Shown piece by piece: positions 1 through 40,928 of a stretch of DNA of 40,928 nucleotides. The DNA is from a virus. The position numbers were made by a program, and so were the translations under genes. Where the stretch lies: IMG/VR virus record IMGVR_UViG_3300018080_000302, positions 1 through 40,928 of that record. The stretch is one strand, 5' to 3'. The notes below the pieces were generated by a model. That model was not told where the DNA came from. It was given only the letters and a program-made list of their open reading frames with translations, and made no database searches. Each line of letters starts with the position of its first letter. Position 1 is the stretch's first letter.

Positions 1-2109
1 AAAGGAATTGCTAGATGGACTGCTAATTTTACATCGCCTACAGAAGCTTATTCAGGAGATGAAACACTTGACTTTGATGAAACTGTTAATGTTGACGATA
101 CATGGCAAATTCAATCTAATCCTGAACAATCATCGTTAGATGAAAATGTTAATGTTAATGATACGTGGAATATTCAATCTAATCCTGAACAGGTTTCGAT
201 TGACGACACAATAACTGTATCAGATTCATGGTCAATTCAAGAATTTGAAAAAGCCGATTATGCCACAAAAATAATATCAGCAAATTCACTAATTTTTGTT
301 ACAGATACAAATCCTGCAAAAATATTACACGTAGATATATCCACTCCAACAAGTCCAGTTGTTACAGGTGCAATTCTTTCTAATGTTTCAAATGCAACTG
401 ATGTTTCATATAATTCAAATACTGATTATATTTATGTTAGTTGTGCTGATGGAAAAGTTGTAAAAGTTGATATTAATGATTTAGAATCACAAACAATTAT
501 TTCTTTAAGTGAAGTTGATAATTTAGATACAATAGAAACATTTAGTGCTGAATCATTAACATATACTACAACACCTGATTCAACAGGCGAACTTCATATG
601 ATTGATGAACGTGAAGTTTTTTCTATTGATACAGATTTTCAGTTCTTATCAGATGAGTTATATTCGATAGATACACAATTTGATTTTATAGAAGGATTTT
701 TCTTAGATACTGACTTTCAATATTTACAAACTAATACGTTTCAATTAAATACTGATTTTAAATGGTTAGCAAATACGTTTGATTCAATAACTCCTTATTC
801 AAGAACAGATTTTCATGTTTATATTGATGATGTCGAATTAGCAAGTGATGATTTAATTTTATCATCAATATCAATAACTCATACTATAGATGAAGAAAGC
901 ACAGCGATATTTAACGTGGCACGTAAACACGATGCAATTAATTCACCTTTAAATGGTGGAACAGTAGAATTAACAAATCAAAATGATGTTAAAATTTATA
1001 TAGGAAGTAATTTAGAATTTCATGGTAAAGTTTCAAATTTAAATTGTATTTATTCAGATAATAATGATATGATAGAAGTTTCAGCCACAATGACTCAACC
1101 ATCAGATAATAGGCAAAAGGTGGCTTTATCTTTGCCTTCAATAGATGATTCATTGGGATTGTATGATATTTTAGTTCAAAATCCTCAAATTTATAATCCT
1201 TATGTAGACCCTAACGATGATAATCCTGAAGTTTATAAAGGTGTACGTGTTAATTTAGGAAAAAGAACTACACAAACGGTATCAAGATATAGATTTATTG
1301 AAACTATTATAAACAATAAAGGCTCAATCGCTACAGATATTGAAAATGGAGATTTTGAATTTAAACAAAACTGGGAATATTTCTGGTTAGCTACAGCTAG
1401 AAATATTATAACTAATAAACAATGGTATGTGAATCGTTATATTGGCACAAGTTTATCTTCATTAACTTCTGATACATGGGAAATGATAGGAACTCCTTAT
1501 TATAGACAAAGAGTTAGAGAAAATACTGTAGAGGATTTAGGAGAATATACTGTAGGTTCTGCACCATATTTAGATGTATCCGTTTCAAATGGAGAATTAA
1601 GAACAGTTAAAAAATACGTTGATAAGGATGATGGATTATATTCTGAAAAAGATGAGAGCTATAATTATGTAGGAAAATTACAAGCTTCAGGTGATTCCTA
1701 TGTAACTGTGGAAAAAGGATATGCTCAGAAAGTAGCTGATTTAGAATATTCTAAATTATTAACAATTAATGGACAAGTCTTGCCAATAACAAATGCTAAT
1801 ATGCAATTGACAATTGATGCTTATTATTATTATAATTTAAAACTATTAACTAGAGTAAATATAGATAACACAACTACTGCAAATATTTTTAATAATAATA
1901 ATGGATTTCCTATTTCAATTAAAAGTTTAACTATCTCATCGGATTCAATGAGAATCAATATAAATGCAAGTAATCAACAGTCATTAACAGAATTACAAGA
2001 AATAGACGATACATATCCTGATGAAAATAGCGAAGAATATCTATTTCCTTTAACATCTACAAGAATTTCTAGAAAATATGACCCAAGCACAGATTCATAC
2101 GTGGAATAA
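1..2109 (+). CDS. Large tail/baseplate protein, C-terminal 702 residues (5' end outside window)
   Basis: The reading frame is open from base 1 to the TAA at 2107-2109, so the first ATG at 598 is internal and the gene starts left of the window. Residues 23-84 are three 21-residue repeats. A stretch rich in hydrophobic and beta-forming residues follows (about 85-199) and resembles a propeller-like fold. Residues 200-262 are a second repeat set built on a DTDFQ-like core every ~15 residues. From about residue 275 the chain resembles baseplate-hub or gpD-like modules (VELTNQNDVKIYIG, then FHGKVSNL). The three small downstream genes follow within 2-7 bases. The structural role is inferred from repeats, composition and position; the exact tail part is not known. 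Confidence 0.6.
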   Translation, partial: KGIARWTANFTSPTEAYSGDETLDFDETVNVDDTWQIQSNPEQSSLDENVNVNDTWNIQSNPEQVSIDDTITVSDSWSIQEFEKADYATKIISANSLIFVTDTNPAKILHVDISTPTSPVVTGAILSNVSNATDVSYNSNTDYIYVSCADGKVVKVDINDLESQTIISLSEVDNLDTIETFSAESLTYTTTPDSTGELHMIDEREVFSIDTDFQFLSDELYSIDTQFDFIEGFFLDTDFQYLQTNTFQLNTDFKWLANTFDSITPYSRTDFHVYIDDVELASDDLILSSISITHTIDEESTAIFNVARKHDAINSPLNGGTVELTNQNDVKIYIGSNLEFHGKVSNLNCIYSDNNDMIEVSATMTQPSDNRQKVALSLPSIDDSLGLYDILVQNPQIYNPYVDPNDDNPEVYKGVRVNLGKRTTQTVSRYRFIETIINNKGSIATDIENGDFEFKQNWEYFWLATARNIITNKQWYVNRYIGTSLSSLTSDTWEMIGTPYYRQRVRENTVEDLGEYTVGSAPYLDVSVSNGELRTVKKYVDKDDGLYSEKDESYNYVGKLQASGDSYVTVEKGYAQKVADLEYSKLLTINGQVLPITNANMQLTIDAYYYYNLKLLTRVNIDNTTTANIFNNNNGFPISIKSLTISSDSMRININASNQQSLTELQEIDDTYPDENSEEYLFPLTSTRISRKYDPSTDSYVE
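67..252 (+). repeat. Three tandem 63-base (21-residue) repeats inside the tail gene
   Basis: The units are 67-129, 130-192 and 193-252. Units 1 and 2 share the protein core VNVxDTW.IQSNPEQ and are nearly identical over their last ~45 bases. Unit 3 has diverged to ITVSDSWSIQ. In-frame repeats of this kind are common in tail proteins and change copy number easily. Confidence 0.85.
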
Positions 2110-2111
2110 AT

Positions 2112-2567
2112 ATGCCAAAAGAACAACAAAAAATAATTAAAAATTTATATGAAAATTCTGAACAAAATTCTATTGATATATCAAGATTAGAAAAACGTAT
2201 TATAACTAATAAACCAATTTATTTTAATAAAAATATAAGAAAAATTGAATTAGTAAATAAAGAATTATTAGATGATAGTTATAATTTTTCTGATGGAATT
2301 TCTATCAATCAAGAATTTGAAAATTTTCCTGAAAAAATAATTTCAAATGTGTATGTTCATCATCAATTTTATACAGATGATAATATTGTATTCTTGGATG
2401 GAAGTTCTATAGAAAATGCTTCTTGGGGCGGAACATATTATTATATTTGGAAAGAAAATGGTGAAAATAACTGGATATTTCAATTTGCTTTGTATAATGT
2501 ATCAAGAATAAGTGGAAATAAATATCCTCTTTATTTTGATTTAAGTTTATATTTTAATACTCCATAA
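2112..2567 (+). CDS. Small tail-appendage-like protein, 151 aa
   Basis: Starts two bases after the stop of the large tail gene. I do not recognise the family. The N-terminal ~35 residues are helical and polar (NLYENSEQNSIDISRLEKRI). They resemble the N-termini of the next two genes, which also place an EQN.ID-like motif about 20 residues in. The rest is aromatic-rich and beta-like (YYYIWKENGENNWIFQF), as in receptor-binding or fibre tip domains. A shared N-terminal helix followed by a variable beta domain suggests interchangeable appendages on one attachment site, but this is inference. Confidence 0.55.
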   Translation: MPKEQQKIIKNLYENSEQNSIDISRLEKRIITNKPIYFNKNIRKIELVNKELLDDSYNFSDGISINQEFENFPEKIISNVYVHHQFYTDDNIVFLDGSSIENASWGGTYYYIWKENGENNWIFQFALYNVSRISGNKYPLYFDLSLYFNTP

Positions 2568-2574
2568 AAATATT

Positions 2575-4044
2575 ATGAAATTTAATACTACCAAATTTAA
2601 AATTAATCATATTTATAAAACTACTGAACAGAATGATATTGATTTAACATCAAAAAATTCTGATTTATCATCTCTACCTACTAAACAAAATTCAATAAAA
2701 AATACGCATACTTTATACGATAGTGATTGGATAAAAGCTTTACCTGTTATAGATAATATTGTTCCTGATATTGTTGATTATAATGCGTATATTTTAACAT
2801 ATCCTTTAGGAAACGGTACAACTGTTGAAAATTCTTTATATCCAGCTTGCGTTACGTATTCTTTTTCTCAAATAGTAGATATATCTGAGAATTTATTTCC
2901 CTATATTAATATAGATGTGTTGACAAAAACATACTCTGATGCTCAATTTTTAATCCCACAATATTTTTCTGATTATAGTCAATGGGGATATAATTATTAT
3001 GTTTTAAAAGGTGATTCTACAACATTATATCAAGGAGAATCTCCACCAAATTCTTATAGTTCAGAATATACATCAGACGAAATAGATTCTGGAGTAACTA
3101 ATTGGAATTTAACAAGTAAATGGTTTGAAGGTGATATGTTTTTTAATGATGGTTCAAATGATAAAAAAATTAATGGAAAAATTAATTCACTAAAATCATA
3201 TTATAATGTAGTTTATGTTCCAGAAGTCGATGATTATGAGTATGAAACATTTTTCGCATACGCTTTAGATTCTGTTTCGAATTCTAATTTTACAGGAAAA
3301 GGAATTCATGTCAAGGTCACATGGACATATAATGCTGGATTAGATGAATGGGAAAAAGAAACTATAACTACCAAAAACACAACAAAATCAGTTCCTTATA
3401 AAGTTGATACAACAGCTATAACAATGTATGGGCTTTTATATCAATTAATTGGTGGCGAATATACATTCATTGGTGGCGGATATTATACAATAACACAAAC
3501 AGGAACATTCAGTCCTGCATCAACAAATACAATCGGAACTGTAGATGTTAATTATTTGCAAAATAATCGTTTATTTTATAGCACTGATAAAGCTAAACCT
3601 TTAGCAGTAAACACAAGCACAAAGCAATTTATCAATATTCCAGTGAAATCCGATTATGAAACAAACACATTGCCATACACAAAATTATATTTTGAAATAA
3701 ATAATGCAGATACTTATCCTCTCGCAAATTCTGTTGTTCCATCATTATCAACACATTCATCTAAAATGGTTAGATATATAAAAATATCAGAAAATAAATA
3801 TCAAATTAAAGTTGATGGAACATTATGTTATTTTTCTAAAGCTAATAGAGCTTCATCAGAAGAATTCGATGTTCAAGATGAAGAATATTCTCAAGTCGGT
3901 TCAACATACACAAGAGATTCTGAGAATAGAACAACGAAAAATAAAAATATTTATTTTGCTGAATTATTTCCTATTGAAGTAAAATTATTAATTACAGCTA
4001 AAAATTTAAAAAATTTTAAAAAAATATCAAAGTACACAAAATAA
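2575..4044 (+). CDS. Tail fibre / appendage-like protein, 489 aa
   Basis: Starts seven bases after the previous stop. The N-terminal stretch (KINHIYKTTEQNDIDLTSKN) matches the pattern of the neighbouring appendage genes. The body is rich in Tyr, Thr, Ser and Gly and beta-like. Around residues 295-320 is a Gly/Tyr-rich segment (IGGEYTFIGGGYYTITQTG). No catalytic motif, signal peptide or membrane segment is visible. The C-terminus turns lysine-rich (ITAKNLKNFKKISKYTK), unlike the rest, so a shifted or replaced C-terminus is possible. Placed as a fibre or receptor-binding protein by context only. Confidence 0.55.
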   Translation: MKFNTTKFKINHIYKTTEQNDIDLTSKNSDLSSLPTKQNSIKNTHTLYDSDWIKALPVIDNIVPDIVDYNAYILTYPLGNGTTVENSLYPACVTYSFSQIVDISENLFPYINIDVLTKTYSDAQFLIPQYFSDYSQWGYNYYVLKGDSTTLYQGESPPNSYSSEYTSDEIDSGVTNWNLTSKWFEGDMFFNDGSNDKKINGKINSLKSYYNVVYVPEVDDYEYETFFAYALDSVSNSNFTGKGIHVKVTWTYNAGLDEWEKETITTKNTTKSVPYKVDTTAITMYGLLYQLIGGEYTFIGGGYYTITQTGTFSPASTNTIGTVDVNYLQNNRLFYSTDKAKPLAVNTSTKQFINIPVKSDYETNTLPYTKLYFEINNADTYPLANSVVPSLSTHSSKMVRYIKISENKYQIKVDGTLCYFSKANRASSEEFDVQDEEYSQVGSTYTRDSENRTTKNKNIYFAELFPIEVKLLITAKNLKNFKKISKYTK

Positions 4045-4046
4045 TC

Positions 4047-4559
4047 ATGAAATTTAATAGTCGAAGAAAAAAAATTAAATATATTCAAAACAAACAAATT
4101 GAAAATGAAGCTCGTATCATTGAACAAAATACAAAAAATGAATTGATAGATAATGATTTTAATAAAAAAAATAAACAATTAAATTCATTAAATATTGTGC
4201 GAGAAATTGAAACTGATTGGAAAGAAATGAAATATAGAGAAGATGTTGGAGAAGTTCCTGATTATTTAGTAGACCAAAGTTATGGATGGAAAATAGAATT
4301 AGGAGAGATGCCTGAGATTTATATTCCGTTTATTAAAGTAAATATATTATATAGAAATGTTGTTAATACAGATGATAAAACACTTCATACTTATTTATAT
4401 AAAGATTCTTATAAATTAATTGAAGATTTGCCCAATGGAAACAAAAAAGTTACATTATACGCTAGTTTTAGGTGCTTTTCAGGTACATTTGATATTCCTG
4501 TAAATAATAGATTTGAAGGAAAAATTCGAATTCAAATTTTAAATCCCCTGTCTGTCTAA
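4047..4559 (+). CDS. Small tail-appendage-like protein, 170 aa
   Basis: Starts two bases after the previous stop and is the last gene of the + strand block. Its first residues (MKFN) equal those of the upstream gene, and it has a charged helical N-terminus (IENEARIIEQNTKNELIDND) before a beta-like C-terminal half. This repeats the layout of the two upstream genes. Its stop (4557-4559) lies two bases from the convergent stop of the - strand gene. Family not recognised; appendage role inferred from context. Confidence 0.5.
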   Translation: MKFNSRRKKIKYIQNKQIENEARIIEQNTKNELIDNDFNKKNKQLNSLNIVREIETDWKEMKYREDVGEVPDYLVDQSYGWKIELGEMPEIYIPFIKVNILYRNVVNTDDKTLHTYLYKDSYKLIEDLPNGNKKVTLYASFRCFSGTFDIPVNNRFEGKIRIQILNPLSV

Positions 4560-4561
4560 TT

Positions 4562-4936
4562 TTACTGAATCTCAAATCCGCAAGCATTATTTCTAATTCC
4601 ATTTTTCCAACCTGTTGTAGATGAATCAGAAATTTCTTTACCAAATGCTTTTTTAGATTGAGTTATTTTTTTATTTATACAATCTATTTTGATAACATCA
4701 ACCTTATTATAACGTAATCCGAGTAGATAAACAGCACTAACGAACTGTTGATTTGTAGAAGTCACCCATGCTTTTTCAATTAAAAAATTATATTTTTCAT
4801 ATCCAGATAATAAAATTTTTCTATCTGTTAAATTACATTCTAAACTTTTAATATTTTTATTTATTTCTTTCCATCTTGATTGTCTAAGATTTCCACCTAT
4901 AAAAATAGTATCATCATCATAAATAACTTTATACAT
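4562..4936 (-). CDS. Hypothetical protein, 124 aa
   Basis: Last gene of the long - strand block. A GGAGAG site seven bases upstream supports the ATG at 4936, which overlaps the stop of the upstream membrane-protein gene by eight bases. The sequence is mixed alpha/beta (YKVIYDDDTIFIGG near the N-terminus) with a polar C-terminus, and it has no membrane segment or metal motif. I do not recognise it. It sits beside a membrane protein and a site-2 protease gene and is probably co-transcribed with them. Confidence 0.6.
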   Translation of the reverse strand: MYKVIYDDDTIFIGGNLRQSRWKEINKNIKSLECNLTDRKILLSGYEKYNFLIEKAWVTSTNQQFVSAVYLLGLRYNKVDVIKIDCINKKITQSKKAFGKEISDSSTTGWKNGIRNNACGFEIQ

Positions 4937-5153
4937 TTTTATCTCTCCAATTTAAAATTCCATAAATATTGAGCAATAACAATCCTAATGAGCAAATCAA
5001 TAATGCCCAATTGAACATTAAAATCGCTTGAGTTCCATACATAAAATTTGCCATTGCATTAGAATAAAAACCTAAAACATTTTTTCTAGCTAACGCATAA
5101 ACTCCATAAAAAAACAAACCATTTCCTATCCATCCTAATATTTGTTCTATCAT
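4929..5153 (-). CDS. Small integral membrane protein, 74 aa
   Basis: The ATG at 5153 has GGTGG five bases upstream and forms an ATGA overlap with the protease stop, so it is preferred over the TTG at 5165. Three hydrophobic stretches (about residues 3-20, 28-45 and 47-64) suggest three membrane helices. A conserved-looking tail, LLNIYGILNWRDK, ends the protein. The size and YG/NW pattern recall single-repeat sugar-transporter-like (PQ-loop/SemiSWEET or PnuC-like) phage proteins, but this is only a resemblance. Its tight coupling to the site-2 protease hints at a partner or substrate relationship. Confidence 0.6.
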   Translation of the reverse strand: MIEQILGWIGNGLFFYGVYALARKNVLGFYSNAMANFMYGTQAILMFNWALLICSLGLLLLNIYGILNWRDKNV

Positions 5154-5776
5154 AATATCCACCAATAAATTATTAAAATTAATTGAAATACAATAAGAAA
5201 TTTAAACGATATATTCATAATTTTTGCAAACAACTTTTCCCCAATTTTTTTACGAATTGGAAACATCCATAAATATCCACCATCTAAAGCTGGTATAGGT
5301 AATAAATTTGTAATTGCTAAAAATAAATTTAATACACTTATTTGTATTATATAAGAATTTATATTTAAATAATTTATAGTCATAGCTACATTTAAATAAT
5401 TTTTTATGCACATATTTTTTATTAAAAATAAATCAATAACAATTCCATATATTATAGATTTATGCATATATAAATAACAAATACTAGCTATAAGAAAATT
5501 TACAAAAACTCCCGAACATAAAATAATAACTTGTTTCCAATATTTTAATGATGATAAACTATTAGATTTATTTATATCTTCTTCAATATCACAATATCCA
5601 CCAAAAGGTATTAAAGATATTCTCCATTCAATATCTTTCCATTTTTTTCTAAATAATATTTTTCCAAATCCAACAGAAACAGCTTTCACTTTAATTTTAA
5701 AATACAGAGATGATAATAAATGACCAAGCTCATGAAGTATAACTGATACAAAAACAATAAAAAAGTAATATAACAT
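5150..5776 (-). CDS. M50-family site-2-type intramembrane metalloprotease
   Basis: The zinc-binding motif HELGH is at residues 15-19 in the first membrane helix. The matching third-ligand motif NLLPIPALDGG is near residues 157-167, with Asp165. Both are diagnostic of M50/site-2 proteases, which cut substrates inside the membrane (RseP, SpoIVFB). The 208-residue chain has four or more hydrophobic segments and no room for a PDZ domain, like the minimal SpoIVFB-like forms. An AGGTG ribosome site precedes the ATG. The substrate is unknown; the small membrane protein directly downstream is one candidate. A phage-encoded site-2 protease is unusual. Confidence 0.85.
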   Translation of the reverse strand: MLYYFFIVFVSVILHELGHLLSSLYFKIKVKAVSVGFGKILFRKKWKDIEWRISLIPFGGYCDIEEDINKSNSLSSLKYWKQVIILCSGVFVNFLIASICYLYMHKSIIYGIVIDLFLIKNMCIKNYLNVAMTINYLNINSYIIQISVLNLFLAITNLLPIPALDGGYLWMFPIRKKIGEKLFAKIMNISFKFLIVFQLILIIYWWIL

Positions 5777-5814
5777 ATAATCACCTATGATTTAAACCAC
5801 ATAGATTAGTCTAT

Positions 5815-5843
5815 TTTATAGTGCAAATATCAACGATTATTAA
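5815..5843 (-). promoter_or_regulatory. Possible weak sigma70-like promoter before the site-2 protease
   Basis: On the - strand TTAATA (5838-5843), a 17-base spacer and TATAAA (5815-5820) lie about 40 bases upstream of the protease ATG. The -35 matches consensus at four of six positions, which is weak in such AT-rich DNA. The intergenic position is the main support. Confidence 0.3.
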
Positions 5844-5871
5844 TAATTCAATACATTCATTGAATAATTAA
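5840..5871. repeat. 13-base inverted repeat with 6-base loop
   Basis: The arms are 5840-5852 and 5859-5871 with one mismatch and the loop ACATTC. It overlaps the proposed -35 region. No T-tract follows it on the - strand, so it does not look like a terminator for the genes transcribed through it. It could be an operator or a weak RNA hairpin. Confidence 0.35.
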
Positions 5872-5903
5872 AAAAATCGCTTAAAATTGAAATATAACGA
5901 ATA

Positions 5904-6041
5904 TTAGCCAATTTTTGAAGCAAGTTTTAATGTTTCATCTAAAGATTGTTTCTTTTGATAGATTTCCCAAACATCTTCTTTAGATAAGGCATAAGTGATT
6001 GCTATTAAGTGGCATATGCGTTTTAGTAAGATTTCATTCAT
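5904..6041 (-). CDS. Small hypothetical protein, 45 aa
   Basis: ATG at 6041 and TAA at 5904-5906, two bases after the stop of the upstream 56-aa gene. The product is helical (HLIAITYALSKEDVWEIYQK, then SLDETLKLASKIG). The second half resembles short regulatory or adaptor phage proteins, but I cannot assign a family. It is supported by protein-like composition and tight packing. Confidence 0.55.
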   Translation of the reverse strand: MNEILLKRICHLIAITYALSKEDVWEIYQKKQSLDETLKLASKIG

Positions 6042-6043
6042 AT

Positions 6044-6214
6044 TTAAATAGCCTTTACTCCTAGAAAATCAAGATAACCCAATAATTTTATTCCCACAGA
6101 CCTTGATTTTGGTTTTTTAAAATACATTAATTGATGTGTTTTTTTGTTATAAATAGGTTTAAGTCCATTTCGTTTTAATCTGTTTATAATATCTGTTTTG
6201 TCATAGTTTTTCAT
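6044..6214 (-). CDS. Small basic hypothetical protein, 56 aa
   Basis: The ATG at 6214 is preferred to the ATG at 6241, because GGAG lies five bases upstream of it. This leaves a 14-base overlap with the glycosyltransferase stop. The product is basic, with an N-terminal helix (DKTDIINRLKRNGLKPIYNK) and a short basic C-terminal half. It could bind nucleic acid, but no motif is decisive. Confidence 0.5.
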   Translation of the reverse strand: MKNYDKTDIINRLKRNGLKPIYNKKTHQLMYFKKPKSRSVGIKLLGYLDFLGVKAI

Positions 6215-6980
6215 TTTTTCTCCATTCATTCCAATGTTCAATTAATTCTGAGGAATATTTAACCCATTCTGATAAATTATACTTTTGCATCATAATTCTT
6301 CTAATTTCTCCAAAACGATTTCTCATTTTATTATATTCATTTGGTCTATTTAAAACATAATTAGCTTCAATATTATCTGTGTAATAACATTTATATTCTT
6401 TTTCTTTCCATCTCCAAAATGAAGTTTCATGGTCTGCCATTTTTCTATCTTCATCGTATAATGAATTTATTAATAAATTAGTTTTAGCAAGGAAGAAATT
6501 TCTGCATAAATCAACAGGTTGAAATTTAATATTTTTATATTCTACTATCTTTCTACGTGGTATATCAAGATGAAAACAATCTTTTTTTTGCATATCACAT
6601 TCCCAAGCGATTCTATGCTTAATATTAAATCCACATAAAAATCTATCACTCTCTTTATTCAAAAATTCTTGTATTACAGTAAAGTCATATTTATCTTTGA
6701 ATATTATACTATCCGCACTCATCAGAATAAAAGGAATATTTAATTCATGAAATCGTTTAATGGCTATATTTCTAGCTTTTAAAGCTCCTATATCAAATTC
6801 TGTTTTTATAAATTCTCCTTTAATGTTTGTTGGAAGAATTATAGAATCTAAACAACTGGATTGATTTTGGTCAACAACGATAAAATAATAATCTTCATTC
6901 CAATACAAGGAAAGAGCGTTTAAACACTGCTGTAATAAATCATTTCTCAAAAAAGTTGTGATTAAAATTCCAATTTTCAT
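6201..6980 (-). CDS. GT-A fold glycosyltransferase (family 2-like)
   Basis: The N-terminus MKIGILITTFLRNDLLQQCL is the nucleotide-binding beta-alpha start of family 2 glycosyltransferases, and IGALKARNIAI is the usual following helix. The acidic metal site is SADS in FILMSADSIIF, a variant of DxD. The second half (about 150-259) would bind the acceptor and contains a charged DEDRKMADHETSFW region. The start overlaps the stop of the upstream bifunctional transferase by four bases. It belongs to a sugar cluster at 6.2-12.9 kb. Donor and acceptor cannot be read from the sequence. Confidence 0.75.
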   Translation of the reverse strand: MKIGILITTFLRNDLLQQCLNALSLYWNEDYYFIVVDQNQSSCLDSIILPTNIKGEFIKTEFDIGALKARNIAIKRFHELNIPFILMSADSIIFKDKYDFTVIQEFLNKESDRFLCGFNIKHRIAWECDMQKKDCFHLDIPRRKIVEYKNIKFQPVDLCRNFFLAKTNLLINSLYDEDRKMADHETSFWRWKEKEYKCYYTDNIEANYVLNRPNEYNKMRNRFGEIRRIMMQKYNLSEWVKYSSELIEHWNEWRKNEKL

Positions 6981-8917
6981 TTTATATCTGTATATCCTAA
7001 ATTTTTTAAATATTTAACTACTGGAAATGGAACACAAACAGTAGTATCTTTATATTTTATTTTTTTAGTAGAAGATAACATATCAAATAAAACTATATTA
7101 TCATTTATATATTTAGATGCTTTTGTTATATTATCAACCCCAATATGCATTGGGTAAGTAAATTTTTTATTTTTTATTGCTTCATAACATGTGTGATTTA
7201 ATAAACATACTTTAATATTATTTTTTTTCAAAATATATAGAATATCGTTTATTCTTTTATCTGCTATTCCTTTTATAGATGAAATAGCATTTATGTTTTG
7301 TGTATATTCATTTAATCTTTTTTTATATCTAATTTTATTATATTCTTTATATGCGCCAAAATTTCTATTATGATATTGATGAAATAATATAAGATTTTTA
7401 TTTATTTCTAAATTTTTTATAGTCTGTAATCTTTTATAAAAATCAGAATCTCTACCGCCCCAACCTCTATATTCTTCATCAAATCCATTTAAAAACTCAT
7501 ATGCTTCTTTTTCGCACACAAGTATACCAGAATCAACAGTAGATTTAACATCTTCTTGATTAAAATTAAGCAAAGCTTCATTATACTTATGAATATTAGA
7601 TTTTAATCGTACATATGAACACAAAAAACACTTTTTATTTTTATTATAAAAATCAATTATCTGTTCTATAAAATTATTTGGCATAAGCATGTCGATATCC
7701 ATAAATGTAAATATATTTGACTGAATCATATACTTAAACGCATTGTTTTTTGCGACGGATGCATCAAAAGATTCTTTATATTCGTAATGATATTTAAATT
7801 GAGAAATAAATTCTTTTATTTTATTAATATTAGATTCTTTTCCGACTTCTGATACACATACATTAAACTGTTTATTTTTGGACAAAGATTCATATGAATA
7901 TCGAAATCTATCCCATGCATCATCTGATAAATTCCCAACGACATATACGACATCTATCGGTTTTCTAAATTTATCGATTGTTTTATTGATTATATTTAAT
8001 AAATCTTTACAACGCTGTAAATGAGTATGTTTTGTAGCAATATAACTCAGTCCTTTTTTGATAATTTTTTTCTGTAATTTCTTATCGTTTAAAATATTTT
8101 TTGCCTTTGATATTAAATCTGAAAAATCATTTTGATATGTGATATAGCAATCAGGAAATAAATCTTGAAATCCATTATAACAATCGTTAGTGAACATTAT
8201 TCCACCACTTGCCATAATTTCAAACGCTTTAGCACAATCGATATTAAAATTTGAAATTCCATTTAAATAAATAGTATATTCTTGTAATGTATTTATATAA
8301 TTTTGTTCAAACTGTAATCCTTTAAAATCTATTAAATTTTCTTTTTCTAATTTATCAGATGCTATTTTTCTATAATAATAACTTTTAGATTTTGAATTTC
8401 CAACAAAACATATTTTATTTTGTCTTTGAATATTCGATGGTTTAAAAATATTAGTATCAACAGAAAAAGGAAACCATATGTGTGTCAATTCAGGAAAATC
8501 CTCATTGCCACGAACAGCATTATTTTTATGTCTATGAAGAATAAGATTTATATTATTATTTTTTATCCAATTATCATTTCTATATTTATGATAATCTGGT
8601 TCAATTAATATTTTAAAACAATTAAAGGTATTAAAATCTTTTGGTAACCATGATTCTTTTTCATATGAAGTAAAAAATGTTCTGTTTTTTCCAGCGACAA
8701 TTAAAACATCAAAATTGTATAAATTATATAAATCTTTCATAGTTAAATTATTATCATATGACGTTAAACAAATTTCTGGATATATTTCGTGAACATTAAC
8801 CCCATAAAATTTAGCTTCTGTGTTTGGTAGCTGATTTAAATATTGATAAAAATCAGTGTTGCAAAAATGATTAAAGCTTTTAGCTTTTGTGTATCTGTAT
8901 AAAATTAATATTTTCAT
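6977..8917 (-). CDS. Bifunctional glycosyltransferase: CgeB-like GT-B domain plus GT-A domain, 646 aa
   Basis: Residues 1-310 look like a GT-B transferase of the CgeB/YkvP type, with ICFVGNSKSKSYYYRK and a donor-site segment IDCAKAFEIMASGGIMFTND. Residues about 318-555 form a second, GT-A domain starting PIDVVYVVGNLSDD. It has the metal motif DIDML (FTFMDIDMLMPNN) and the GWGGRDSDFYKRL motif typical of galactosyl- and GalNAc-transferase C-terminal lobes. A ~90-residue tail of unknown role follows. Both neighbours overlap it by four bases. Two domains in one chain suggest two successive sugar additions to one acceptor, which is inference. Confidence 0.8.
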   Translation of the reverse strand: MKILILYRYTKAKSFNHFCNTDFYQYLNQLPNTEAKFYGVNVHEIYPEICLTSYDNNLTMKDLYNLYNFDVLIVAGKNRTFFTSYEKESWLPKDFNTFNCFKILIEPDYHKYRNDNWIKNNNINLILHRHKNNAVRGNEDFPELTHIWFPFSVDTNIFKPSNIQRQNKICFVGNSKSKSYYYRKIASDKLEKENLIDFKGLQFEQNYINTLQEYTIYLNGISNFNIDCAKAFEIMASGGIMFTNDCYNGFQDLFPDCYITYQNDFSDLISKAKNILNDKKLQKKIIKKGLSYIATKHTHLQRCKDLLNIINKTIDKFRKPIDVVYVVGNLSDDAWDRFRYSYESLSKNKQFNVCVSEVGKESNINKIKEFISQFKYHYEYKESFDASVAKNNAFKYMIQSNIFTFMDIDMLMPNNFIEQIIDFYNKNKKCFLCSYVRLKSNIHKYNEALLNFNQEDVKSTVDSGILVCEKEAYEFLNGFDEEYRGWGGRDSDFYKRLQTIKNLEINKNLILFHQYHNRNFGAYKEYNKIRYKKRLNEYTQNINAISSIKGIADKRINDILYILKKNNIKVCLLNHTCYEAIKNKKFTYPMHIGVDNITKASKYINDNIVLFDMLSSTKKIKYKDTTVCVPFPVVKYLKNLGYTDIK

Positions 8918-9510
8918 TTTTTGTCCAATTTCTTTAAATAATTTGTTCTTTTAATAGATTCTCTTCTATTTATTTTATGATTTTTTTGCAACCACAGTGC
9001 TATTTTTTTATCAGAAGCAGATGGGAATTCTTTTATTTTAGCTTCGATAGAATGCCATTTTCCAAATAAACTTGTGTAAATTCTAGAAGTATCTCTTATT
9101 AACAATTCATCGATACCATATACATTTATATATTTATTTAAAACAGATATAGAACTTTTTGGGAAAAATGCACCCCAACCCATCATTGTTTGAGCAAATT
9201 TTTTATACTTTTTTAAAGCACCTGGTTTCATATTATTAACAATTCGTTCTTTTCCAGCTTTTTTAAATTCTATATATTTTTTAAATAGTTGTTCAATATT
9301 CAAAGGTATAGCATCGTCGTCAACTGTAAAAATTATATCATTTTTTGCTTGTAAAGCTCCTAAATATCTACCCATACCACACATATTAATTTTAGTATTA
9401 TCCCATACAATTATTTCATCTATTATATTTGGATATTTTTTTAAATGACTAATAATTTTTTCTAGCTCAATTAATCTTTTATATTTTAGTAATACAGCAG
9501 TTGCTTTCAT
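8914..9510 (-). CDS. Small GT-A glycosyltransferase-like protein, 198 aa
   Basis: The metal-binding DxD motif is VDDDAIP at about residues 63-69, after IIVWDNTK and a G-rich helix (MGRYLGALQAKNDIIF), as in GT2/GT64-type transferases. An MMGWGAFFPKS segment at about 109-119 resembles the acceptor loop of exostosin-type transferases. The chain is short for the fold (usually 230 or more residues). The C-terminal ~40 residues are basic, which may mean membrane-surface association. The start overlaps the previous stop by four bases, in the same operon as the other sugar genes. Confidence 0.7.
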   Translation of the reverse strand: MKATAVLLKYKRLIELEKIISHLKKYPNIIDEIIVWDNTKINMCGMGRYLGALQAKNDIIFTVDDDAIPLNIEQLFKKYIEFKKAGKERIVNNMKPGALKKYKKFAQTMMGWGAFFPKSSISVLNKYINVYGIDELLIRDTSRIYTSLFGKWHSIEAKIKEFPSASDKKIALWLQKNHKINRRESIKRTNYLKKLDKK

Positions 9511-10310
9511 ATTATTTTAATTTCCAATTCTAAAGGTTTTTTTACTATATTTAATATTTTAGTAGTAAGATTAATAAAATCTTCATAAGTTCCATTATTA
9601 TCATTTTGAATTATATTTAACATATTGGAAACACTTAACCCACCTTCTCTTAATCCAATCAATTCATTTTTGTACGATTTTAATTCATGCCAATTTTTAA
9701 AAATACCACCCACCGAAGGATATTTTGGAAAATTATTTCTATGTTGTTTTGCTTTTTCTATTTCTTTTTTATTTATTTTTTTATTTGGAAAACAAAATTT
9801 TGCGTTTGTTACAATATAATCTACATCTTGTAAAATAGAATATCTTCTGCTAAAATTTAATTCTCTTTTATAAAAAGGTATTAGTATTTTGTTTTTTAAT
9901 ACAGTTATTTCTTTTAAATAATACGAAATAGCATATTCTCCAGACCCACTGTTGCCAACAATAGCTCCACCTATTGTTCCTGGTATACCATATAATCCTT
10001 CTAAACCAGAATAGTTATTTTCAATTGAATGCTCAACTAATCGTTGTAATTTAAAATTAGAAGAAACTAGCACTTGAACTTCATCATTATCTTTTATAAA
10101 ATAAATCCAAGATGGCATTTTCTTTAAACTAATCAGTTTTGCTACTCTTGGTTTAAAAACAACATTTGTTCCATCAGCCACAATTGATGCATCAGAGCGT
10201 TTATTTTTTATATCTTCTAATTCATCGTAATTTTCTGGAAACCATATTTCATTGACAATACATGAAAAATTAAACGAATTTTTTAAGTTGTAGTTTTTAT
10301 AGTATTTCAT
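9507..10310 (-). CDS. MurB-like FAD-binding protein with catalytic Ser replaced by Gly
   Basis: The ATG at 10310 (AAGGAAAC upstream, ATGA overlap with the HNH stop) is chosen over the upstream ATG at 10373 and gives 267 residues. MurB hallmarks appear in order: VADGTNVVF (FAD phosphate loop), GLEGLYGIPGTIGGAIVGNSG (FAD site), RRYSIL (substrate Arg region) and a C-terminal LELEIKII carrying the catalytic Glu. The motif that normally reads PSCGSVFKNP, with the proton-donor Ser, is PSVGGIFKN here. It may be a MurB with altered chemistry or an FAD-binding relative. It lies inside the glycan cluster, so a role in making or binding a nucleotide sugar is plausible. Confidence 0.75.
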   Translation of the reverse strand: MKYYKNYNLKNSFNFSCIVNEIWFPENYDELEDIKNKRSDASIVADGTNVVFKPRVAKLISLKKMPSWIYFIKDNDEVQVLVSSNFKLQRLVEHSIENNYSGLEGLYGIPGTIGGAIVGNSGSGEYAISYYLKEITVLKNKILIPFYKRELNFSRRYSILQDVDYIVTNAKFCFPNKKINKKEIEKAKQHRNNFPKYPSVGGIFKNWHELKSYKNELIGLREGGLSVSNMLNIIQNDNNGTYEDFINLTTKILNIVKKPLELEIKII

Positions 10311-10975
10311 GTTTCCTTTTTTTCTAAATTCTCTTTTGCCCAAAGCGGTTGAAGATTTGTATAATGAAAGCATTTACGTTGTTCATCTTCTTTTGTTAAA
10401 TCGAATGATGCACAAGGACGAATGTGGTCTATATGCCATTCTTGCATACCTTTACCGTTGTGACCCGTGCCATAATTATCCCATGTCATATCTCGCTTAA
10501 ATTGATTTTGTAAATGATACATTAAATAATCAAGCTCACATCCAATTAAAAGCATTGTTCTTAATGATTTATTTTTATTCTTTAATAAACCTCTTATTCT
10601 ATTTCTTAAATTATGTGCAATTTTTGCGTTTGGATTTGATTTAAATCTTTTCTTTTGTTGTTTATTTATTTTTTCACGATTATTTTTTTGATATAATTTA
10701 GATTTTTTATTAAGTTTTTCTTTATTTTTATTAATATATTTTTGTTGTGATAGTCTTATTTTATTTCTATTTAATTTATAATAATCTCTCTGATATTGTA
10801 ATGTGTGACTTTTTCCATTTATATAATTAGGATGATTTTTAGGATTTTTAAATCTATTTTTTGAAGCACAACTACTGCACATTTGTTTGCCATAATGCCA
10901 AGTGCAATAACAAATTTTTTTATCACAAACGATACAATAATAATTTTTTATTAATTTTCTTTTATTAATTGGCAT
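10307..10975 (-). CDS. Free-standing HNH endonuclease, copy 1
   Basis: The C-terminal HNH domain is WHIDHIRPCASFDL ... CFHYTNLQPLWAKEN: His-Asp-His metal/catalytic residues, then the Asn of TNLQPLW. The N-terminus has paired cysteines (CIVC, CYC, CSSC) that suggest a zinc-binding module. A long Lys/Asn/Gln-rich helical linker (about 70-125) probably contacts DNA. The domain from LIGCELDYLMYHLQ onward is shared with the genes at 20685 and 30124. No clear ribosome site precedes the ATG at 10975, which lies inside the end of the pyruvyltransferase gene. This fits a mobile gene dropped seamlessly into an operon. Confidence 0.88.
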   Translation of the reverse strand: MPINKRKLIKNYYCIVCDKKICYCTWHYGKQMCSSCASKNRFKNPKNHPNYINGKSHTLQYQRDYYKLNRNKIRLSQQKYINKNKEKLNKKSKLYQKNNREKINKQQKKRFKSNPNAKIAHNLRNRIRGLLKNKNKSLRTMLLIGCELDYLMYHLQNQFKRDMTWDNYGTGHNGKGMQEWHIDHIRPCASFDLTKEDEQRKCFHYTNLQPLWAKENLEKKET

Positions 10976-12027
10976 ATTTTATCTATAAGAGGATTAAATT
11001 TAGTTTTTCTTTCTAAATCAATAACTTTTTTTATTTTATTTCTATATTCTGGTAAATTTCTGAGTAAATGTTCTGTTATATATTTTAATCTATAATAGTA
11101 ATCATCAAATATAGAAATCCCCAATTCTGGACAATTAAGTAATTTATAAAATTCAATACTCTTTTGGTCATAATATGTGTTAATTGCAGGTGTCCCTGAT
11201 GCCCAAGACATAATGCATGAATGCATCTTTGTGGCAATCGTGCATTGACATTGAGCATATGTTTTTAATATTAAATTTATATCATCTGTGTTTATCCATT
11301 TTAAAGAGGAAATGTATTTTTGTAAATCAATCACCAATGATTGTTCTAGTGCATCATGTGTTATAAAGATAATTTCATAACCTAATTTAATCAAATTATT
11401 ACATATTGTAGAATAGTAATAAAGATTTTTTGTACGATTTTTTTGTCCTTCTTCGCCGCCATCGAATCTTCCTAATAATGGAGAATGTTGAGCAATATTT
11501 ATAGCTACTCTTTTTTCTTTCGAAACATCAGGAATATCTAAAAAACATGCTGGGTCTAATTGAAGTTCATGATTATTTACACCTATATTTTTTAAAATAT
11601 CATAAGTTCTTTTGTCACGAACAGTTGATATTGTAGATAAATTATTAATTGCTTTAATGCTTTCTTTTGCTTTATCACTAAGTTCACCACCAAAAATATC
11701 ATTTTTTAGATTATTATTGCAACCCAGCCCAACTAACATTATAGGTATTTTTATTTTTGAAAATAATTCAGATTTGCAATTAAAATACCATCCAGACTGT
11801 GTGTTTGCATTTGAATATAACCCACTTCCAGCAATCATCAAACAAGAGCTGTCTTTATTTAATTGTTCAATTCTTTGTTCAGTTAATTCATCATATTTAA
11901 CATTAAAATATGAAAAAGGAATATTTATTTGTTTTTTAATAGCAGAAGTTATAGATTCTCTAATTGCAATATCTCCCCTATTGCCTGTCATAACTGAAAA
12001 GTAAAATATTGGTTTAAATAATTTCAT
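10951..12027 (-). CDS. Polysaccharide pyruvyl transferase family protein, 358 aa
   Basis: Motifs typical of the WcaK/CsaB family are present: GNRGDIAI near residue 16, AGSGLYSN, TVRDKRTYDILKNIG in the middle, and TKMHSCIMSWASGTPAI in the C-terminal half. Family members transfer pyruvate from phosphoenolpyruvate as a ketal onto sugars of capsule, exopolysaccharide or secondary cell-wall polymers; some relatives act as other transferases. No membrane segment is visible, so it should be cytoplasmic. It is next to a DUF115-like gene and upstream of the other sugar genes, suggesting one glycan pathway. Confidence 0.8.
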   Translation of the reverse strand: MKLFKPIFYFSVMTGNRGDIAIRESITSAIKKQINIPFSYFNVKYDELTEQRIEQLNKDSSCLMIAGSGLYSNANTQSGWYFNCKSELFSKIKIPIMLVGLGCNNNLKNDIFGGELSDKAKESIKAINNLSTISTVRDKRTYDILKNIGVNNHELQLDPACFLDIPDVSKEKRVAINIAQHSPLLGRFDGGEEGQKNRTKNLYYYSTICNNLIKLGYEIIFITHDALEQSLVIDLQKYISSLKWINTDDINLILKTYAQCQCTIATKMHSCIMSWASGTPAINTYYDQKSIEFYKLLNCPELGISIFDDYYYRLKYITEHLLRNLPEYRNKIKKVIDLERKTKFNPLIDKICQLIKEN

Positions 12028-12028
12028 T

Positions 12029-12136
12029 TTAATTATAATTCTTCTTTTTCATTATTTTATTGATTTTATAGTTTACATATATTGGAATAAAAATAAAACT
12101 TATAATTATAGCTATTATAAAAATAATTAATGACAT
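12029..12136 (-). CDS. 35-residue single-pass membrane peptide
   Basis: ATG at 12136 with AGGA seven bases upstream; it overlaps the end of the DUF115-like gene by ten bases and ends two bases before the pyruvyltransferase ATG. Residues 3-20 are a continuous hydrophobic helix rich in Ile and Phe, followed by a basic tail (KINKIMKKKNYN), giving an N-out, C-in topology. Function unknown. The tight fit between two genes and the ribosome site support it. Confidence 0.5.
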   Translation of the reverse strand: MSLIIFIIAIIISFIFIPIYVNYKINKIMKKKNYN

Positions 12137-12933
12137 AATTTATTCCTAATATAATTTCTTATTTTATTATGATTAATATTTTCAATATTTTTATTTAATT
12201 TATCATAAAATTGTTGATAGTTTATTTTTGGAAAAACATTAATTTTTGAAAATATTGATACATTATAAATTTTTATTCCGTTTTTTAATTCTTTTTTAAA
12301 TGGCTCAAACCATAAATTATTCAATTCTTCTATTTTATTATAATTCCCTGTTCTATAATTCCCTCGTTCATCTTTTCCAACACCATTGTATTTATTCGTT
12401 TCCCATGTATATTTGCCAATCTCTGTATCATCATAAAAGTGAGTGTGACCATTAATATCTGTTGCATCAAAACCTAATAAATATATTTCTTTGCAATCTA
12501 AAGCAATGGCTAAATTAATAGCTTTTATTCCTGTGAGTTGACTTGTGTACCATCCTTGAATCCAAGCTTCCTTTCCCCAATAATGAGGATGCATTCCTTC
12601 TTCTTTTTCTCCCCAAATTAATTTCTTTTTGGATTTTGCTTCTTTTAATAAAATAACATTTGAATCAGTTCTAATACCATCTTTTCTTTTATATTCGCCA
12701 TCATCTTTACCTAAAATCAACGGAATATTTTTTAAATCTTTTTTGTTTGCCCCATACCAATGATAATCAGAATACATTAAAATAGTAGAATTAAAAAATT
12801 TATAGGAATAATTAACTCCAATCGTAAATTCATCTTTAATTTTATTCCAAACTGGTAACGATTCAATTTTTGTGTTCCATAAATTTTGTCTAATACTTGA
12901 GCCACTTCCAATTATTATAGCTTTATTTATCAT
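12127..12933 (-). CDS. DUF115 / MptE-like sugar-cluster protein, ~268 aa
   Basis: The N-terminus KAIIIGSGSSI is a glycine-rich nucleotide-binding loop. GVNYSYKFF and MYSDYHWYG follow, and the IYLLGFDA motif sits near the middle (about residue 155), before GHTHFYDD. This order is seen in DUF115/MptE-like proteins and in phage genes near surface-glycan clusters, several of which are suspected glycosyltransferases. The ATG at 12933 is chosen; an in-frame TTG at 12945 has poorer spacing. Exact reaction unknown. Confidence 0.6.
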   Translation of the reverse strand: MINKAIIIGSGSSIRQNLWNTKIESLPVWNKIKDEFTIGVNYSYKFFNSTILMYSDYHWYGANKKDLKNIPLILGKDDGEYKRKDGIRTDSNVILLKEAKSKKKLIWGEKEEGMHPHYWGKEAWIQGWYTSQLTGIKAINLAIALDCKEIYLLGFDATDINGHTHFYDDTEIGKYTWETNKYNGVGKDERGNYRTGNYNKIEELNNLWFEPFKKELKNGIKIYNVSIFSKINVFPKINYQQFYDKLNKNIENINHNKIRNYIRNKLCH

Positions 12934-13231
12934 CTTGACTTTCAAAATCCTTATCTGTCAAATTTTCTAACTGTTTTGTGACATCTAAATTTATTTTTCG
13001 CCAATTAGCTAAAGCACTTTGTTTAGCTATTTCTAAATCTTCAACCAACATTGCTTCTACATAAGAGCGTTTTCTTGGTTTTTCATTTTTTTCAGCATAT
13101 GGGTAAACAACGTATGTTAAATGTTCTCCTTTACTATCACAAACAAGCATAACTGAATCAATAATTGATTTAATAACTTTATATTGGTCTACCACATAAA
13201 CGACATCATTAACTCCATATTTTGATTCCAT
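12923..13231 (-). CDS. Small beta-barrel-like hypothetical protein, paralogue of the gene at 38689
   Basis: AAGGAG precedes the ATG at 13231. The first 35 residues (NDVVYVVDQYKVIKSIIDSV) match NDVVFFVHGQKVIKGIIDEI in the 141-aa gene at 38689, and both continue with VVYPY or IIRPY about 20 residues later. The pattern looks like a small SH3/KOW-type barrel followed by a helix (EDLEIAKQSALANWR). No catalytic residues are seen. The two copies lie 26 kb apart at opposite ends of the - strand block. Confidence 0.65.
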   Translation of the reverse strand: MESKYGVNDVVYVVDQYKVIKSIIDSVMLVCDSKGEHLTYVVYPYAEKNEKPRKRSYVEAMLVEDLEIAKQSALANWRKINLDVTKQLENLTDKDFESQDDK

Positions 13232-13274
13232 TATTTATTCTCCTTTTTAAGATTTTGATACATCTTTGCACCAT

Positions 13275-13571
13275 CTATTGTTTTTTCGATTTTAATCTAT
13301 TATTTACTTCATTTAAAACTCTATCAATTTCTTTTTGGTAATGGTCGATTAATTCTTTATTTAATTCGCCTTTAAGAATTGTTTTTTGCAATCTTCTTCT
13401 TTGATGTCGATTCATGACATTTTGACTCTTGGCTAAATCTTCTCTAATAAATTGAATAAAACTTGCCCCAGCTCTCAAAGTTTCATAATATTTTTGTAAT
13501 TGAACAAGTTGTTTTTTCTGTGCTTTTGATTGTTTCTTTTTTAAAAAATACTGTTTGATTTTTTTAATCAT
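13275..13571 (-). CDS. Basic helical hypothetical protein, 98 aa
   Basis: AAGGAG lies seven bases upstream of the ATG at 13571, which overlaps the Rad50 C-half stop by eight bases. The chain is highly charged with 11 Lys in the first 20 residues, all helical, with an RHQRRRLQK cluster in the middle. It may bind nucleic acid or support the neighbouring SbcCD-type complex. No family recognised. A 43-base non-coding gap follows on its 3' side. Confidence 0.6.
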   Translation of the reverse strand: MIKKIKQYFLKKKQSKAQKKQLVQLQKYYETLRAGASFIQFIREDLAKSQNVMNRHQRRRLQKTILKGELNKELIDHYQKEIDRVLNEVNNRLKSKKQ

Positions 13572-14238
13572 TTCTTGTCTCCTTTTTAGGTCTTCCTCTT
13601 TTTGTTTTTTTAGGAACAGATTTAATATTATTATCTTTTTTTATAACAATTGGATTCAAAACACTTTCTACAACTTCGTCTCTATGTGTTATCCAAAATA
13701 TTTGTCTATTTGTTTTACTTTGCGTTTCTTTAACAAATTCTATCATCTTTTTAGCTGTTTCAGGATTATCAAGCATCTTGGCAGGTTCGTCTAAAAATAA
13801 AAATCCTTTATTTTGTGATACTTCTAATAACACAAATCGTAATGCTAATGAAATAATATCACAACTACCACCGCCTCTTGTCTCTAAAATATTATGTGAC
13901 TCTTGCATGTTGGGCGTTTTAATACAAAAATTCATTTCAGGAATATTGCCACGTTTACCGAAATCTAATTCAAATTTATAATCATTGCTTTGATGAACGT
14001 ATTGTAAAGCGTGAGTTGTTATTGTTTCAAAAATATCTTTAATTAATTCTTTTGTTGATTTTTGAACGATATTTAAAAGTTCAACTGATTTTGTGTTTAT
14101 AATTTGATTCGATTTTAATTCAGACAGTTTTTCTGTAGATTCTTGATAGTTTTGTTCAAGAACTTCTACTTTCCCTTTTAAAGAAGCAACATTCTCTTCT
14201 AAATTTTTAATAGATTGTTCAATGTTATTTAGATTCAT
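13564..14238 (-). CDS. sbcC: SbcC/Rad50-like ATPase, C-terminal half (signature, Walker B, H-loop), with AT-hook
   Basis: Residues 1-65 are coiled coil. The C-terminal ABC-ATPase lobe follows: signature loop TRGGGSCDIIS (residues 120-130), Walker B FLFLDEP with Asp150 and Glu151, and the H-loop THRDE with His185. There is no Walker A; it is encoded separately at 15904-17019. The protein ends in KKTKRGRPKKE, an AT-hook core. Together with the other half and SbcD it should form a Mre11-Rad50-type nuclease complex that processes DNA ends. The coil here is much shorter than in the N-half. Confidence 0.85.
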   Translation of the reverse strand: MNLNNIEQSIKNLEENVASLKGKVEVLEQNYQESTEKLSELKSNQIINTKSVELLNIVQKSTKELIKDIFETITTHALQYVHQSNDYKFELDFGKRGNIPEMNFCIKTPNMQESHNILETRGGGSCDIISLALRFVLLEVSQNKGFLFLDEPAKMLDNPETAKKMIEFVKETQSKTNRQIFWITHRDEVVESVLNPIVIKKDNNIKSVPKKTKRGRPKKETRND

Positions 14239-14382
14239 AGCCTTCTTCTAATTTTAAAGATTTTTCAAAATATTTAGTTGAATACCAATCCATTCCCCAT
14301 AAAAAAATTCTAATCGTCAAAGTAGGAAAATGCAAATAAATTCCTTTCCAAAACTTTCCCCAACAGATAAATATTCCTTCAT
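14225..14382 (-). pseudogene. Possible frameshifted ~53-codon gene
   Basis: From ATG 14382 one frame reads MKEYLSVGESFGKEF and stops at 14317-14319. The neighbouring frame carries on as HFPTLTIRIFLWGMDWYSTK ... LEEGYESK to a TAA at 14225-14227, overlapping the next gene's ATG. Each half looks coding. Adding one base near the TTTATTT run (about 14330) would join them. It could be a decayed gene, a sequencing slip, or chance. Confidence 0.3.
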
Positions 14383-14606
14383 TTCAATTTCTCCTCAATT
14401 TCAGCAATCTTTTCTGTTAATTCTTTATTCATTTCTTCAATTTTATCATCTAATTCATCCTCTGAAATATTTAATTCTTTTAATTCAACAAGAATCTTAT
14501 TTTTTTCTTCTTTAAGATTCTTTTCTTTTTCCTCTAATCTAATTAACTCTTCTTTATTTGTTTGAACTTTTTCTTGTAAATCTTTAATTTTATTTAAATG
14601 ATTCAT
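14379..14606 (-). CDS. 75-residue pure coiled-coil protein in the SbcCD module
   Basis: Nearly the whole chain is charged heptad-like helix (EKVQTNKEELIRLEEKEKNL, and EELNKELTEKIAEI-like near the end). It starts inside the SbcD stop (ATGA overlap) and lies two genes before the Rad50 C-half. In an ordinary SbcC, the region between the zinc hook and the C-terminal ATPase lobe is a returning coil. The N-half here stops at the hook and the C-half has only ~65 coil residues, so this protein could supply missing returning coil. That is inference from order and composition. Confidence 0.65.
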   Translation of the reverse strand: MNHLNKIKDLQEKVQTNKEELIRLEEKEKNLKEEKNKILVELKELNISEDELDDKIEEMNKELTEKIAEIEEKLK

Positions 14607-15514
14607 TTCACTTCTCCAATTTTATTTAATAAATAATCAACAATTTCTTTGTCTACTTTTTGTTCTTTTCCGATTTTCACTATTTGTTCTGAAATAGACA
14701 TTGATTGAAAATCAACATTTTTCAATGATTGTAAAAATTCTTTAATGTCTTTTTTATTTGCTTTTAATTCTTCGTATTTTGATAAATCAAATATTTCGTT
14801 TGCTTTTTTAGCTGATTCTAAATCAATTTTCATTATATCATGCGCAGTATCAATAATTGCCACTTGAGGTGTGTGCTGTTCAGTTATTGAAGACCTGCCA
14901 ATAGAATTAGTATTTAAAAATCGTGTTCCATTAATAATTTCATCAAAATTCGTATGAAAATGAGAACACAGAACCAAATCATAATTTGTTTGCAAATCTT
15001 TAGCACAAATATGACTTACTTCTTTAAAAAATGGTTTAATACTAATAAACGCATGAGAAATAGCTATGGTAAATTTATTCTTTTTTCTATGTTTTAATCC
15101 CTTTTCTTTAAAATCTTCTTCGATTGTGTGATAATATTTATAGCCTTTAATATAATAGTTTGTGCCATCGATTGTGTCTAATAGCATTATGCTTTTGCTT
15201 CTTCTAAAAATATGCGCTAAAGCACTTGCCTTTGATACTTCCCAATTATGTCCTGTCATATCATGATTTCCAGAAACGATATGCCAATCTATTTTTGATG
15301 CTTCTACTTTATCCACGAAATCATCTATAATTGTGTTACTTACATTTGGAGAATCAAACAAATCACCACCACAAATAATAAACTTACAATCTTGTCTCTT
15401 TGCAATTTGAATAATTTCATCAATCTTTTCTAAACAACTTTGATAATAATTATCTAAACGATTAACAGGATTTTTCCCCTTAATATGAATGTCTGTGCAA
15501 TATAAAAATTTCAT
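14603..15514 (-). CDS. sbcD: SbcD/Mre11-like metallophosphoesterase nuclease subunit
   Basis: The five calcineurin-fold metal motifs are complete: TDIH (residues 7-10), GGDLFD (49-54), GNHD (82-85), a mid-chain SHAF and SHFHT. The 303-residue length fits phage gp47/SbcD proteins. A C-terminal helical segment (about 245-303) probably docks on the Rad50 coils. It sits between the two halves of the Rad50-like ATPase. The start overlaps the upstream gene by four bases. Predicted role: dsDNA exonuclease/ssDNA endonuclease in end processing and recombination-dependent replication. Confidence 0.92.
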   Translation of the reverse strand: MKFLYCTDIHIKGKNPVNRLDNYYQSCLEKIDEIIQIAKRQDCKFIICGGDLFDSPNVSNTIIDDFVDKVEASKIDWHIVSGNHDMTGHNWEVSKASALAHIFRRSKSIMLLDTIDGTNYYIKGYKYYHTIEEDFKEKGLKHRKKNKFTIAISHAFISIKPFFKEVSHICAKDLQTNYDLVLCSHFHTNFDEIINGTRFLNTNSIGRSSITEQHTPQVAIIDTAHDIMKIDLESAKKANEIFDLSKYEELKANKKDIKEFLQSLKNVDFQSMSISEQIVKIGKEQKVDKEIVDYLLNKIGEVK

Positions 15515-15735
15515 TTCTTTTTTCTTTCATCCATTAATTGTTGTAAAAAATCTTGAATATCTTTTAAACATTCTCTATTCCAAATGGTTTCAAACGCAGG
15601 ACTAAACACATACTGTCTCCAGCTACCGAGCCAAGAAATTCTACCTAAAGAATATCTATGTTTAACAGATATAACTTCAAATCTTTTAGTTTTACCTTCA
15701 TATGAAACTTGTTTAAATTCTAAATATTCACTCAT
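15511..15735 (-). CDS. Conserved-looking phage protein, 74 aa (LGRISWxGSWRQY type)
   Basis: It has the distinctive order SLGRISWLGSWRQYVFSP, then TIWNRECLKDIQDFLQQLM. I recognise this as a recurring uncharacterised small phage protein rather than an enzyme. The Trp-rich beta segment followed by a helix suggests a small folded domain. Start and stop overlap both neighbours (four bases with SbcD, eight with the upstream gene). Position inside the SbcCD operon suggests a recombination or replication accessory role, not shown. Confidence 0.7.
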   Translation of the reverse strand: MSEYLEFKQVSYEGKTKRFEVISVKHRYSLGRISWLGSWRQYVFSPAFETIWNRECLKDIQDFLQQLMDERKKK

Positions 15736-15907
15736 CTATTTCCTCTAATTTATCATCACGACCAAGTTTAAAAGAAATTTTTCCATTATCTCCATAAACT
15801 TCATATCCTGCTAAGACTAACGCAGAAATTAAATCTTTCCAATCTTCTTTTTGCATTAAATCATAGCCAGTAAATCTATCTATAGTTATTTTATATCTTT
15901 TCATCAT
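15728..15907 (-). CDS. Small hypothetical protein, 59 aa
   Basis: The ATG at 15907 overlaps the stop of the Rad50 N-half (ATGA), and a TGA at 15728-15730 ends it inside the next gene's start. The product is a compact alpha/beta sequence (RYKITIDRFTGYDLMQKEDW, then GYEVYGDNGKISFKLGRDD) with helix 19-33 flanked by strands. No family recognised. Coupled overlaps on both sides make it very likely real. Confidence 0.7.
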   Translation of the reverse strand: MMKRYKITIDRFTGYDLMQKEDWKDLISALVLAGYEVYGDNGKISFKLGRDDKLEEIDE

Positions 15908-17019
15908 TCATTTTCCATCTCTCTGTTGCACAATGGGCAAATTTTTTGTTCTTTCCAAATTGCATCTAATTCAGCCTCATTATTAGCTAAATTTTCTTTT
16001 ACAAATTTTTTATCCAAAGCAAGATTTTGTTTCGCTTCAATATTTGCAATGATTAATTCATCTAATCTACGCAATTTTTGCAAAGTTTCTGCACTTTTTA
16101 CAAGCTCTTTTTCATCAAATTTAACACTTTTTACAAGTCGAGTTTTCTTCTTAGTTACTCTAATTTCATCATTTATTGCTTCTAATTCACAGAAAAGATG
16201 CTGAAGTATTTTTAATTTTTCGGCCTTTTCTCTTAACTTTTTTACTTTATCTTCACTAATAATTTGAATTTGAGAAGCTCTATCTTTAATCTCTTTAGTT
16301 TTTGTTTTATTCTCTTTTAATTGCTCGCTTAAATTTTTTAATGATTCATAAATAGCAACGTCTTCTTTTAATTTATTATATTCTTCGTTTACACTACTAA
16401 GTTGTTTTTTTAATGTTTTGTAGTGTAAAGAACATTCGACTAATTGTTCTTCTTGTTTGTTTGATAGTTCTTCAGTTTCAGAAATTTCTCGTTTAAATTT
16501 TAAACTATATTTATTTAGTTCTTTAAATAATTTATCTAACACTTCATTTCCTGTTAGTTTATTAAATAATTTTGACCTAAAAGAAGCTGGTTTATCTAAT
16601 AAAAAAGGCAATTTAATTTGTTCAGAAACATTAAGATTAATTTTATCGCTATCTATTTCTATTTCTGACAAACCAATTGCCTGTTGAACTTCATCTGGTA
16701 TTACTTTTCCAAAAGAATCAAATATTTTTTCTTCTATATCTTTATGTCTTAGAATATATCTATTTAAAGTATTTGACCTTATTCTTTCAATTTCAAATCC
16801 ATTATCCAACCAAATTGTTACAGATGTTTCTTTTGTTCCTTCTCTTCTATAACTTTGTTCTGATATATTTGCGTTGAATAAAATCCATTCAATAGCTCGT
16901 CTAATACAGCTTTTTCCTGCATCTGATTGACCAGTTATTATATTGACATCAGCATTAAACTTAATCTCAAAATTCTCATGAGCTTGCCAATTCTTCAATT
17001 GTATTTTTTTAATAAACAT
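15904..17019 (-). CDS. sbcC: SbcC/Rad50-like ATPase, N-terminal half (Walker A, coiled coil, zinc hook)
   Basis: Residues 1-170 form the N-terminal ATPase lobe: LKNWQAHENFEIKF, Walker A GQSDAGKS (30-37), then VTIWLDNGFEIERIR. A long coiled coil runs from about 175 to 355. The chain ends immediately after the zinc-hook motif CPLC (361-364), seven residues before the stop. In one-piece SbcC/Rad50 the hook is at the middle and a returning coil plus Walker B lobe follow; here these are separate genes downstream. With GGATGA-style overlap to a small gene and SbcD two genes on, the operon encodes a split Mre11-Rad50-type complex. Confidence 0.9.
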   Translation of the reverse strand: MFIKKIQLKNWQAHENFEIKFNADVNIITGQSDAGKSCIRRAIEWILFNANISEQSYRREGTKETSVTIWLDNGFEIERIRSNTLNRYILRHKDIEEKIFDSFGKVIPDEVQQAIGLSEIEIDSDKINLNVSEQIKLPFLLDKPASFRSKLFNKLTGNEVLDKLFKELNKYSLKFKREISETEELSNKQEEQLVECSLHYKTLKKQLSSVNEEYNKLKEDVAIYESLKNLSEQLKENKTKTKEIKDRASQIQIISEDKVKKLREKAEKLKILQHLFCELEAINDEIRVTKKKTRLVKSVKFDEKELVKSAETLQKLRRLDELIIANIEAKQNLALDKKFVKENLANNEAELDAIWKEQKICPLCNREMENE

Positions 17020-17022
17020 AAA

Positions 17023-17232
17023 TCAATATTTTCTTATTCTTTTTTTATTTTGATTTGCAATCATTCTTTGTGTTTGTCTTTTAGTTTCTCTTTTTCTATC
17101 ACTAGGTTTTTTATAATATCTTCTGTCACGAATTTCTTTTAGAAAACCTGATTTATTACATTTCTTTTTAAAAAGAGCAATTGCTTTTAAAAATGCTTCT
17201 TGACTACTATCCTTTACTTTAATTTCTATCAT
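17023..17232 (-). CDS. rpsU: Ribosomal protein bS21
   Basis: The 69-residue sequence follows cellular bS21 end to end: IEIKVKDSSQEAFLKAIALF, then FKKKCNKSGFLKEIRDRRYY and KKPSDRKR, then a strongly basic helix ending RIRKY (E. coli: ...RRREFYEKPTTERKR...RTRLY). bS21 sits on the 30S platform next to the 3' end of 16S rRNA and helps initiation. Phage copies are known from some marine and gut phages and are thought to favour phage mRNA. The start overlaps the previous stop (ATGA); the Rad50 N-half follows after three bases. Confidence 0.9.
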   Translation of the reverse strand: MIEIKVKDSSQEAFLKAIALFKKKCNKSGFLKEIRDRRYYKKPSDRKRETKRQTQRMIANQNKKRIRKY

Positions 17233-17444
17233 TCAATTTCTCCCATATTATCCATGTCTTTTATATATCCCCACGCTATACATTTGTTTAATATAGCTAA
17301 ATGAATAGTATCATCAGAATAACCATAAGCTTTTAAAGCATCAAGCATTAAATCAACAGATTCCGTTATACCATAACTATCATTTCCTTTAAGAAATACA
17401 ATTTTTCGATTAATATCTAATTCATTGTCTAAATAAATTTTCAT
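17229..17444 (-). CDS. Acidic hypothetical protein, 71 aa
   Basis: A small acidic alpha/beta protein (KIYLDNELDINRKIVFLKGN, then a helix VDLMLDALKAYGY). It is directly upstream of bS21 with an ATGA overlap, so the two are translationally coupled. No motif recognised. The opposite charge to bS21 makes a binding partner conceivable, but nothing in the sequence shows it. Confidence 0.6.
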   Translation of the reverse strand: MKIYLDNELDINRKIVFLKGNDSYGITESVDLMLDALKAYGYSDDTIHLAILNKCIAWGYIKDMDNMGEIE

Positions 17445-17467
17445 AATTATTTTTCCTGTTTATATAA

Positions 17468-18691
17468 TTATACTACTCTGTGAACAGTTACTTTTTTCTT
17501 TGCCTTTTTCAATGATTTGGCATTATAAGATTCTAATTCTTCATTAATATTATAACCTTTAATATTATTAACATTTTGCAAATCGATTTTTAAAGAATCT
17601 CTATTTCCATTATTATAAAAAACATGAACATTTTGACTTGCTCTTGATTCTAATTGCAATGCACTATCTGAATAAGCATTTGCCCCGACAATAGATGCCC
17701 CTCTAGCATAGGTGTCACCTATTCGGCAACTGTGTAAATGACCAAATAAAATAAAATCAATTTTTATGCGATGTGCAGAATATTTACCCTTAATTTTTTG
17801 AATAGATTGTTCTACTGCATTTGCTCTTAATTGATTTCCATGTAATAATAAAATATTTTGTCCTGAAACCTTAACAACCTGTTCAACTGAATTTCCATGT
17901 AAAAATTTTATTTTTGTATTTTTAAAGACTAATTTTAATATGTGAAATATAGTATAATCATAATTATCAGAAGCAACATTTTCTTCCCATCCAACATCTT
18001 TGCCTATTCTACTTTCGTTTCCTATAACGCTAGCCACTGTTACATGAAAATCCTGAGAAATATCTAATAAAAATTGTTCTAAAATAGAAACAGCTAAAAA
18101 TGTAGCTTTACTTCTATTTGTAGCCTGAGCTAATATTTCATCCATTCGTCTGTCTGAATTCATTAAATCCCCCGTCATAGCGACCAATACATTTTTTATA
18201 TTTTTAGACTTAAAATAATCTTTTGTTTTCTCTGCTAATAATTTAAATCTCCGAGATGCTATTTTAAAATCATATTTATTAATAGTTAAATTAACAAGTT
18301 CATTAAAATGTGCATCGGTTATATGAATAATTCCAGCAGATGGTTGATTTTTAGTATACGAGCATAGTTGTTTGTTGATTTTTTTAGGAAGTTGATGATT
18401 TGATAAAATATTAATTAATTCTTTATTATATTCTAATAAAGCATTATCTATTCTTGCTTGTTCTCTGAAAGCTTTATTTTCTATTCTTCTTAAATCTTGA
18501 TATTTTTGTTTTTGCTTTGCCAATTTAATATTGGTTTTAACAATATCATCATCTGATGCTCTTAATTCAGCTAATCTTTTCTGAATGGTTCGCACTCCGC
18601 AATTAAAATATTTAGCTATTTCAATTTGAGTAGCTCCAGATTCTATCATTTCTAATAATTTATCTGTATTAATATTTATTCGTTTACTCAC
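17468..18691 (-). CDS. HTH-domain metallophosphoesterase, 407 aa
   Basis: Residues 1-45 form a helix-turn-helix (LEMIESGATQIEIAKYFNCG, VRTIQKRL) and a basic helical linker follows. The calcineurin-like core runs from about residue 118: ITDAHFNE, MTGDLMN, GNESR, LLHGNQL and FGHLHS. The third motif is GNE rather than GNHD/GNHE, a known variant in phage members. Predicted Mn2+-dependent phosphoesterase or nuclease brought to DNA by the HTH. It overlaps the neighbouring HNH gene by eight bases. Substrate unknown. Confidence 0.8.
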   Translation of the reverse strand: MSKRININTDKLLEMIESGATQIEIAKYFNCGVRTIQKRLAELRASDDDIVKTNIKLAKQKQKYQDLRRIENKAFREQARIDNALLEYNKELINILSNHQLPKKINKQLCSYTKNQPSAGIIHITDAHFNELVNLTINKYDFKIASRRFKLLAEKTKDYFKSKNIKNVLVAMTGDLMNSDRRMDEILAQATNRSKATFLAVSILEQFLLDISQDFHVTVASVIGNESRIGKDVGWEENVASDNYDYTIFHILKLVFKNTKIKFLHGNSVEQVVKVSGQNILLLHGNQLRANAVEQSIQKIKGKYSAHRIKIDFILFGHLHSCRIGDTYARGASIVGANAYSDSALQLESRASQNVHVFYNNGNRDSLKIDLQNVNNIKGYNINEELESYNAKSLKKAKKKVTVHRVV

Positions 18692-19067
18692 TATTATCTC
18701 CTTTGTCTAAAATATTTTTGACTCTATAATTATATATTGATTGTATTAATTTATAAAAATCGTGTTGTGTTAAAGTTCGTTTAGCATAATTGCAATTTTT
18801 ACAACAAGGCACACAGTTATCTAATGTATAGTCTTTTGTGTTATCAATTCTATCTATTCCATTATAATATTTATCTGATTTTTTACCATAGTTTTTTGGT
18901 TTGATTGTTTGCCTTCGAATCTTTTTTCGTAAAGTAACATTATTTCTCTTTAATAAACTCCACACACTTTCAAAATGACAATGATATTTTTTGGCAATTT
19001 CTTGACAAGATAAATATTCATCTAAATATAAATTGATTATTTTATTTTTATATTTATCAATTTTCAT
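18684..19067 (-). CDS. HNH endonuclease-like protein lacking the first zinc-knuckle half
   Basis: Residues 1-48 resemble an HTH (YLSCQEIAKKYHCHFESVWS). Then comes only the second part of a common phage HNH domain: YYNGIDRIDNTKDYTLDNCVPCCKNCNYAKRTLT, with the DRIDN loop and CxxCN knuckle. In the family as I know it, another ~40 residues with a first cysteine pair (CYYC-type) and a helical DNA-binding part precede NGIDRIDN; here the HTH joins almost directly. It may be a deleted or re-fused homing enzyme. It overlaps MgtC by 11 bases. Confidence 0.75.
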   Translation of the reverse strand: MKIDKYKNKIINLYLDEYLSCQEIAKKYHCHFESVWSLLKRNNVTLRKKIRRQTIKPKNYGKKSDKYYNGIDRIDNTKDYTLDNCVPCCKNCNYAKRTLTQHDFYKLIQSIYNYRVKNILDKGDNSE

Positions 19068-19464
19068 TATTGAACCAATACTTTATATCTAATAAACAAT
19101 ACACTAAAAAAGATACTGTCAAGGTTTCATAATAAAATCCTAGTCCAATACAAAACCCAATGATTATACAAATTAATAAACTTGATGCGGTCGTCAACCC
19201 CTCTACGCTTTGTTCATTTTTAATTATTATTCCATTACCAATGAATGAAATGCCTGCTATAGTGTATGCCATTAATCTACTAAAATTGAACGTATCAACT
19301 CCTAACGCTTCTATTTTTTGAGATAAAATTGATATCAAACATGCAGATAAGCACATAATAGCTAATGTACGACTGCCACCGTTTTTATCACGCTTTTTTC
19401 TTTCCTTTCCAAGAATCCATCCAATACAAACGGATAATATTAATTTTAAAATATTTTCAATCAT
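19057..19464 (-). CDS. mgtC: MgtC/SapB-family membrane protein
   Basis: The 135-residue chain matches the N-terminal membrane domain of MgtC: GWILGKERKKRDKNGGSRTL (the G.ERexxxxxxxGlRT region), then MAYTIAGISFIGNGIIIKN, then VEGLTTASSLLICIIIGFCI and two further helices. The cytoplasmic C-terminal ACT-like domain of some MgtC proteins is absent. Bacterial MgtC binds F1Fo ATP synthase and aids survival at low Mg2+ and in macrophages. A phage copy may alter host membrane energetics or Mg2+ balance. It lies between an HNH gene and a small conserved phage gene, with overlaps. Confidence 0.88.
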   Translation of the reverse strand: MIENILKLILSVCIGWILGKERKKRDKNGGSRTLAIMCLSACLISILSQKIEALGVDTFNFSRLMAYTIAGISFIGNGIIIKNEQSVEGLTTASSLLICIIIGFCIGLGFYYETLTVSFLVYCLLDIKYWFNNEN

Positions 19465-19748
19465 AAAAATTTTTCCAAATATTCAAATTCATTCTGTGTT
19501 TGTGACATTTCTTCTAATCTTCTAACCCAAGCATTTTTAGAGTAAACAACATCATGTTCGCCAAAAAAAGCTTGAGCAAATTCTTTAGAGTATATGATTT
19601 CATCTTTATGTGCAAAGAAAACCGTCTTAGCAAATACTCCATAATCTTTCAAATGCCCTATCGTAACTGGCAAATATTTTAAATGTTCTTTATAATTATT
19701 ATTTTCAGCTTTTTCTATGGCTTTATAAAGTATATCTTTTTTATTCAT
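19461..19748 (-). CDS. Conserved-looking phage protein, 95 aa
   Basis: The C-terminal half has the order IIYSKEFAQAFFGEHDVVY, a Trp, RRLEEMSQTQNEFEYLEKFL. I recognise this as a recurring small phage protein (EFAKAFWGE ... LQQM ... YLEKFL) often annotated only as hypothetical. Some relatives carry a zinc-binding insert at the middle; this one does not. The start overlaps the upstream zinc-finger microprotein (ATGA), and its end overlaps MgtC. Confidence 0.7.
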   Translation of the reverse strand: MNKKDILYKAIEKAENNNYKEHLKYLPVTIGHLKDYGVFAKTVFFAHKDEIIYSKEFAQAFFGEHDVVYSKNAWVRRLEEMSQTQNEFEYLEKFL

Positions 19749-19903
19749 TTTAATGAGTCTCCACTAAATGCTATTTTATTTTTTTCATCTATAAAATAAT
19801 AAATAGCTTCTTTATACTTTCCAGTTCCATTACATGCTCTACAATTTTTATTTTTACCTTGACAATAACACTTTTGATTCTTTATAGTTTTCTTTTGTAT
19901 CAT
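19745..19903 (-). CDS. 52-residue DnaJ-type zinc-knuckle microprotein
   Basis: ATG at 19903 with GGGA upstream; TGA at 19745-19747 overlapping the next ATG. Residues 11-30 are KCYCQGKNKNCRACNGTGKY, a CxC...CxxCxGxG zinc knuckle like a DnaJ central-domain repeat. A short acidic/aromatic tail follows. Its first 50 bases overlap the end of the secreted protease gene in another frame. No downstream start codon exists before the cysteines, so the overlap is needed. Likely a small RNA- or protein-binding zinc protein. Confidence 0.6.
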   Translation of the reverse strand: MIQKKTIKNQKCYCQGKNKNCRACNGTGKYKEAIYYFIDEKNKIAFSGDSLK

Positions 19904-20510
19904 AATTAATCCCAATTATATTTAAAAAAGATTTAATATCATTTAACGGTTCAAATACTGTAAGTGTTTTATTTCCGCCCCATAATGTACCTACAATATT
20001 TCCTTCTATATCAAAAATTCCCCCACCAGAACAACCACCAATTGAATACAAATCAGTATATCCATTTTGTGAAGTTATACTACTTATATAACCGTTGCTT
20101 ATTAATTCACCTGACGGTGGATAACCTATATGATAAACTGATTGATTTATTTTAGCATCTTGGGCAATTTTAACTGGTGTTTTATTATTTAAGTATGCTC
20201 CGAAGTACACTAAAGCTAAATCATCTATTGTTGCAGTTACATAATATTCAGATTTTATGTCTCCAACATATATAGTTTGATTATCAGAAACACAGTGTTT
20301 TGCAGTTAAAACAACACTTTCTTCTTCAGTATTTTTCAGAACGACTCCAGTACAATATCCAATTCCACCATTTTCAAACTCTGAAATTAAAGATACACTA
20401 TGACTTCTTATTTTATTTACTACTATAGGAGATACATCAGCTTTAACTACTGTAACAAATAAAAATATTATCGATAATGCTATAAAACTTATTGATATAG
20501 TTTTTTTCAT
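19854..20510 (-). CDS. Secreted trypsin-like serine protease
   Basis: The ATG at 20510 (ATGA overlap with the upstream stop) is chosen over a TTG at 20534 and gives 218 residues. Residues 1-24 are a signal peptide (KK, hydrophobic core, cleavage likely after VVKA). The catalytic triad is clear: His72 in LTAKHCV, Asp97 in IDDLALV and Ser161 in GGCSGGGIF. The GG..W-like GNIVGTLWGG strand follows. No transmembrane anchor remains after cleavage and there is no PDZ domain. It is exported to the periplasm or outside. Phage-encoded secreted proteases of this type are unusual. Confidence 0.88.
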   Translation of the reverse strand: MKKTISISFIALSIIFLFVTVVKADVSPIVVNKIRSHSVSLISEFENGGIGYCTGVVLKNTEEESVVLTAKHCVSDNQTIYVGDIKSEYYVTATIDDLALVYFGAYLNNKTPVKIAQDAKINQSVYHIGYPPSGELISNGYISSITSQNGYTDLYSIGGCSGGGIFDIEGNIVGTLWGGNKTLTVFEPLNDIKSFLNIIGINYDTKENYKESKVLLSR

Positions 20511-20701
20511 TTTTTTCTTTTGGTTATTTTGCAATTTAATATATAATTATATTTTTCATTGCAAGGAAAAGTAATAACCAATTCTCCTTTCTTTTTAGCT
20601 TTACGAGCTTTTTTATATATAGAATCAACTAATTGCGAAGTAACACGAAATGATTTTTGTCCTTCTTTAGCTGATTTAAATGTTTTACATGCAAATGGCA
20701 T
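20507..20701 (-). CDS. Basic hypothetical protein, 64 aa
   Basis: Lys-rich (SFRVTSQLVDSIYKKARKAK, then KKGELVITFPCNEKYNYIL): a helix followed by beta strands. Two Cys (residues 5 and 47) and one late Cys do not form a clear metal motif. The GELVITF pattern recalls small DNA-binding or nuclease-fold phage proteins but is not enough for a call. Overlaps HNH copy 2 by 17 bases and is followed by the secreted protease (ATGA). Confidence 0.55.
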   Translation of the reverse strand: MPFACKTFKSAKEGQKSFRVTSQLVDSIYKKARKAKKKGELVITFPCNEKYNYILNCKITKRKK

Positions 20702-21341
20702 CTCTGTTTCCTTTTTTCAAATTATCTAATTTCCATAAAGGTTGTAAATTAGTATAATGAAAGCATTTTCTTTGTTCTTCAGGTTTACTTAAATCGAATG
20801 ATGCACATGGTTTAATATGGTCAATATGCCATTCTCCGTAATTATCCCAATTCATGTCTTTCTTAAACTGCTTCTGTATATGATACATGAGATAATCTAT
20901 CTCGCATCCAATTAACATCATTGTGGCAAACGATTGATAATTGTTTTTAATACTCTCATATATTCTATGTCTTAAATTGCCAGCTAATCTAAATCTAACA
21001 TCTGTTTTATTTCTATTATTCATATAATTTCTATGATATTCTTGTAATTGTTCTTTATTTTCTTGATAATGCTTTCTCTGTTTTTGTAAACGTTTCTTTT
21101 TATTTTTTTCTCTATATTGTTTTCGTGCTTTCCACGTTTTTAAATACCATTTTTTAACTCTTTTGATAATAGTATGTTTATTTTTCTTATAATAATTTTT
21201 CCAAATATGTCTATTCTTTTTTCTATGTCTTAGTTGACATGCTTTACATGAACAACATAATTCGTCTTTTTTATATCTATCTTTATTGAATTCGTTAACA
21301 GATTTTTCAATTTTACATTTCGTACAAACTTTAGTTTTCAT
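20685..21341 (-). CDS. Free-standing HNH endonuclease, copy 2
   Basis: Start at ATG 21341 (GGAG nine bases upstream) rather than the TTG at 21356. The N-terminus is one Cys4 zinc finger (CTKC ... CSCKAC). A long Lys/Arg/Tyr-rich helical spacer (about 40-110) follows, then the catalytic domain LIGCEIDYLMYHIQKQFKKD, WHIDHIKPCASFDL, CFHYTNLQPLWKL. That domain is closely related, at DNA level too, to the copies at 10307 and 30124. Starts and ends overlap neighbouring genes. Probable homing endonuclease. Confidence 0.9.
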   Translation of the reverse strand: MKTKVCTKCKIEKSVNEFNKDRYKKDELCCSCKACQLRHRKKNRHIWKNYYKKNKHTIIKRVKKWYLKTWKARKQYREKNKKKRLQKQRKHYQENKEQLQEYHRNYMNNRNKTDVRFRLAGNLRHRIYESIKNNYQSFATMMLIGCEIDYLMYHIQKQFKKDMNWDNYGEWHIDHIKPCASFDLSKPEEQRKCFHYTNLQPLWKLDNLKKGNRDAICM

Positions 21342-21570
21342 TGCTTTCTCCGACAATAATATCTTTTTTATTGCCCGTTGGTTGTTTATACACTTTTGTC
21401 TTTTTAGGCATATTTTTATACATCTTTCTTATAAATTGTCTTGTATCAAGTACAGCAAGTAATAAAGTTTTTAATGCATTTTCTAAAGCTTTTTCATCTT
21501 CATTTTTCATATCATCAATTGCTTTAAAAATTTCTTCATCACTTATTCTCTTATACTGTTCCATTTTCAT
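21331..21570 (-). CDS. Helical hypothetical protein, 79 aa
   Basis: An AGGAG site precedes two ATGs (21570 and 21564); spacing favours the second, so two residues at the N-terminus are uncertain. The chain is acidic and helical for ~45 residues (ISDEEIFKAIDDMKNEDEKA), then basic (KMYKNMPKKTKVYKQ). No family recognised. It lies between HNH copy 2 and the Mom-like gene. The 70 bases separating it from the latter hold no convincing gene. Confidence 0.55.
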   Translation of the reverse strand: MKMEQYKRISDEEIFKAIDDMKNEDEKALENALKTLLLAVLDTRQFIRKMYKNMPKKTKVYKQPTGNKKDIIVGESNEN

Positions 21571-21640
21571 TTTCTCCTTCTGTTTTTATTTTCTTTGAAT
21601 GATTTCAAAGATTGCAAAGCAAGTTTTTTTTGTTTATTGT

Positions 21641-22297
21641 TTAAATTTTTTCATATAATTGATTTCCGTTTTTATCTAATTTAACATTATGCTTTTCAAA
21701 ATAAGGTTTTATCATTTTTAATAATTGTTTTCGTTCTAATTTATCTTTATATATCAATTTAACATAACGATTTTTAGCGTATCGCTTTACTCTTTTCCAC
21801 CCCATTTCTTTTGCAGTTTTCATATCAATATTTTGTCCGTTTTGTCTTGGGTGTCTTAATCTTCCATCTTTGTCTAAATAAAACCAAGCATTTCCTGTGT
21901 GACCAACTCTATAAAAATTAGTTGCCTTATATATAATTCCATCATGTCCTTCAGTTGAATCTGCAAAACTAATCACCGCCTTAATATGCGGTTTATCTAT
22001 TTTTAGCAATTCAAAACATCTTGTAATAAAATAACTTTCTGTATTTTTTGGTGTAACATCCAATATGTGTAATCTGTGCAATTCTAAGACTTTATGTTTA
22101 TGCTCATCACCAAAAATAGATTTTCTAACTGCTTCTGAACAAGGACAAGCAAAGGCACAAACTCCTATAAGATTATTATTCTCAAATAAACCATAGCAGG
22201 GTGATGGGGCATTATGACACCCATGAGAATAATGATTCTTAATAATATATTCTTTCCCAGTTTTACAAGGTATTTTTTTAATAAGATAATTATTCAT
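21641..22297 (-). CDS. mom: Mom-like DNA adenine modification protein (GNAT-like)
   Basis: The motif order fits the phage Mom family: IIKNHYSHGCHNAP (YSG-like substrate region), YGLFENNNLIGVCAF, LELHRLHI.D, NTESYFITRCFELL, IKAVISFADSTEGHDGIIYKATNFYRVG. Mu Mom converts adenine in DNA to N6-methylcarbamoyladenine, protecting phage DNA from restriction. Length (218) and the VISFAD ... G..Y.A..F core match phage homologues; the ~70-residue basic C-terminus is extra and may bind DNA. A strong promoter lies about 50 bases upstream. Specificity is not readable from sequence. Confidence 0.78.
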   Translation of the reverse strand: MNNYLIKKIPCKTGKEYIIKNHYSHGCHNAPSPCYGLFENNNLIGVCAFACPCSEAVRKSIFGDEHKHKVLELHRLHILDVTPKNTESYFITRCFELLKIDKPHIKAVISFADSTEGHDGIIYKATNFYRVGHTGNAWFYLDKDGRLRHPRQNGQNIDMKTAKEMGWKRVKRYAKNRYVKLIYKDKLERKQLLKMIKPYFEKHNVKLDKNGNQLYEKI

Positions 22298-22345
22298 AAT
22301 TTTCTGTTTTTTCTAAATTCATTTGATGATATCTTTCTTTACTTA

Positions 22346-22375
22346 ATTATAACATATAAATCTACTGTTTGTCAA
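22346..22375 (-). promoter_or_regulatory. Strong sigma70-type promoter with extended -10
   Basis: On the - strand: TTGACA (22370-22375), 18-base spacer, TATAAT (22346-22351), with TGT just before the -10 (extended -10). Both hexamers are perfect. It lies in a 204-base gap upstream of the Mom-like gene, whose ATG is 49 bases downstream of the -10. It shares ATATGTTATA with the promoter at 28402. Confidence 0.85.
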
Positions 22376-22501
22376 GTACAAACTCAATTAAAGTGATAAT
22401 TTCGCATGTATCAAAATTTTCATAAGTGCTTTTCATTATTTGAGTTATAGAATTATAATCTCTTCCTTCAACATTATGTTCATTTTGTAAATCTAAATTC
22501 G

Positions 22502-22996
22502 TTAAATCGCAAAATCTTCACATTGTCTAAAAAAATCTCCACAAATTGTATTGATTCGCCTTCCATATTTTTGTGTTCCAAACCCTGCTAAATTATCATC
22601 TAATATCCAATGCCTTTTTGCCCCCAATCGAATAGCGTGTTCAAAAACCCAATTTCTTGCAGGAATACTTCCATGCCCTAAATTTTTAAAAGGCAACACT
22701 AATATTTTATCTTTTGAAATATATTTAGCATATTGTGTAAACTCTTGTGGCTCGATAACTATTTTATAATCAATATTTAATTTTTCTAATGCTTTGCTTG
22801 TTGGTCGTTTTTTATATCGACCTTTTGAAATAATATAAACTGGATATTTAGGAAACATAGACGTTTTTGTGTTTCTATTATATTCAACTACATCACTGAT
22901 ATCATAACTATTTCGAAGTTCTGTGTTACGTGTTGGTACATAAAACTTCGGCATATCAGTCCATTCTTTTTTCCATTGTAGATTATTTTTCTTCAT
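22502..22996 (-). CDS. TAGT-like glycosyltransferase, apparently truncated (164 aa)
   Basis: From about residue 48 the sequence follows the TET-associated glycosyltransferase pattern: YPVYIISKGR, DYKIVIEPQEFTQYAKYI, ILVLPFKNLGHGSIPARNW, FEHAIRLGAKRHWILDDN (DD metal site), ending at CEDFAI. In the family as I know it, CEDFA is followed by well over 100 further residues with more sugar- and acceptor-binding motifs; here a TAA follows at once. The 204 downstream bases do not continue it in any frame. TAGTs glycosylate 5-hydroxymethylated bases in phage DNA. This one is probably inactive or altered. The ATG at 22996 overlaps the polymerase stop. Confidence 0.7.
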   Translation of the reverse strand: MKKNNLQWKKEWTDMPKFYVPTRNTELRNSYDISDVVEYNRNTKTSMFPKYPVYIISKGRYKKRPTSKALEKLNIDYKIVIEPQEFTQYAKYISKDKILVLPFKNLGHGSIPARNWVFEHAIRLGAKRHWILDDNLAGFGTQKYGRRINTICGDFFRQCEDFAI

Positions 22997-25900
22997 ATTC
23001 AATAAAAGGATTAATTTCGTTATATAATTTAGTTAAGTCAAGTTCTTTAATAGTTAATTTATTGTCTATAGCCTCTTTAATTGTACAGTATTTCGTGCCT
23101 AAACCTGCTTTCCCGACACTTTTATTTTTTATTAATGAAATGATACCCTCTTTTTTATCAAAGTAACCCTTGCTTATCTGAGCCTGTATTTGACTCTCCT
23201 TTTTATAAGTATCAAAAGCTTTAACTTTATATTCTACAGCTAATAGTTTTAAAATTTCTTTATCTTTTAAATAACTGTCAATTATCGAATCAATATATTC
23301 TTTAGAAAATTTAGCTTTCTTTTGTTTAATAATTTCTTTTTCTAAAACTTCATTAAATATTTTAATACCTAATGGTGTAGCATTTTCTTTTTTGATTGGT
23401 AATCCTACAATTTTCACTTTTAACTCATTATCTTCTTCATAAATATATAGATAATTCTTTTTCTTCCCCTGTCTTTCTTTAATCCAACTTCTGCCTTTTT
23501 TAACAACTTTATTTGAAGCTGTTTCAATAATACATTTCTTTTTATCAATTACACGTTCAACATATCCATCAGAAACTTTTTTACTTAATTTTTTACGAAT
23601 ATCTTCTTCTAAAATTTCTTGTTCTGAAAATGGCCACATAACATAATGTAAATAATTTTCAATATCAATCGTAAAGGTATCTACTGGAAATGGAACGCTT
23701 TGTTTAATAGTATCAATAATTTGATTTAAACATTGAATGACATATTCTTTATTATTATACTCTTCATCTGTGGCTTTTAAAAATAAGCTGTCGGTATCGC
23801 CGGCCACAGTTTCAAACCCATATGCTTTCATCATATCTTCGGTTAATTTTTGAATTTGTTGTCCTAACCAACAACAATCCCATCCACAATTAGGAGTATG
23901 AACTTTTTCAAATATTGAACTTCTAACAACTCCATATAAACTATTTCCACTCCAATTATATTTATTATTTGAACCAGCAAGCATTGTATGATTATCTTCA
24001 ATTTCTAAGCAATATACTTTACCAGTGTAATTCATATTTGTTCTGTTAGCTTTTCTAAATGAATTACTCGAATTATTATAGATAATTCTCCAACAACCAT
24101 CATTTTTAATATTAAATGTATAATTTAATCGTAAACATATTTCAATAAAATCTTCTTTTAAACAATCATATTTTGTCGTATATAATCTACTTTTTTTTGT
24201 TCCATCACCATCTATTAATCCTTGAAAAACCATTTTGATATTTAAAACATCAAATAATTTTTTATTTTGAAACGACTTATATTCTTTTTTACCAAAATTT
24301 GCTAATAAAAAATCATAAAATGGTTTACCAGATACTTTAATACATTGACTACCAGCACTGTATTTTAATCCACATTTATTTAACGCATCTATTATTTTAT
24401 TATAGATAACAGGATTTGCTATTTTATTTTGAGATAAGTTAATATGGTATCCATTTCCTCTAATATTCCCATTTAAATAATGTTTTGTTGTGGATTGATA
24501 TAAAGAACCTTCTGCTAAATATATTCCAATTATATATGAGATTGCATTATTATCATAGAATATCGGTGTTTGATGACATTTTCTGACATTTTTATCGAGT
24601 AATGTAACCATTGTGTTTTTATTATTTAATATCAACGATTCTTTATCTTTAATATCCTCATAGTTATATATAAAATTTCTATTATTTTCATTATATTTTT
24701 TTGGAATATTTTGTAATTTATTATCATATAACCAAGTTCTTCCATGAATATTATTTAATTTCACTGAATATAAATAATCATTTTTATTTATATAATCTAA
24801 AATGTTTATAGTTTTAATATAATTTGTTTTTTTTATTTTATGAATCGGAATTTTATGTTGAGATTCAATGTTTTGTGATTCAATAAATTTTATGTCTTTT
24901 TTATTATTTTTATGCTGAACTAAAAAATTGTGATTTGGTGTTACTTTAAAATCAAAATAATTTCCTTTATAATGATGTAGAATACCATTATAATCATACT
25001 CAAATGTTTTAACAATTTTCTTTTTTTCAACTCTTAATGTTTTGGGGTTTAGACTATAAACTAATTCTCCTTCTACACAATCTTTAATTTTTTTGATTGA
25101 ATTATCTGCCATTACAATTTCTGTGTCATCAGAAAAACAATTACAAAAAATCTTTAAAGTGTATATCATTGGACTATTTTTATCTTTCTTTTTTAAGATA
25201 ATTCGTTCTTTTAATTTCTCTGAAATATATTTCGATAATGGATGCCAAGTAGAAGCGTCATAATAACCTCTAACTTTAAATACATCATTTCCATGCCAAA
25301 CTTTATCATAATTTTTAATGTAATCTTTATTAATTTCAGCAGGTAGATTAAACATAGTAAAAATATGAGGATAAAGAGAAGCAAAATCAACATACCAAAC
25401 TTTTTTTGTTTCTTCATATTTAGGTTTAATAACTCTTCCGCCCATTTCTTCTGTTTTAGATAATTTTTCAGAGTATGTTGGTTCTTCTCCGATAACATTA
25501 CACGCTGATTTATAAGTAAGAGAAGCAATTGAACTTCGTAACCATGAAAGGTCATACACAAATTTCTCGTCGAGCAATTGAGCAAAAGGAATCCAATAAT
25601 TCCAAAGTTTATCAAACATTTGCTTTGTTGCCATAACATCATTTGCTAAATATTTTTTGATGTCTGCAATTTCTTCTGATGTCCATTCATTTTGTTCAAA
25701 AATTTTATAATCAATATCGCCTTTTTGAAAATCCAACTTCATTGTTTCAGCCATACATTTCAATGAATTATTTTTAAATTTATAATTCATTAATGCTCCA
25801 CGATTTTTATACGCATAGCCTTTGCTATTTCGTGATGTAGATTTCCCTAAAATTTGCATACAATCAACTTGCAAATATCTTTTATTTTGTAATGTTAAAC

Positions 25901-26201
25901 CGTTATTGTTTAAAATAGGAAAATCAAATTCTTCACTATTGAATCCAACAATAACATTATGATTACGTAATAGTTCTGCTATTTTAAAAGATTCTGTACT
26001 ACCATTTAAATAATATTGTTGGTTGTTTTTATAACTATATGCACCAAACCATTTTACTTTTGCATTATTAATGTATGAATCTATATCTGCACGAATACTA
26101 ATAGCTTGTCCATTACTATAATGAGCAGATGTTTCAATATCAACGACTAATGCTGATTTTTTAATATTGTTTAAATTGTTTTGTATATCTAAATTAAGCA
26201 T
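22983..26201 (-). CDS. Family B DNA polymerase interrupted by an intein
   Basis: The 1072-residue precursor has a 3'-5' exonuclease domain (ExoI VVDIETS at 19-25, ExoII IVGFNSEEFDFP at 84-95, ExoIII YLANDVMAT at 184-192). Polymerase motif A is DFASLYPHI (272-280), motif B is KIFCN/SLYG split by the intein, and motif C is AGDTDSLF. Residues 355-753 are the intein; the mature enzyme would be about 673 residues. Its ATG overlaps the ligase stop (TAATG). It is the likely replicative polymerase, co-expressed with the ligase and exonuclease genes upstream. Confidence 0.95.
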   Translation of the reverse strand: MLNLDIQNNLNNIKKSALVVDIETSAHYSNGQAISIRADIDSYINNAKVKWFGAYSYKNNQQYYLNGSTESFKIAELLRNHNVIVGFNSEEFDFPILNNNGLTLQNKRYLQVDCMQILGKSTSRNSKGYAYKNRGALMNYKFKNNSLKCMAETMKLDFQKGDIDYKIFEQNEWTSEEIADIKKYLANDVMATKQMFDKLWNYWIPFAQLLDEKFVYDLSWLRSSIASLTYKSACNVIGEEPTYSEKLSKTEEMGGRVIKPKYEETKKVWYVDFASLYPHIFTMFNLPAEINKDYIKNYDKVWHGNDVFKVRGYYDASTWHPLSKYISEKLKERIILKKKDKNSPMIYTLKIFCNCFSDDTEIVMADNSIKKIKDCVEGELVYSLNPKTLRVEKKKIVKTFEYDYNGILHHYKGNYFDFKVTPNHNFLVQHKNNKKDIKFIESQNIESQHKIPIHKIKKTNYIKTINILDYINKNDYLYSVKLNNIHGRTWLYDNKLQNIPKKYNENNRNFIYNYEDIKDKESLILNNKNTMVTLLDKNVRKCHQTPIFYDNNAISYIIGIYLAEGSLYQSTTKHYLNGNIRGNGYHINLSQNKIANPVIYNKIIDALNKCGLKYSAGSQCIKVSGKPFYDFLLANFGKKEYKSFQNKKLFDVLNIKMVFQGLIDGDGTKKSRLYTTKYDCLKEDFIEICLRLNYTFNIKNDGCWRIIYNNSSNSFRKANRTNMNYTGKVYCLEIEDNHTMLAGSNNKYNWSGNSLYGVVRSSIFEKVHTPNCGWDCCWLGQQIQKLTEDMMKAYGFETVAGDTDSLFLKATDEEYNNKEYVIQCLNQIIDTIKQSVPFPVDTFTIDIENYLHYVMWPFSEQEILEEDIRKKLSKKVSDGYVERVIDKKKCIIETASNKVVKKGRSWIKERQGKKKNYLYIYEEDNELKVKIVGLPIKKENATPLGIKIFNEVLEKEIIKQKKAKFSKEYIDSIIDSYLKDKEILKLLAVEYKVKAFDTYKKESQIQAQISKGYFDKKEGIISLIKNKSVGKAGLGTKYCTIKEAIDNKLTIKELDLTKLYNEINPFIEYEEK
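23943..25139 (-). mobile_element. LAGLIDADG intein in DNA polymerase motif B, 399 aa
   Basis: Starts at Cys355 (CFSDDTEIVMADNSIKKI, block A) and ends ...NKYNWSGN before Ser+1 of SLYG. The TPNHNFLVQ block B is intact. Two LAGLIDADG motifs (IIGIYLAEGS and FQGLIDGDGT) mark a homing endonuclease. The penultimate residue is Gly, not the usual His, which may need a modified C-terminal cleavage step. It splits the catalytic KxxxNSLYG motif exactly between Asn and Ser. Confidence 0.93.
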
Positions 26202-27178
26202 TAATTGTCCTTATCATTTCTAAATCTTATCATAACTGGGTGGCGTGGCACATCTTTTGCTCCAACTAACATGCCTTTATACTCTATCGTTCGCCCTATA
26301 TAATTTTCTTTATTTTTCCAAACTTCTTCTTTTTCTTCATCTGTCATAGCTAATGTAACTTTTAATTCTTTATCTTCGTAATTTACAAGAAATGCGGAAG
26401 CTTTGTCTATCAAATGTCGGTCATTTTTTTTCTTCGAAGTGACCGACCTACCAAGCTCGTTCATCTTTTTTTCTGCATCTTCATTTACTTCGGTACTTTG
26501 TATAACATCAATAATCTTTGCATCAAAAGTTCTAAACGGTTTTACCTTATAAATAATTCCCTCTTTAATCGTTCCTCTTCCACACTTGTACCTTCCATCT
26601 AATGAACGCAAAATTAATCCTTCATAATTATCTTTTAAAACTTTGTCAAAATATGCTTCAATCTCTTCTTTAGATGATACTCTGTTTTGTCTAACAGGAA
26701 TTATTAAACTGTTCAATCCCAATGCAACCTTGTATACATCTTCAACCCTCACACTAAACTCTTTATCAAAATTATCATTCTCAACACAATCAAAACAATA
26801 AAATTTTAATCTATTAAAAACTTCTTCTCTTGTCATATAAAAATCATGTTCTTCACATAATTTATCCCATTTCTTTATAGCTAATTTATTCTCATAATCT
26901 TGAGTCATAAAACAACTTATGATAAACTGAAATGGTATGTCATGAGCATAAATCTCACCATCTAAGATTAAATTATAATCTTCTGAATATTGTCTAATAG
27001 GTTCAAATTTTTGATTGAGTTGTTTGTTAGGAAGAGCTTTAAGAGAACGAGTGAGAATTTTACCTTTATAAAATATCACTCTGATTCCATCAAGCTTTGT
27101 AGAAGCTAAGATAGGATATGAAAGTTCATCAAGATTTATTTCTTGATTGGGAGCAAGTAAGGGTTTAAATTTTTTCAT
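26201..27178 (-). CDS. ATP-dependent DNA ligase
   Basis: The nucleotidyltransferase motifs are complete: KLDGIR with adenylated Lys28 (28-33), DGEIY (73-77), the YEGLILRSLDGRYKCG region near 190-205 and IYKVKPF. An OB-fold C-terminus (about 225-325) follows with VPRHPVMIRF near the end. At 325 residues it is a compact phage-type ligase. ATGA overlap with the exonuclease gene before it and TAATG overlap with the polymerase after it. It seals nicks in replication and recombination. Confidence 0.93.
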   Translation of the reverse strand: MKKFKPLLAPNQEINLDELSYPILASTKLDGIRVIFYKGKILTRSLKALPNKQLNQKFEPIRQYSEDYNLILDGEIYAHDIPFQFIISCFMTQDYENKLAIKKWDKLCEEHDFYMTREEVFNRLKFYCFDCVENDNFDKEFSVRVEDVYKVALGLNSLIIPVRQNRVSSKEEIEAYFDKVLKDNYEGLILRSLDGRYKCGRGTIKEGIIYKVKPFRTFDAKIIDVIQSTEVNEDAEKKMNELGRSVTSKKKNDRHLIDKASAFLVNYEDKELKVTLAMTDEEKEEVWKNKENYIGRTIEYKGMLVGAKDVPRHPVMIRFRNDKDN

Positions 27179-27744
27179 CTTATCTCAATTCTTTCCATTA
27201 ATTTACAAAAAAGTTTTCTGGTAGCTTTAATATCATCTAAAGCGTTATGAGCATTTGCTAAATCTATTCCAAATTTTTTAGAAGCTGTAACAAGTTTACA
27301 ATTTTCAATATCAATTGCTTTTTTAAATTTTAATAAATGAAGAATTTGCACTGTATCAATCGTGTGATAATCAAACCAACTTCCAAAATATTTATCGTTA
27401 TTCTTTTTCCAAAATTCACTAAGAAAATCTAAATCAAATCTCACATTATGCCCTGCTGAAATAAATTTGTCGTTTTTATTGTATCGATTAATATATTTAG
27501 AAAAAATAGATTGTAATTTTTTATATGCTTGTTGAGGAGATGGAAATTTTTTAATTTGCTCTAATGTTAAACCGTTAATTTCTAATGCTTCTTTTGAAAT
27601 ATTATCATAATTAAATGGTTGCATTTCTAAATAAAATTCTTCTTTAACTTCTCCATCGATTTCAACAACCCCTGCTAATGTCAAAATATCATTTTCTTTA
27701 GCATTTAATCCTGTGGTTTCACAGTCAAACCATAAAATTTTCAT
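27175..27744 (-). CDS. DnaQ-like 3'-5' exonuclease (DEDDh)
   Basis: All four DEDDh positions are visible: DCETTG (DxE, 7-12), GHNVRFDLDFL (Asp after a GHN motif) and HNALDDIKAT (His...Asp). INGLT follows the first block as in RNase T and DNA polymerase III epsilon. At 189 residues it is a single exonuclease domain. As the polymerase already has its own proofreading domain, this may trim DNA or RNA ends instead. It is encoded between a helical protein and the ligase in one operon. Confidence 0.9.
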   Translation of the reverse strand: MKILWFDCETTGLNAKENDILTLAGVVEIDGEVKEEFYLEMQPFNYDNISKEALEINGLTLEQIKKFPSPQQAYKKLQSIFSKYINRYNKNDKFISAGHNVRFDLDFLSEFWKKNNDKYFGSWFDYHTIDTVQILHLLKFKKAIDIENCKLVTASKKFGIDLANAHNALDDIKATRKLFCKLMERIEIR

Positions 27745-27747
27745 AAT

Positions 27748-28245
27748 TTACCATCCACTGTTTTTAGTTTCTTTTTGTTCTTCTACTTGACTTGTATCAC
27801 CTGTAAAATCTACTCCTTTATTTGCCTTTTCAATAGTGTGTCTTTTTAATAAACTTTGTGCTGTAACAACTGCACTTTGAGCAGAATAAACATATCGTGT
27901 AAAATCTGAGGCATATCTTCTTAAATCAGAAGCTTTACTTCTTGCTTTTGCTTTACAACTGTTTTGGTCTTGAATTCTTAACTTATCAATTTTACTTTCT
28001 TCTTCAATTATATAGTTATTTTCATATTCAACTAAAAGTGCTTCTAAAGCACCTGCTATCACATTTAATTTTGTTGAACAACCATTCAATTGTTGTTGTG
28101 CATATTTTAATTCGTATTCTGTTAATAAATCGCCTAAAAATTTATCAGCTAATTCATCTATTTTATTAAAATAAGGTGAAGCATATTTATATAATTCGTC
28201 TATTTTTCCTTCTTCATATAATTTTTTGACTTCTTTACTTGTCAT
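27748..28245 (-). CDS. Helical hypothetical protein of the replication operon, 165 aa
   Basis: Almost entirely helical (ELADKFLGDLLTEYELKYAQ, then ATQ/AAQ-rich DFTRYVYSAQSAVVTAQSLL) with a polar, probably disordered C-terminus ending SGW. GAAAGG precedes the ATG at 28245, which overlaps the stop of the DUF2934-like gene. It sits between the recombinase and exonuclease genes, where recombination mediators or loaders are often found, but nothing in the sequence proves such a role. Confidence 0.6.
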   Translation of the reverse strand: MTSKEVKKLYEEGKIDELYKYASPYFNKIDELADKFLGDLLTEYELKYAQQQLNGCSTKLNVIAGALEALLVEYENNYIIEEESKIDKLRIQDQNSCKAKARSKASDLRRYASDFTRYVYSAQSAVVTAQSLLKRHTIEKANKGVDFTGDTSQVEEQKETKNSGW

Positions 28246-28400
28246 TTTAATAACCTTTCAACTAATGTTTTTCTTTTCTCTATATAAGCTAATAATTTCT
28301 CAGCTTTAATCCAATTATAATTAGAAGAATTATGTTTATTTCTTTTCCAATATTTAAATGCTAATTTTTCTAAAATTCTTTTTTTATTATCTATTATCAT
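28242..28400 (-). CDS. DUF2934-like small protein, 52 aa
   Basis: The core ILEKLAFKYWKRN ... NWIKAEKLLAYIEKR follows the DUF2934 pattern (AY.LWE..G.....DW..AE..L), a short two-helix domain of unknown function. The only ATG in frame (28400) begins one base after the -10 of the promoter at 28402-28431, so a transcript from that promoter would start inside the gene. It could instead be translated from read-through transcripts. ATGA overlap with the next gene supports it. Confidence 0.55.
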   Translation of the reverse strand: MIIDNKKRILEKLAFKYWKRNKHNSSNYNWIKAEKLLAYIEKRKTLVERLLK

Positions 28401-28401
28401 A

Positions 28402-28431
28402 AGTATAACATATCATTTATTGATTTGTCAA
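28402..28431 (-). promoter_or_regulatory. Sigma70-type promoter with extended -10
   Basis: On the - strand: TTGACA (28426-28431), 18-base spacer, TATACT (28402-28407), with TGT before the -10. The -35 is perfect and the -10 has one mismatch. It shares TTGACAAA and ATATGTTATA with the promoter at 22346. It would serve the helical protein, exonuclease, ligase and polymerase genes. Confidence 0.75.
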
Positions 28432-28444
28432 GTTTTTGACTCAA

Positions 28445-28519
28445 TTATTTTTTATCACAATAAGGACATTCAAAACAATCATCATCTATTAAATTTTCAC
28501 AAAAAATACATATTTTCAT
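28445..28519 (-). CDS. 24-residue zinc-ribbon microprotein
   Basis: GAGGA lies five bases upstream of the ATG at 28519, two bases after the stop of the previous gene. Two CxxC pairs fill most of the chain (KICIFCENL and CPYCDKK), enough for one zinc site. One of the smallest candidate genes here; support is the ribosome site plus the intact metal motif. Confidence 0.5.
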   Translation of the reverse strand: MKICIFCENLIDDDCFECPYCDKK

Positions 28520-28520
28520 T

Positions 28521-28718
28521 TTATTCCTCTTTATATACCATAATGCCTAGTTGACATACAGGACATGTTATATCAGATGATGTCGATTCAATATATTTAC
28601 AATAATCGCATTGATAATATTTAGGTCTAAATGAATCAGCTATTGCTTTCATTAATTTCCAAAATGCAATTCTTAATTTTAAACAATTATTAATTAAAGT
28701 ATTGTCAAAATCTTTCAT
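28521..28718 (-). CDS. Zinc-ribbon protein, 65 aa
   Basis: The ATG at 28718 (AGGAG upstream) is preferred over the ATG at 28748; it overlaps the stop of the upstream membrane peptide (TAATG). The N-terminal ~35 residues are helical (NNCLKLRIAFWKLMKAIADS). A zinc ribbon follows: QCDYCKYIES ... ITCPVCQLG. Probably a small adaptor that binds protein or nucleic acid. Direct target unknown. Confidence 0.65.
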   Translation of the reverse strand: MKDFDNTLINNCLKLRIAFWKLMKAIADSFRPKYYQCDYCKYIESTSSDITCPVCQLGIMVYKEE

Positions 28719-28804
28719 TATAAAATCTCCTGTTTCTTTTGAACACAAAGACCTGCTATAAAACTTACAGTTGATACAAACATTAAAAAAATTATATAAG
28801 TCAT
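28718..28804 (-). CDS. 28-residue single-pass membrane peptide
   Basis: ATG at 28804 overlapping the previous stop (ATGA) and TAA overlapping the next ATG (TAATG). Residues 3-21 are a hydrophobic helix (YIIFLMFVSTVSFIAGLCV) with a short basic tail. Coupled on both sides, which is the main support for such a short gene. Function unknown. Confidence 0.5.
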   Translation of the reverse strand: MTYIIFLMFVSTVSFIAGLCVQKKQEIL

Positions 28805-28953
28805 TTTAATTCTCCTCTATATCTCTTGTTAATAATTTTTAATAAATCTTCTATTATTTCCCAAGCATCTGCGTAATTCCACGTCGTCAAATAATCATCA
28901 TACAATTCATGTTCGATACATGTTTCTAAATCTTTTATTTGTAAATTAGTCAT
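28801..28953 (-). CDS. Acidic helical microprotein, 50 aa
   Basis: ATG at 28953 overlaps the recombinase stop (ATGA); TGA overlaps the next ATG. The chain is acidic and helical (NLQIKDLETCIEHELYDDYL, then ADAWEIIEDLLKII). No family recognised. Translation directly after the RecA-like gene hints at an accessory role in recombination. Confidence 0.6.
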   Translation of the reverse strand: MTNLQIKDLETCIEHELYDDYLTTWNYADAWEIIEDLLKIINKRYRGELK

Positions 28954-30134
28954 TCTTTTACCTTCTTTGGTCTTCCACGTTTCTTTTTAGATTTTTTTTC
29001 TGTTCCATTTTCACGCATACCAGTTCCTTCAAAAACTTTATCATATTCTGGTGCAATTATATTTTCATCAGGTTTTTCTGGTTCAGTCGGTTTTGTTTCA
29101 CCAGTTCCGCCTTGAGGTGGTATAATTTTTCCAGTATTACCTTTGTTATCCGTCAATCCTTTTTCTTTTAAATATTCTTTTATTTGTTTTCTTTGTTCTT
29201 CTGTTGCATCCGAATCAATTGTAATTGGAATATCATCAGTTGATTCAATCGAATCAACAAATCCTTTTTTATAAACAAAAGGCATATTGATTTCTGAGCC
29301 TTCTTTTTTAGACTGTGAAGATTTTGTTTTTTCTAATTTAATAACACTATTAAATCCCACAGGTTCTTTTTTGGTAGAATATCTTATTTTTCCTTCAGGG
29401 TCAATAAAATATTCTTTAAATTTTTCTACTGGAGCATCTGATTTTTGTCCTCTTCTCATAAATATACTTTGATATGCCCAGTGTTTTAAGCCAAGCCCAC
29501 CTGATAATTCGGCTTTTACAAAAAATGAACCCAAATTCATACGAACTTGCCCGATTAAAATACAGGCAATTTTGGCTCTAAAAACATCTGGTGCCACTAC
29601 TCTAAAAAATTTAGATAATGTTCTAGCTAATTCTGCCATTTCTCTTGAAGCAAGTTCACGTTCTTTACCCTTATTTTCTTGTTCTCCTTTGGGAGACATG
29701 GCCTGAATAGAATCAAGAACAATTAAATCAACAACTTTATCCTTAGAAAAAGCTCTAATAATTTCCAGAGCATCTTCGGCCGTTTGACATTTCGACACAA
29801 GAACTAATTCCCCCAAATTAATCCCAAAATCCTTTGCTCGAACTGCATCGAAACTTCTTTCCATATCAATATAACATGCTATTTTTCCTTCTTTTTGACA
29901 ATTAGCAACTGTTTGCAATGCCAGCGTGGATTTGCCGACACTTTCTCCGCCCCACAGAATTACGAAATTTCCTCGTTTAAATCCTTTTCCAATAAAATTA
30001 TCAAATTGTTCGATTCCGCTCGAAATAACAGATTCTTCTTCTAAATTCTTCGCAAAATCAGTAAAAGAATCTTTAAAATTTTTATTTAATTTTTTCATTG
30101 ATTCTATTAATTTTTTTCTTCGTTCATTTTCCAT
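28950..30134 (-). CDS. RecA/UvsX-like recombinase with AT-hook tail
   Basis: The ATG at 30134 (GAGG upstream) is preferred over the ATG at 30155; it overlaps the HNH stop by 11 bases. Walker A GGESVGKST is at residues 62-70, Walker B DLIVLDS at about 136-142, and the DNA-binding loop L2 region carries ELSGGLGLKHW. The core (about 40-270) fits a RecA-family ATPase that forms filaments on ssDNA. Beyond it are an acidic/proline-rich linker and a C-terminal KKKRGRPKKVKE, an AT-hook core. The HNH gene directly upstream may have used this recombinase locus as its target. Confidence 0.88.
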   Translation of the reverse strand: MENERRKKLIESMKKLNKNFKDSFTDFAKNLEEESVISSGIEQFDNFIGKGFKRGNFVILWGGESVGKSTLALQTVANCQKEGKIACYIDMERSFDAVRAKDFGINLGELVLVSKCQTAEDALEIIRAFSKDKVVDLIVLDSIQAMSPKGEQENKGKERELASREMAELARTLSKFFRVVAPDVFRAKIACILIGQVRMNLGSFFVKAELSGGLGLKHWAYQSIFMRRGQKSDAPVEKFKEYFIDPEGKIRYSTKKEPVGFNSVIKLEKTKSSQSKKEGSEINMPFVYKKGFVDSIESTDDIPITIDSDATEEQRKQIKEYLKEKGLTDNKGNTGKIIPPQGGTGETKPTEPEKPDENIIAPEYDKVFEGTGMRENGTEKKSKKKRGRPKKVKE

Positions 30135-30900
30135 AATTAAAGACCTCACTGTCATTTTTTTGTTGATTGATTTTAGCCCATAGAGGCTGTAAGTTAGTGT
30201 AATGAAAGCATTTACGCTGTTCTGATTCTTTAGTTAAATCGAAACTTGCACATGGTTTAATATGGTCGATGTGCCATTTGCCGTAATTATCCCAATTCAT
30301 GTTCTTCTTAAACTGTTTTTGTAAATGATACATCAAATAATCAATCTCACATCCAATTAAAAACATTGTCGATAATGATTTGATATTATTTTTGATGGCT
30401 TGATACATTCTAGTTGCCAAGTTGCCTCGTATTTTAAATCGAAGATTTTTTTGTCTATTGCGTTTTTGACGAATAGCAATTTGCGTTTTATGATTTTGTC
30501 TGTATTCTTTGTGATATTTAGTTCGTTGAGTAAGATGGTCTCGATAATATTTTCTGTTATAATTTGTATAATATTCTTTGTGTTTTTCATAATATTTTCG
30601 AGAGGTTTGTAATTCTCTTGTTAAATTTTTTAAATAAAATAATTTTTTACATTCTTTACAATGCGAAGAATATTTATTTTTACAAACATAAAAATTATGC
30701 AATTTCTTAATTTCTTTGCAATTAGAACAAATCTTCTTGTTTTGCTGAAATAATTTTGCTCGTCGAATTGTTTTTTCGCTTAAACTCTGACGACATTCTT
30801 TGCACCAATCAGCTAATCCATCCTTGCGACATTTATGTTTATGAAAATTTTTTCTATTCAAAAATCGTTTGCATTTTAAACAAATTTTCCTGTTTTTCAC
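30124..30900 (-). CDS. Free-standing HNH endonuclease, copy 3, with two zinc fingers
   Basis: Begins with GTG at 30900 in a GTGA overlap with the upstream gene. Two Cys4 zinc fingers (CLKC ... CKECR and CSNC ... CKECK) precede a long basic Tyr/Lys spacer (about 95-155). The shared catalytic domain follows: LIGCEIDYLMYHLQKQFKKN, WHIDHIKPCASFDL, CFHYTNLQPLWAK. The last ~200 bases of DNA are strikingly similar to copy 2. It has one more zinc finger than copy 2, so the DNA-recognition part has been remodelled while the nuclease domain was kept. Confidence 0.9.
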   Translation of the reverse strand: MKNRKICLKCKRFLNRKNFHKHKCRKDGLADWCKECRQSLSEKTIRRAKLFQQNKKICSNCKEIKKLHNFYVCKNKYSSHCKECKKLFYLKNLTRELQTSRKYYEKHKEYYTNYNRKYYRDHLTQRTKYHKEYRQNHKTQIAIRQKRNRQKNLRFKIRGNLATRMYQAIKNNIKSLSTMFLIGCEIDYLMYHLQKQFKKNMNWDNYGKWHIDHIKPCASFDLTKESEQRKCFHYTNLQPLWAKINQQKNDSEVFNYGK

Positions 30901-31058
30901 ACTTTCTCCAATTCATTTTCTCTTAAAACAATTTCAAATTTATCAAATTTCACTAAATAAATAAACATGTCCATATGACACATGTATTGTTTTAATTGAA
31001 TAATGCCTATTTTATCTTTGTGTTTGACACTATCAAGAATTTCAAATGTTGATTTCAT
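30897..31058 (-). CDS. Small hypothetical protein, 53 aa
   Basis: GGAG six bases upstream of the ATG at 31058; TGA overlaps the GTG start of the HNH gene. The chain is compact alpha/beta (FEILDSVKHKDKIGIIQLKQ, then IYLVKFDKFEIVLREN). No family recognised. It fills what would otherwise be a 167-base gap. Confidence 0.65.
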   Translation of the reverse strand: MKSTFEILDSVKHKDKIGIIQLKQYMCHMDMFIYLVKFDKFEIVLRENELEKV

Positions 31059-31067
31059 TATTATCTC

Positions 31068-31550
31068 CTAATCCCACAAATTAAAAAAATATTTTTGAAA
31101 TAATTGCCATCCGTCTTCGTATCTTTTACAATCTTCATAACTCATAGTTATTATATTGAATTTTTCTTCTTTTAAGTTTATATAATCAGATAGTTTGTTT
31201 TTATATGTTGGTAAATACAAATATGTGCCTTTATTTATTAATTGAGCAGTGTGAAAAGTATTAATCATTTTTTGTATAGTAGATTTCCAAGCTTCTAAAT
31301 CAACATACTTTCCATCTTTGCTAGCAAATCTACAAGGAACTCCATGAACATTTTCTTTTAATTCAATTAATCCTTTAACAATAACATCAGATAAATATGA
31401 ATCAAAATCCCAAACATCACAATCAGCATAACCTCGTTTTCCTCTTTGAATAAACCATTTAATTTCTAAATACATATCACGAATAAATTTGTAAAACACA
31501 ATATAAGGATATGTAAATAAACACCAACCATCTTGAAATTTTTGTTTCAT
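31068..31550 (-). CDS. Conserved-looking phage protein, 160 aa (RGYADCDVWDFDSYL type)
   Basis: The block RGKRGYADCDVWDFDSYLSDV, then GLIELKENVHGVPCRF, a mid-chain WKSTIQKMI and a C-terminal FQKYFFNLWD recur in many phage proteins of unknown function. An N-terminal amphipathic stretch (about 10-35) is rich in aromatic residues. No catalytic motif is certain. It is coupled by two bases to the gene before it. Confidence 0.7.
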   Translation of the reverse strand: MKQKFQDGWCLFTYPYIVFYKFIRDMYLEIKWFIQRGKRGYADCDVWDFDSYLSDVIVKGLIELKENVHGVPCRFASKDGKYVDLEAWKSTIQKMINTFHTAQLINKGTYLYLPTYKNKLSDYINLKEEKFNIITMSYEDCKRYEDGWQLFQKYFFNLWD

Positions 31551-31551
31551 T

Positions 31552-31812
31552 TCACTGTCTCCTTAAAAACCTTTCATAAAAAAAATTATCTGTTTCAATT
31601 TCTTCCGCATAAGTTCTTGAATTTTCTTTAACAATAGATTCAATAAATTTTTTAGCAGAATATTCTTGTCTTAATTTTTCTTGTTCAGGATATTCGCTGT
31701 CAAAATAACGAAATTCTTGATACCATAGTATATCATCCTCTTCTATTAAATTGTTTTTACAAAGTTCTGAATAATTTCTAAAATCATTTTCTAAATTAAA
31801 CAATTTATTCAT
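31552..31812 (-). CDS. Acidic hypothetical protein, 86 aa
   Basis: An acidic helical chain (LFNLENDFRNYSELCKNNLI, then YPEQEKLRQEYSAKKFIESI) with many aromatic residues. No motif recognised. The stop-start geometry with both neighbours (one-base overlap with the HNH/NUMOD gene, one base before the next) marks it as part of the operon. Confidence 0.6.
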   Translation of the reverse strand: MNKLFNLENDFRNYSELCKNNLIEEDDILWYQEFRYFDSEYPEQEKLRQEYSAKKFIESIVKENSRTYAEEIETDNFFYERFLRRQ

Positions 31813-32459
31813 TATTTTTTCTCCTTTTTAAACTTCCAAATAAATCCTTTTGCTGTTTTTGTTCTTCCATAACAACAATCTGAAATATTTTGTGGAGATT
31901 GATTAGAATATTTTCCCGCATCATTAAGACTTAAAAATTCTTGAATAAAATTTCCATCTAAATCAAATTGTAAAATCTTTTTAGTTTTTCCTTGTTTAGA
32001 ATTTTCTGAATGCTCAATAAATCTACAGTTCTCTAAACAGTAATTTTCGTCATTATTAATTCTATCAATGGATGGCTTCTTCATATTATAAGCTTTATCT
32101 CTTTCCCAAATAAAAACACATTCTTCTTTAGTTAATTTAAATTTTATGCCTCTACCACCATACCAAGCATAGTCTTTACATTTAGGATTATTACATCTTT
32201 GTTTGGCTCGGAAATATGAATAATACCAAGGATTTAATTGTTTATTTATTTTTTGATTTTTATTAATTTTTGTTTTATTTATTTTTCGATAATTTTTATG
32301 ATATTTTTCATATTTATTTTTGTTTCGTTCTCGCCATTCACGATATTGTTTTTTATCACATTCTTTACAACTATTTCTATATCCAGATTTATTATTTTTA
32401 TCCTTAAAAAATTCTTTTATATCTTTCATTTCCTTACATTTGATACACATTTTTATCAT
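31812..32459 (-). CDS. Zinc finger–HNH-like–NUMOD1 homing endonuclease
   Basis: AGGAG precedes the ATG at 32459. There are three modules: an N-terminal Cys4 finger (CIKCKEM ... CKECD), a central nuclease-like domain (residues ~80-150: AKQRCNN, YGGRGIKF, PSIDRINNDENYCLENCRF), and a C-terminal NUMOD1-type DNA-binding module (QFDLDGNFIQEFLSLNDAGK ... GFIWKFKK). NUMOD modules are typical of homing endonucleases. Its domain family differs from the three related HNH copies, so it is an independent invader. Target site unknown. Confidence 0.82.
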   Translation of the reverse strand: MIKMCIKCKEMKDIKEFFKDKNNKSGYRNSCKECDKKQYREWRERNKNKYEKYHKNYRKINKTKINKNQKINKQLNPWYYSYFRAKQRCNNPKCKDYAWYGGRGIKFKLTKEECVFIWERDKAYNMKKPSIDRINNDENYCLENCRFIEHSENSKQGKTKKILQFDLDGNFIQEFLSLNDAGKYSNQSPQNISDCCYGRTKTAKGFIWKFKKEKK

Positions 32460-32470
32460 TTTAAACTCCT

Positions 32471-32719
32471 TTAAGTATTAAACAGTCTTGAAGGGTCATC
32501 ATATGTTAAAGCTTTTTTATAAATTTCCCAAAAATCTTCTAAAGATAAATGAACCATTCTTTTTTTATCTTTATTTTCTGTAATAACTATTGCTATTTTA
32601 TCTGAATGTAAAGGTACTTCTTCTTGACATTTATTTTGATAATAGTATAGAAAGGATAAATCCTTAATGCTTTGAATTGATAGATTTGTTAAATGTTTTT
32701 CAATATAATCATGATACAT
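32471..32719 (-). CDS. Degenerate paralogue of the adjacent PDDEXK nuclease, 82 aa
   Basis: The ATG at 32719 (GAGG upstream) is chosen over an ATG at 32761. From about residue 34 the sequence aligns with the next gene upstream: KCQEEVPLHSDKIAIVITEN versus KCEEEIPLHVNKIAVVITEN, then HLSLEDFWEIYKK versus HLDAEDFIELFKR. The segment corresponding to the catalytic GDL...EAK is missing or changed (IQSIKDLS), so nuclease activity is unlikely. It may be a regulatory subunit or a decaying duplicate. Confidence 0.7.
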   Translation of the reverse strand: MYHDYIEKHLTNLSIQSIKDLSFLYYYQNKCQEEVPLHSDKIAIVITENKDKKRMVHLSLEDFWEIYKKALTYDDPSRLFNT

Positions 32720-33041
32720 TTTTATGTCCTCTTTTAAAAAGTTCAATAAAATCTTCAGCATCTAAATGTGCGACTCTTTTTCCTTCTTTGTTCTCGGTTA
32801 TTACAACAGCTATTTTATTTACATGTAACGGAATTTCTTCTTCGCACTTTTCTAGCCATCGTTGATTATACACCGAAAGTAAATCTCTATATTTCGCTTC
32901 AATATGAAGTCCTAAATTGGTAGAAAATTTTAAATCCCCCTTTTCTCCTTTATTTCCAGAACCTTTTGTCCGTCGAATATAAGGGTCTAATTCTTTCAAT
33001 TTTTCACAAATCCACTCTTCAAGTTGTTGCCATTTTTTCAT
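32709..33041 (-). CDS. PDDEXK nuclease (Holliday-junction-resolvase-like)
   Basis: The motif series fits the PD-(D/E)xK fold: RTKGSGNKGEKGDLKF (glycine loop and Asp), LHIEAKYR (ExK), then KCEEEIPLHVNKIAVVITEN and DAEDFIELF. At 110 residues it is a minimal nuclease domain. Such phage proteins are often annotated as resolvases. The RuvC-like gene is two genes upstream, so the phage may carry two different junction or flap nucleases. A paralogue lacking the active site lies directly downstream. Confidence 0.78.
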   Translation of the reverse strand: MKKWQQLEEWICEKLKELDPYIRRTKGSGNKGEKGDLKFSTNLGLHIEAKYRDLLSVYNQRWLEKCEEEIPLHVNKIAVVITENKEGKRVAHLDAEDFIELFKRGHKNVS

Positions 33042-33154
33042 TTTTTCTTTTCTTTCATTTTATTAAATCGATAATCTGCATCACACCAAACACATCCATC
33101 TTTTGTTTGAAATGATTTATCTGGTAATTCTCTTTTACAGTATTTACATTTCAT
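33038..33154 (-). CDS. 38-residue zinc-ribbon microprotein
   Basis: ATG at 33154 overlaps the RuvC-like stop (ATGA) and TGA overlaps the next ATG. Two CxxC pairs (KCKYCKREL and GCVWCDAD) form one zinc site; the tail is basic (FNKMKEKKK). Coupled at both ends to two nuclease genes, it may be an accessory or regulator of them, which is inference. Confidence 0.6.
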   Translation of the reverse strand: MKCKYCKRELPDKSFQTKDGCVWCDADYRFNKMKEKKK

Positions 33155-33717
33155 TTCTTTTTCCGTCTTCTTTTTTTCTTTTTTGTTTTAGGTTTAAAAT
33201 CCATTCCTTCACAAATACCCAATAATGCCAAAACAATTGAATCAGAAATATCTTCGTCGTCTACATATAATCCTATTTCTTTTAAATAATCAGCTACAGC
33301 TAGTTTACTTTTACCCTTTCCATATTTACGTGTATTAATTTTAAATTTACCTCTTGCTGATACAGCACTAATTATTTCAAAATCAATGTCTCGATGAATA
33401 CATTCCGCTACAACTAATGTTCCCATTTTGGCTAATCTTAAACATCCCATCCGATTAAACCCAATATAAACTTCTTCAACAACAACAAGTTTTTCCGTTG
33501 TAAATAAATTTTTAAATTCATTATGCATTTGTTTTAACATATCTTTTTGATTTTCATAATCAAATTCAAGAAATGCCCAATCAAAATGAATATATGTTCT
33601 TCCAGTTTTAATAAAACACACACCAGTTCTTGAAGCAGTATCTACACCAGCACATATAAAATTTCTTTTTATTTTATAACCTATCTTATTTTCTAAGTCT
33701 GAAATTTTAATTTTCAT
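33151..33717 (-). CDS. RuvC-like Holliday junction resolvase with polybasic tail
   Basis: An RNase H-fold nuclease with CAGVDTASRTGVCFI (Asp26), LVVVEEVYIG (Glu81) and a C-terminal acidic cluster DDEDISDSIVLALLG (about 153-166). The layout equals RuvC. The 188-residue chain ends in ~14 almost uninterrupted Lys/Arg. The PrimPol-helicase gene precedes it with a four-base overlap. It likely resolves recombination or packaging intermediates. Confidence 0.85.
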   Translation of the reverse strand: MKIKISDLENKIGYKIKRNFICAGVDTASRTGVCFIKTGRTYIHFDWAFLEFDYENQKDMLKQMHNEFKNLFTTEKLVVVEEVYIGFNRMGCLRLAKMGTLVVAECIHRDIDFEIISAVSARGKFKINTRKYGKGKSKLAVADYLKEIGLYVDDEDISDSIVLALLGICEGMDFKPKTKKKKRRRKKK

Positions 33718-35627
33718 TTACGCATCTCCAAAATTTTTGTGTCTGGATTAAATGTTAAAGAAATATCAACATACTGTTTTCCAATCTTAGAATCTCTAAT
33801 TTTTGTTGTATGAAAATATGGTTTTAAATTATCGGTTACACCATTTACTGTTGGATATAAAAATTTAGCAACCAATGATGCATAAAATTCAACCATGTTT
33901 TCAGCATAAAATCCGCCACTTTCTTTTTTCAATTGAGCAAAAATTATACACAATCCGCCTTTTTCAATTAATTGTTCGTTAATTTTTTCATACATCACAT
34001 CTGTTTTAGCATATTCGCCATCAGGAGCTTTTAACCAGTCAATAATAGTAACTGCATTTGGTTTTAAAACGGCAACTGATGGGTCTTTCATAACTTTATA
34101 AGCAAAATCTCCCTCTTTTAACCCAATAGTTTGTGCAATCTTAGCAAAACCACCGCCACCTTCTGTAGATAAAAGATAAGGATAATGACCTGCATCAATC
34201 AATTGTTTCATTATGTTCATGTTAATATGTGTTTTCCCAACTCCCGATTTCGCACCAATTACAATCATTGAGCCTTGATTAAAACACGCATATTTTTCAA
34301 AATATGGAATTTCAAAATTCAATGGTTTAACAAGACTTAAAAAATCTTCTTGCCATTCGATGTCTTCAACTAATCTATACAAATCCTTTTTTATTTTATG
34401 TAATTTTTTATGGTCACATAAAAATCTAACAGCTTGCTCTAAATCTTTTCTATCATATCCTAAACATTCTCTTAAATCACGAACATGAGCATCTTTTACA
34501 ATTTTCATATGATTCATTATTTCTTGACTAATAGTATCAACATCGGCTTTATGATATTTTTCAATCTGTTGACACATTGCTCGCATCGATTTACTATCCA
34601 TTGGGTCGTCAAGCATATATTTATTAATAACATTAAGTGATTGTTCTGTTTGACGAACATTCATAAACTTTCTAAATATTCCGCCAACTTTAACAAAGGT
34701 AGAATTACAACGACCATCTAATCCTTTAATGATGCTATTTTCATCAGAATCTATTTCTTGAGATTGTTCGTTAGATGATACATTTGTATGAGAAAGAATT
34801 TTTTCTTTTAATTCTGGAGACATTTTTGTTAATGTATCACCAGTTATTTTACGTGTTTTTCCTGCAAAAGTTGAAGGTTCAATCAAAATATATCCGCCAT
34901 CATTTTCAACATCAAAATGTAATCCTTCATAATCAAATGAGCATTTAGGAATATCTTCTTCATATTGATAGAAAAAATGAACACCCTTCCAACCTGAATC
35001 TTGCATGACTGTATCATTAAAAATATTAAGTGATTTTAATTTTTCTAATCCTTCTTCTTTCTTTTTCTGTATTTCTTCAATTTTCTTTGTTGCAGTTCCT
35101 TTTTGCCAAATTTCAGATTCTTCTTTTGTAATTAAATCTACATCTATACCAATAGTATTTGAGATAGCTCCTGTTTTAACACCTAATCCAGATTTATTAT
35201 TTAACCACTTTTGCCATTCTCTAATGTCTTTATGATGTTTTTGTGTCCAATTTTTTTCAATAGGAATTTTTTTATCATTCGCAATAGGAACTAAATCCCA
35301 TCCCCAAGAAGCATATTGTTCAAGAAGTTTGTTGATATGAGTATCAGTTTTAATATCAAACATTTCAATCAAATGTTTAGCGATATCTTCATTTGGTATA
35401 TCTTTATTATTATCAAATTCTAATTTTCGACAAATCTTAAAAATATCACCTATACTTTGACAATCTGGAGAATAACAAAAAACTTTATGTGAATGAGGCG
35501 GAAAAATATTGGCACTTACTTTTCCACATTGTGGACAAGTGAACATCTTGGCTTTCTTTTGAAAATTGGGAACAACTTTTTGAAGATAATCTAATATATA
35601 ACTTTTTATCTGATTTTTATTTTGCAT
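33714..35627 (-). CDS. PrimPol–helicase fusion (zinc finger, archaeo-eukaryotic primase, RecA-like ATPase)
   Basis: N-terminal zinc finger: Cys31, Cys34, Cys51, Cys56. The primase/polymerase domain (about 100-260) shows WGWDLVPIANDKKIP, GVKTGAISNTIGIDVD with the DxD pair Asp162/Asp164, HFFYQY, and GLHFDVENDGGYILIEPS. A helical linker follows. The helicase-like ATPase domain has Walker A GAKSGVGKT (458-466) and an IIDWL Walker B-like strand. This combines primer synthesis and unwinding in one 637-residue protein. It is translated directly before the RuvC-like gene. Confidence 0.85.
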   Translation of the reverse strand: MQNKNQIKSYILDYLQKVVPNFQKKAKMFTCPQCGKVSANIFPPHSHKVFCYSPDCQSIGDIFKICRKLEFDNNKDIPNEDIAKHLIEMFDIKTDTHINKLLEQYASWGWDLVPIANDKKIPIEKNWTQKHHKDIREWQKWLNNKSGLGVKTGAISNTIGIDVDLITKEESEIWQKGTATKKIEEIQKKKEEGLEKLKSLNIFNDTVMQDSGWKGVHFFYQYEEDIPKCSFDYEGLHFDVENDGGYILIEPSTFAGKTRKITGDTLTKMSPELKEKILSHTNVSSNEQSQEIDSDENSIIKGLDGRCNSTFVKVGGIFRKFMNVRQTEQSLNVINKYMLDDPMDSKSMRAMCQQIEKYHKADVDTISQEIMNHMKIVKDAHVRDLRECLGYDRKDLEQAVRFLCDHKKLHKIKKDLYRLVEDIEWQEDFLSLVKPLNFEIPYFEKYACFNQGSMIVIGAKSGVGKTHINMNIMKQLIDAGHYPYLLSTEGGGGFAKIAQTIGLKEGDFAYKVMKDPSVAVLKPNAVTIIDWLKAPDGEYAKTDVMYEKINEQLIEKGGLCIIFAQLKKESGGFYAENMVEFYASLVAKFLYPTVNGVTDNLKPYFHTTKIRDSKIGKQYVDISLTFNPDTKILEMRK

Positions 35628-35793
35628 AATACTCCTTTAAAATTTCTATAAGTTTTTCATCTTCAATATAATAAAAAATCCCTTCAACTCTAGCACAGTT
35701 CATTATTAACTGTCCGAGTCTTAAATAAGGATATTTTTCCCAAACTTTTTCAATTTCTTTTAATATTTTCTTTATACGTTTAGGATTTCTCAT
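35617..35793 (-). CDS. Conserved-looking small protein, 58 aa (LRLGQL type)
   Basis: ATG at 35793; TAA overlaps the primase start by 11 bases. MRNPKRIKKILKEIEKVWEK, then YPYLRLGQLIMNCA, then FYYIEDEKLIEILKEYY: I recognise this pattern from small proteins annotated as DUF or YihD-like hypothetical proteins of phages and bacteria. It is helical and the LRLGQLI.N segment is the signature. Function unknown. Confidence 0.7.
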   Translation of the reverse strand: MRNPKRIKKILKEIEKVWEKYPYLRLGQLIMNCARVEGIFYYIEDEKLIEILKEYYAK

Positions 35794-36461
35794 TTAATGT
35801 TCCTTTATTTAATTCTTTTATAATTTTAGATTGTTCCCATCTTTTTATAGATTCTCGTTCTTTTTTCCATTTATAATAAATCTCTAATATTTCATCTAAT
35901 CTTACTGGATAAAAATTCCAAACATCAACTCCAACATTAATAATTAATCTTATTTGTCCACAATAATGTAATTCTTTAACTTTCCAAGCATTATGAACAT
36001 GACCACACAAAATTAAATCATAATCTATTTTAGCATATAATGGGTCATGAATTAATTGAATTCGTAATCCGTTCTGATATAGAATAATAGTTTCGGTTTT
36101 TGGTTTAAATTTATTAGAAGATTTATCATGATTTCCTTTTAAACAAATAAACTTGGCATTTAATTGTTCGAATAAATCGTTTGGATTATAGGGTTGACCT
36201 TCTCCCCTAAACGCTCTATTTCTGCTTGCAAAAAATCCAAAATCTCCAAGAAAATATACAACGTCATTTTCTTTAACTCTTTCATTGTGCTTACGAATAA
36301 TATCATTATTCATTTCAATAACATCTTCGAATGGTCTATTGCAATAACGAATTATATTTTTATGAAAAAAATAACTAATGATAGTCAGAAGAAAACCAAG
36401 CATAAGAGGCTTTTGATTTTCTTTGACTATCAAAATTCTCCTTTTTATTTTGTAAGTTCAT
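35780..36461 (-). pseudogene. Calcineurin-like phosphoesterase disrupted by a ~7-base insertion near its N-terminus
   Basis: The downstream frame has the family motifs VVYFLGDFGFF, FICLKGNHDKSS, LCGHVHNAWK and NVGVDVWNFYP. The first motif, expected as SDxHFFHKNII, is split. An ATG at 36461 (AAGGA upstream) leads in another frame to WFSSDYH and a TAG at 36375-36377; the main frame resumes at FFHKNIIRYCNRPF. Removing seven bases (TAGTTAT-like, ~36371-36377) would join them perfectly. The long open frame instead starts at a TTG (36433) and lacks the metal-binding D-x-H, so the product is probably inactive. Confidence 0.7.
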
Positions 36462-36488
36462 ATTTTCCTTTGTTAAAATACACAATTT

Positions 36489-36647
36489 TCATCTTATCTC
36501 CAATGTTTCTACTTGTTCAAAATCAAATACTTCTTTTAAAGTTTCAGCTATGAGTTCGCCCTTATTAATTCCATCATATTGCATATCACAATTAACCTGT
36601 TCTTTAATTTCTTTCTGATTTGCTTTATCTATAAGAATTATTTTCAT
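36489..36647 (-). CDS. Small acidic hypothetical protein, 52 aa
   Basis: GAGGAG six bases upstream of the ATG at 36647, which overlaps the kinase stop (ATGA). The chain is alpha/beta and acidic (KIILIDKANQKEIKEQVN, then ELIAETLKEVFDFEQVETLE). No family recognised. It fills a 210-base gap between the kinase and phosphoesterase genes. A 15-codon frame with ATG at 36492 follows and overlaps its stop. Confidence 0.65.
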   Translation of the reverse strand: MKIILIDKANQKEIKEQVNCDMQYDGINKGELIAETLKEVFDFEQVETLEIR

Positions 36648-37267
36648 TTTTTCTCCTCAAATGTTAAAATTAAATCAGCGTATCGTTGTAATTGATAAAC
36701 AATATTATATTCACGTTGAACTATTTGTTTTCTAAAATTATCATTTTCATTTTCTTTAGCTCGTTTTTTTCTAAATTCTAAAGTGTCTTTTGGATTGCCT
36801 TCTAAATAAATAGCAATATCTCCATAGTTATCTTTTTTTAAATATCCTGAAAATAGTCCTTCAATAATTAAATAATCCACATCTTCTGTGTCTAAAGTAA
36901 TATGTTCTACTAAATCAGCATATTTATGCACTCTATTAAAACGAATGGGTTTTTTATTGGTGAAATCATCACATATTCTTTTTAATTCTTCCCAATCAAT
37001 TTCTCCTGTTCCAACAGAATCAATTCCTAATTTTTTTCGATTTAAATTTCTAAGAGAGGGCAAAGTGTGATAAAAATCATCTAAAGATAAAACAATGCTT
37101 TGTTTATTTTTACGAAATAAAATTTCTTGTAAACAATCTGCTGTCTCAGATTTTTGAGTGCCTGAGCCACCATATATTAAAATTATTTTTTCATCTTTTA
37201 AATTGTTTACTATTTGTTTCGCATTATATACAGATTTATTTGTAATTAGTAATCTATCGCCAATCAA
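36644..37267 (-). CDS. Uridine-kinase-like P-loop kinase
   Basis: Start is TTG at 37267 in a TTGA overlap, with GGAG seven bases upstream. Walker A is GGSGTQKS (33-40); then IVLSLDDFYHT and GTGEIDWEELK, as in uridine kinase/phosphoribulokinase-type enzymes, the Walker B-like strand YLIIEGLFSGY, and a lid helix RKKRAKENE. The 207-residue length fits. Substrate may be uridine/cytidine or another small alcohol or nucleoside; with the Mom-like and TAGT-like genes a modified-nucleoside role is possible but not shown. Confidence 0.78.
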   Translation of the reverse strand: MIGDRLLITNKSVYNAKQIVNNLKDEKIILIYGGSGTQKSETADCLQEILFRKNKQSIVLSLDDFYHTLPSLRNLNRKKLGIDSVGTGEIDWEELKRICDDFTNKKPIRFNRVHKYADLVEHITLDTEDVDYLIIEGLFSGYLKKDNYGDIAIYLEGNPKDTLEFRKKRAKENENDNFRKQIVQREYNIVYQLQRYADLILTFEEKK

Positions 37268-37431
37268 ATTTCTTCTCCTAGTTCATTATTTAAAGAAATT
37301 TTACCATCTGTTTTAGCGTTAATAATACAGATTTTGTTGCACTTTTGACATTTATAAATATCAATTTTTGTGTATTCACCATCATATAACACAATAGTTT
37401 GTCTAATAAATTTCAATTGATGTGATTGCAT
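37264..37431 (-). CDS. Small Cys-containing protein, 55 aa
   Basis: ATG at 37431 overlaps the ClpP stop (TAATG), with AGGA upstream; TGA overlaps the kinase TTG. It has beta-like strands (FIRQTIVLYDGEYTKIDIYK) then KCQKCNKICI, a CxxC(x3)C cluster that may bind one zinc ion with other ligands, or pair as a dimer. No family recognised. Confidence 0.6.
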   Translation of the reverse strand: MQSHQLKFIRQTIVLYDGEYTKIDIYKCQKCNKICIINAKTDGKISLNNELGEEI

Positions 37432-38030
37432 TATTTTATTCCTTTAATTATTTTATCGGCTAGTCCATATTTAACTGCTTCTTCTGCGTTGTATAGAGTA
37501 TCAATAGCACACATTTGTTCTATATCTCTTAACCTCAACTTCTTCCTTTTTTGTTTCATTCTTTGCCAAAAAATATCGTACATTTTCATTCTAACTGCTT
37601 TAGATACTTCCATCCATCTTTCAATCATTTTTGGGTCGCCTTCATATCCTTCGCTTCCATCATGAATCATCATGTATGTATTTTCCGTTAATAATCGAAA
37701 ATCCCCTGCTTGCATAATAACGCTTCCCATAGAATATACTTTTCCAATTCCAATTATATTCACAGAAGATTTTAATGATTTAATAACATCATAAACGGCA
37801 ATTCCATCTTCCCAAGAACCGCCCACAGTATTTAATAAAATAGAAATAGGAGCAATTTCTCCGTGTTCAAGAATATGAAGATTTTTTATTAATTGTGCGA
37901 CTGTTCTATCGTTTACGACATCTCCATCGTCTTCGTGTTGACCGCCAAAATAAATAGTTCTACTTGGAACATACAGATTTTTATCATGAAATAATTCATA
38001 GTCATTCAGAGTTAGTTTTTTTTCTTTCAT
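37431..38030 (-). CDS. clpP: ClpP-like serine protease
   Basis: The catalytic triad is in the right places: Ser100 in VYSMGSVIMQAG (the ASMGA motif of ClpP), His123 in MMIHDGSEG and Asp177 in AIDTLYNAEEAVKYGLAD. LLNTVGGSWEDGIAVYD is the usual NSPGG-like region. At 199 residues it fits ClpP rather than a head-maturation protease fusion. In a phage it could act as a prohead protease, but this copy lies in the replication block, so protein turnover is as likely. Confidence 0.88.
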   Translation of the reverse strand: MKEKKLTLNDYELFHDKNLYVPSRTIYFGGQHEDDGDVVNDRTVAQLIKNLHILEHGEIAPISILLNTVGGSWEDGIAVYDVIKSLKSSVNIIGIGKVYSMGSVIMQAGDFRLLTENTYMMIHDGSEGYEGDPKMIERWMEVSKAVRMKMYDIFWQRMKQKRKKLRLRDIEQMCAIDTLYNAEEAVKYGLADKIIKGIK

Positions 38031-38039
38031 AATATATCC

Positions 38040-38696
38040 TTAAAGATTTTTTGTTACACTATAAAAAGTTTCAGTTAGGTCTTTAATACACGATTTAATA
38101 TTATTCTTTTCAAGCGTTCCGTTATTTAATAAAGCCACAACAACATCTTTAGCGTTCATGGATGCTGTTCTTTTATCAGTAGATTCTTCATCTCTATATG
38201 AAGTTTTCTTAGATGTCGATGAAGTTCCTTCGTTCTTCTTTTCGACAGTTCCAACTTTTACAATCTTTTCATCTTCATTTAAGCTAACAGTAATTGTGTT
38301 TTTAGCTACAACACCCATAGATTTCAAATCTTTTTTCTGAAGTTCATCAGAAAAATTTGTCCATTGTTTATCACCAACAAATTTTAACCCATATTTACTA
38401 ACACAATAAACTTCTTTTGTTATAGTTTTACTAATTTCATCAGAAGAAGTAGACTCTGATTTTTCTTCTTTTTTCTTTTTTGATGCACCTTTAACTTTTC
38501 TTAAAAAAGTTACCTCATCATCTTTAACACCAACTTCAACAGTATCTCCTTTTAAAATAGGATATTTATCAAAATCACTAACATCCATAACATTATCAGC
38601 TATTGCTATTGGGTCTTCATCTCCAACAAATTTAATCATTGCCTTACTAGCAATAAAATAAGCAACTTCTTTTGTTTCATTTTTCTTTTTAGGCAT
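38040..38696 (-). CDS. Two-repeat hypothetical protein, possibly nucleic-acid-binding, 218 aa
   Basis: It holds two similar ~60-residue units, one around KAMIKFVGDEDPIAIADNVM and one around KYGLKFVGDKQWTNFSDELQ, each followed by a strand pattern (GDTVEVGVKDDE, NTITVSLNEDEKIVKVG). A Ser/Lys-rich linker lies between them. A helical C-terminus (about 175-218) follows. Small repeated barrels of this kind would suit single-stranded DNA binding in a replication block, where no other SSB was found, but no SSB motif proves it. Confidence 0.45.
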   Translation of the reverse strand: MPKKKNETKEVAYFIASKAMIKFVGDEDPIAIADNVMDVSDFDKYPILKGDTVEVGVKDDEVTFLRKVKGASKKKKEEKSESTSSDEISKTITKEVYCVSKYGLKFVGDKQWTNFSDELQKKDLKSMGVVAKNTITVSLNEDEKIVKVGTVEKKNEGTSSTSKKTSYRDEESTDKRTASMNAKDVVVALLNNGTLEKNNIKSCIKDLTETFYSVTKNL

Positions 38697-39114
38697 TATC
38701 TTTCTCCTTTAATTGATTTTGATATTCTTTTTCTAATTTATTATAATTTTCTTCTGTAATGCGTTCAACAAATTCAATCGCTTCTTTTAAATATTTATCA
38801 AATTCTTTCAAATTTTTCTTATACTTACGTTTCATTTCTCGTTTAGCATCTTCGAAATTTTTTGTAAGATTTTCTTTAGTATATGTTCGTCGTAAATCTT
38901 CAATCACAACTCGTTTTGCTTTTTCAATATCGTCATAAATTTTATTAGCGTCAATAGTAACATAATCACTAATACCATATGGTCTAATAATATATTTAAT
39001 AATTTTTTTGAGTTGTGTGTGATGAACAATTATTTCATCGATAATTCCTTTAATAACTTTTTGCCCATGAACAAAAAACACGACATCATTCATTTGATAT
39101 TTTGTGTCCGTCAT
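38689..39114 (-). CDS. Barrel-plus-coil hypothetical protein, paralogue of the gene at 12923
   Basis: The N-terminal ~50 residues (NDVVFFVHGQKVIKGIIDEI ... IIRPYG) match the 102-aa gene at 12923. The C-terminal ~75 residues are a highly charged helix (TKNFEDAKREMKRKYKK, then EKEYQNQLKEKD) not seen in that copy. It overlaps the exonuclease gene before it by four bases. Role unknown; adding a coil to a shared small domain suggests different partners. Confidence 0.65.
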   Translation of the reverse strand: MTDTKYQMNDVVFFVHGQKVIKGIIDEIIVHHTQLKKIIKYIIRPYGISDYVTIDANKIYDDIEKAKRVVIEDLRRTYTKENLTKNFEDAKREMKRKYKKNLKEFDKYLKEAIEFVERITEENYNKLEKEYQNQLKEKDNA

Positions 39115-40928
39115 TTTTTCTCCTTTTTCTTTTGTTCTCTTTTTAATTTAGCTTTCTCAGATGCTTTCTTTTTCTTTTTAGCTTCTCTTTTTTCTAACAA
39201 TTGATAACAATATTCTGGAGTTATAATTTTTTCTTTATCATAAATTTTTAAAAACTTTTCTTTAACATTTTTAAATTTTGGAAGTTTATCTAAATCTAAT
39301 TCTTTTTCAGAAAGATTTGCTAAAATATCAGTTATCGCTTTTTCAATTTCTTCGGGTAATTCTAAAAGATTAATTATTTTATGTCTTAACCATGCATCAT
39401 TTTCAGTATCATTTAATTTATCAACTATAATATTATCAGAAATATCACCAAGTCTTACTTTATCAGCAATAATTTTAAGAGGTTTATCTACTCTCTCATA
39501 CAAGCCTTTACTGCCCTTGCATTTTTTATTAACATTGAAATATCTAACATTATCATAATAGCATAATTGTTTTAAATCACAATTATGAACAATTATATTT
39601 CCTTCAATAACATAATTATGATATTTAAATATAGATAAATCATAATGAAAAAAAGGTCTTTTATTTTTTTGATTTATTATTTTTATCTTTTTTATTTTTT
39701 TTCCGTTTTGTAAAAAACCATAATGATTTTTCCAATTAGGATATTTTCTTTTAATTGCTGGTTTACATATTTGGAAAAATTTTAAACTTTCTACGTTGTT
39801 AATACAGAATTTGTTACATTTATTTGATGATTTAAAAATATTTGTCGTTTTTATATCTAGTTTTTTAAAATATTGTTTTAATTCTTCTAATGTTTTATAA
39901 CCATTTTGATAAAATGATAATTGAATCCCTAATTTTGATTCACTTTTACTACCTTCTGCATCAAAAAAACCAGCGCAATATCCCTTTTTAAAATTATCTG
40001 ATTTCTTATCTTTATATTTCATTAAATAATCAAAATTATAATTTAAGTATAATCTAACTCTATATGCTTGTTTTTCACTAGTTGTTGTTTTTGATTTTTT
40101 TATAATTATATTATAATTAAATAGTTCTTTTACATATTTTTGAATTCTTTTTAATGGCTCTATATCACATATCTCATAAGAAATACAACTATGTTTATAA
40201 TCAATGTGACCATCGCCAACAGCTAAGCCTAATATATAACCAATTTTATAATTGTTTTGTAAATTATTATATGGAAATATGTTTTTATTTAAATGATATA
40301 ATGTATTGCCTTTTTTTAATTCACAAGCTTTTTTCCATCCATCTGTTGTTAAAAATTTATGGTTAGAAGATGAACGAATTGGTGTTTTTATATTTTCATA
40401 ATAAATATGATATTCTTTATTGTGTGTTTTTTTGTGTTTTTTTATAACATTTCCTTTAACAAATTTTTTATTTTTTTCATCATAAGATATAACTTTATCA
40501 CCTTCTTTTATGTTTCTTAATAATTTAGAACTCCCATCAGCCATTTTAATTTTTGTTAATCCACTTAAACAATCACCTGTTACAAGAATAACTTCTTTAT
40601 CTTTGTAAAATCTACACGCTACAGCCAAAACATCATCGGCTTCTGAATTCCATTCTCTAATTAAATGCCAATTGGTTGCTTCATTTAATGCTTCGTTTAC
40701 TTTATTTAAATAATTAAATTGTTTATCCCAATCGATTAACTTATGTTTTTCTCTATCGTCTGCTCTTTGAGCCTTATAATATCCAGCAATAGATTTTCTC
40801 CAACTCTTCCCTTCAGTTGCTAATAAAATAACATCATCTTTTTCAACCCCTATCTTTTTCAAACAGCTTAATAAACTATTGAAATAAACAGCGTGTGGTG
40901 GCATAATGAATCTATCAGAGTTTGATTC
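39111..40928 (-). CDS. 5'-3' exonuclease / flap endonuclease interrupted by an intein (5' end outside window)
   Basis: The frame is open past the ATG at 40904 to the window edge (DRFIMPPHAVYFN), so the gene starts beyond base 40928. Counting from that internal Met, the host protein shows KSWRKSIAGYYKAQR, SEADDVLAVACRFY (acidic site, 87-91) and VTGD (108-111). After the intein it continues CDLKQLC, so the mature motif is VTGDCDLKQL, the second metal site of FEN/T5-type exonucleases. VRLGDISDNI is the H3TH DNA-binding helix. A very Lys-rich tail ends it. It removes RNA primers and flaps. Confidence 0.92.
   Translation of the reverse strand, partial: ESNSDRFIMPPHAVYFNSLLSCLKKIGVEKDDVILLATEGKSWRKSIAGYYKAQRADDREKHKLIDWDKQFNYLNKVNEALNEATNWHLIREWNSEADDVLAVACRFYKDKEVILVTGDCLSGLTKIKMADGSSKLLRNIKEGDKVISYDEKNKKFVKGNVIKKHKKTHNKEYHIYYENIKTPIRSSSNHKFLTTDGWKKACELKKGNTLYHLNKNIFPYNNLQNNYKIGYILGLAVGDGHIDYKHSCISYEICDIEPLKRIQKYVKELFNYNIIIKKSKTTTSEKQAYRVRLYLNYNFDYLMKYKDKKSDNFKKGYCAGFFDAEGSKSESKLGIQLSFYQNGYKTLEELKQYFKKLDIKTTNIFKSSNKCNKFCINNVESLKFFQICKPAIKRKYPNWKNHYGFLQNGKKIKKIKIINQKNKRPFFHYDLSIFKYHNYVIEGNIIVHNCDLKQLCYYDNVRYFNVNKKCKGSKGLYERVDKPLKIIADKVRLGDISDNIIVDKLNDTENDAWLRHKIINLLELPEEIEKAITDILANLSEKELDLDKLPKFKNVKEKFLKIYDKEKIITPEYCYQLLEKREAKKKKKASEKAKLKREQKKKEKK
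39582..40571 (-). mobile_element. LAGLIDADG intein in the exonuclease active-site motif, 330 aa
   Basis: It begins with Cys (CLSGLTKIKMADGSSKLL, block A) directly after VTGD and ends IEGNIIVHN before Cys+1 of CDLKQL, with the standard His-Asn. SSNHKFLTT is block B. Two endonuclease motifs (LGLAVGDGH and AGFFDAEGS) are present. It interrupts the second acidic metal motif of the nuclease between its two Asp residues, so an unspliced enzyme should be inactive. Confidence 0.93.

Follow-up and report, generated by a model that had tools for sequence, protein, structure and literature searches.

Variable phage islands that carry glycosyltransferases are already known. Pelagimyophages and cyanomyophages have a host recognition cluster, a hypervariable island with glycosyltransferases (PMC7029224), and jumbo phages and cyanophages have clusters for modification of capsular polysaccharides (PMC7824862). 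Virion glycosylation is described for mycobacteriophages (Freeman et al. 2023, as cited in PMC12619734), and chlorovirus PBCV-1 has an autonomous glycosylation system with, for example, the three-domain protein A111/114R (PMC7826918).

The window analyzed here is the whole of IMG/VR record IMGVR_UViG_3300018080_000302 (40,928 bases; GC of 26%; linear ends), which is probably a genome fragment of an uncultivated and very AT-rich phage. Its minus strand has a tight operon of six sugar-related genes (6201-12945). Like the host recognition cluster, the operon is a nonsyntenic variable island in a fixed place near tail genes, has several glycosyltransferases plus sugar enzymes, and carries cargo that differs between related phages. 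However, the host recognition cluster is within the structural region of T4-like phages and contains tail-fiber genes (PMC7029224), whereas the island in the window is outside the tail genes, on the opposite strand, at the end of a replication run, and has a GT42/DUF115-type framework gene. Because it is outside the structural region, we do not classify the island as a host recognition cluster but only liken it to one in how it may work. Phage islands of the type described here and the capsular polysaccharide clusters have in common epimerase, cupin, nucleotidyltransferase, and several glycosyltransferase families, and both vary between related viruses. But the latter have up to 15 genes and are mainly in jumbo cyanophages (PMC7824862), whereas the window has a pyruvyltransferase and a MurB-like gene and encodes no recognizable enzyme of sugar-nucleotide synthesis.

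The mycobacteriophage system, as cited in PMC12619734, likewise has phage-encoded glycosyltransferases and a capsid or tail protein as the proposed acceptor; there the glycan has been demonstrated, whereas that of the window is predicted, with other gene families and in a different lineage. Likeness to PBCV-1 is in organization only: both have virus-encoded glycan assembly with a fused multidomain glycosyltransferase, but PBCV-1 is a eukaryotic virus with N-glycans. Unlike the gtr-type lysogenic conversion cassettes of temperate phages, which have a GtrA flippase beside a bactoprenol glucosyltransferase, the window yielded neither a GtrA match nor an integrase. DNA-glycan hypermodification systems need an enzyme of the thymidylate-synthase type or a TET/JBP enzyme, and neither was found in the records, which are fragments. 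Relative to known systems, the novelty lies in the lineage, in a framework of GT42/DUF115 type, in placement convergent with the tail genes, in a recurring fusion protein that has a LicD-like domain, and in the pairing of a MurB-like protein lacking the catalytic serine with a GT-B glycosyltransferase.

Organization of the operon and its predicted enzymes

The operon and the features that flank it are, in order of position:

1-4559, plus strand: tail genes (large tail protein and downstream structural proteins), convergent with the operon
4562-5165, minus strand: two small conserved genes (for a 78-aa membrane protein and a 124-aa protein), the last of the run ahead of the convergent tail genes
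5150-5776, minus strand: M50 (site-2-type) membrane protease; PF02163 4e-36, HExxH and PALDGG intact
6044-6241, minus strand: 65-aa ORF after the GT2 gene; 62% identity to an ORF in the same position in G009
6201-6980, minus strand: GT2-like glycosyltransferase, 259 aa, last sugar gene and framework marker; PHROG 2456, E 9e-8
6977-8917, minus strand: three-domain protein, 646 aa, with GT-B, GT-A, and LicD-like C-terminal domains
8914-9510, minus strand: probable small GT-A type glycosyltransferase, 198 aa, with a VDDD motif and a weakly exostosin-like N-terminus
9507-10310, minus strand: MurB-like FAD protein, paired with the GT-B domain that comes next (in 6977-8917)
10307-10975, minus strand: zinc-ribbon and HNH endonuclease of homing type; PHROG 28061 2e-6, endonuclease VII family 0.002
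10951-12027, minus strand: predicted polysaccharide pyruvyl transferase (WcaK/CsaB-like); PF04230 5.8e-25
12029-12136, minus strand: 35-aa ORF, read directly from the sequence, that encodes one predicted transmembrane helix and overlaps or abuts the genes on either side
12127-12933, minus strand: GT42/MptE (DUF115)-superfamily protein, first sugar gene and framework marker (TTG-start ORF, 12127-12945)

The minus-strand run comprises genes for a 5'-3' exonuclease, a ClpP-type head protease, primase, RecA/UvsX, ligase, and pieces of SbcC and SbcD, followed by the sugar genes. The operon is the downstream end of this replication and recombination run and is co-oriented with it, which makes transcription together with early or middle genes probable. 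The earlier note placed the operon beside tail genes, and it is adjacent to them, but they are on the other strand and convergent, and nearness is not co-transcription. Each ORF of the six-gene run that the note described is present, on the minus strand and of the expected size, and most neighboring genes overlap by a few bases. Two further ORFs are within the run. The 35-aa ORF fills the 100-base gap at 12028-12126, making the run truly continuous, and the HNH gene (motif EWHIDHIRP..NLQPLW..EN), between the pyruvyltransferase and MurB-like genes, is probably a selfish insert rather than a glycan gene. More HNH-type nucleases are encoded elsewhere in the window (30124-30900 and 31812-32459), as are probable inteins (LAGLIDADG type) in a large DNA-polymerase-exonuclease-like protein (22983-26201) and in the 5'-3' exonuclease (39111-40904).

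The first sugar gene encodes a 272-aa protein for which a start at ATG 12933 is likelier than at TTG 12945. Its match to PF01973 (DUF115/MptE), the family to which it had been likened, is only 0.009 and is exceeded by that to PHROG 4603 ("alpha-2,3-sialyltransferase"; 8e-13), a match also found in 9 of 10 homologues; kinship to GT42/DUF115 holds at the superfamily level. In a Foldseek comparison with the PDB, an AlphaFold model built from 10 sequences (pLDDT 74, pTM 0.79) had the CST-II sialyltransferase as best match (E 3e-3, prob 0.93) and an MptE-type HPPK as the second (E 5e-2, prob 0.87). Because TM-scores are low (0.37), we claim for the modeled protein only membership in the GT42/DUF115 (Maf/MptE) superfamily. 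A previous model from five sequences (pLDDT 59) had meaningless matches and was replaced. Transferases of the GT42 and Maf/DUF115 types work in the cytosol and often transfer nonulosonic acids, and the product of 12127-12933 is probably a cytosolic glycosyltransferase. In another phage, a 494-aa ORF (L058:9857-11341) contains a 28% identical homologue of the GT42-like protein and lies among head and structural genes with no glycan genes visible beside it.

The PF04230 match of the predicted pyruvyltransferase scores 89 bits against a curated cut-off of 25.3 and spans positions 1-279 of the 280 in the profile. Matches to the NCBIfam models for WcaK and CsaB (1e-13 and 1e-12) are under their equivalog cut-offs. 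PF04230 proteins are also in the islands of G007 and L054.

Two of the three proposed glycosyltransferase genes, those for the 259- and 646-aa proteins, are backed by family matches, and the third by motif only. The 259-aa protein matches Pfam GT2 at only 0.046 but a profile of the TagF GT2 domain at 2e-6. The 198-aa protein had no family match (exostosin-2 is weak, E 0.76) and, on its VDDD motif and this exostosin-like similarity, is a probable GT-A enzyme. In the 646-aa protein, the fusion of GT-B and GT-A domains was correctly recognized but a third domain was overlooked. Residues 1 to ∼310 are GT-B (PF13524, 8e-8), and residues ∼320-545 are a GT-A domain of GT7/GT2 type (PF02709 GT7C, 1e-11; GT2 signal, 0.0014) with the motifs DID and WGGRDSD, as in GT7 galactosyltransferases. 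Residues ∼545-646 form a C-terminal domain without the acidic DxD of LicD, which suggests that it is binding or degenerate. Kinship to LicD, weak in a pairwise profile comparison (9.5% probability), is supported by weak matches of a profile of this domain to LicD domains outside the profile (L055 454-1065, E 1.4e-4; L053, i-E 0.003); we still call the domain LicD-like, not LicD. It is common to the C-termini of fused proteins of REL2, G009, and L053.

The MurB homology proposed for the 9507-10310 product extends over nearly the full length, but the catalytic Ser/Cys of MurB is missing. The match to NCBIfam PRK13905 (6e-26) is under the equivalog cut-off (91 vs 259 bits). The start at 10310, where the gene overlaps the HNH stop as ATGA, is supported by alignment with a relative, whose protein begins at the matching methionine. 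In MurB, a Ser or Cys is the proton donor, and an Arg and a Glu are also of the active site. Both phage copies share with MurB (UDP-N-acetylenolpyruvoylglucosamine reductase) homology in the FAD domain and C-terminus, but have Gly at the catalytic position (GGIF instead of GSxF) where five solved MurBs have Ser or Cys. The FAD-binding GIPGxxGGA motif, the conserved active-site Arg, and the C-terminal Glu are kept. No MurA partner or other EPSP-type gene matched over the cut-off in ten records, all fragments, and with neither Ser/Cys nor such a gene, the canonical MurB reaction is unlikely on the sequence.

Among 13 records searched, only the window and L055 have the MurB-like protein. The L055 homologue is 43% identical, has the same Ser-to-Gly change, follows LicD and cytidylyltransferase genes, and is directly upstream of a gene of the same GT-B family (1861-2826; 40% identical to the GT-B half of the 646-aa protein), there a separate gene. 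Joint retention of the pair in two distant phages, both times with this substitution, points to a specific function. One rather unlikely possibility is that the pair is a traveling two-gene module, in which a MurB-derived flavoenzyme without the proton donor would oxidize, dehydrogenate, or remodel a sugar or an enolpyruvyl- or pyruvyl-sugar that the GT-B would then transfer into a virion glycan, a chemistry not known from phages. A tblastn search of 50,697 phage records with the MurB-like protein returned 19 records at 23-32% identity, which we judged to be ordinary bacterial murB, unannotated and some in bacterial-looking contigs.

A conserved slot with exchanged cargo

Searches seeded with the recombinase, a kinase, and the 272-aa protein found relatives, all of them uncultivated phages whose contigs are fragments. 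Seven have an island of sugar enzymes in the same slot and in the identical orientation, convergent with tail genes: the close relatives REL2 (G002), G009, G007, and L053, and the more distant L054, L055, and L057, which have the same island layout. Their recurrence in one position rules out chance or artifact. The contig of REL1 (G001) ends just inside the island, and L056, from a different sample, is overlapping sequence of the L055 kind. G008 and G010 have core genes in common with these phages but no island in the sequence examined.

The framework is conserved. Each of the seven island-bearing relatives has a GT42/MptE-type protein, and identities to the 272-aa protein at the same location are 30-65%. 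In close relatives, islands open with the 272-aa family directly after the region of the gene for the C-terminal half of SbcC, and in the window, REL2, G009, and L053, the sugar genes end with the same GT2 family (29-31% identity to the 259-aa protein, same position).

Cargo between these markers is exchanged. REL2 has sulfotransferases, LicD, a cytidylyltransferase, SDR, UPF0047, and an 898-aa LicD/GT2/GT fusion. G009 has cupins, an epimerase, an FkbM-like protein (identified by eye), a fucosyltransferase, a sulfotransferase, radical SAM, and a 779-aa fusion of capsule synthesis and GT-B domains. G007 has DUF115, GT2, GT-D, a pyruvyltransferase, a B12/radical SAM enzyme with an intein, GT-B, and a methyltransferase. 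In pairwise comparisons, the four complete islands have zero or one nonframework sugar gene in common, the sole case being a cupin shared by G007 and G009 (REL1 also has a cupin), whereas genes flanking the islands have median identities of 34-49% between phages. Exchange is not universal, as L053 keeps cargo like that of REL2. Conservation of the cluster in relatives had been set beforehand as a test, and it is position and framework that are conserved, not exact gene content. In GC and GC3, the islands differ little from the genomes that carry them, indicating that cargo was not freshly imported; on this base composition, recent horizontal acquisition was rejected.

Nucleases near the GT42-like gene could promote cargo exchange. 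An HNH gene is close to it in the window, in REL1 (after it), and in L055 (before it), and G007 has an SNase-type nuclease there. The HNH intein in the B12/radical SAM enzyme of the G007 island (L023:18705-20000, continuing into L024) means that mobile elements are also within cargo genes.

In the window, SbcC is split over one ORF for the N half (15904-17019) and another for the C half (13564-14238), with SbcD between (14603-15514), an order that relatives share, and the N half in REL1 has an intein-like insert (L008:5056-7470, by eye). The first tail gene of the window has 41% identical homologues in REL2, G009, and G007, and that of G009 has a LamG-type lectin domain. The 78-aa membrane protein (4929-5165) resembles about half of a PnuC/NMN transporter and occurs in G009 (65% identity), REL2, and L053. 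The M50 protease is at the same location in REL2 and L053; G008 also has it, with no adjoining glycan genes in available sequence, making its part in a glycan system doubtful. A conserved P-loop kinase (36644-37267) is 50-61% identical in close relatives and has 28-33% identical homologues in Bacteroidales and other MAGs. Scans of genomes for a host with alignments of the GT42-like protein and the kinase found only such remote kinases, in Bacteroidales and others, and scans of viral contigs with single proteins and the ligase found no relative. Neither a DNA search nor tblastn with three island proteins had a match in the 50,697 phage records, thus the lineage is without a cultured match in that collection.

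Candidate acceptors of the glycan

The enzyme families and the slot conserved in relatives bear out the proposal of a dedicated glycan operon. Our preferred, though tentative, reading of the sequences is that the locus is a hypervariable island for glycan assembly, exchangeable in content, in a lineage of low-GC tailed phages, with soluble cytosolic enzymes and a virion protein as the most likely acceptor. The operon, its enzyme families, the conserved slot, the exchange of cargo, and the lack of detected genes for membrane export or base modification come from the computation itself; enzyme activities, their order of action, and the acceptor we infer as follows. Soluble island enzymes would use sugar nucleotides in the cytoplasm, with the GT42/DUF115-type and GT2 transferases as the conserved framework. 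The chain would be extended by the fused GT-B/GT-A/LicD-like protein and the small GT-A enzyme, an acidic pyruvate ketal would be added by the pyruvyltransferase, and the MurB-like flavoprotein may modify a sugar or sugar nucleotide. With a virion protein (tail or capsid) as acceptor, each phage would get its own sugar coat.

A hydropathy scan of the islands found no sugar enzyme with several membrane helices; two GT42-like proteins have a borderline hydrophobic stretch. No GtrA was found in 10 records, all fragments, and no Bac_transf initiating transferase exceeded the cut-off. Seven related records have no gene of the thymidylate-synthase family, and the only TET match was subthreshold and spurious, inside a UvsX ORF. 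Soluble enzymes and a lack of GtrA, initiating transferase, and base-modifying enzymes, provisional as these absences are in fragmentary contigs, lean toward an acceptor protein in the cytosol, for which a virion protein is the simplest candidate. Flagellin is glycosylated in the cytoplasm by DUF115/Maf proteins, a precedent for protein acceptors.

A second possibility, which we take seriously but consider somewhat unlikely, is that the island remodels LOS, teichoic acid, or capsule on the host surface, either in infection or in pseudolysogeny, to block superinfection by competing phages. Against it, no GtrA, initiating transferase, or evident membrane-embedded glycan enzyme was detected, nor was an integrase found in the window. 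Absent export genes are nevertheless compatible with action on the surface, since enzymes of the GT42 and LicD types also modify LOS or teichoic acid from the cytosolic side and do so with no flippase of their own. Lysogeny-like states are possible as well, given the tyrosine recombinases of three relatives. In bacteria, surface glycans are the targets of the GT42, LicD, cytidylyltransferase, and pyruvyltransferase families, and orientation with early or middle genes, not tail genes, suits early action. Similar variable islands rich in glycosyltransferases have been read this way in pelagimyophages (PMC7029224) and jumbo cyanophages (PMC7824862).

Two other explanations are far less probable. 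That the transferases glycosylate hypermodified bases of phage DNA and so evade restriction would suit an island co-oriented with replication genes, and phages with DNA-glycan transferases have been described (Pyle et al. 2024, as cited in PMC12619734); nevertheless, this is very improbable given the missing thymidylate-synthase-family gene, the spurious TET match, and a cargo of pyruvyl-, sulfo-, and methyltransferases that resembles glycan chemistry of the surface type. Most improbable is that the patchy cargo, of families common in bacteria, is host-derived clutter acquired recently and without coordinated phage function. Genes overlap tightly, GC and GC3 are near genome values, and slot, framework genes, and the fused-protein domain are conserved in several phages, with the slot largely refuting this explanation.

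The operon is short, its products are apparently soluble, and it is suited to expression in a laboratory strain, which makes the prevalence and diversity of virion glycosylation directly testable. For a new enzyme activity, the MurB-like module offers a concrete candidate. If the reading of an island that glycosylates virions is right, then a phage lineage keeps a dedicated and exchangeable slot for glycan assembly, in which decorations (pyruvate, sulfate, phosphodiester, and methyl) vary per phage. This would be a phage counterpart of O-antigen variation and would bear on adsorption and superinfection.

Follow-up and report, generated by a model that had tools for sequence, protein, structure and literature searches.

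The window, a viral DNA record of 40,928 bases, carries on its minus strand the 5' half of a TAGT-family DNA glycosyltransferase gene. This half-gene is a decayed member of a known family and lies beside an intact, independent Mom-like DNA modification gene. We consider it probable that the half-gene is the broken remnant of a GT-A glycosyltransferase gene, made by a deletion or another illegitimate recombination. It looks like ordinary gene decay rather than a new short enzyme. The features of the region, all on the minus strand, are listed below in the order of transcription.

22983..26201, minus: family-B-type DNA polymerase gene with an intein, upstream of TAGT
22502..22996, minus: truncated TAGT-family glycosyltransferase gene (half-TAGT), 164 aa; N-terminal half of the GT-A domain, including SKGR and HWILDDN
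22362..22508, minus: scar, likely the 3' end of an unassigned gene; 48 codons (DLTNLDLQNEHNVEGRDYNSITQIMKSTYENFDTCEIITLIEFVLDKQ) and TAG, in a frame other than that of TAGT
22346..22375, minus: sigma-70-type promoter of the Mom-like gene; 12/12 match to TTGACA-N18-TATAAT, with TG before the -10
21641..22297, minus: intact Mom-like DNA modification gene, 218 aa; PF25680, phrog_1384
20685..21356, minus: free-standing HNH/endonuclease VII-like gene, downstream of Mom; phrog_1035, E 3e-15

The TAGT gene ends in the middle of its domain

The TAGT family (PF20691, phrog_842) is that of the beta-glucosyl-HMC-alpha-glucosyltransferase of T-even-like phages. Its defining activity, sugar transfer to hydroxymethylated or already glycosylated DNA bases, would have been that of the intact gene. 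The reading frame opens with an ATG at 22996 and closes with a TAA at 22504-22502, and the protein ends in ...GDFFRQCEDFAI*. PF20691 matched it at E 1.1e-19 with 71.6 bits (cut-off 27.5) over positions 1-94 of the 205 in the model, stopping right after CEDFA, and phrog_842 matched over positions 1-102 of 270 at E 2.5e-18. On these profile scores, the homology to the TAGT family is far above chance. An earlier note had described a TAGT start conserved through CEDFA and followed by a stop, and the profile match and the stop codon bear this out.

The retained half is well preserved and has gene-like codon usage along the whole frame. The SKGR and HWxxDDN motifs are present. In an alignment with 36 relatives, half-TAGT kept all 29 invariant columns of the N-terminal half and 44 of the 48 columns conserved there at 90% or more, while 53 columns conserved at that level in the C-terminal half were lost. 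The loss is probably recent, as no drift is seen in the part that remains. Either the break is recent or the half is under selection, and the intact residues count against a remnant to the extent that they could also mean selection on half-TAGT.

The C-terminal half of the domain (NTRIYS, RWRGRYNEDTDLS and GGNT) is present neither in the reading frame nor in any of the six frames of the window. When the whole 40,928-base record was searched for the family, no second TAGT piece turned up, and the C-terminal halves of six TAGT relatives, used as queries, gave nothing significant in the window. Between the TAGT stop and the Mom start there are only 204 bases. A sequencing frameshift with the C-terminal half lying downstream was thus ruled out; because that half is not there, the sequence cannot be that of a complete TAGT gene with a simple sequencing indel. 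An interruption of the gene by a group I intron or another known RNA was also rejected, as the window has no Rfam match.

Relatives continue past the break point

Our sample of TAGT relatives contained 111 members: 80 viral ones, which are the best 80 of at least 572 matching relatives in an IMG/VR profile scan, and 31 in bacterial genome assemblies. The gene continues intact past the break point in 105 of them, for about 150 residues, just as the earlier note had said of family members at the position of the stop. Four of the others are cut by contig ends (three among the IMG/VR relatives, the best 80 of at least 572, and one among the 31 from bacterial assemblies) and two, L046 and L080, have stray stops. 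All 31 bacterial-assembly relatives continue past the break point, one of them into a contig end, and the IMG/VR relatives other than the cut or stop-bearing ones run on through NTRIYS and the RWRGRYNEDTDLS region. None of the 111 is an intact homologue as short as half-TAGT, so there is no short TAGT family in this sample. A search for homologues of the same short length with conserved ends had been proposed beforehand, and it returned no intact one.

The closest homologue of half-TAGT among the best 80 of at least 572 is L010, which is 59% identical over 149 aa and continues for another 137 residues past the break point. The nearest viral members are about 50-60% identical to half-TAGT; matches in cultured phages are 31-37% identical, with 31-35% for those of Aeromonas, Vibrio and Tenacibaculum phages. 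The six annotated cultured-phage TAGT proteins that we examined are 384-471 aa long. No close kin of TAGT was found in an IMG/VR single-protein scan, from which records very close to the window may have been withheld, and a strict TAGT DNA pattern gave no matches.

The cut passes through the GT-A fold

AlphaFold2 gave a full fold for L010 (49 sequences, pLDDT 84, pTM 0.80), and Foldseek matched this model at E 3e-6 to GT-A glycosyltransferases of solved structure, COLGALT1 among them. Independently, the TAGT of T6 has been placed in the GT-A superfamily (PMC13216743). Mapped on L010, the window protein ends within helix 160-169, ahead of the second half of the sheet. Missing relative to the L010 model are the strands at 175-182, 193-195, 202-206 and 233-244, the helices after these and the final strand pair. 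The model of half-TAGT reached a pLDDT of 78 and alone gave no PDB match at E <= 0.001. The full-length L010 model thus matches GT-A structures and half-TAGT does not form a complete GT-A fold; as modelled, the fold is cut in its middle.

The remaining protein would keep the presumed nucleotide-sugar/metal side (HWILDDN). It would be left without RWRGRYNEDTDLS...GGN, which is conserved, and without the second half of the beta-sheet, and for this reason it should not transfer sugar. The models therefore suggest a loss of activity.

A coding-like stretch, probably a deletion scar, follows the stop

At and after the TAGT stop, 144 bases (22508-22365) are open in a second frame, a feature that the earlier note had not mentioned. 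This scar has one internal ATG and no ATG, GTG or TTG able to start the whole stretch. Its codon-usage score was 10.3, compared with 11.2 +/- 5.1 (mean and standard deviation) for 48-codon segments taken from genes of this phage, and none of 90 open off-frame pieces scored as high. A homologue of the scar was found neither in Pfam, PHROGs, NCBIfam and the phage collection nor in all fetched loci and a viral pattern scan; across these databases and loci, a TAGT tail or a known gene was ruled out. The scar is best read as the 3' end of another gene, joined to the 5' half of TAGT by deletion. We infer that a deletion or other illegitimate recombination took the 3' half of TAGT and, with it, the 5' part of the gene next to it. 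What was left of the two genes would have been joined out of frame, which would have produced the immediate stop.

The Mom-like gene is intact and has its own promoter

Mom proteins make carbamoylmethyl-adenine in DNA, and this activity is predicted for the window protein. PF25680 matched it over positions 2-200 of 202 at E 5e-38, which is the full length of the domain, and phrog_1384 matched at E 1.5e-50. The residues invariant across the family are present, and the HHYSH, ELxRL and GHxGxIYxAxN motifs are conserved. The closest cultured Mom relative is that of Halogranum tailed virus 1, with 48% identity, and the IMG/VR single-protein scan found no close kin of Mom. To judge from its sequence, the protein presumably still modifies adenines in the phage DNA.

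The -35 of the Mom promoter overlaps the end of the scar. Only one other perfect (12/12) site exists in the window, and it lies inside a gene. Between genes, at 28431-28402, an 11/12 site shares the ATATGTTATA core with the Mom promoter, which supports real promoter use. The Mom-like gene has its own promoter and is independent of TAGT. The claim of an adjoining Mom-like gene with its own strong promoter is thereby confirmed. In this the gene differs from Mu mom, the namesake of the family, which according to the account in PMC4461284 needs the transactivator C.

The position of the Mom-like gene raises the possibility of a true replacement, a version of the remnant explanation in which an incoming Mom cassette cut off TAGT. 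The scar, the promoter and Mom would all be donor-derived, and the phage would have passed from sugar to adenine modification in one step. Such an event would fit the scar, the promoter and Mom lying directly after the break and the intact state of Mom with its own promoter, but we consider it unlikely. In none of the fetched Mom relatives does the scar sequence stand upstream of Mom, and the two genes are not generally found together. Mom was above the cut-off in one of 55 records with TAGT (Tenacibaculum phage PTm1) and TAGT in none of 45 records with Mom; since fragments are numerous among these records, both rates are lower bounds. A general TAGT-Mom linkage was thus not seen. A replacement also presupposes that TAGT once modified the DNA of this phage. 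This we can only infer, since its nearest kin, G001, has neither gene, TAGT and Mom are rarely together and no hydroxymethylase was found: the window and G001 gave no match to a thymidylate-synthase-type hydroxymethylase, and none to Tet/JBP in a search run without a positive control. TAGTs that stand alone and have no known substrate are common, at 288 of 753 phage genomes (PMC13216743).

The earlier note had proposed a lineage that lost one DNA modification and kept or gained another. The loss of the TAGT gene stands, given the 111 relatives without a short intact homologue, the halved GT-A fold and the out-of-frame coding scar. The exchange is unsupported beyond the adjacency of the two genes, which rarely co-occur and are both absent from the nearest kin.

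Genomic context and the origin of the junction

The end of the polymerase gene overlaps the start of TAGT by 14 bases and the TAGT ATG lies inside the overlap, so TAGT is probably co-transcribed with it. We used the polymerase to look for kin in IMG/VR, where a pattern search gave six stretches and a protein query four loci. The best kin was G001 (102 kb), which shares genes from both sides of the TAGT break. Common to both are a glycosyltransferase, SbcD/SbcC-like proteins, the polymerase, a ligase, an exonuclease, a RecA-like protein and a primase. TAGT and Mom are both absent from G001, where other small genes follow the polymerase. From this comparison, the window probably represents part of a larger genome, a point that the earlier note had not raised, and TAGT and Mom form an accessory stretch in it. 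An intact TAGT in related genomes had been suggested as a check, but no close relative with one at this locus was found, which counts against a remnant.

The junction at about 22505 could also be an assembly or sequencing artefact: the virus itself would have an intact TAGT, and two molecules would have been linked, or strain variants merged, in the contig. In favour of this are the metagenomic origin of the contig, the abruptness with which two coding sequences meet and the suspicious single stops in the relatives L046 and L080. However, a simple indel would leave the C-terminal half downstream, where it is absent, and the genes flanking the break on both sides occur in G001, which makes a gross chimera unlikely. 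We therefore regard an artefact as improbable.

Somewhat less probable still is a functional short protein, either one part of a split enzyme, with the C-terminal half encoded in genome sequence outside the contig, or a half-domain that has taken on another role, e.g. in nucleotide-sugar binding. The lack of decay in the retained half and the preserved start inside the polymerase gene end speak for such a protein, as does the 102-kb kin record, by which the window very probably covers just part of a genome. Against these points, no intact homologue among the 111 has this length, the window has no C-terminal half, the domain core is cut through and a start-less coding scar follows. The working short form that had been considered possible before is thus unlikely, yet the conserved residues of its retained half are intact. 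A split DNA glycosyltransferase of which half-TAGT is one working part, with the C-terminal half encoded outside the contig, and which would give the phage two DNA modifications together with Mom, is very improbable.

Relation to known systems

As a broken remnant, half-TAGT resembles its family in the N-terminal half, where all invariant residues are kept, and differs from it in the loss of the C-terminal half of the domain, where intact relatives have RWRGRYNEDTDLS and GGNT. T4 alpha-gt mutants escape Brig1 through point changes in alpha-GT, and phages with two DNA glucosyltransferases survive the loss of one under Brig1 (PMC13216743). The likeness is that a glycosyltransferase becomes dispensable when the phage has more than one modification enzyme; the difference is that T4 has point changes in alpha-GT, whereas here half of the TAGT gene is lost. 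By analogy with such escape mutants of other DNA glycosyltransferases, changing host defences probably made the loss of TAGT tolerable or advantageous, and a Brig1-type defence would be a plausible setting. If the remnant explanation is true, the window shows a phage in the course of losing a DNA-sugar enzyme, with an unrelated neighbouring DNA-modification gene still intact. An arms race with defences against modified bases, which these defences recognise, would be expected to bring about such turnover. It also means that a TAGT match in an annotation need not imply a working enzyme.

Other observations

Several TAGT relatives had unusual structures. L046:613-1392 has a single in-frame stop soon after EDFADRY, at most a few residues from the break point of the window's TAGT, and the rest of the gene follows. 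L080:3381-4160 likewise has one internal in-frame stop with the remainder of the gene present. In L078:4163-7813 (IMGVR_UViG_3300011441_000013) a complete TAGT domain (E 4e-33) stands in a 1217-aa open frame, fused to a family A DNA polymerase (PF00476, E 2e-22); this domain arrangement suggests that glycosylation may be coupled to replication. Complete TAGT domains with a C-terminal extension occur in L019:5614-7302 and L036:5569-7308. The L019 extension matched PF03167, the uracil-DNA glycosylase superfamily, at E 1e-4, a little below the curated cut-off, and by eye the L036 extension resembles it. L053:5308-6891 has an apparent ParB-like N-terminal domain in frame ahead of TAGT, also judged by eye.

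In the window, inteins were found in the DNA polymerase (22983-26201) and in the 5'-3' exonuclease gene (39111-40904); the polymerase insert (residues about 357-752) is absent from the kin polymerases. The window has three similar free-standing HNH/endonuclease VII-like genes (10307-10975, 20685-21356 and 30124-30900), and G001 has at least four more matches to them. A surface-sugar cluster at 6201-12945 encodes two proteins with glycosyltransferase matches, a MurB-like protein, a polysaccharide pyruvyl transferase and a sialyltransferase-like protein. G001 carries two relatives of these genes and, as judged by eye, a KdsA-like gene. At 36644-37267 the window encodes a uridine kinase/phosphoribulokinase-like protein (PF00485, E 4e-7), which from this match may possibly act in nucleotide metabolism or base hypermodification.
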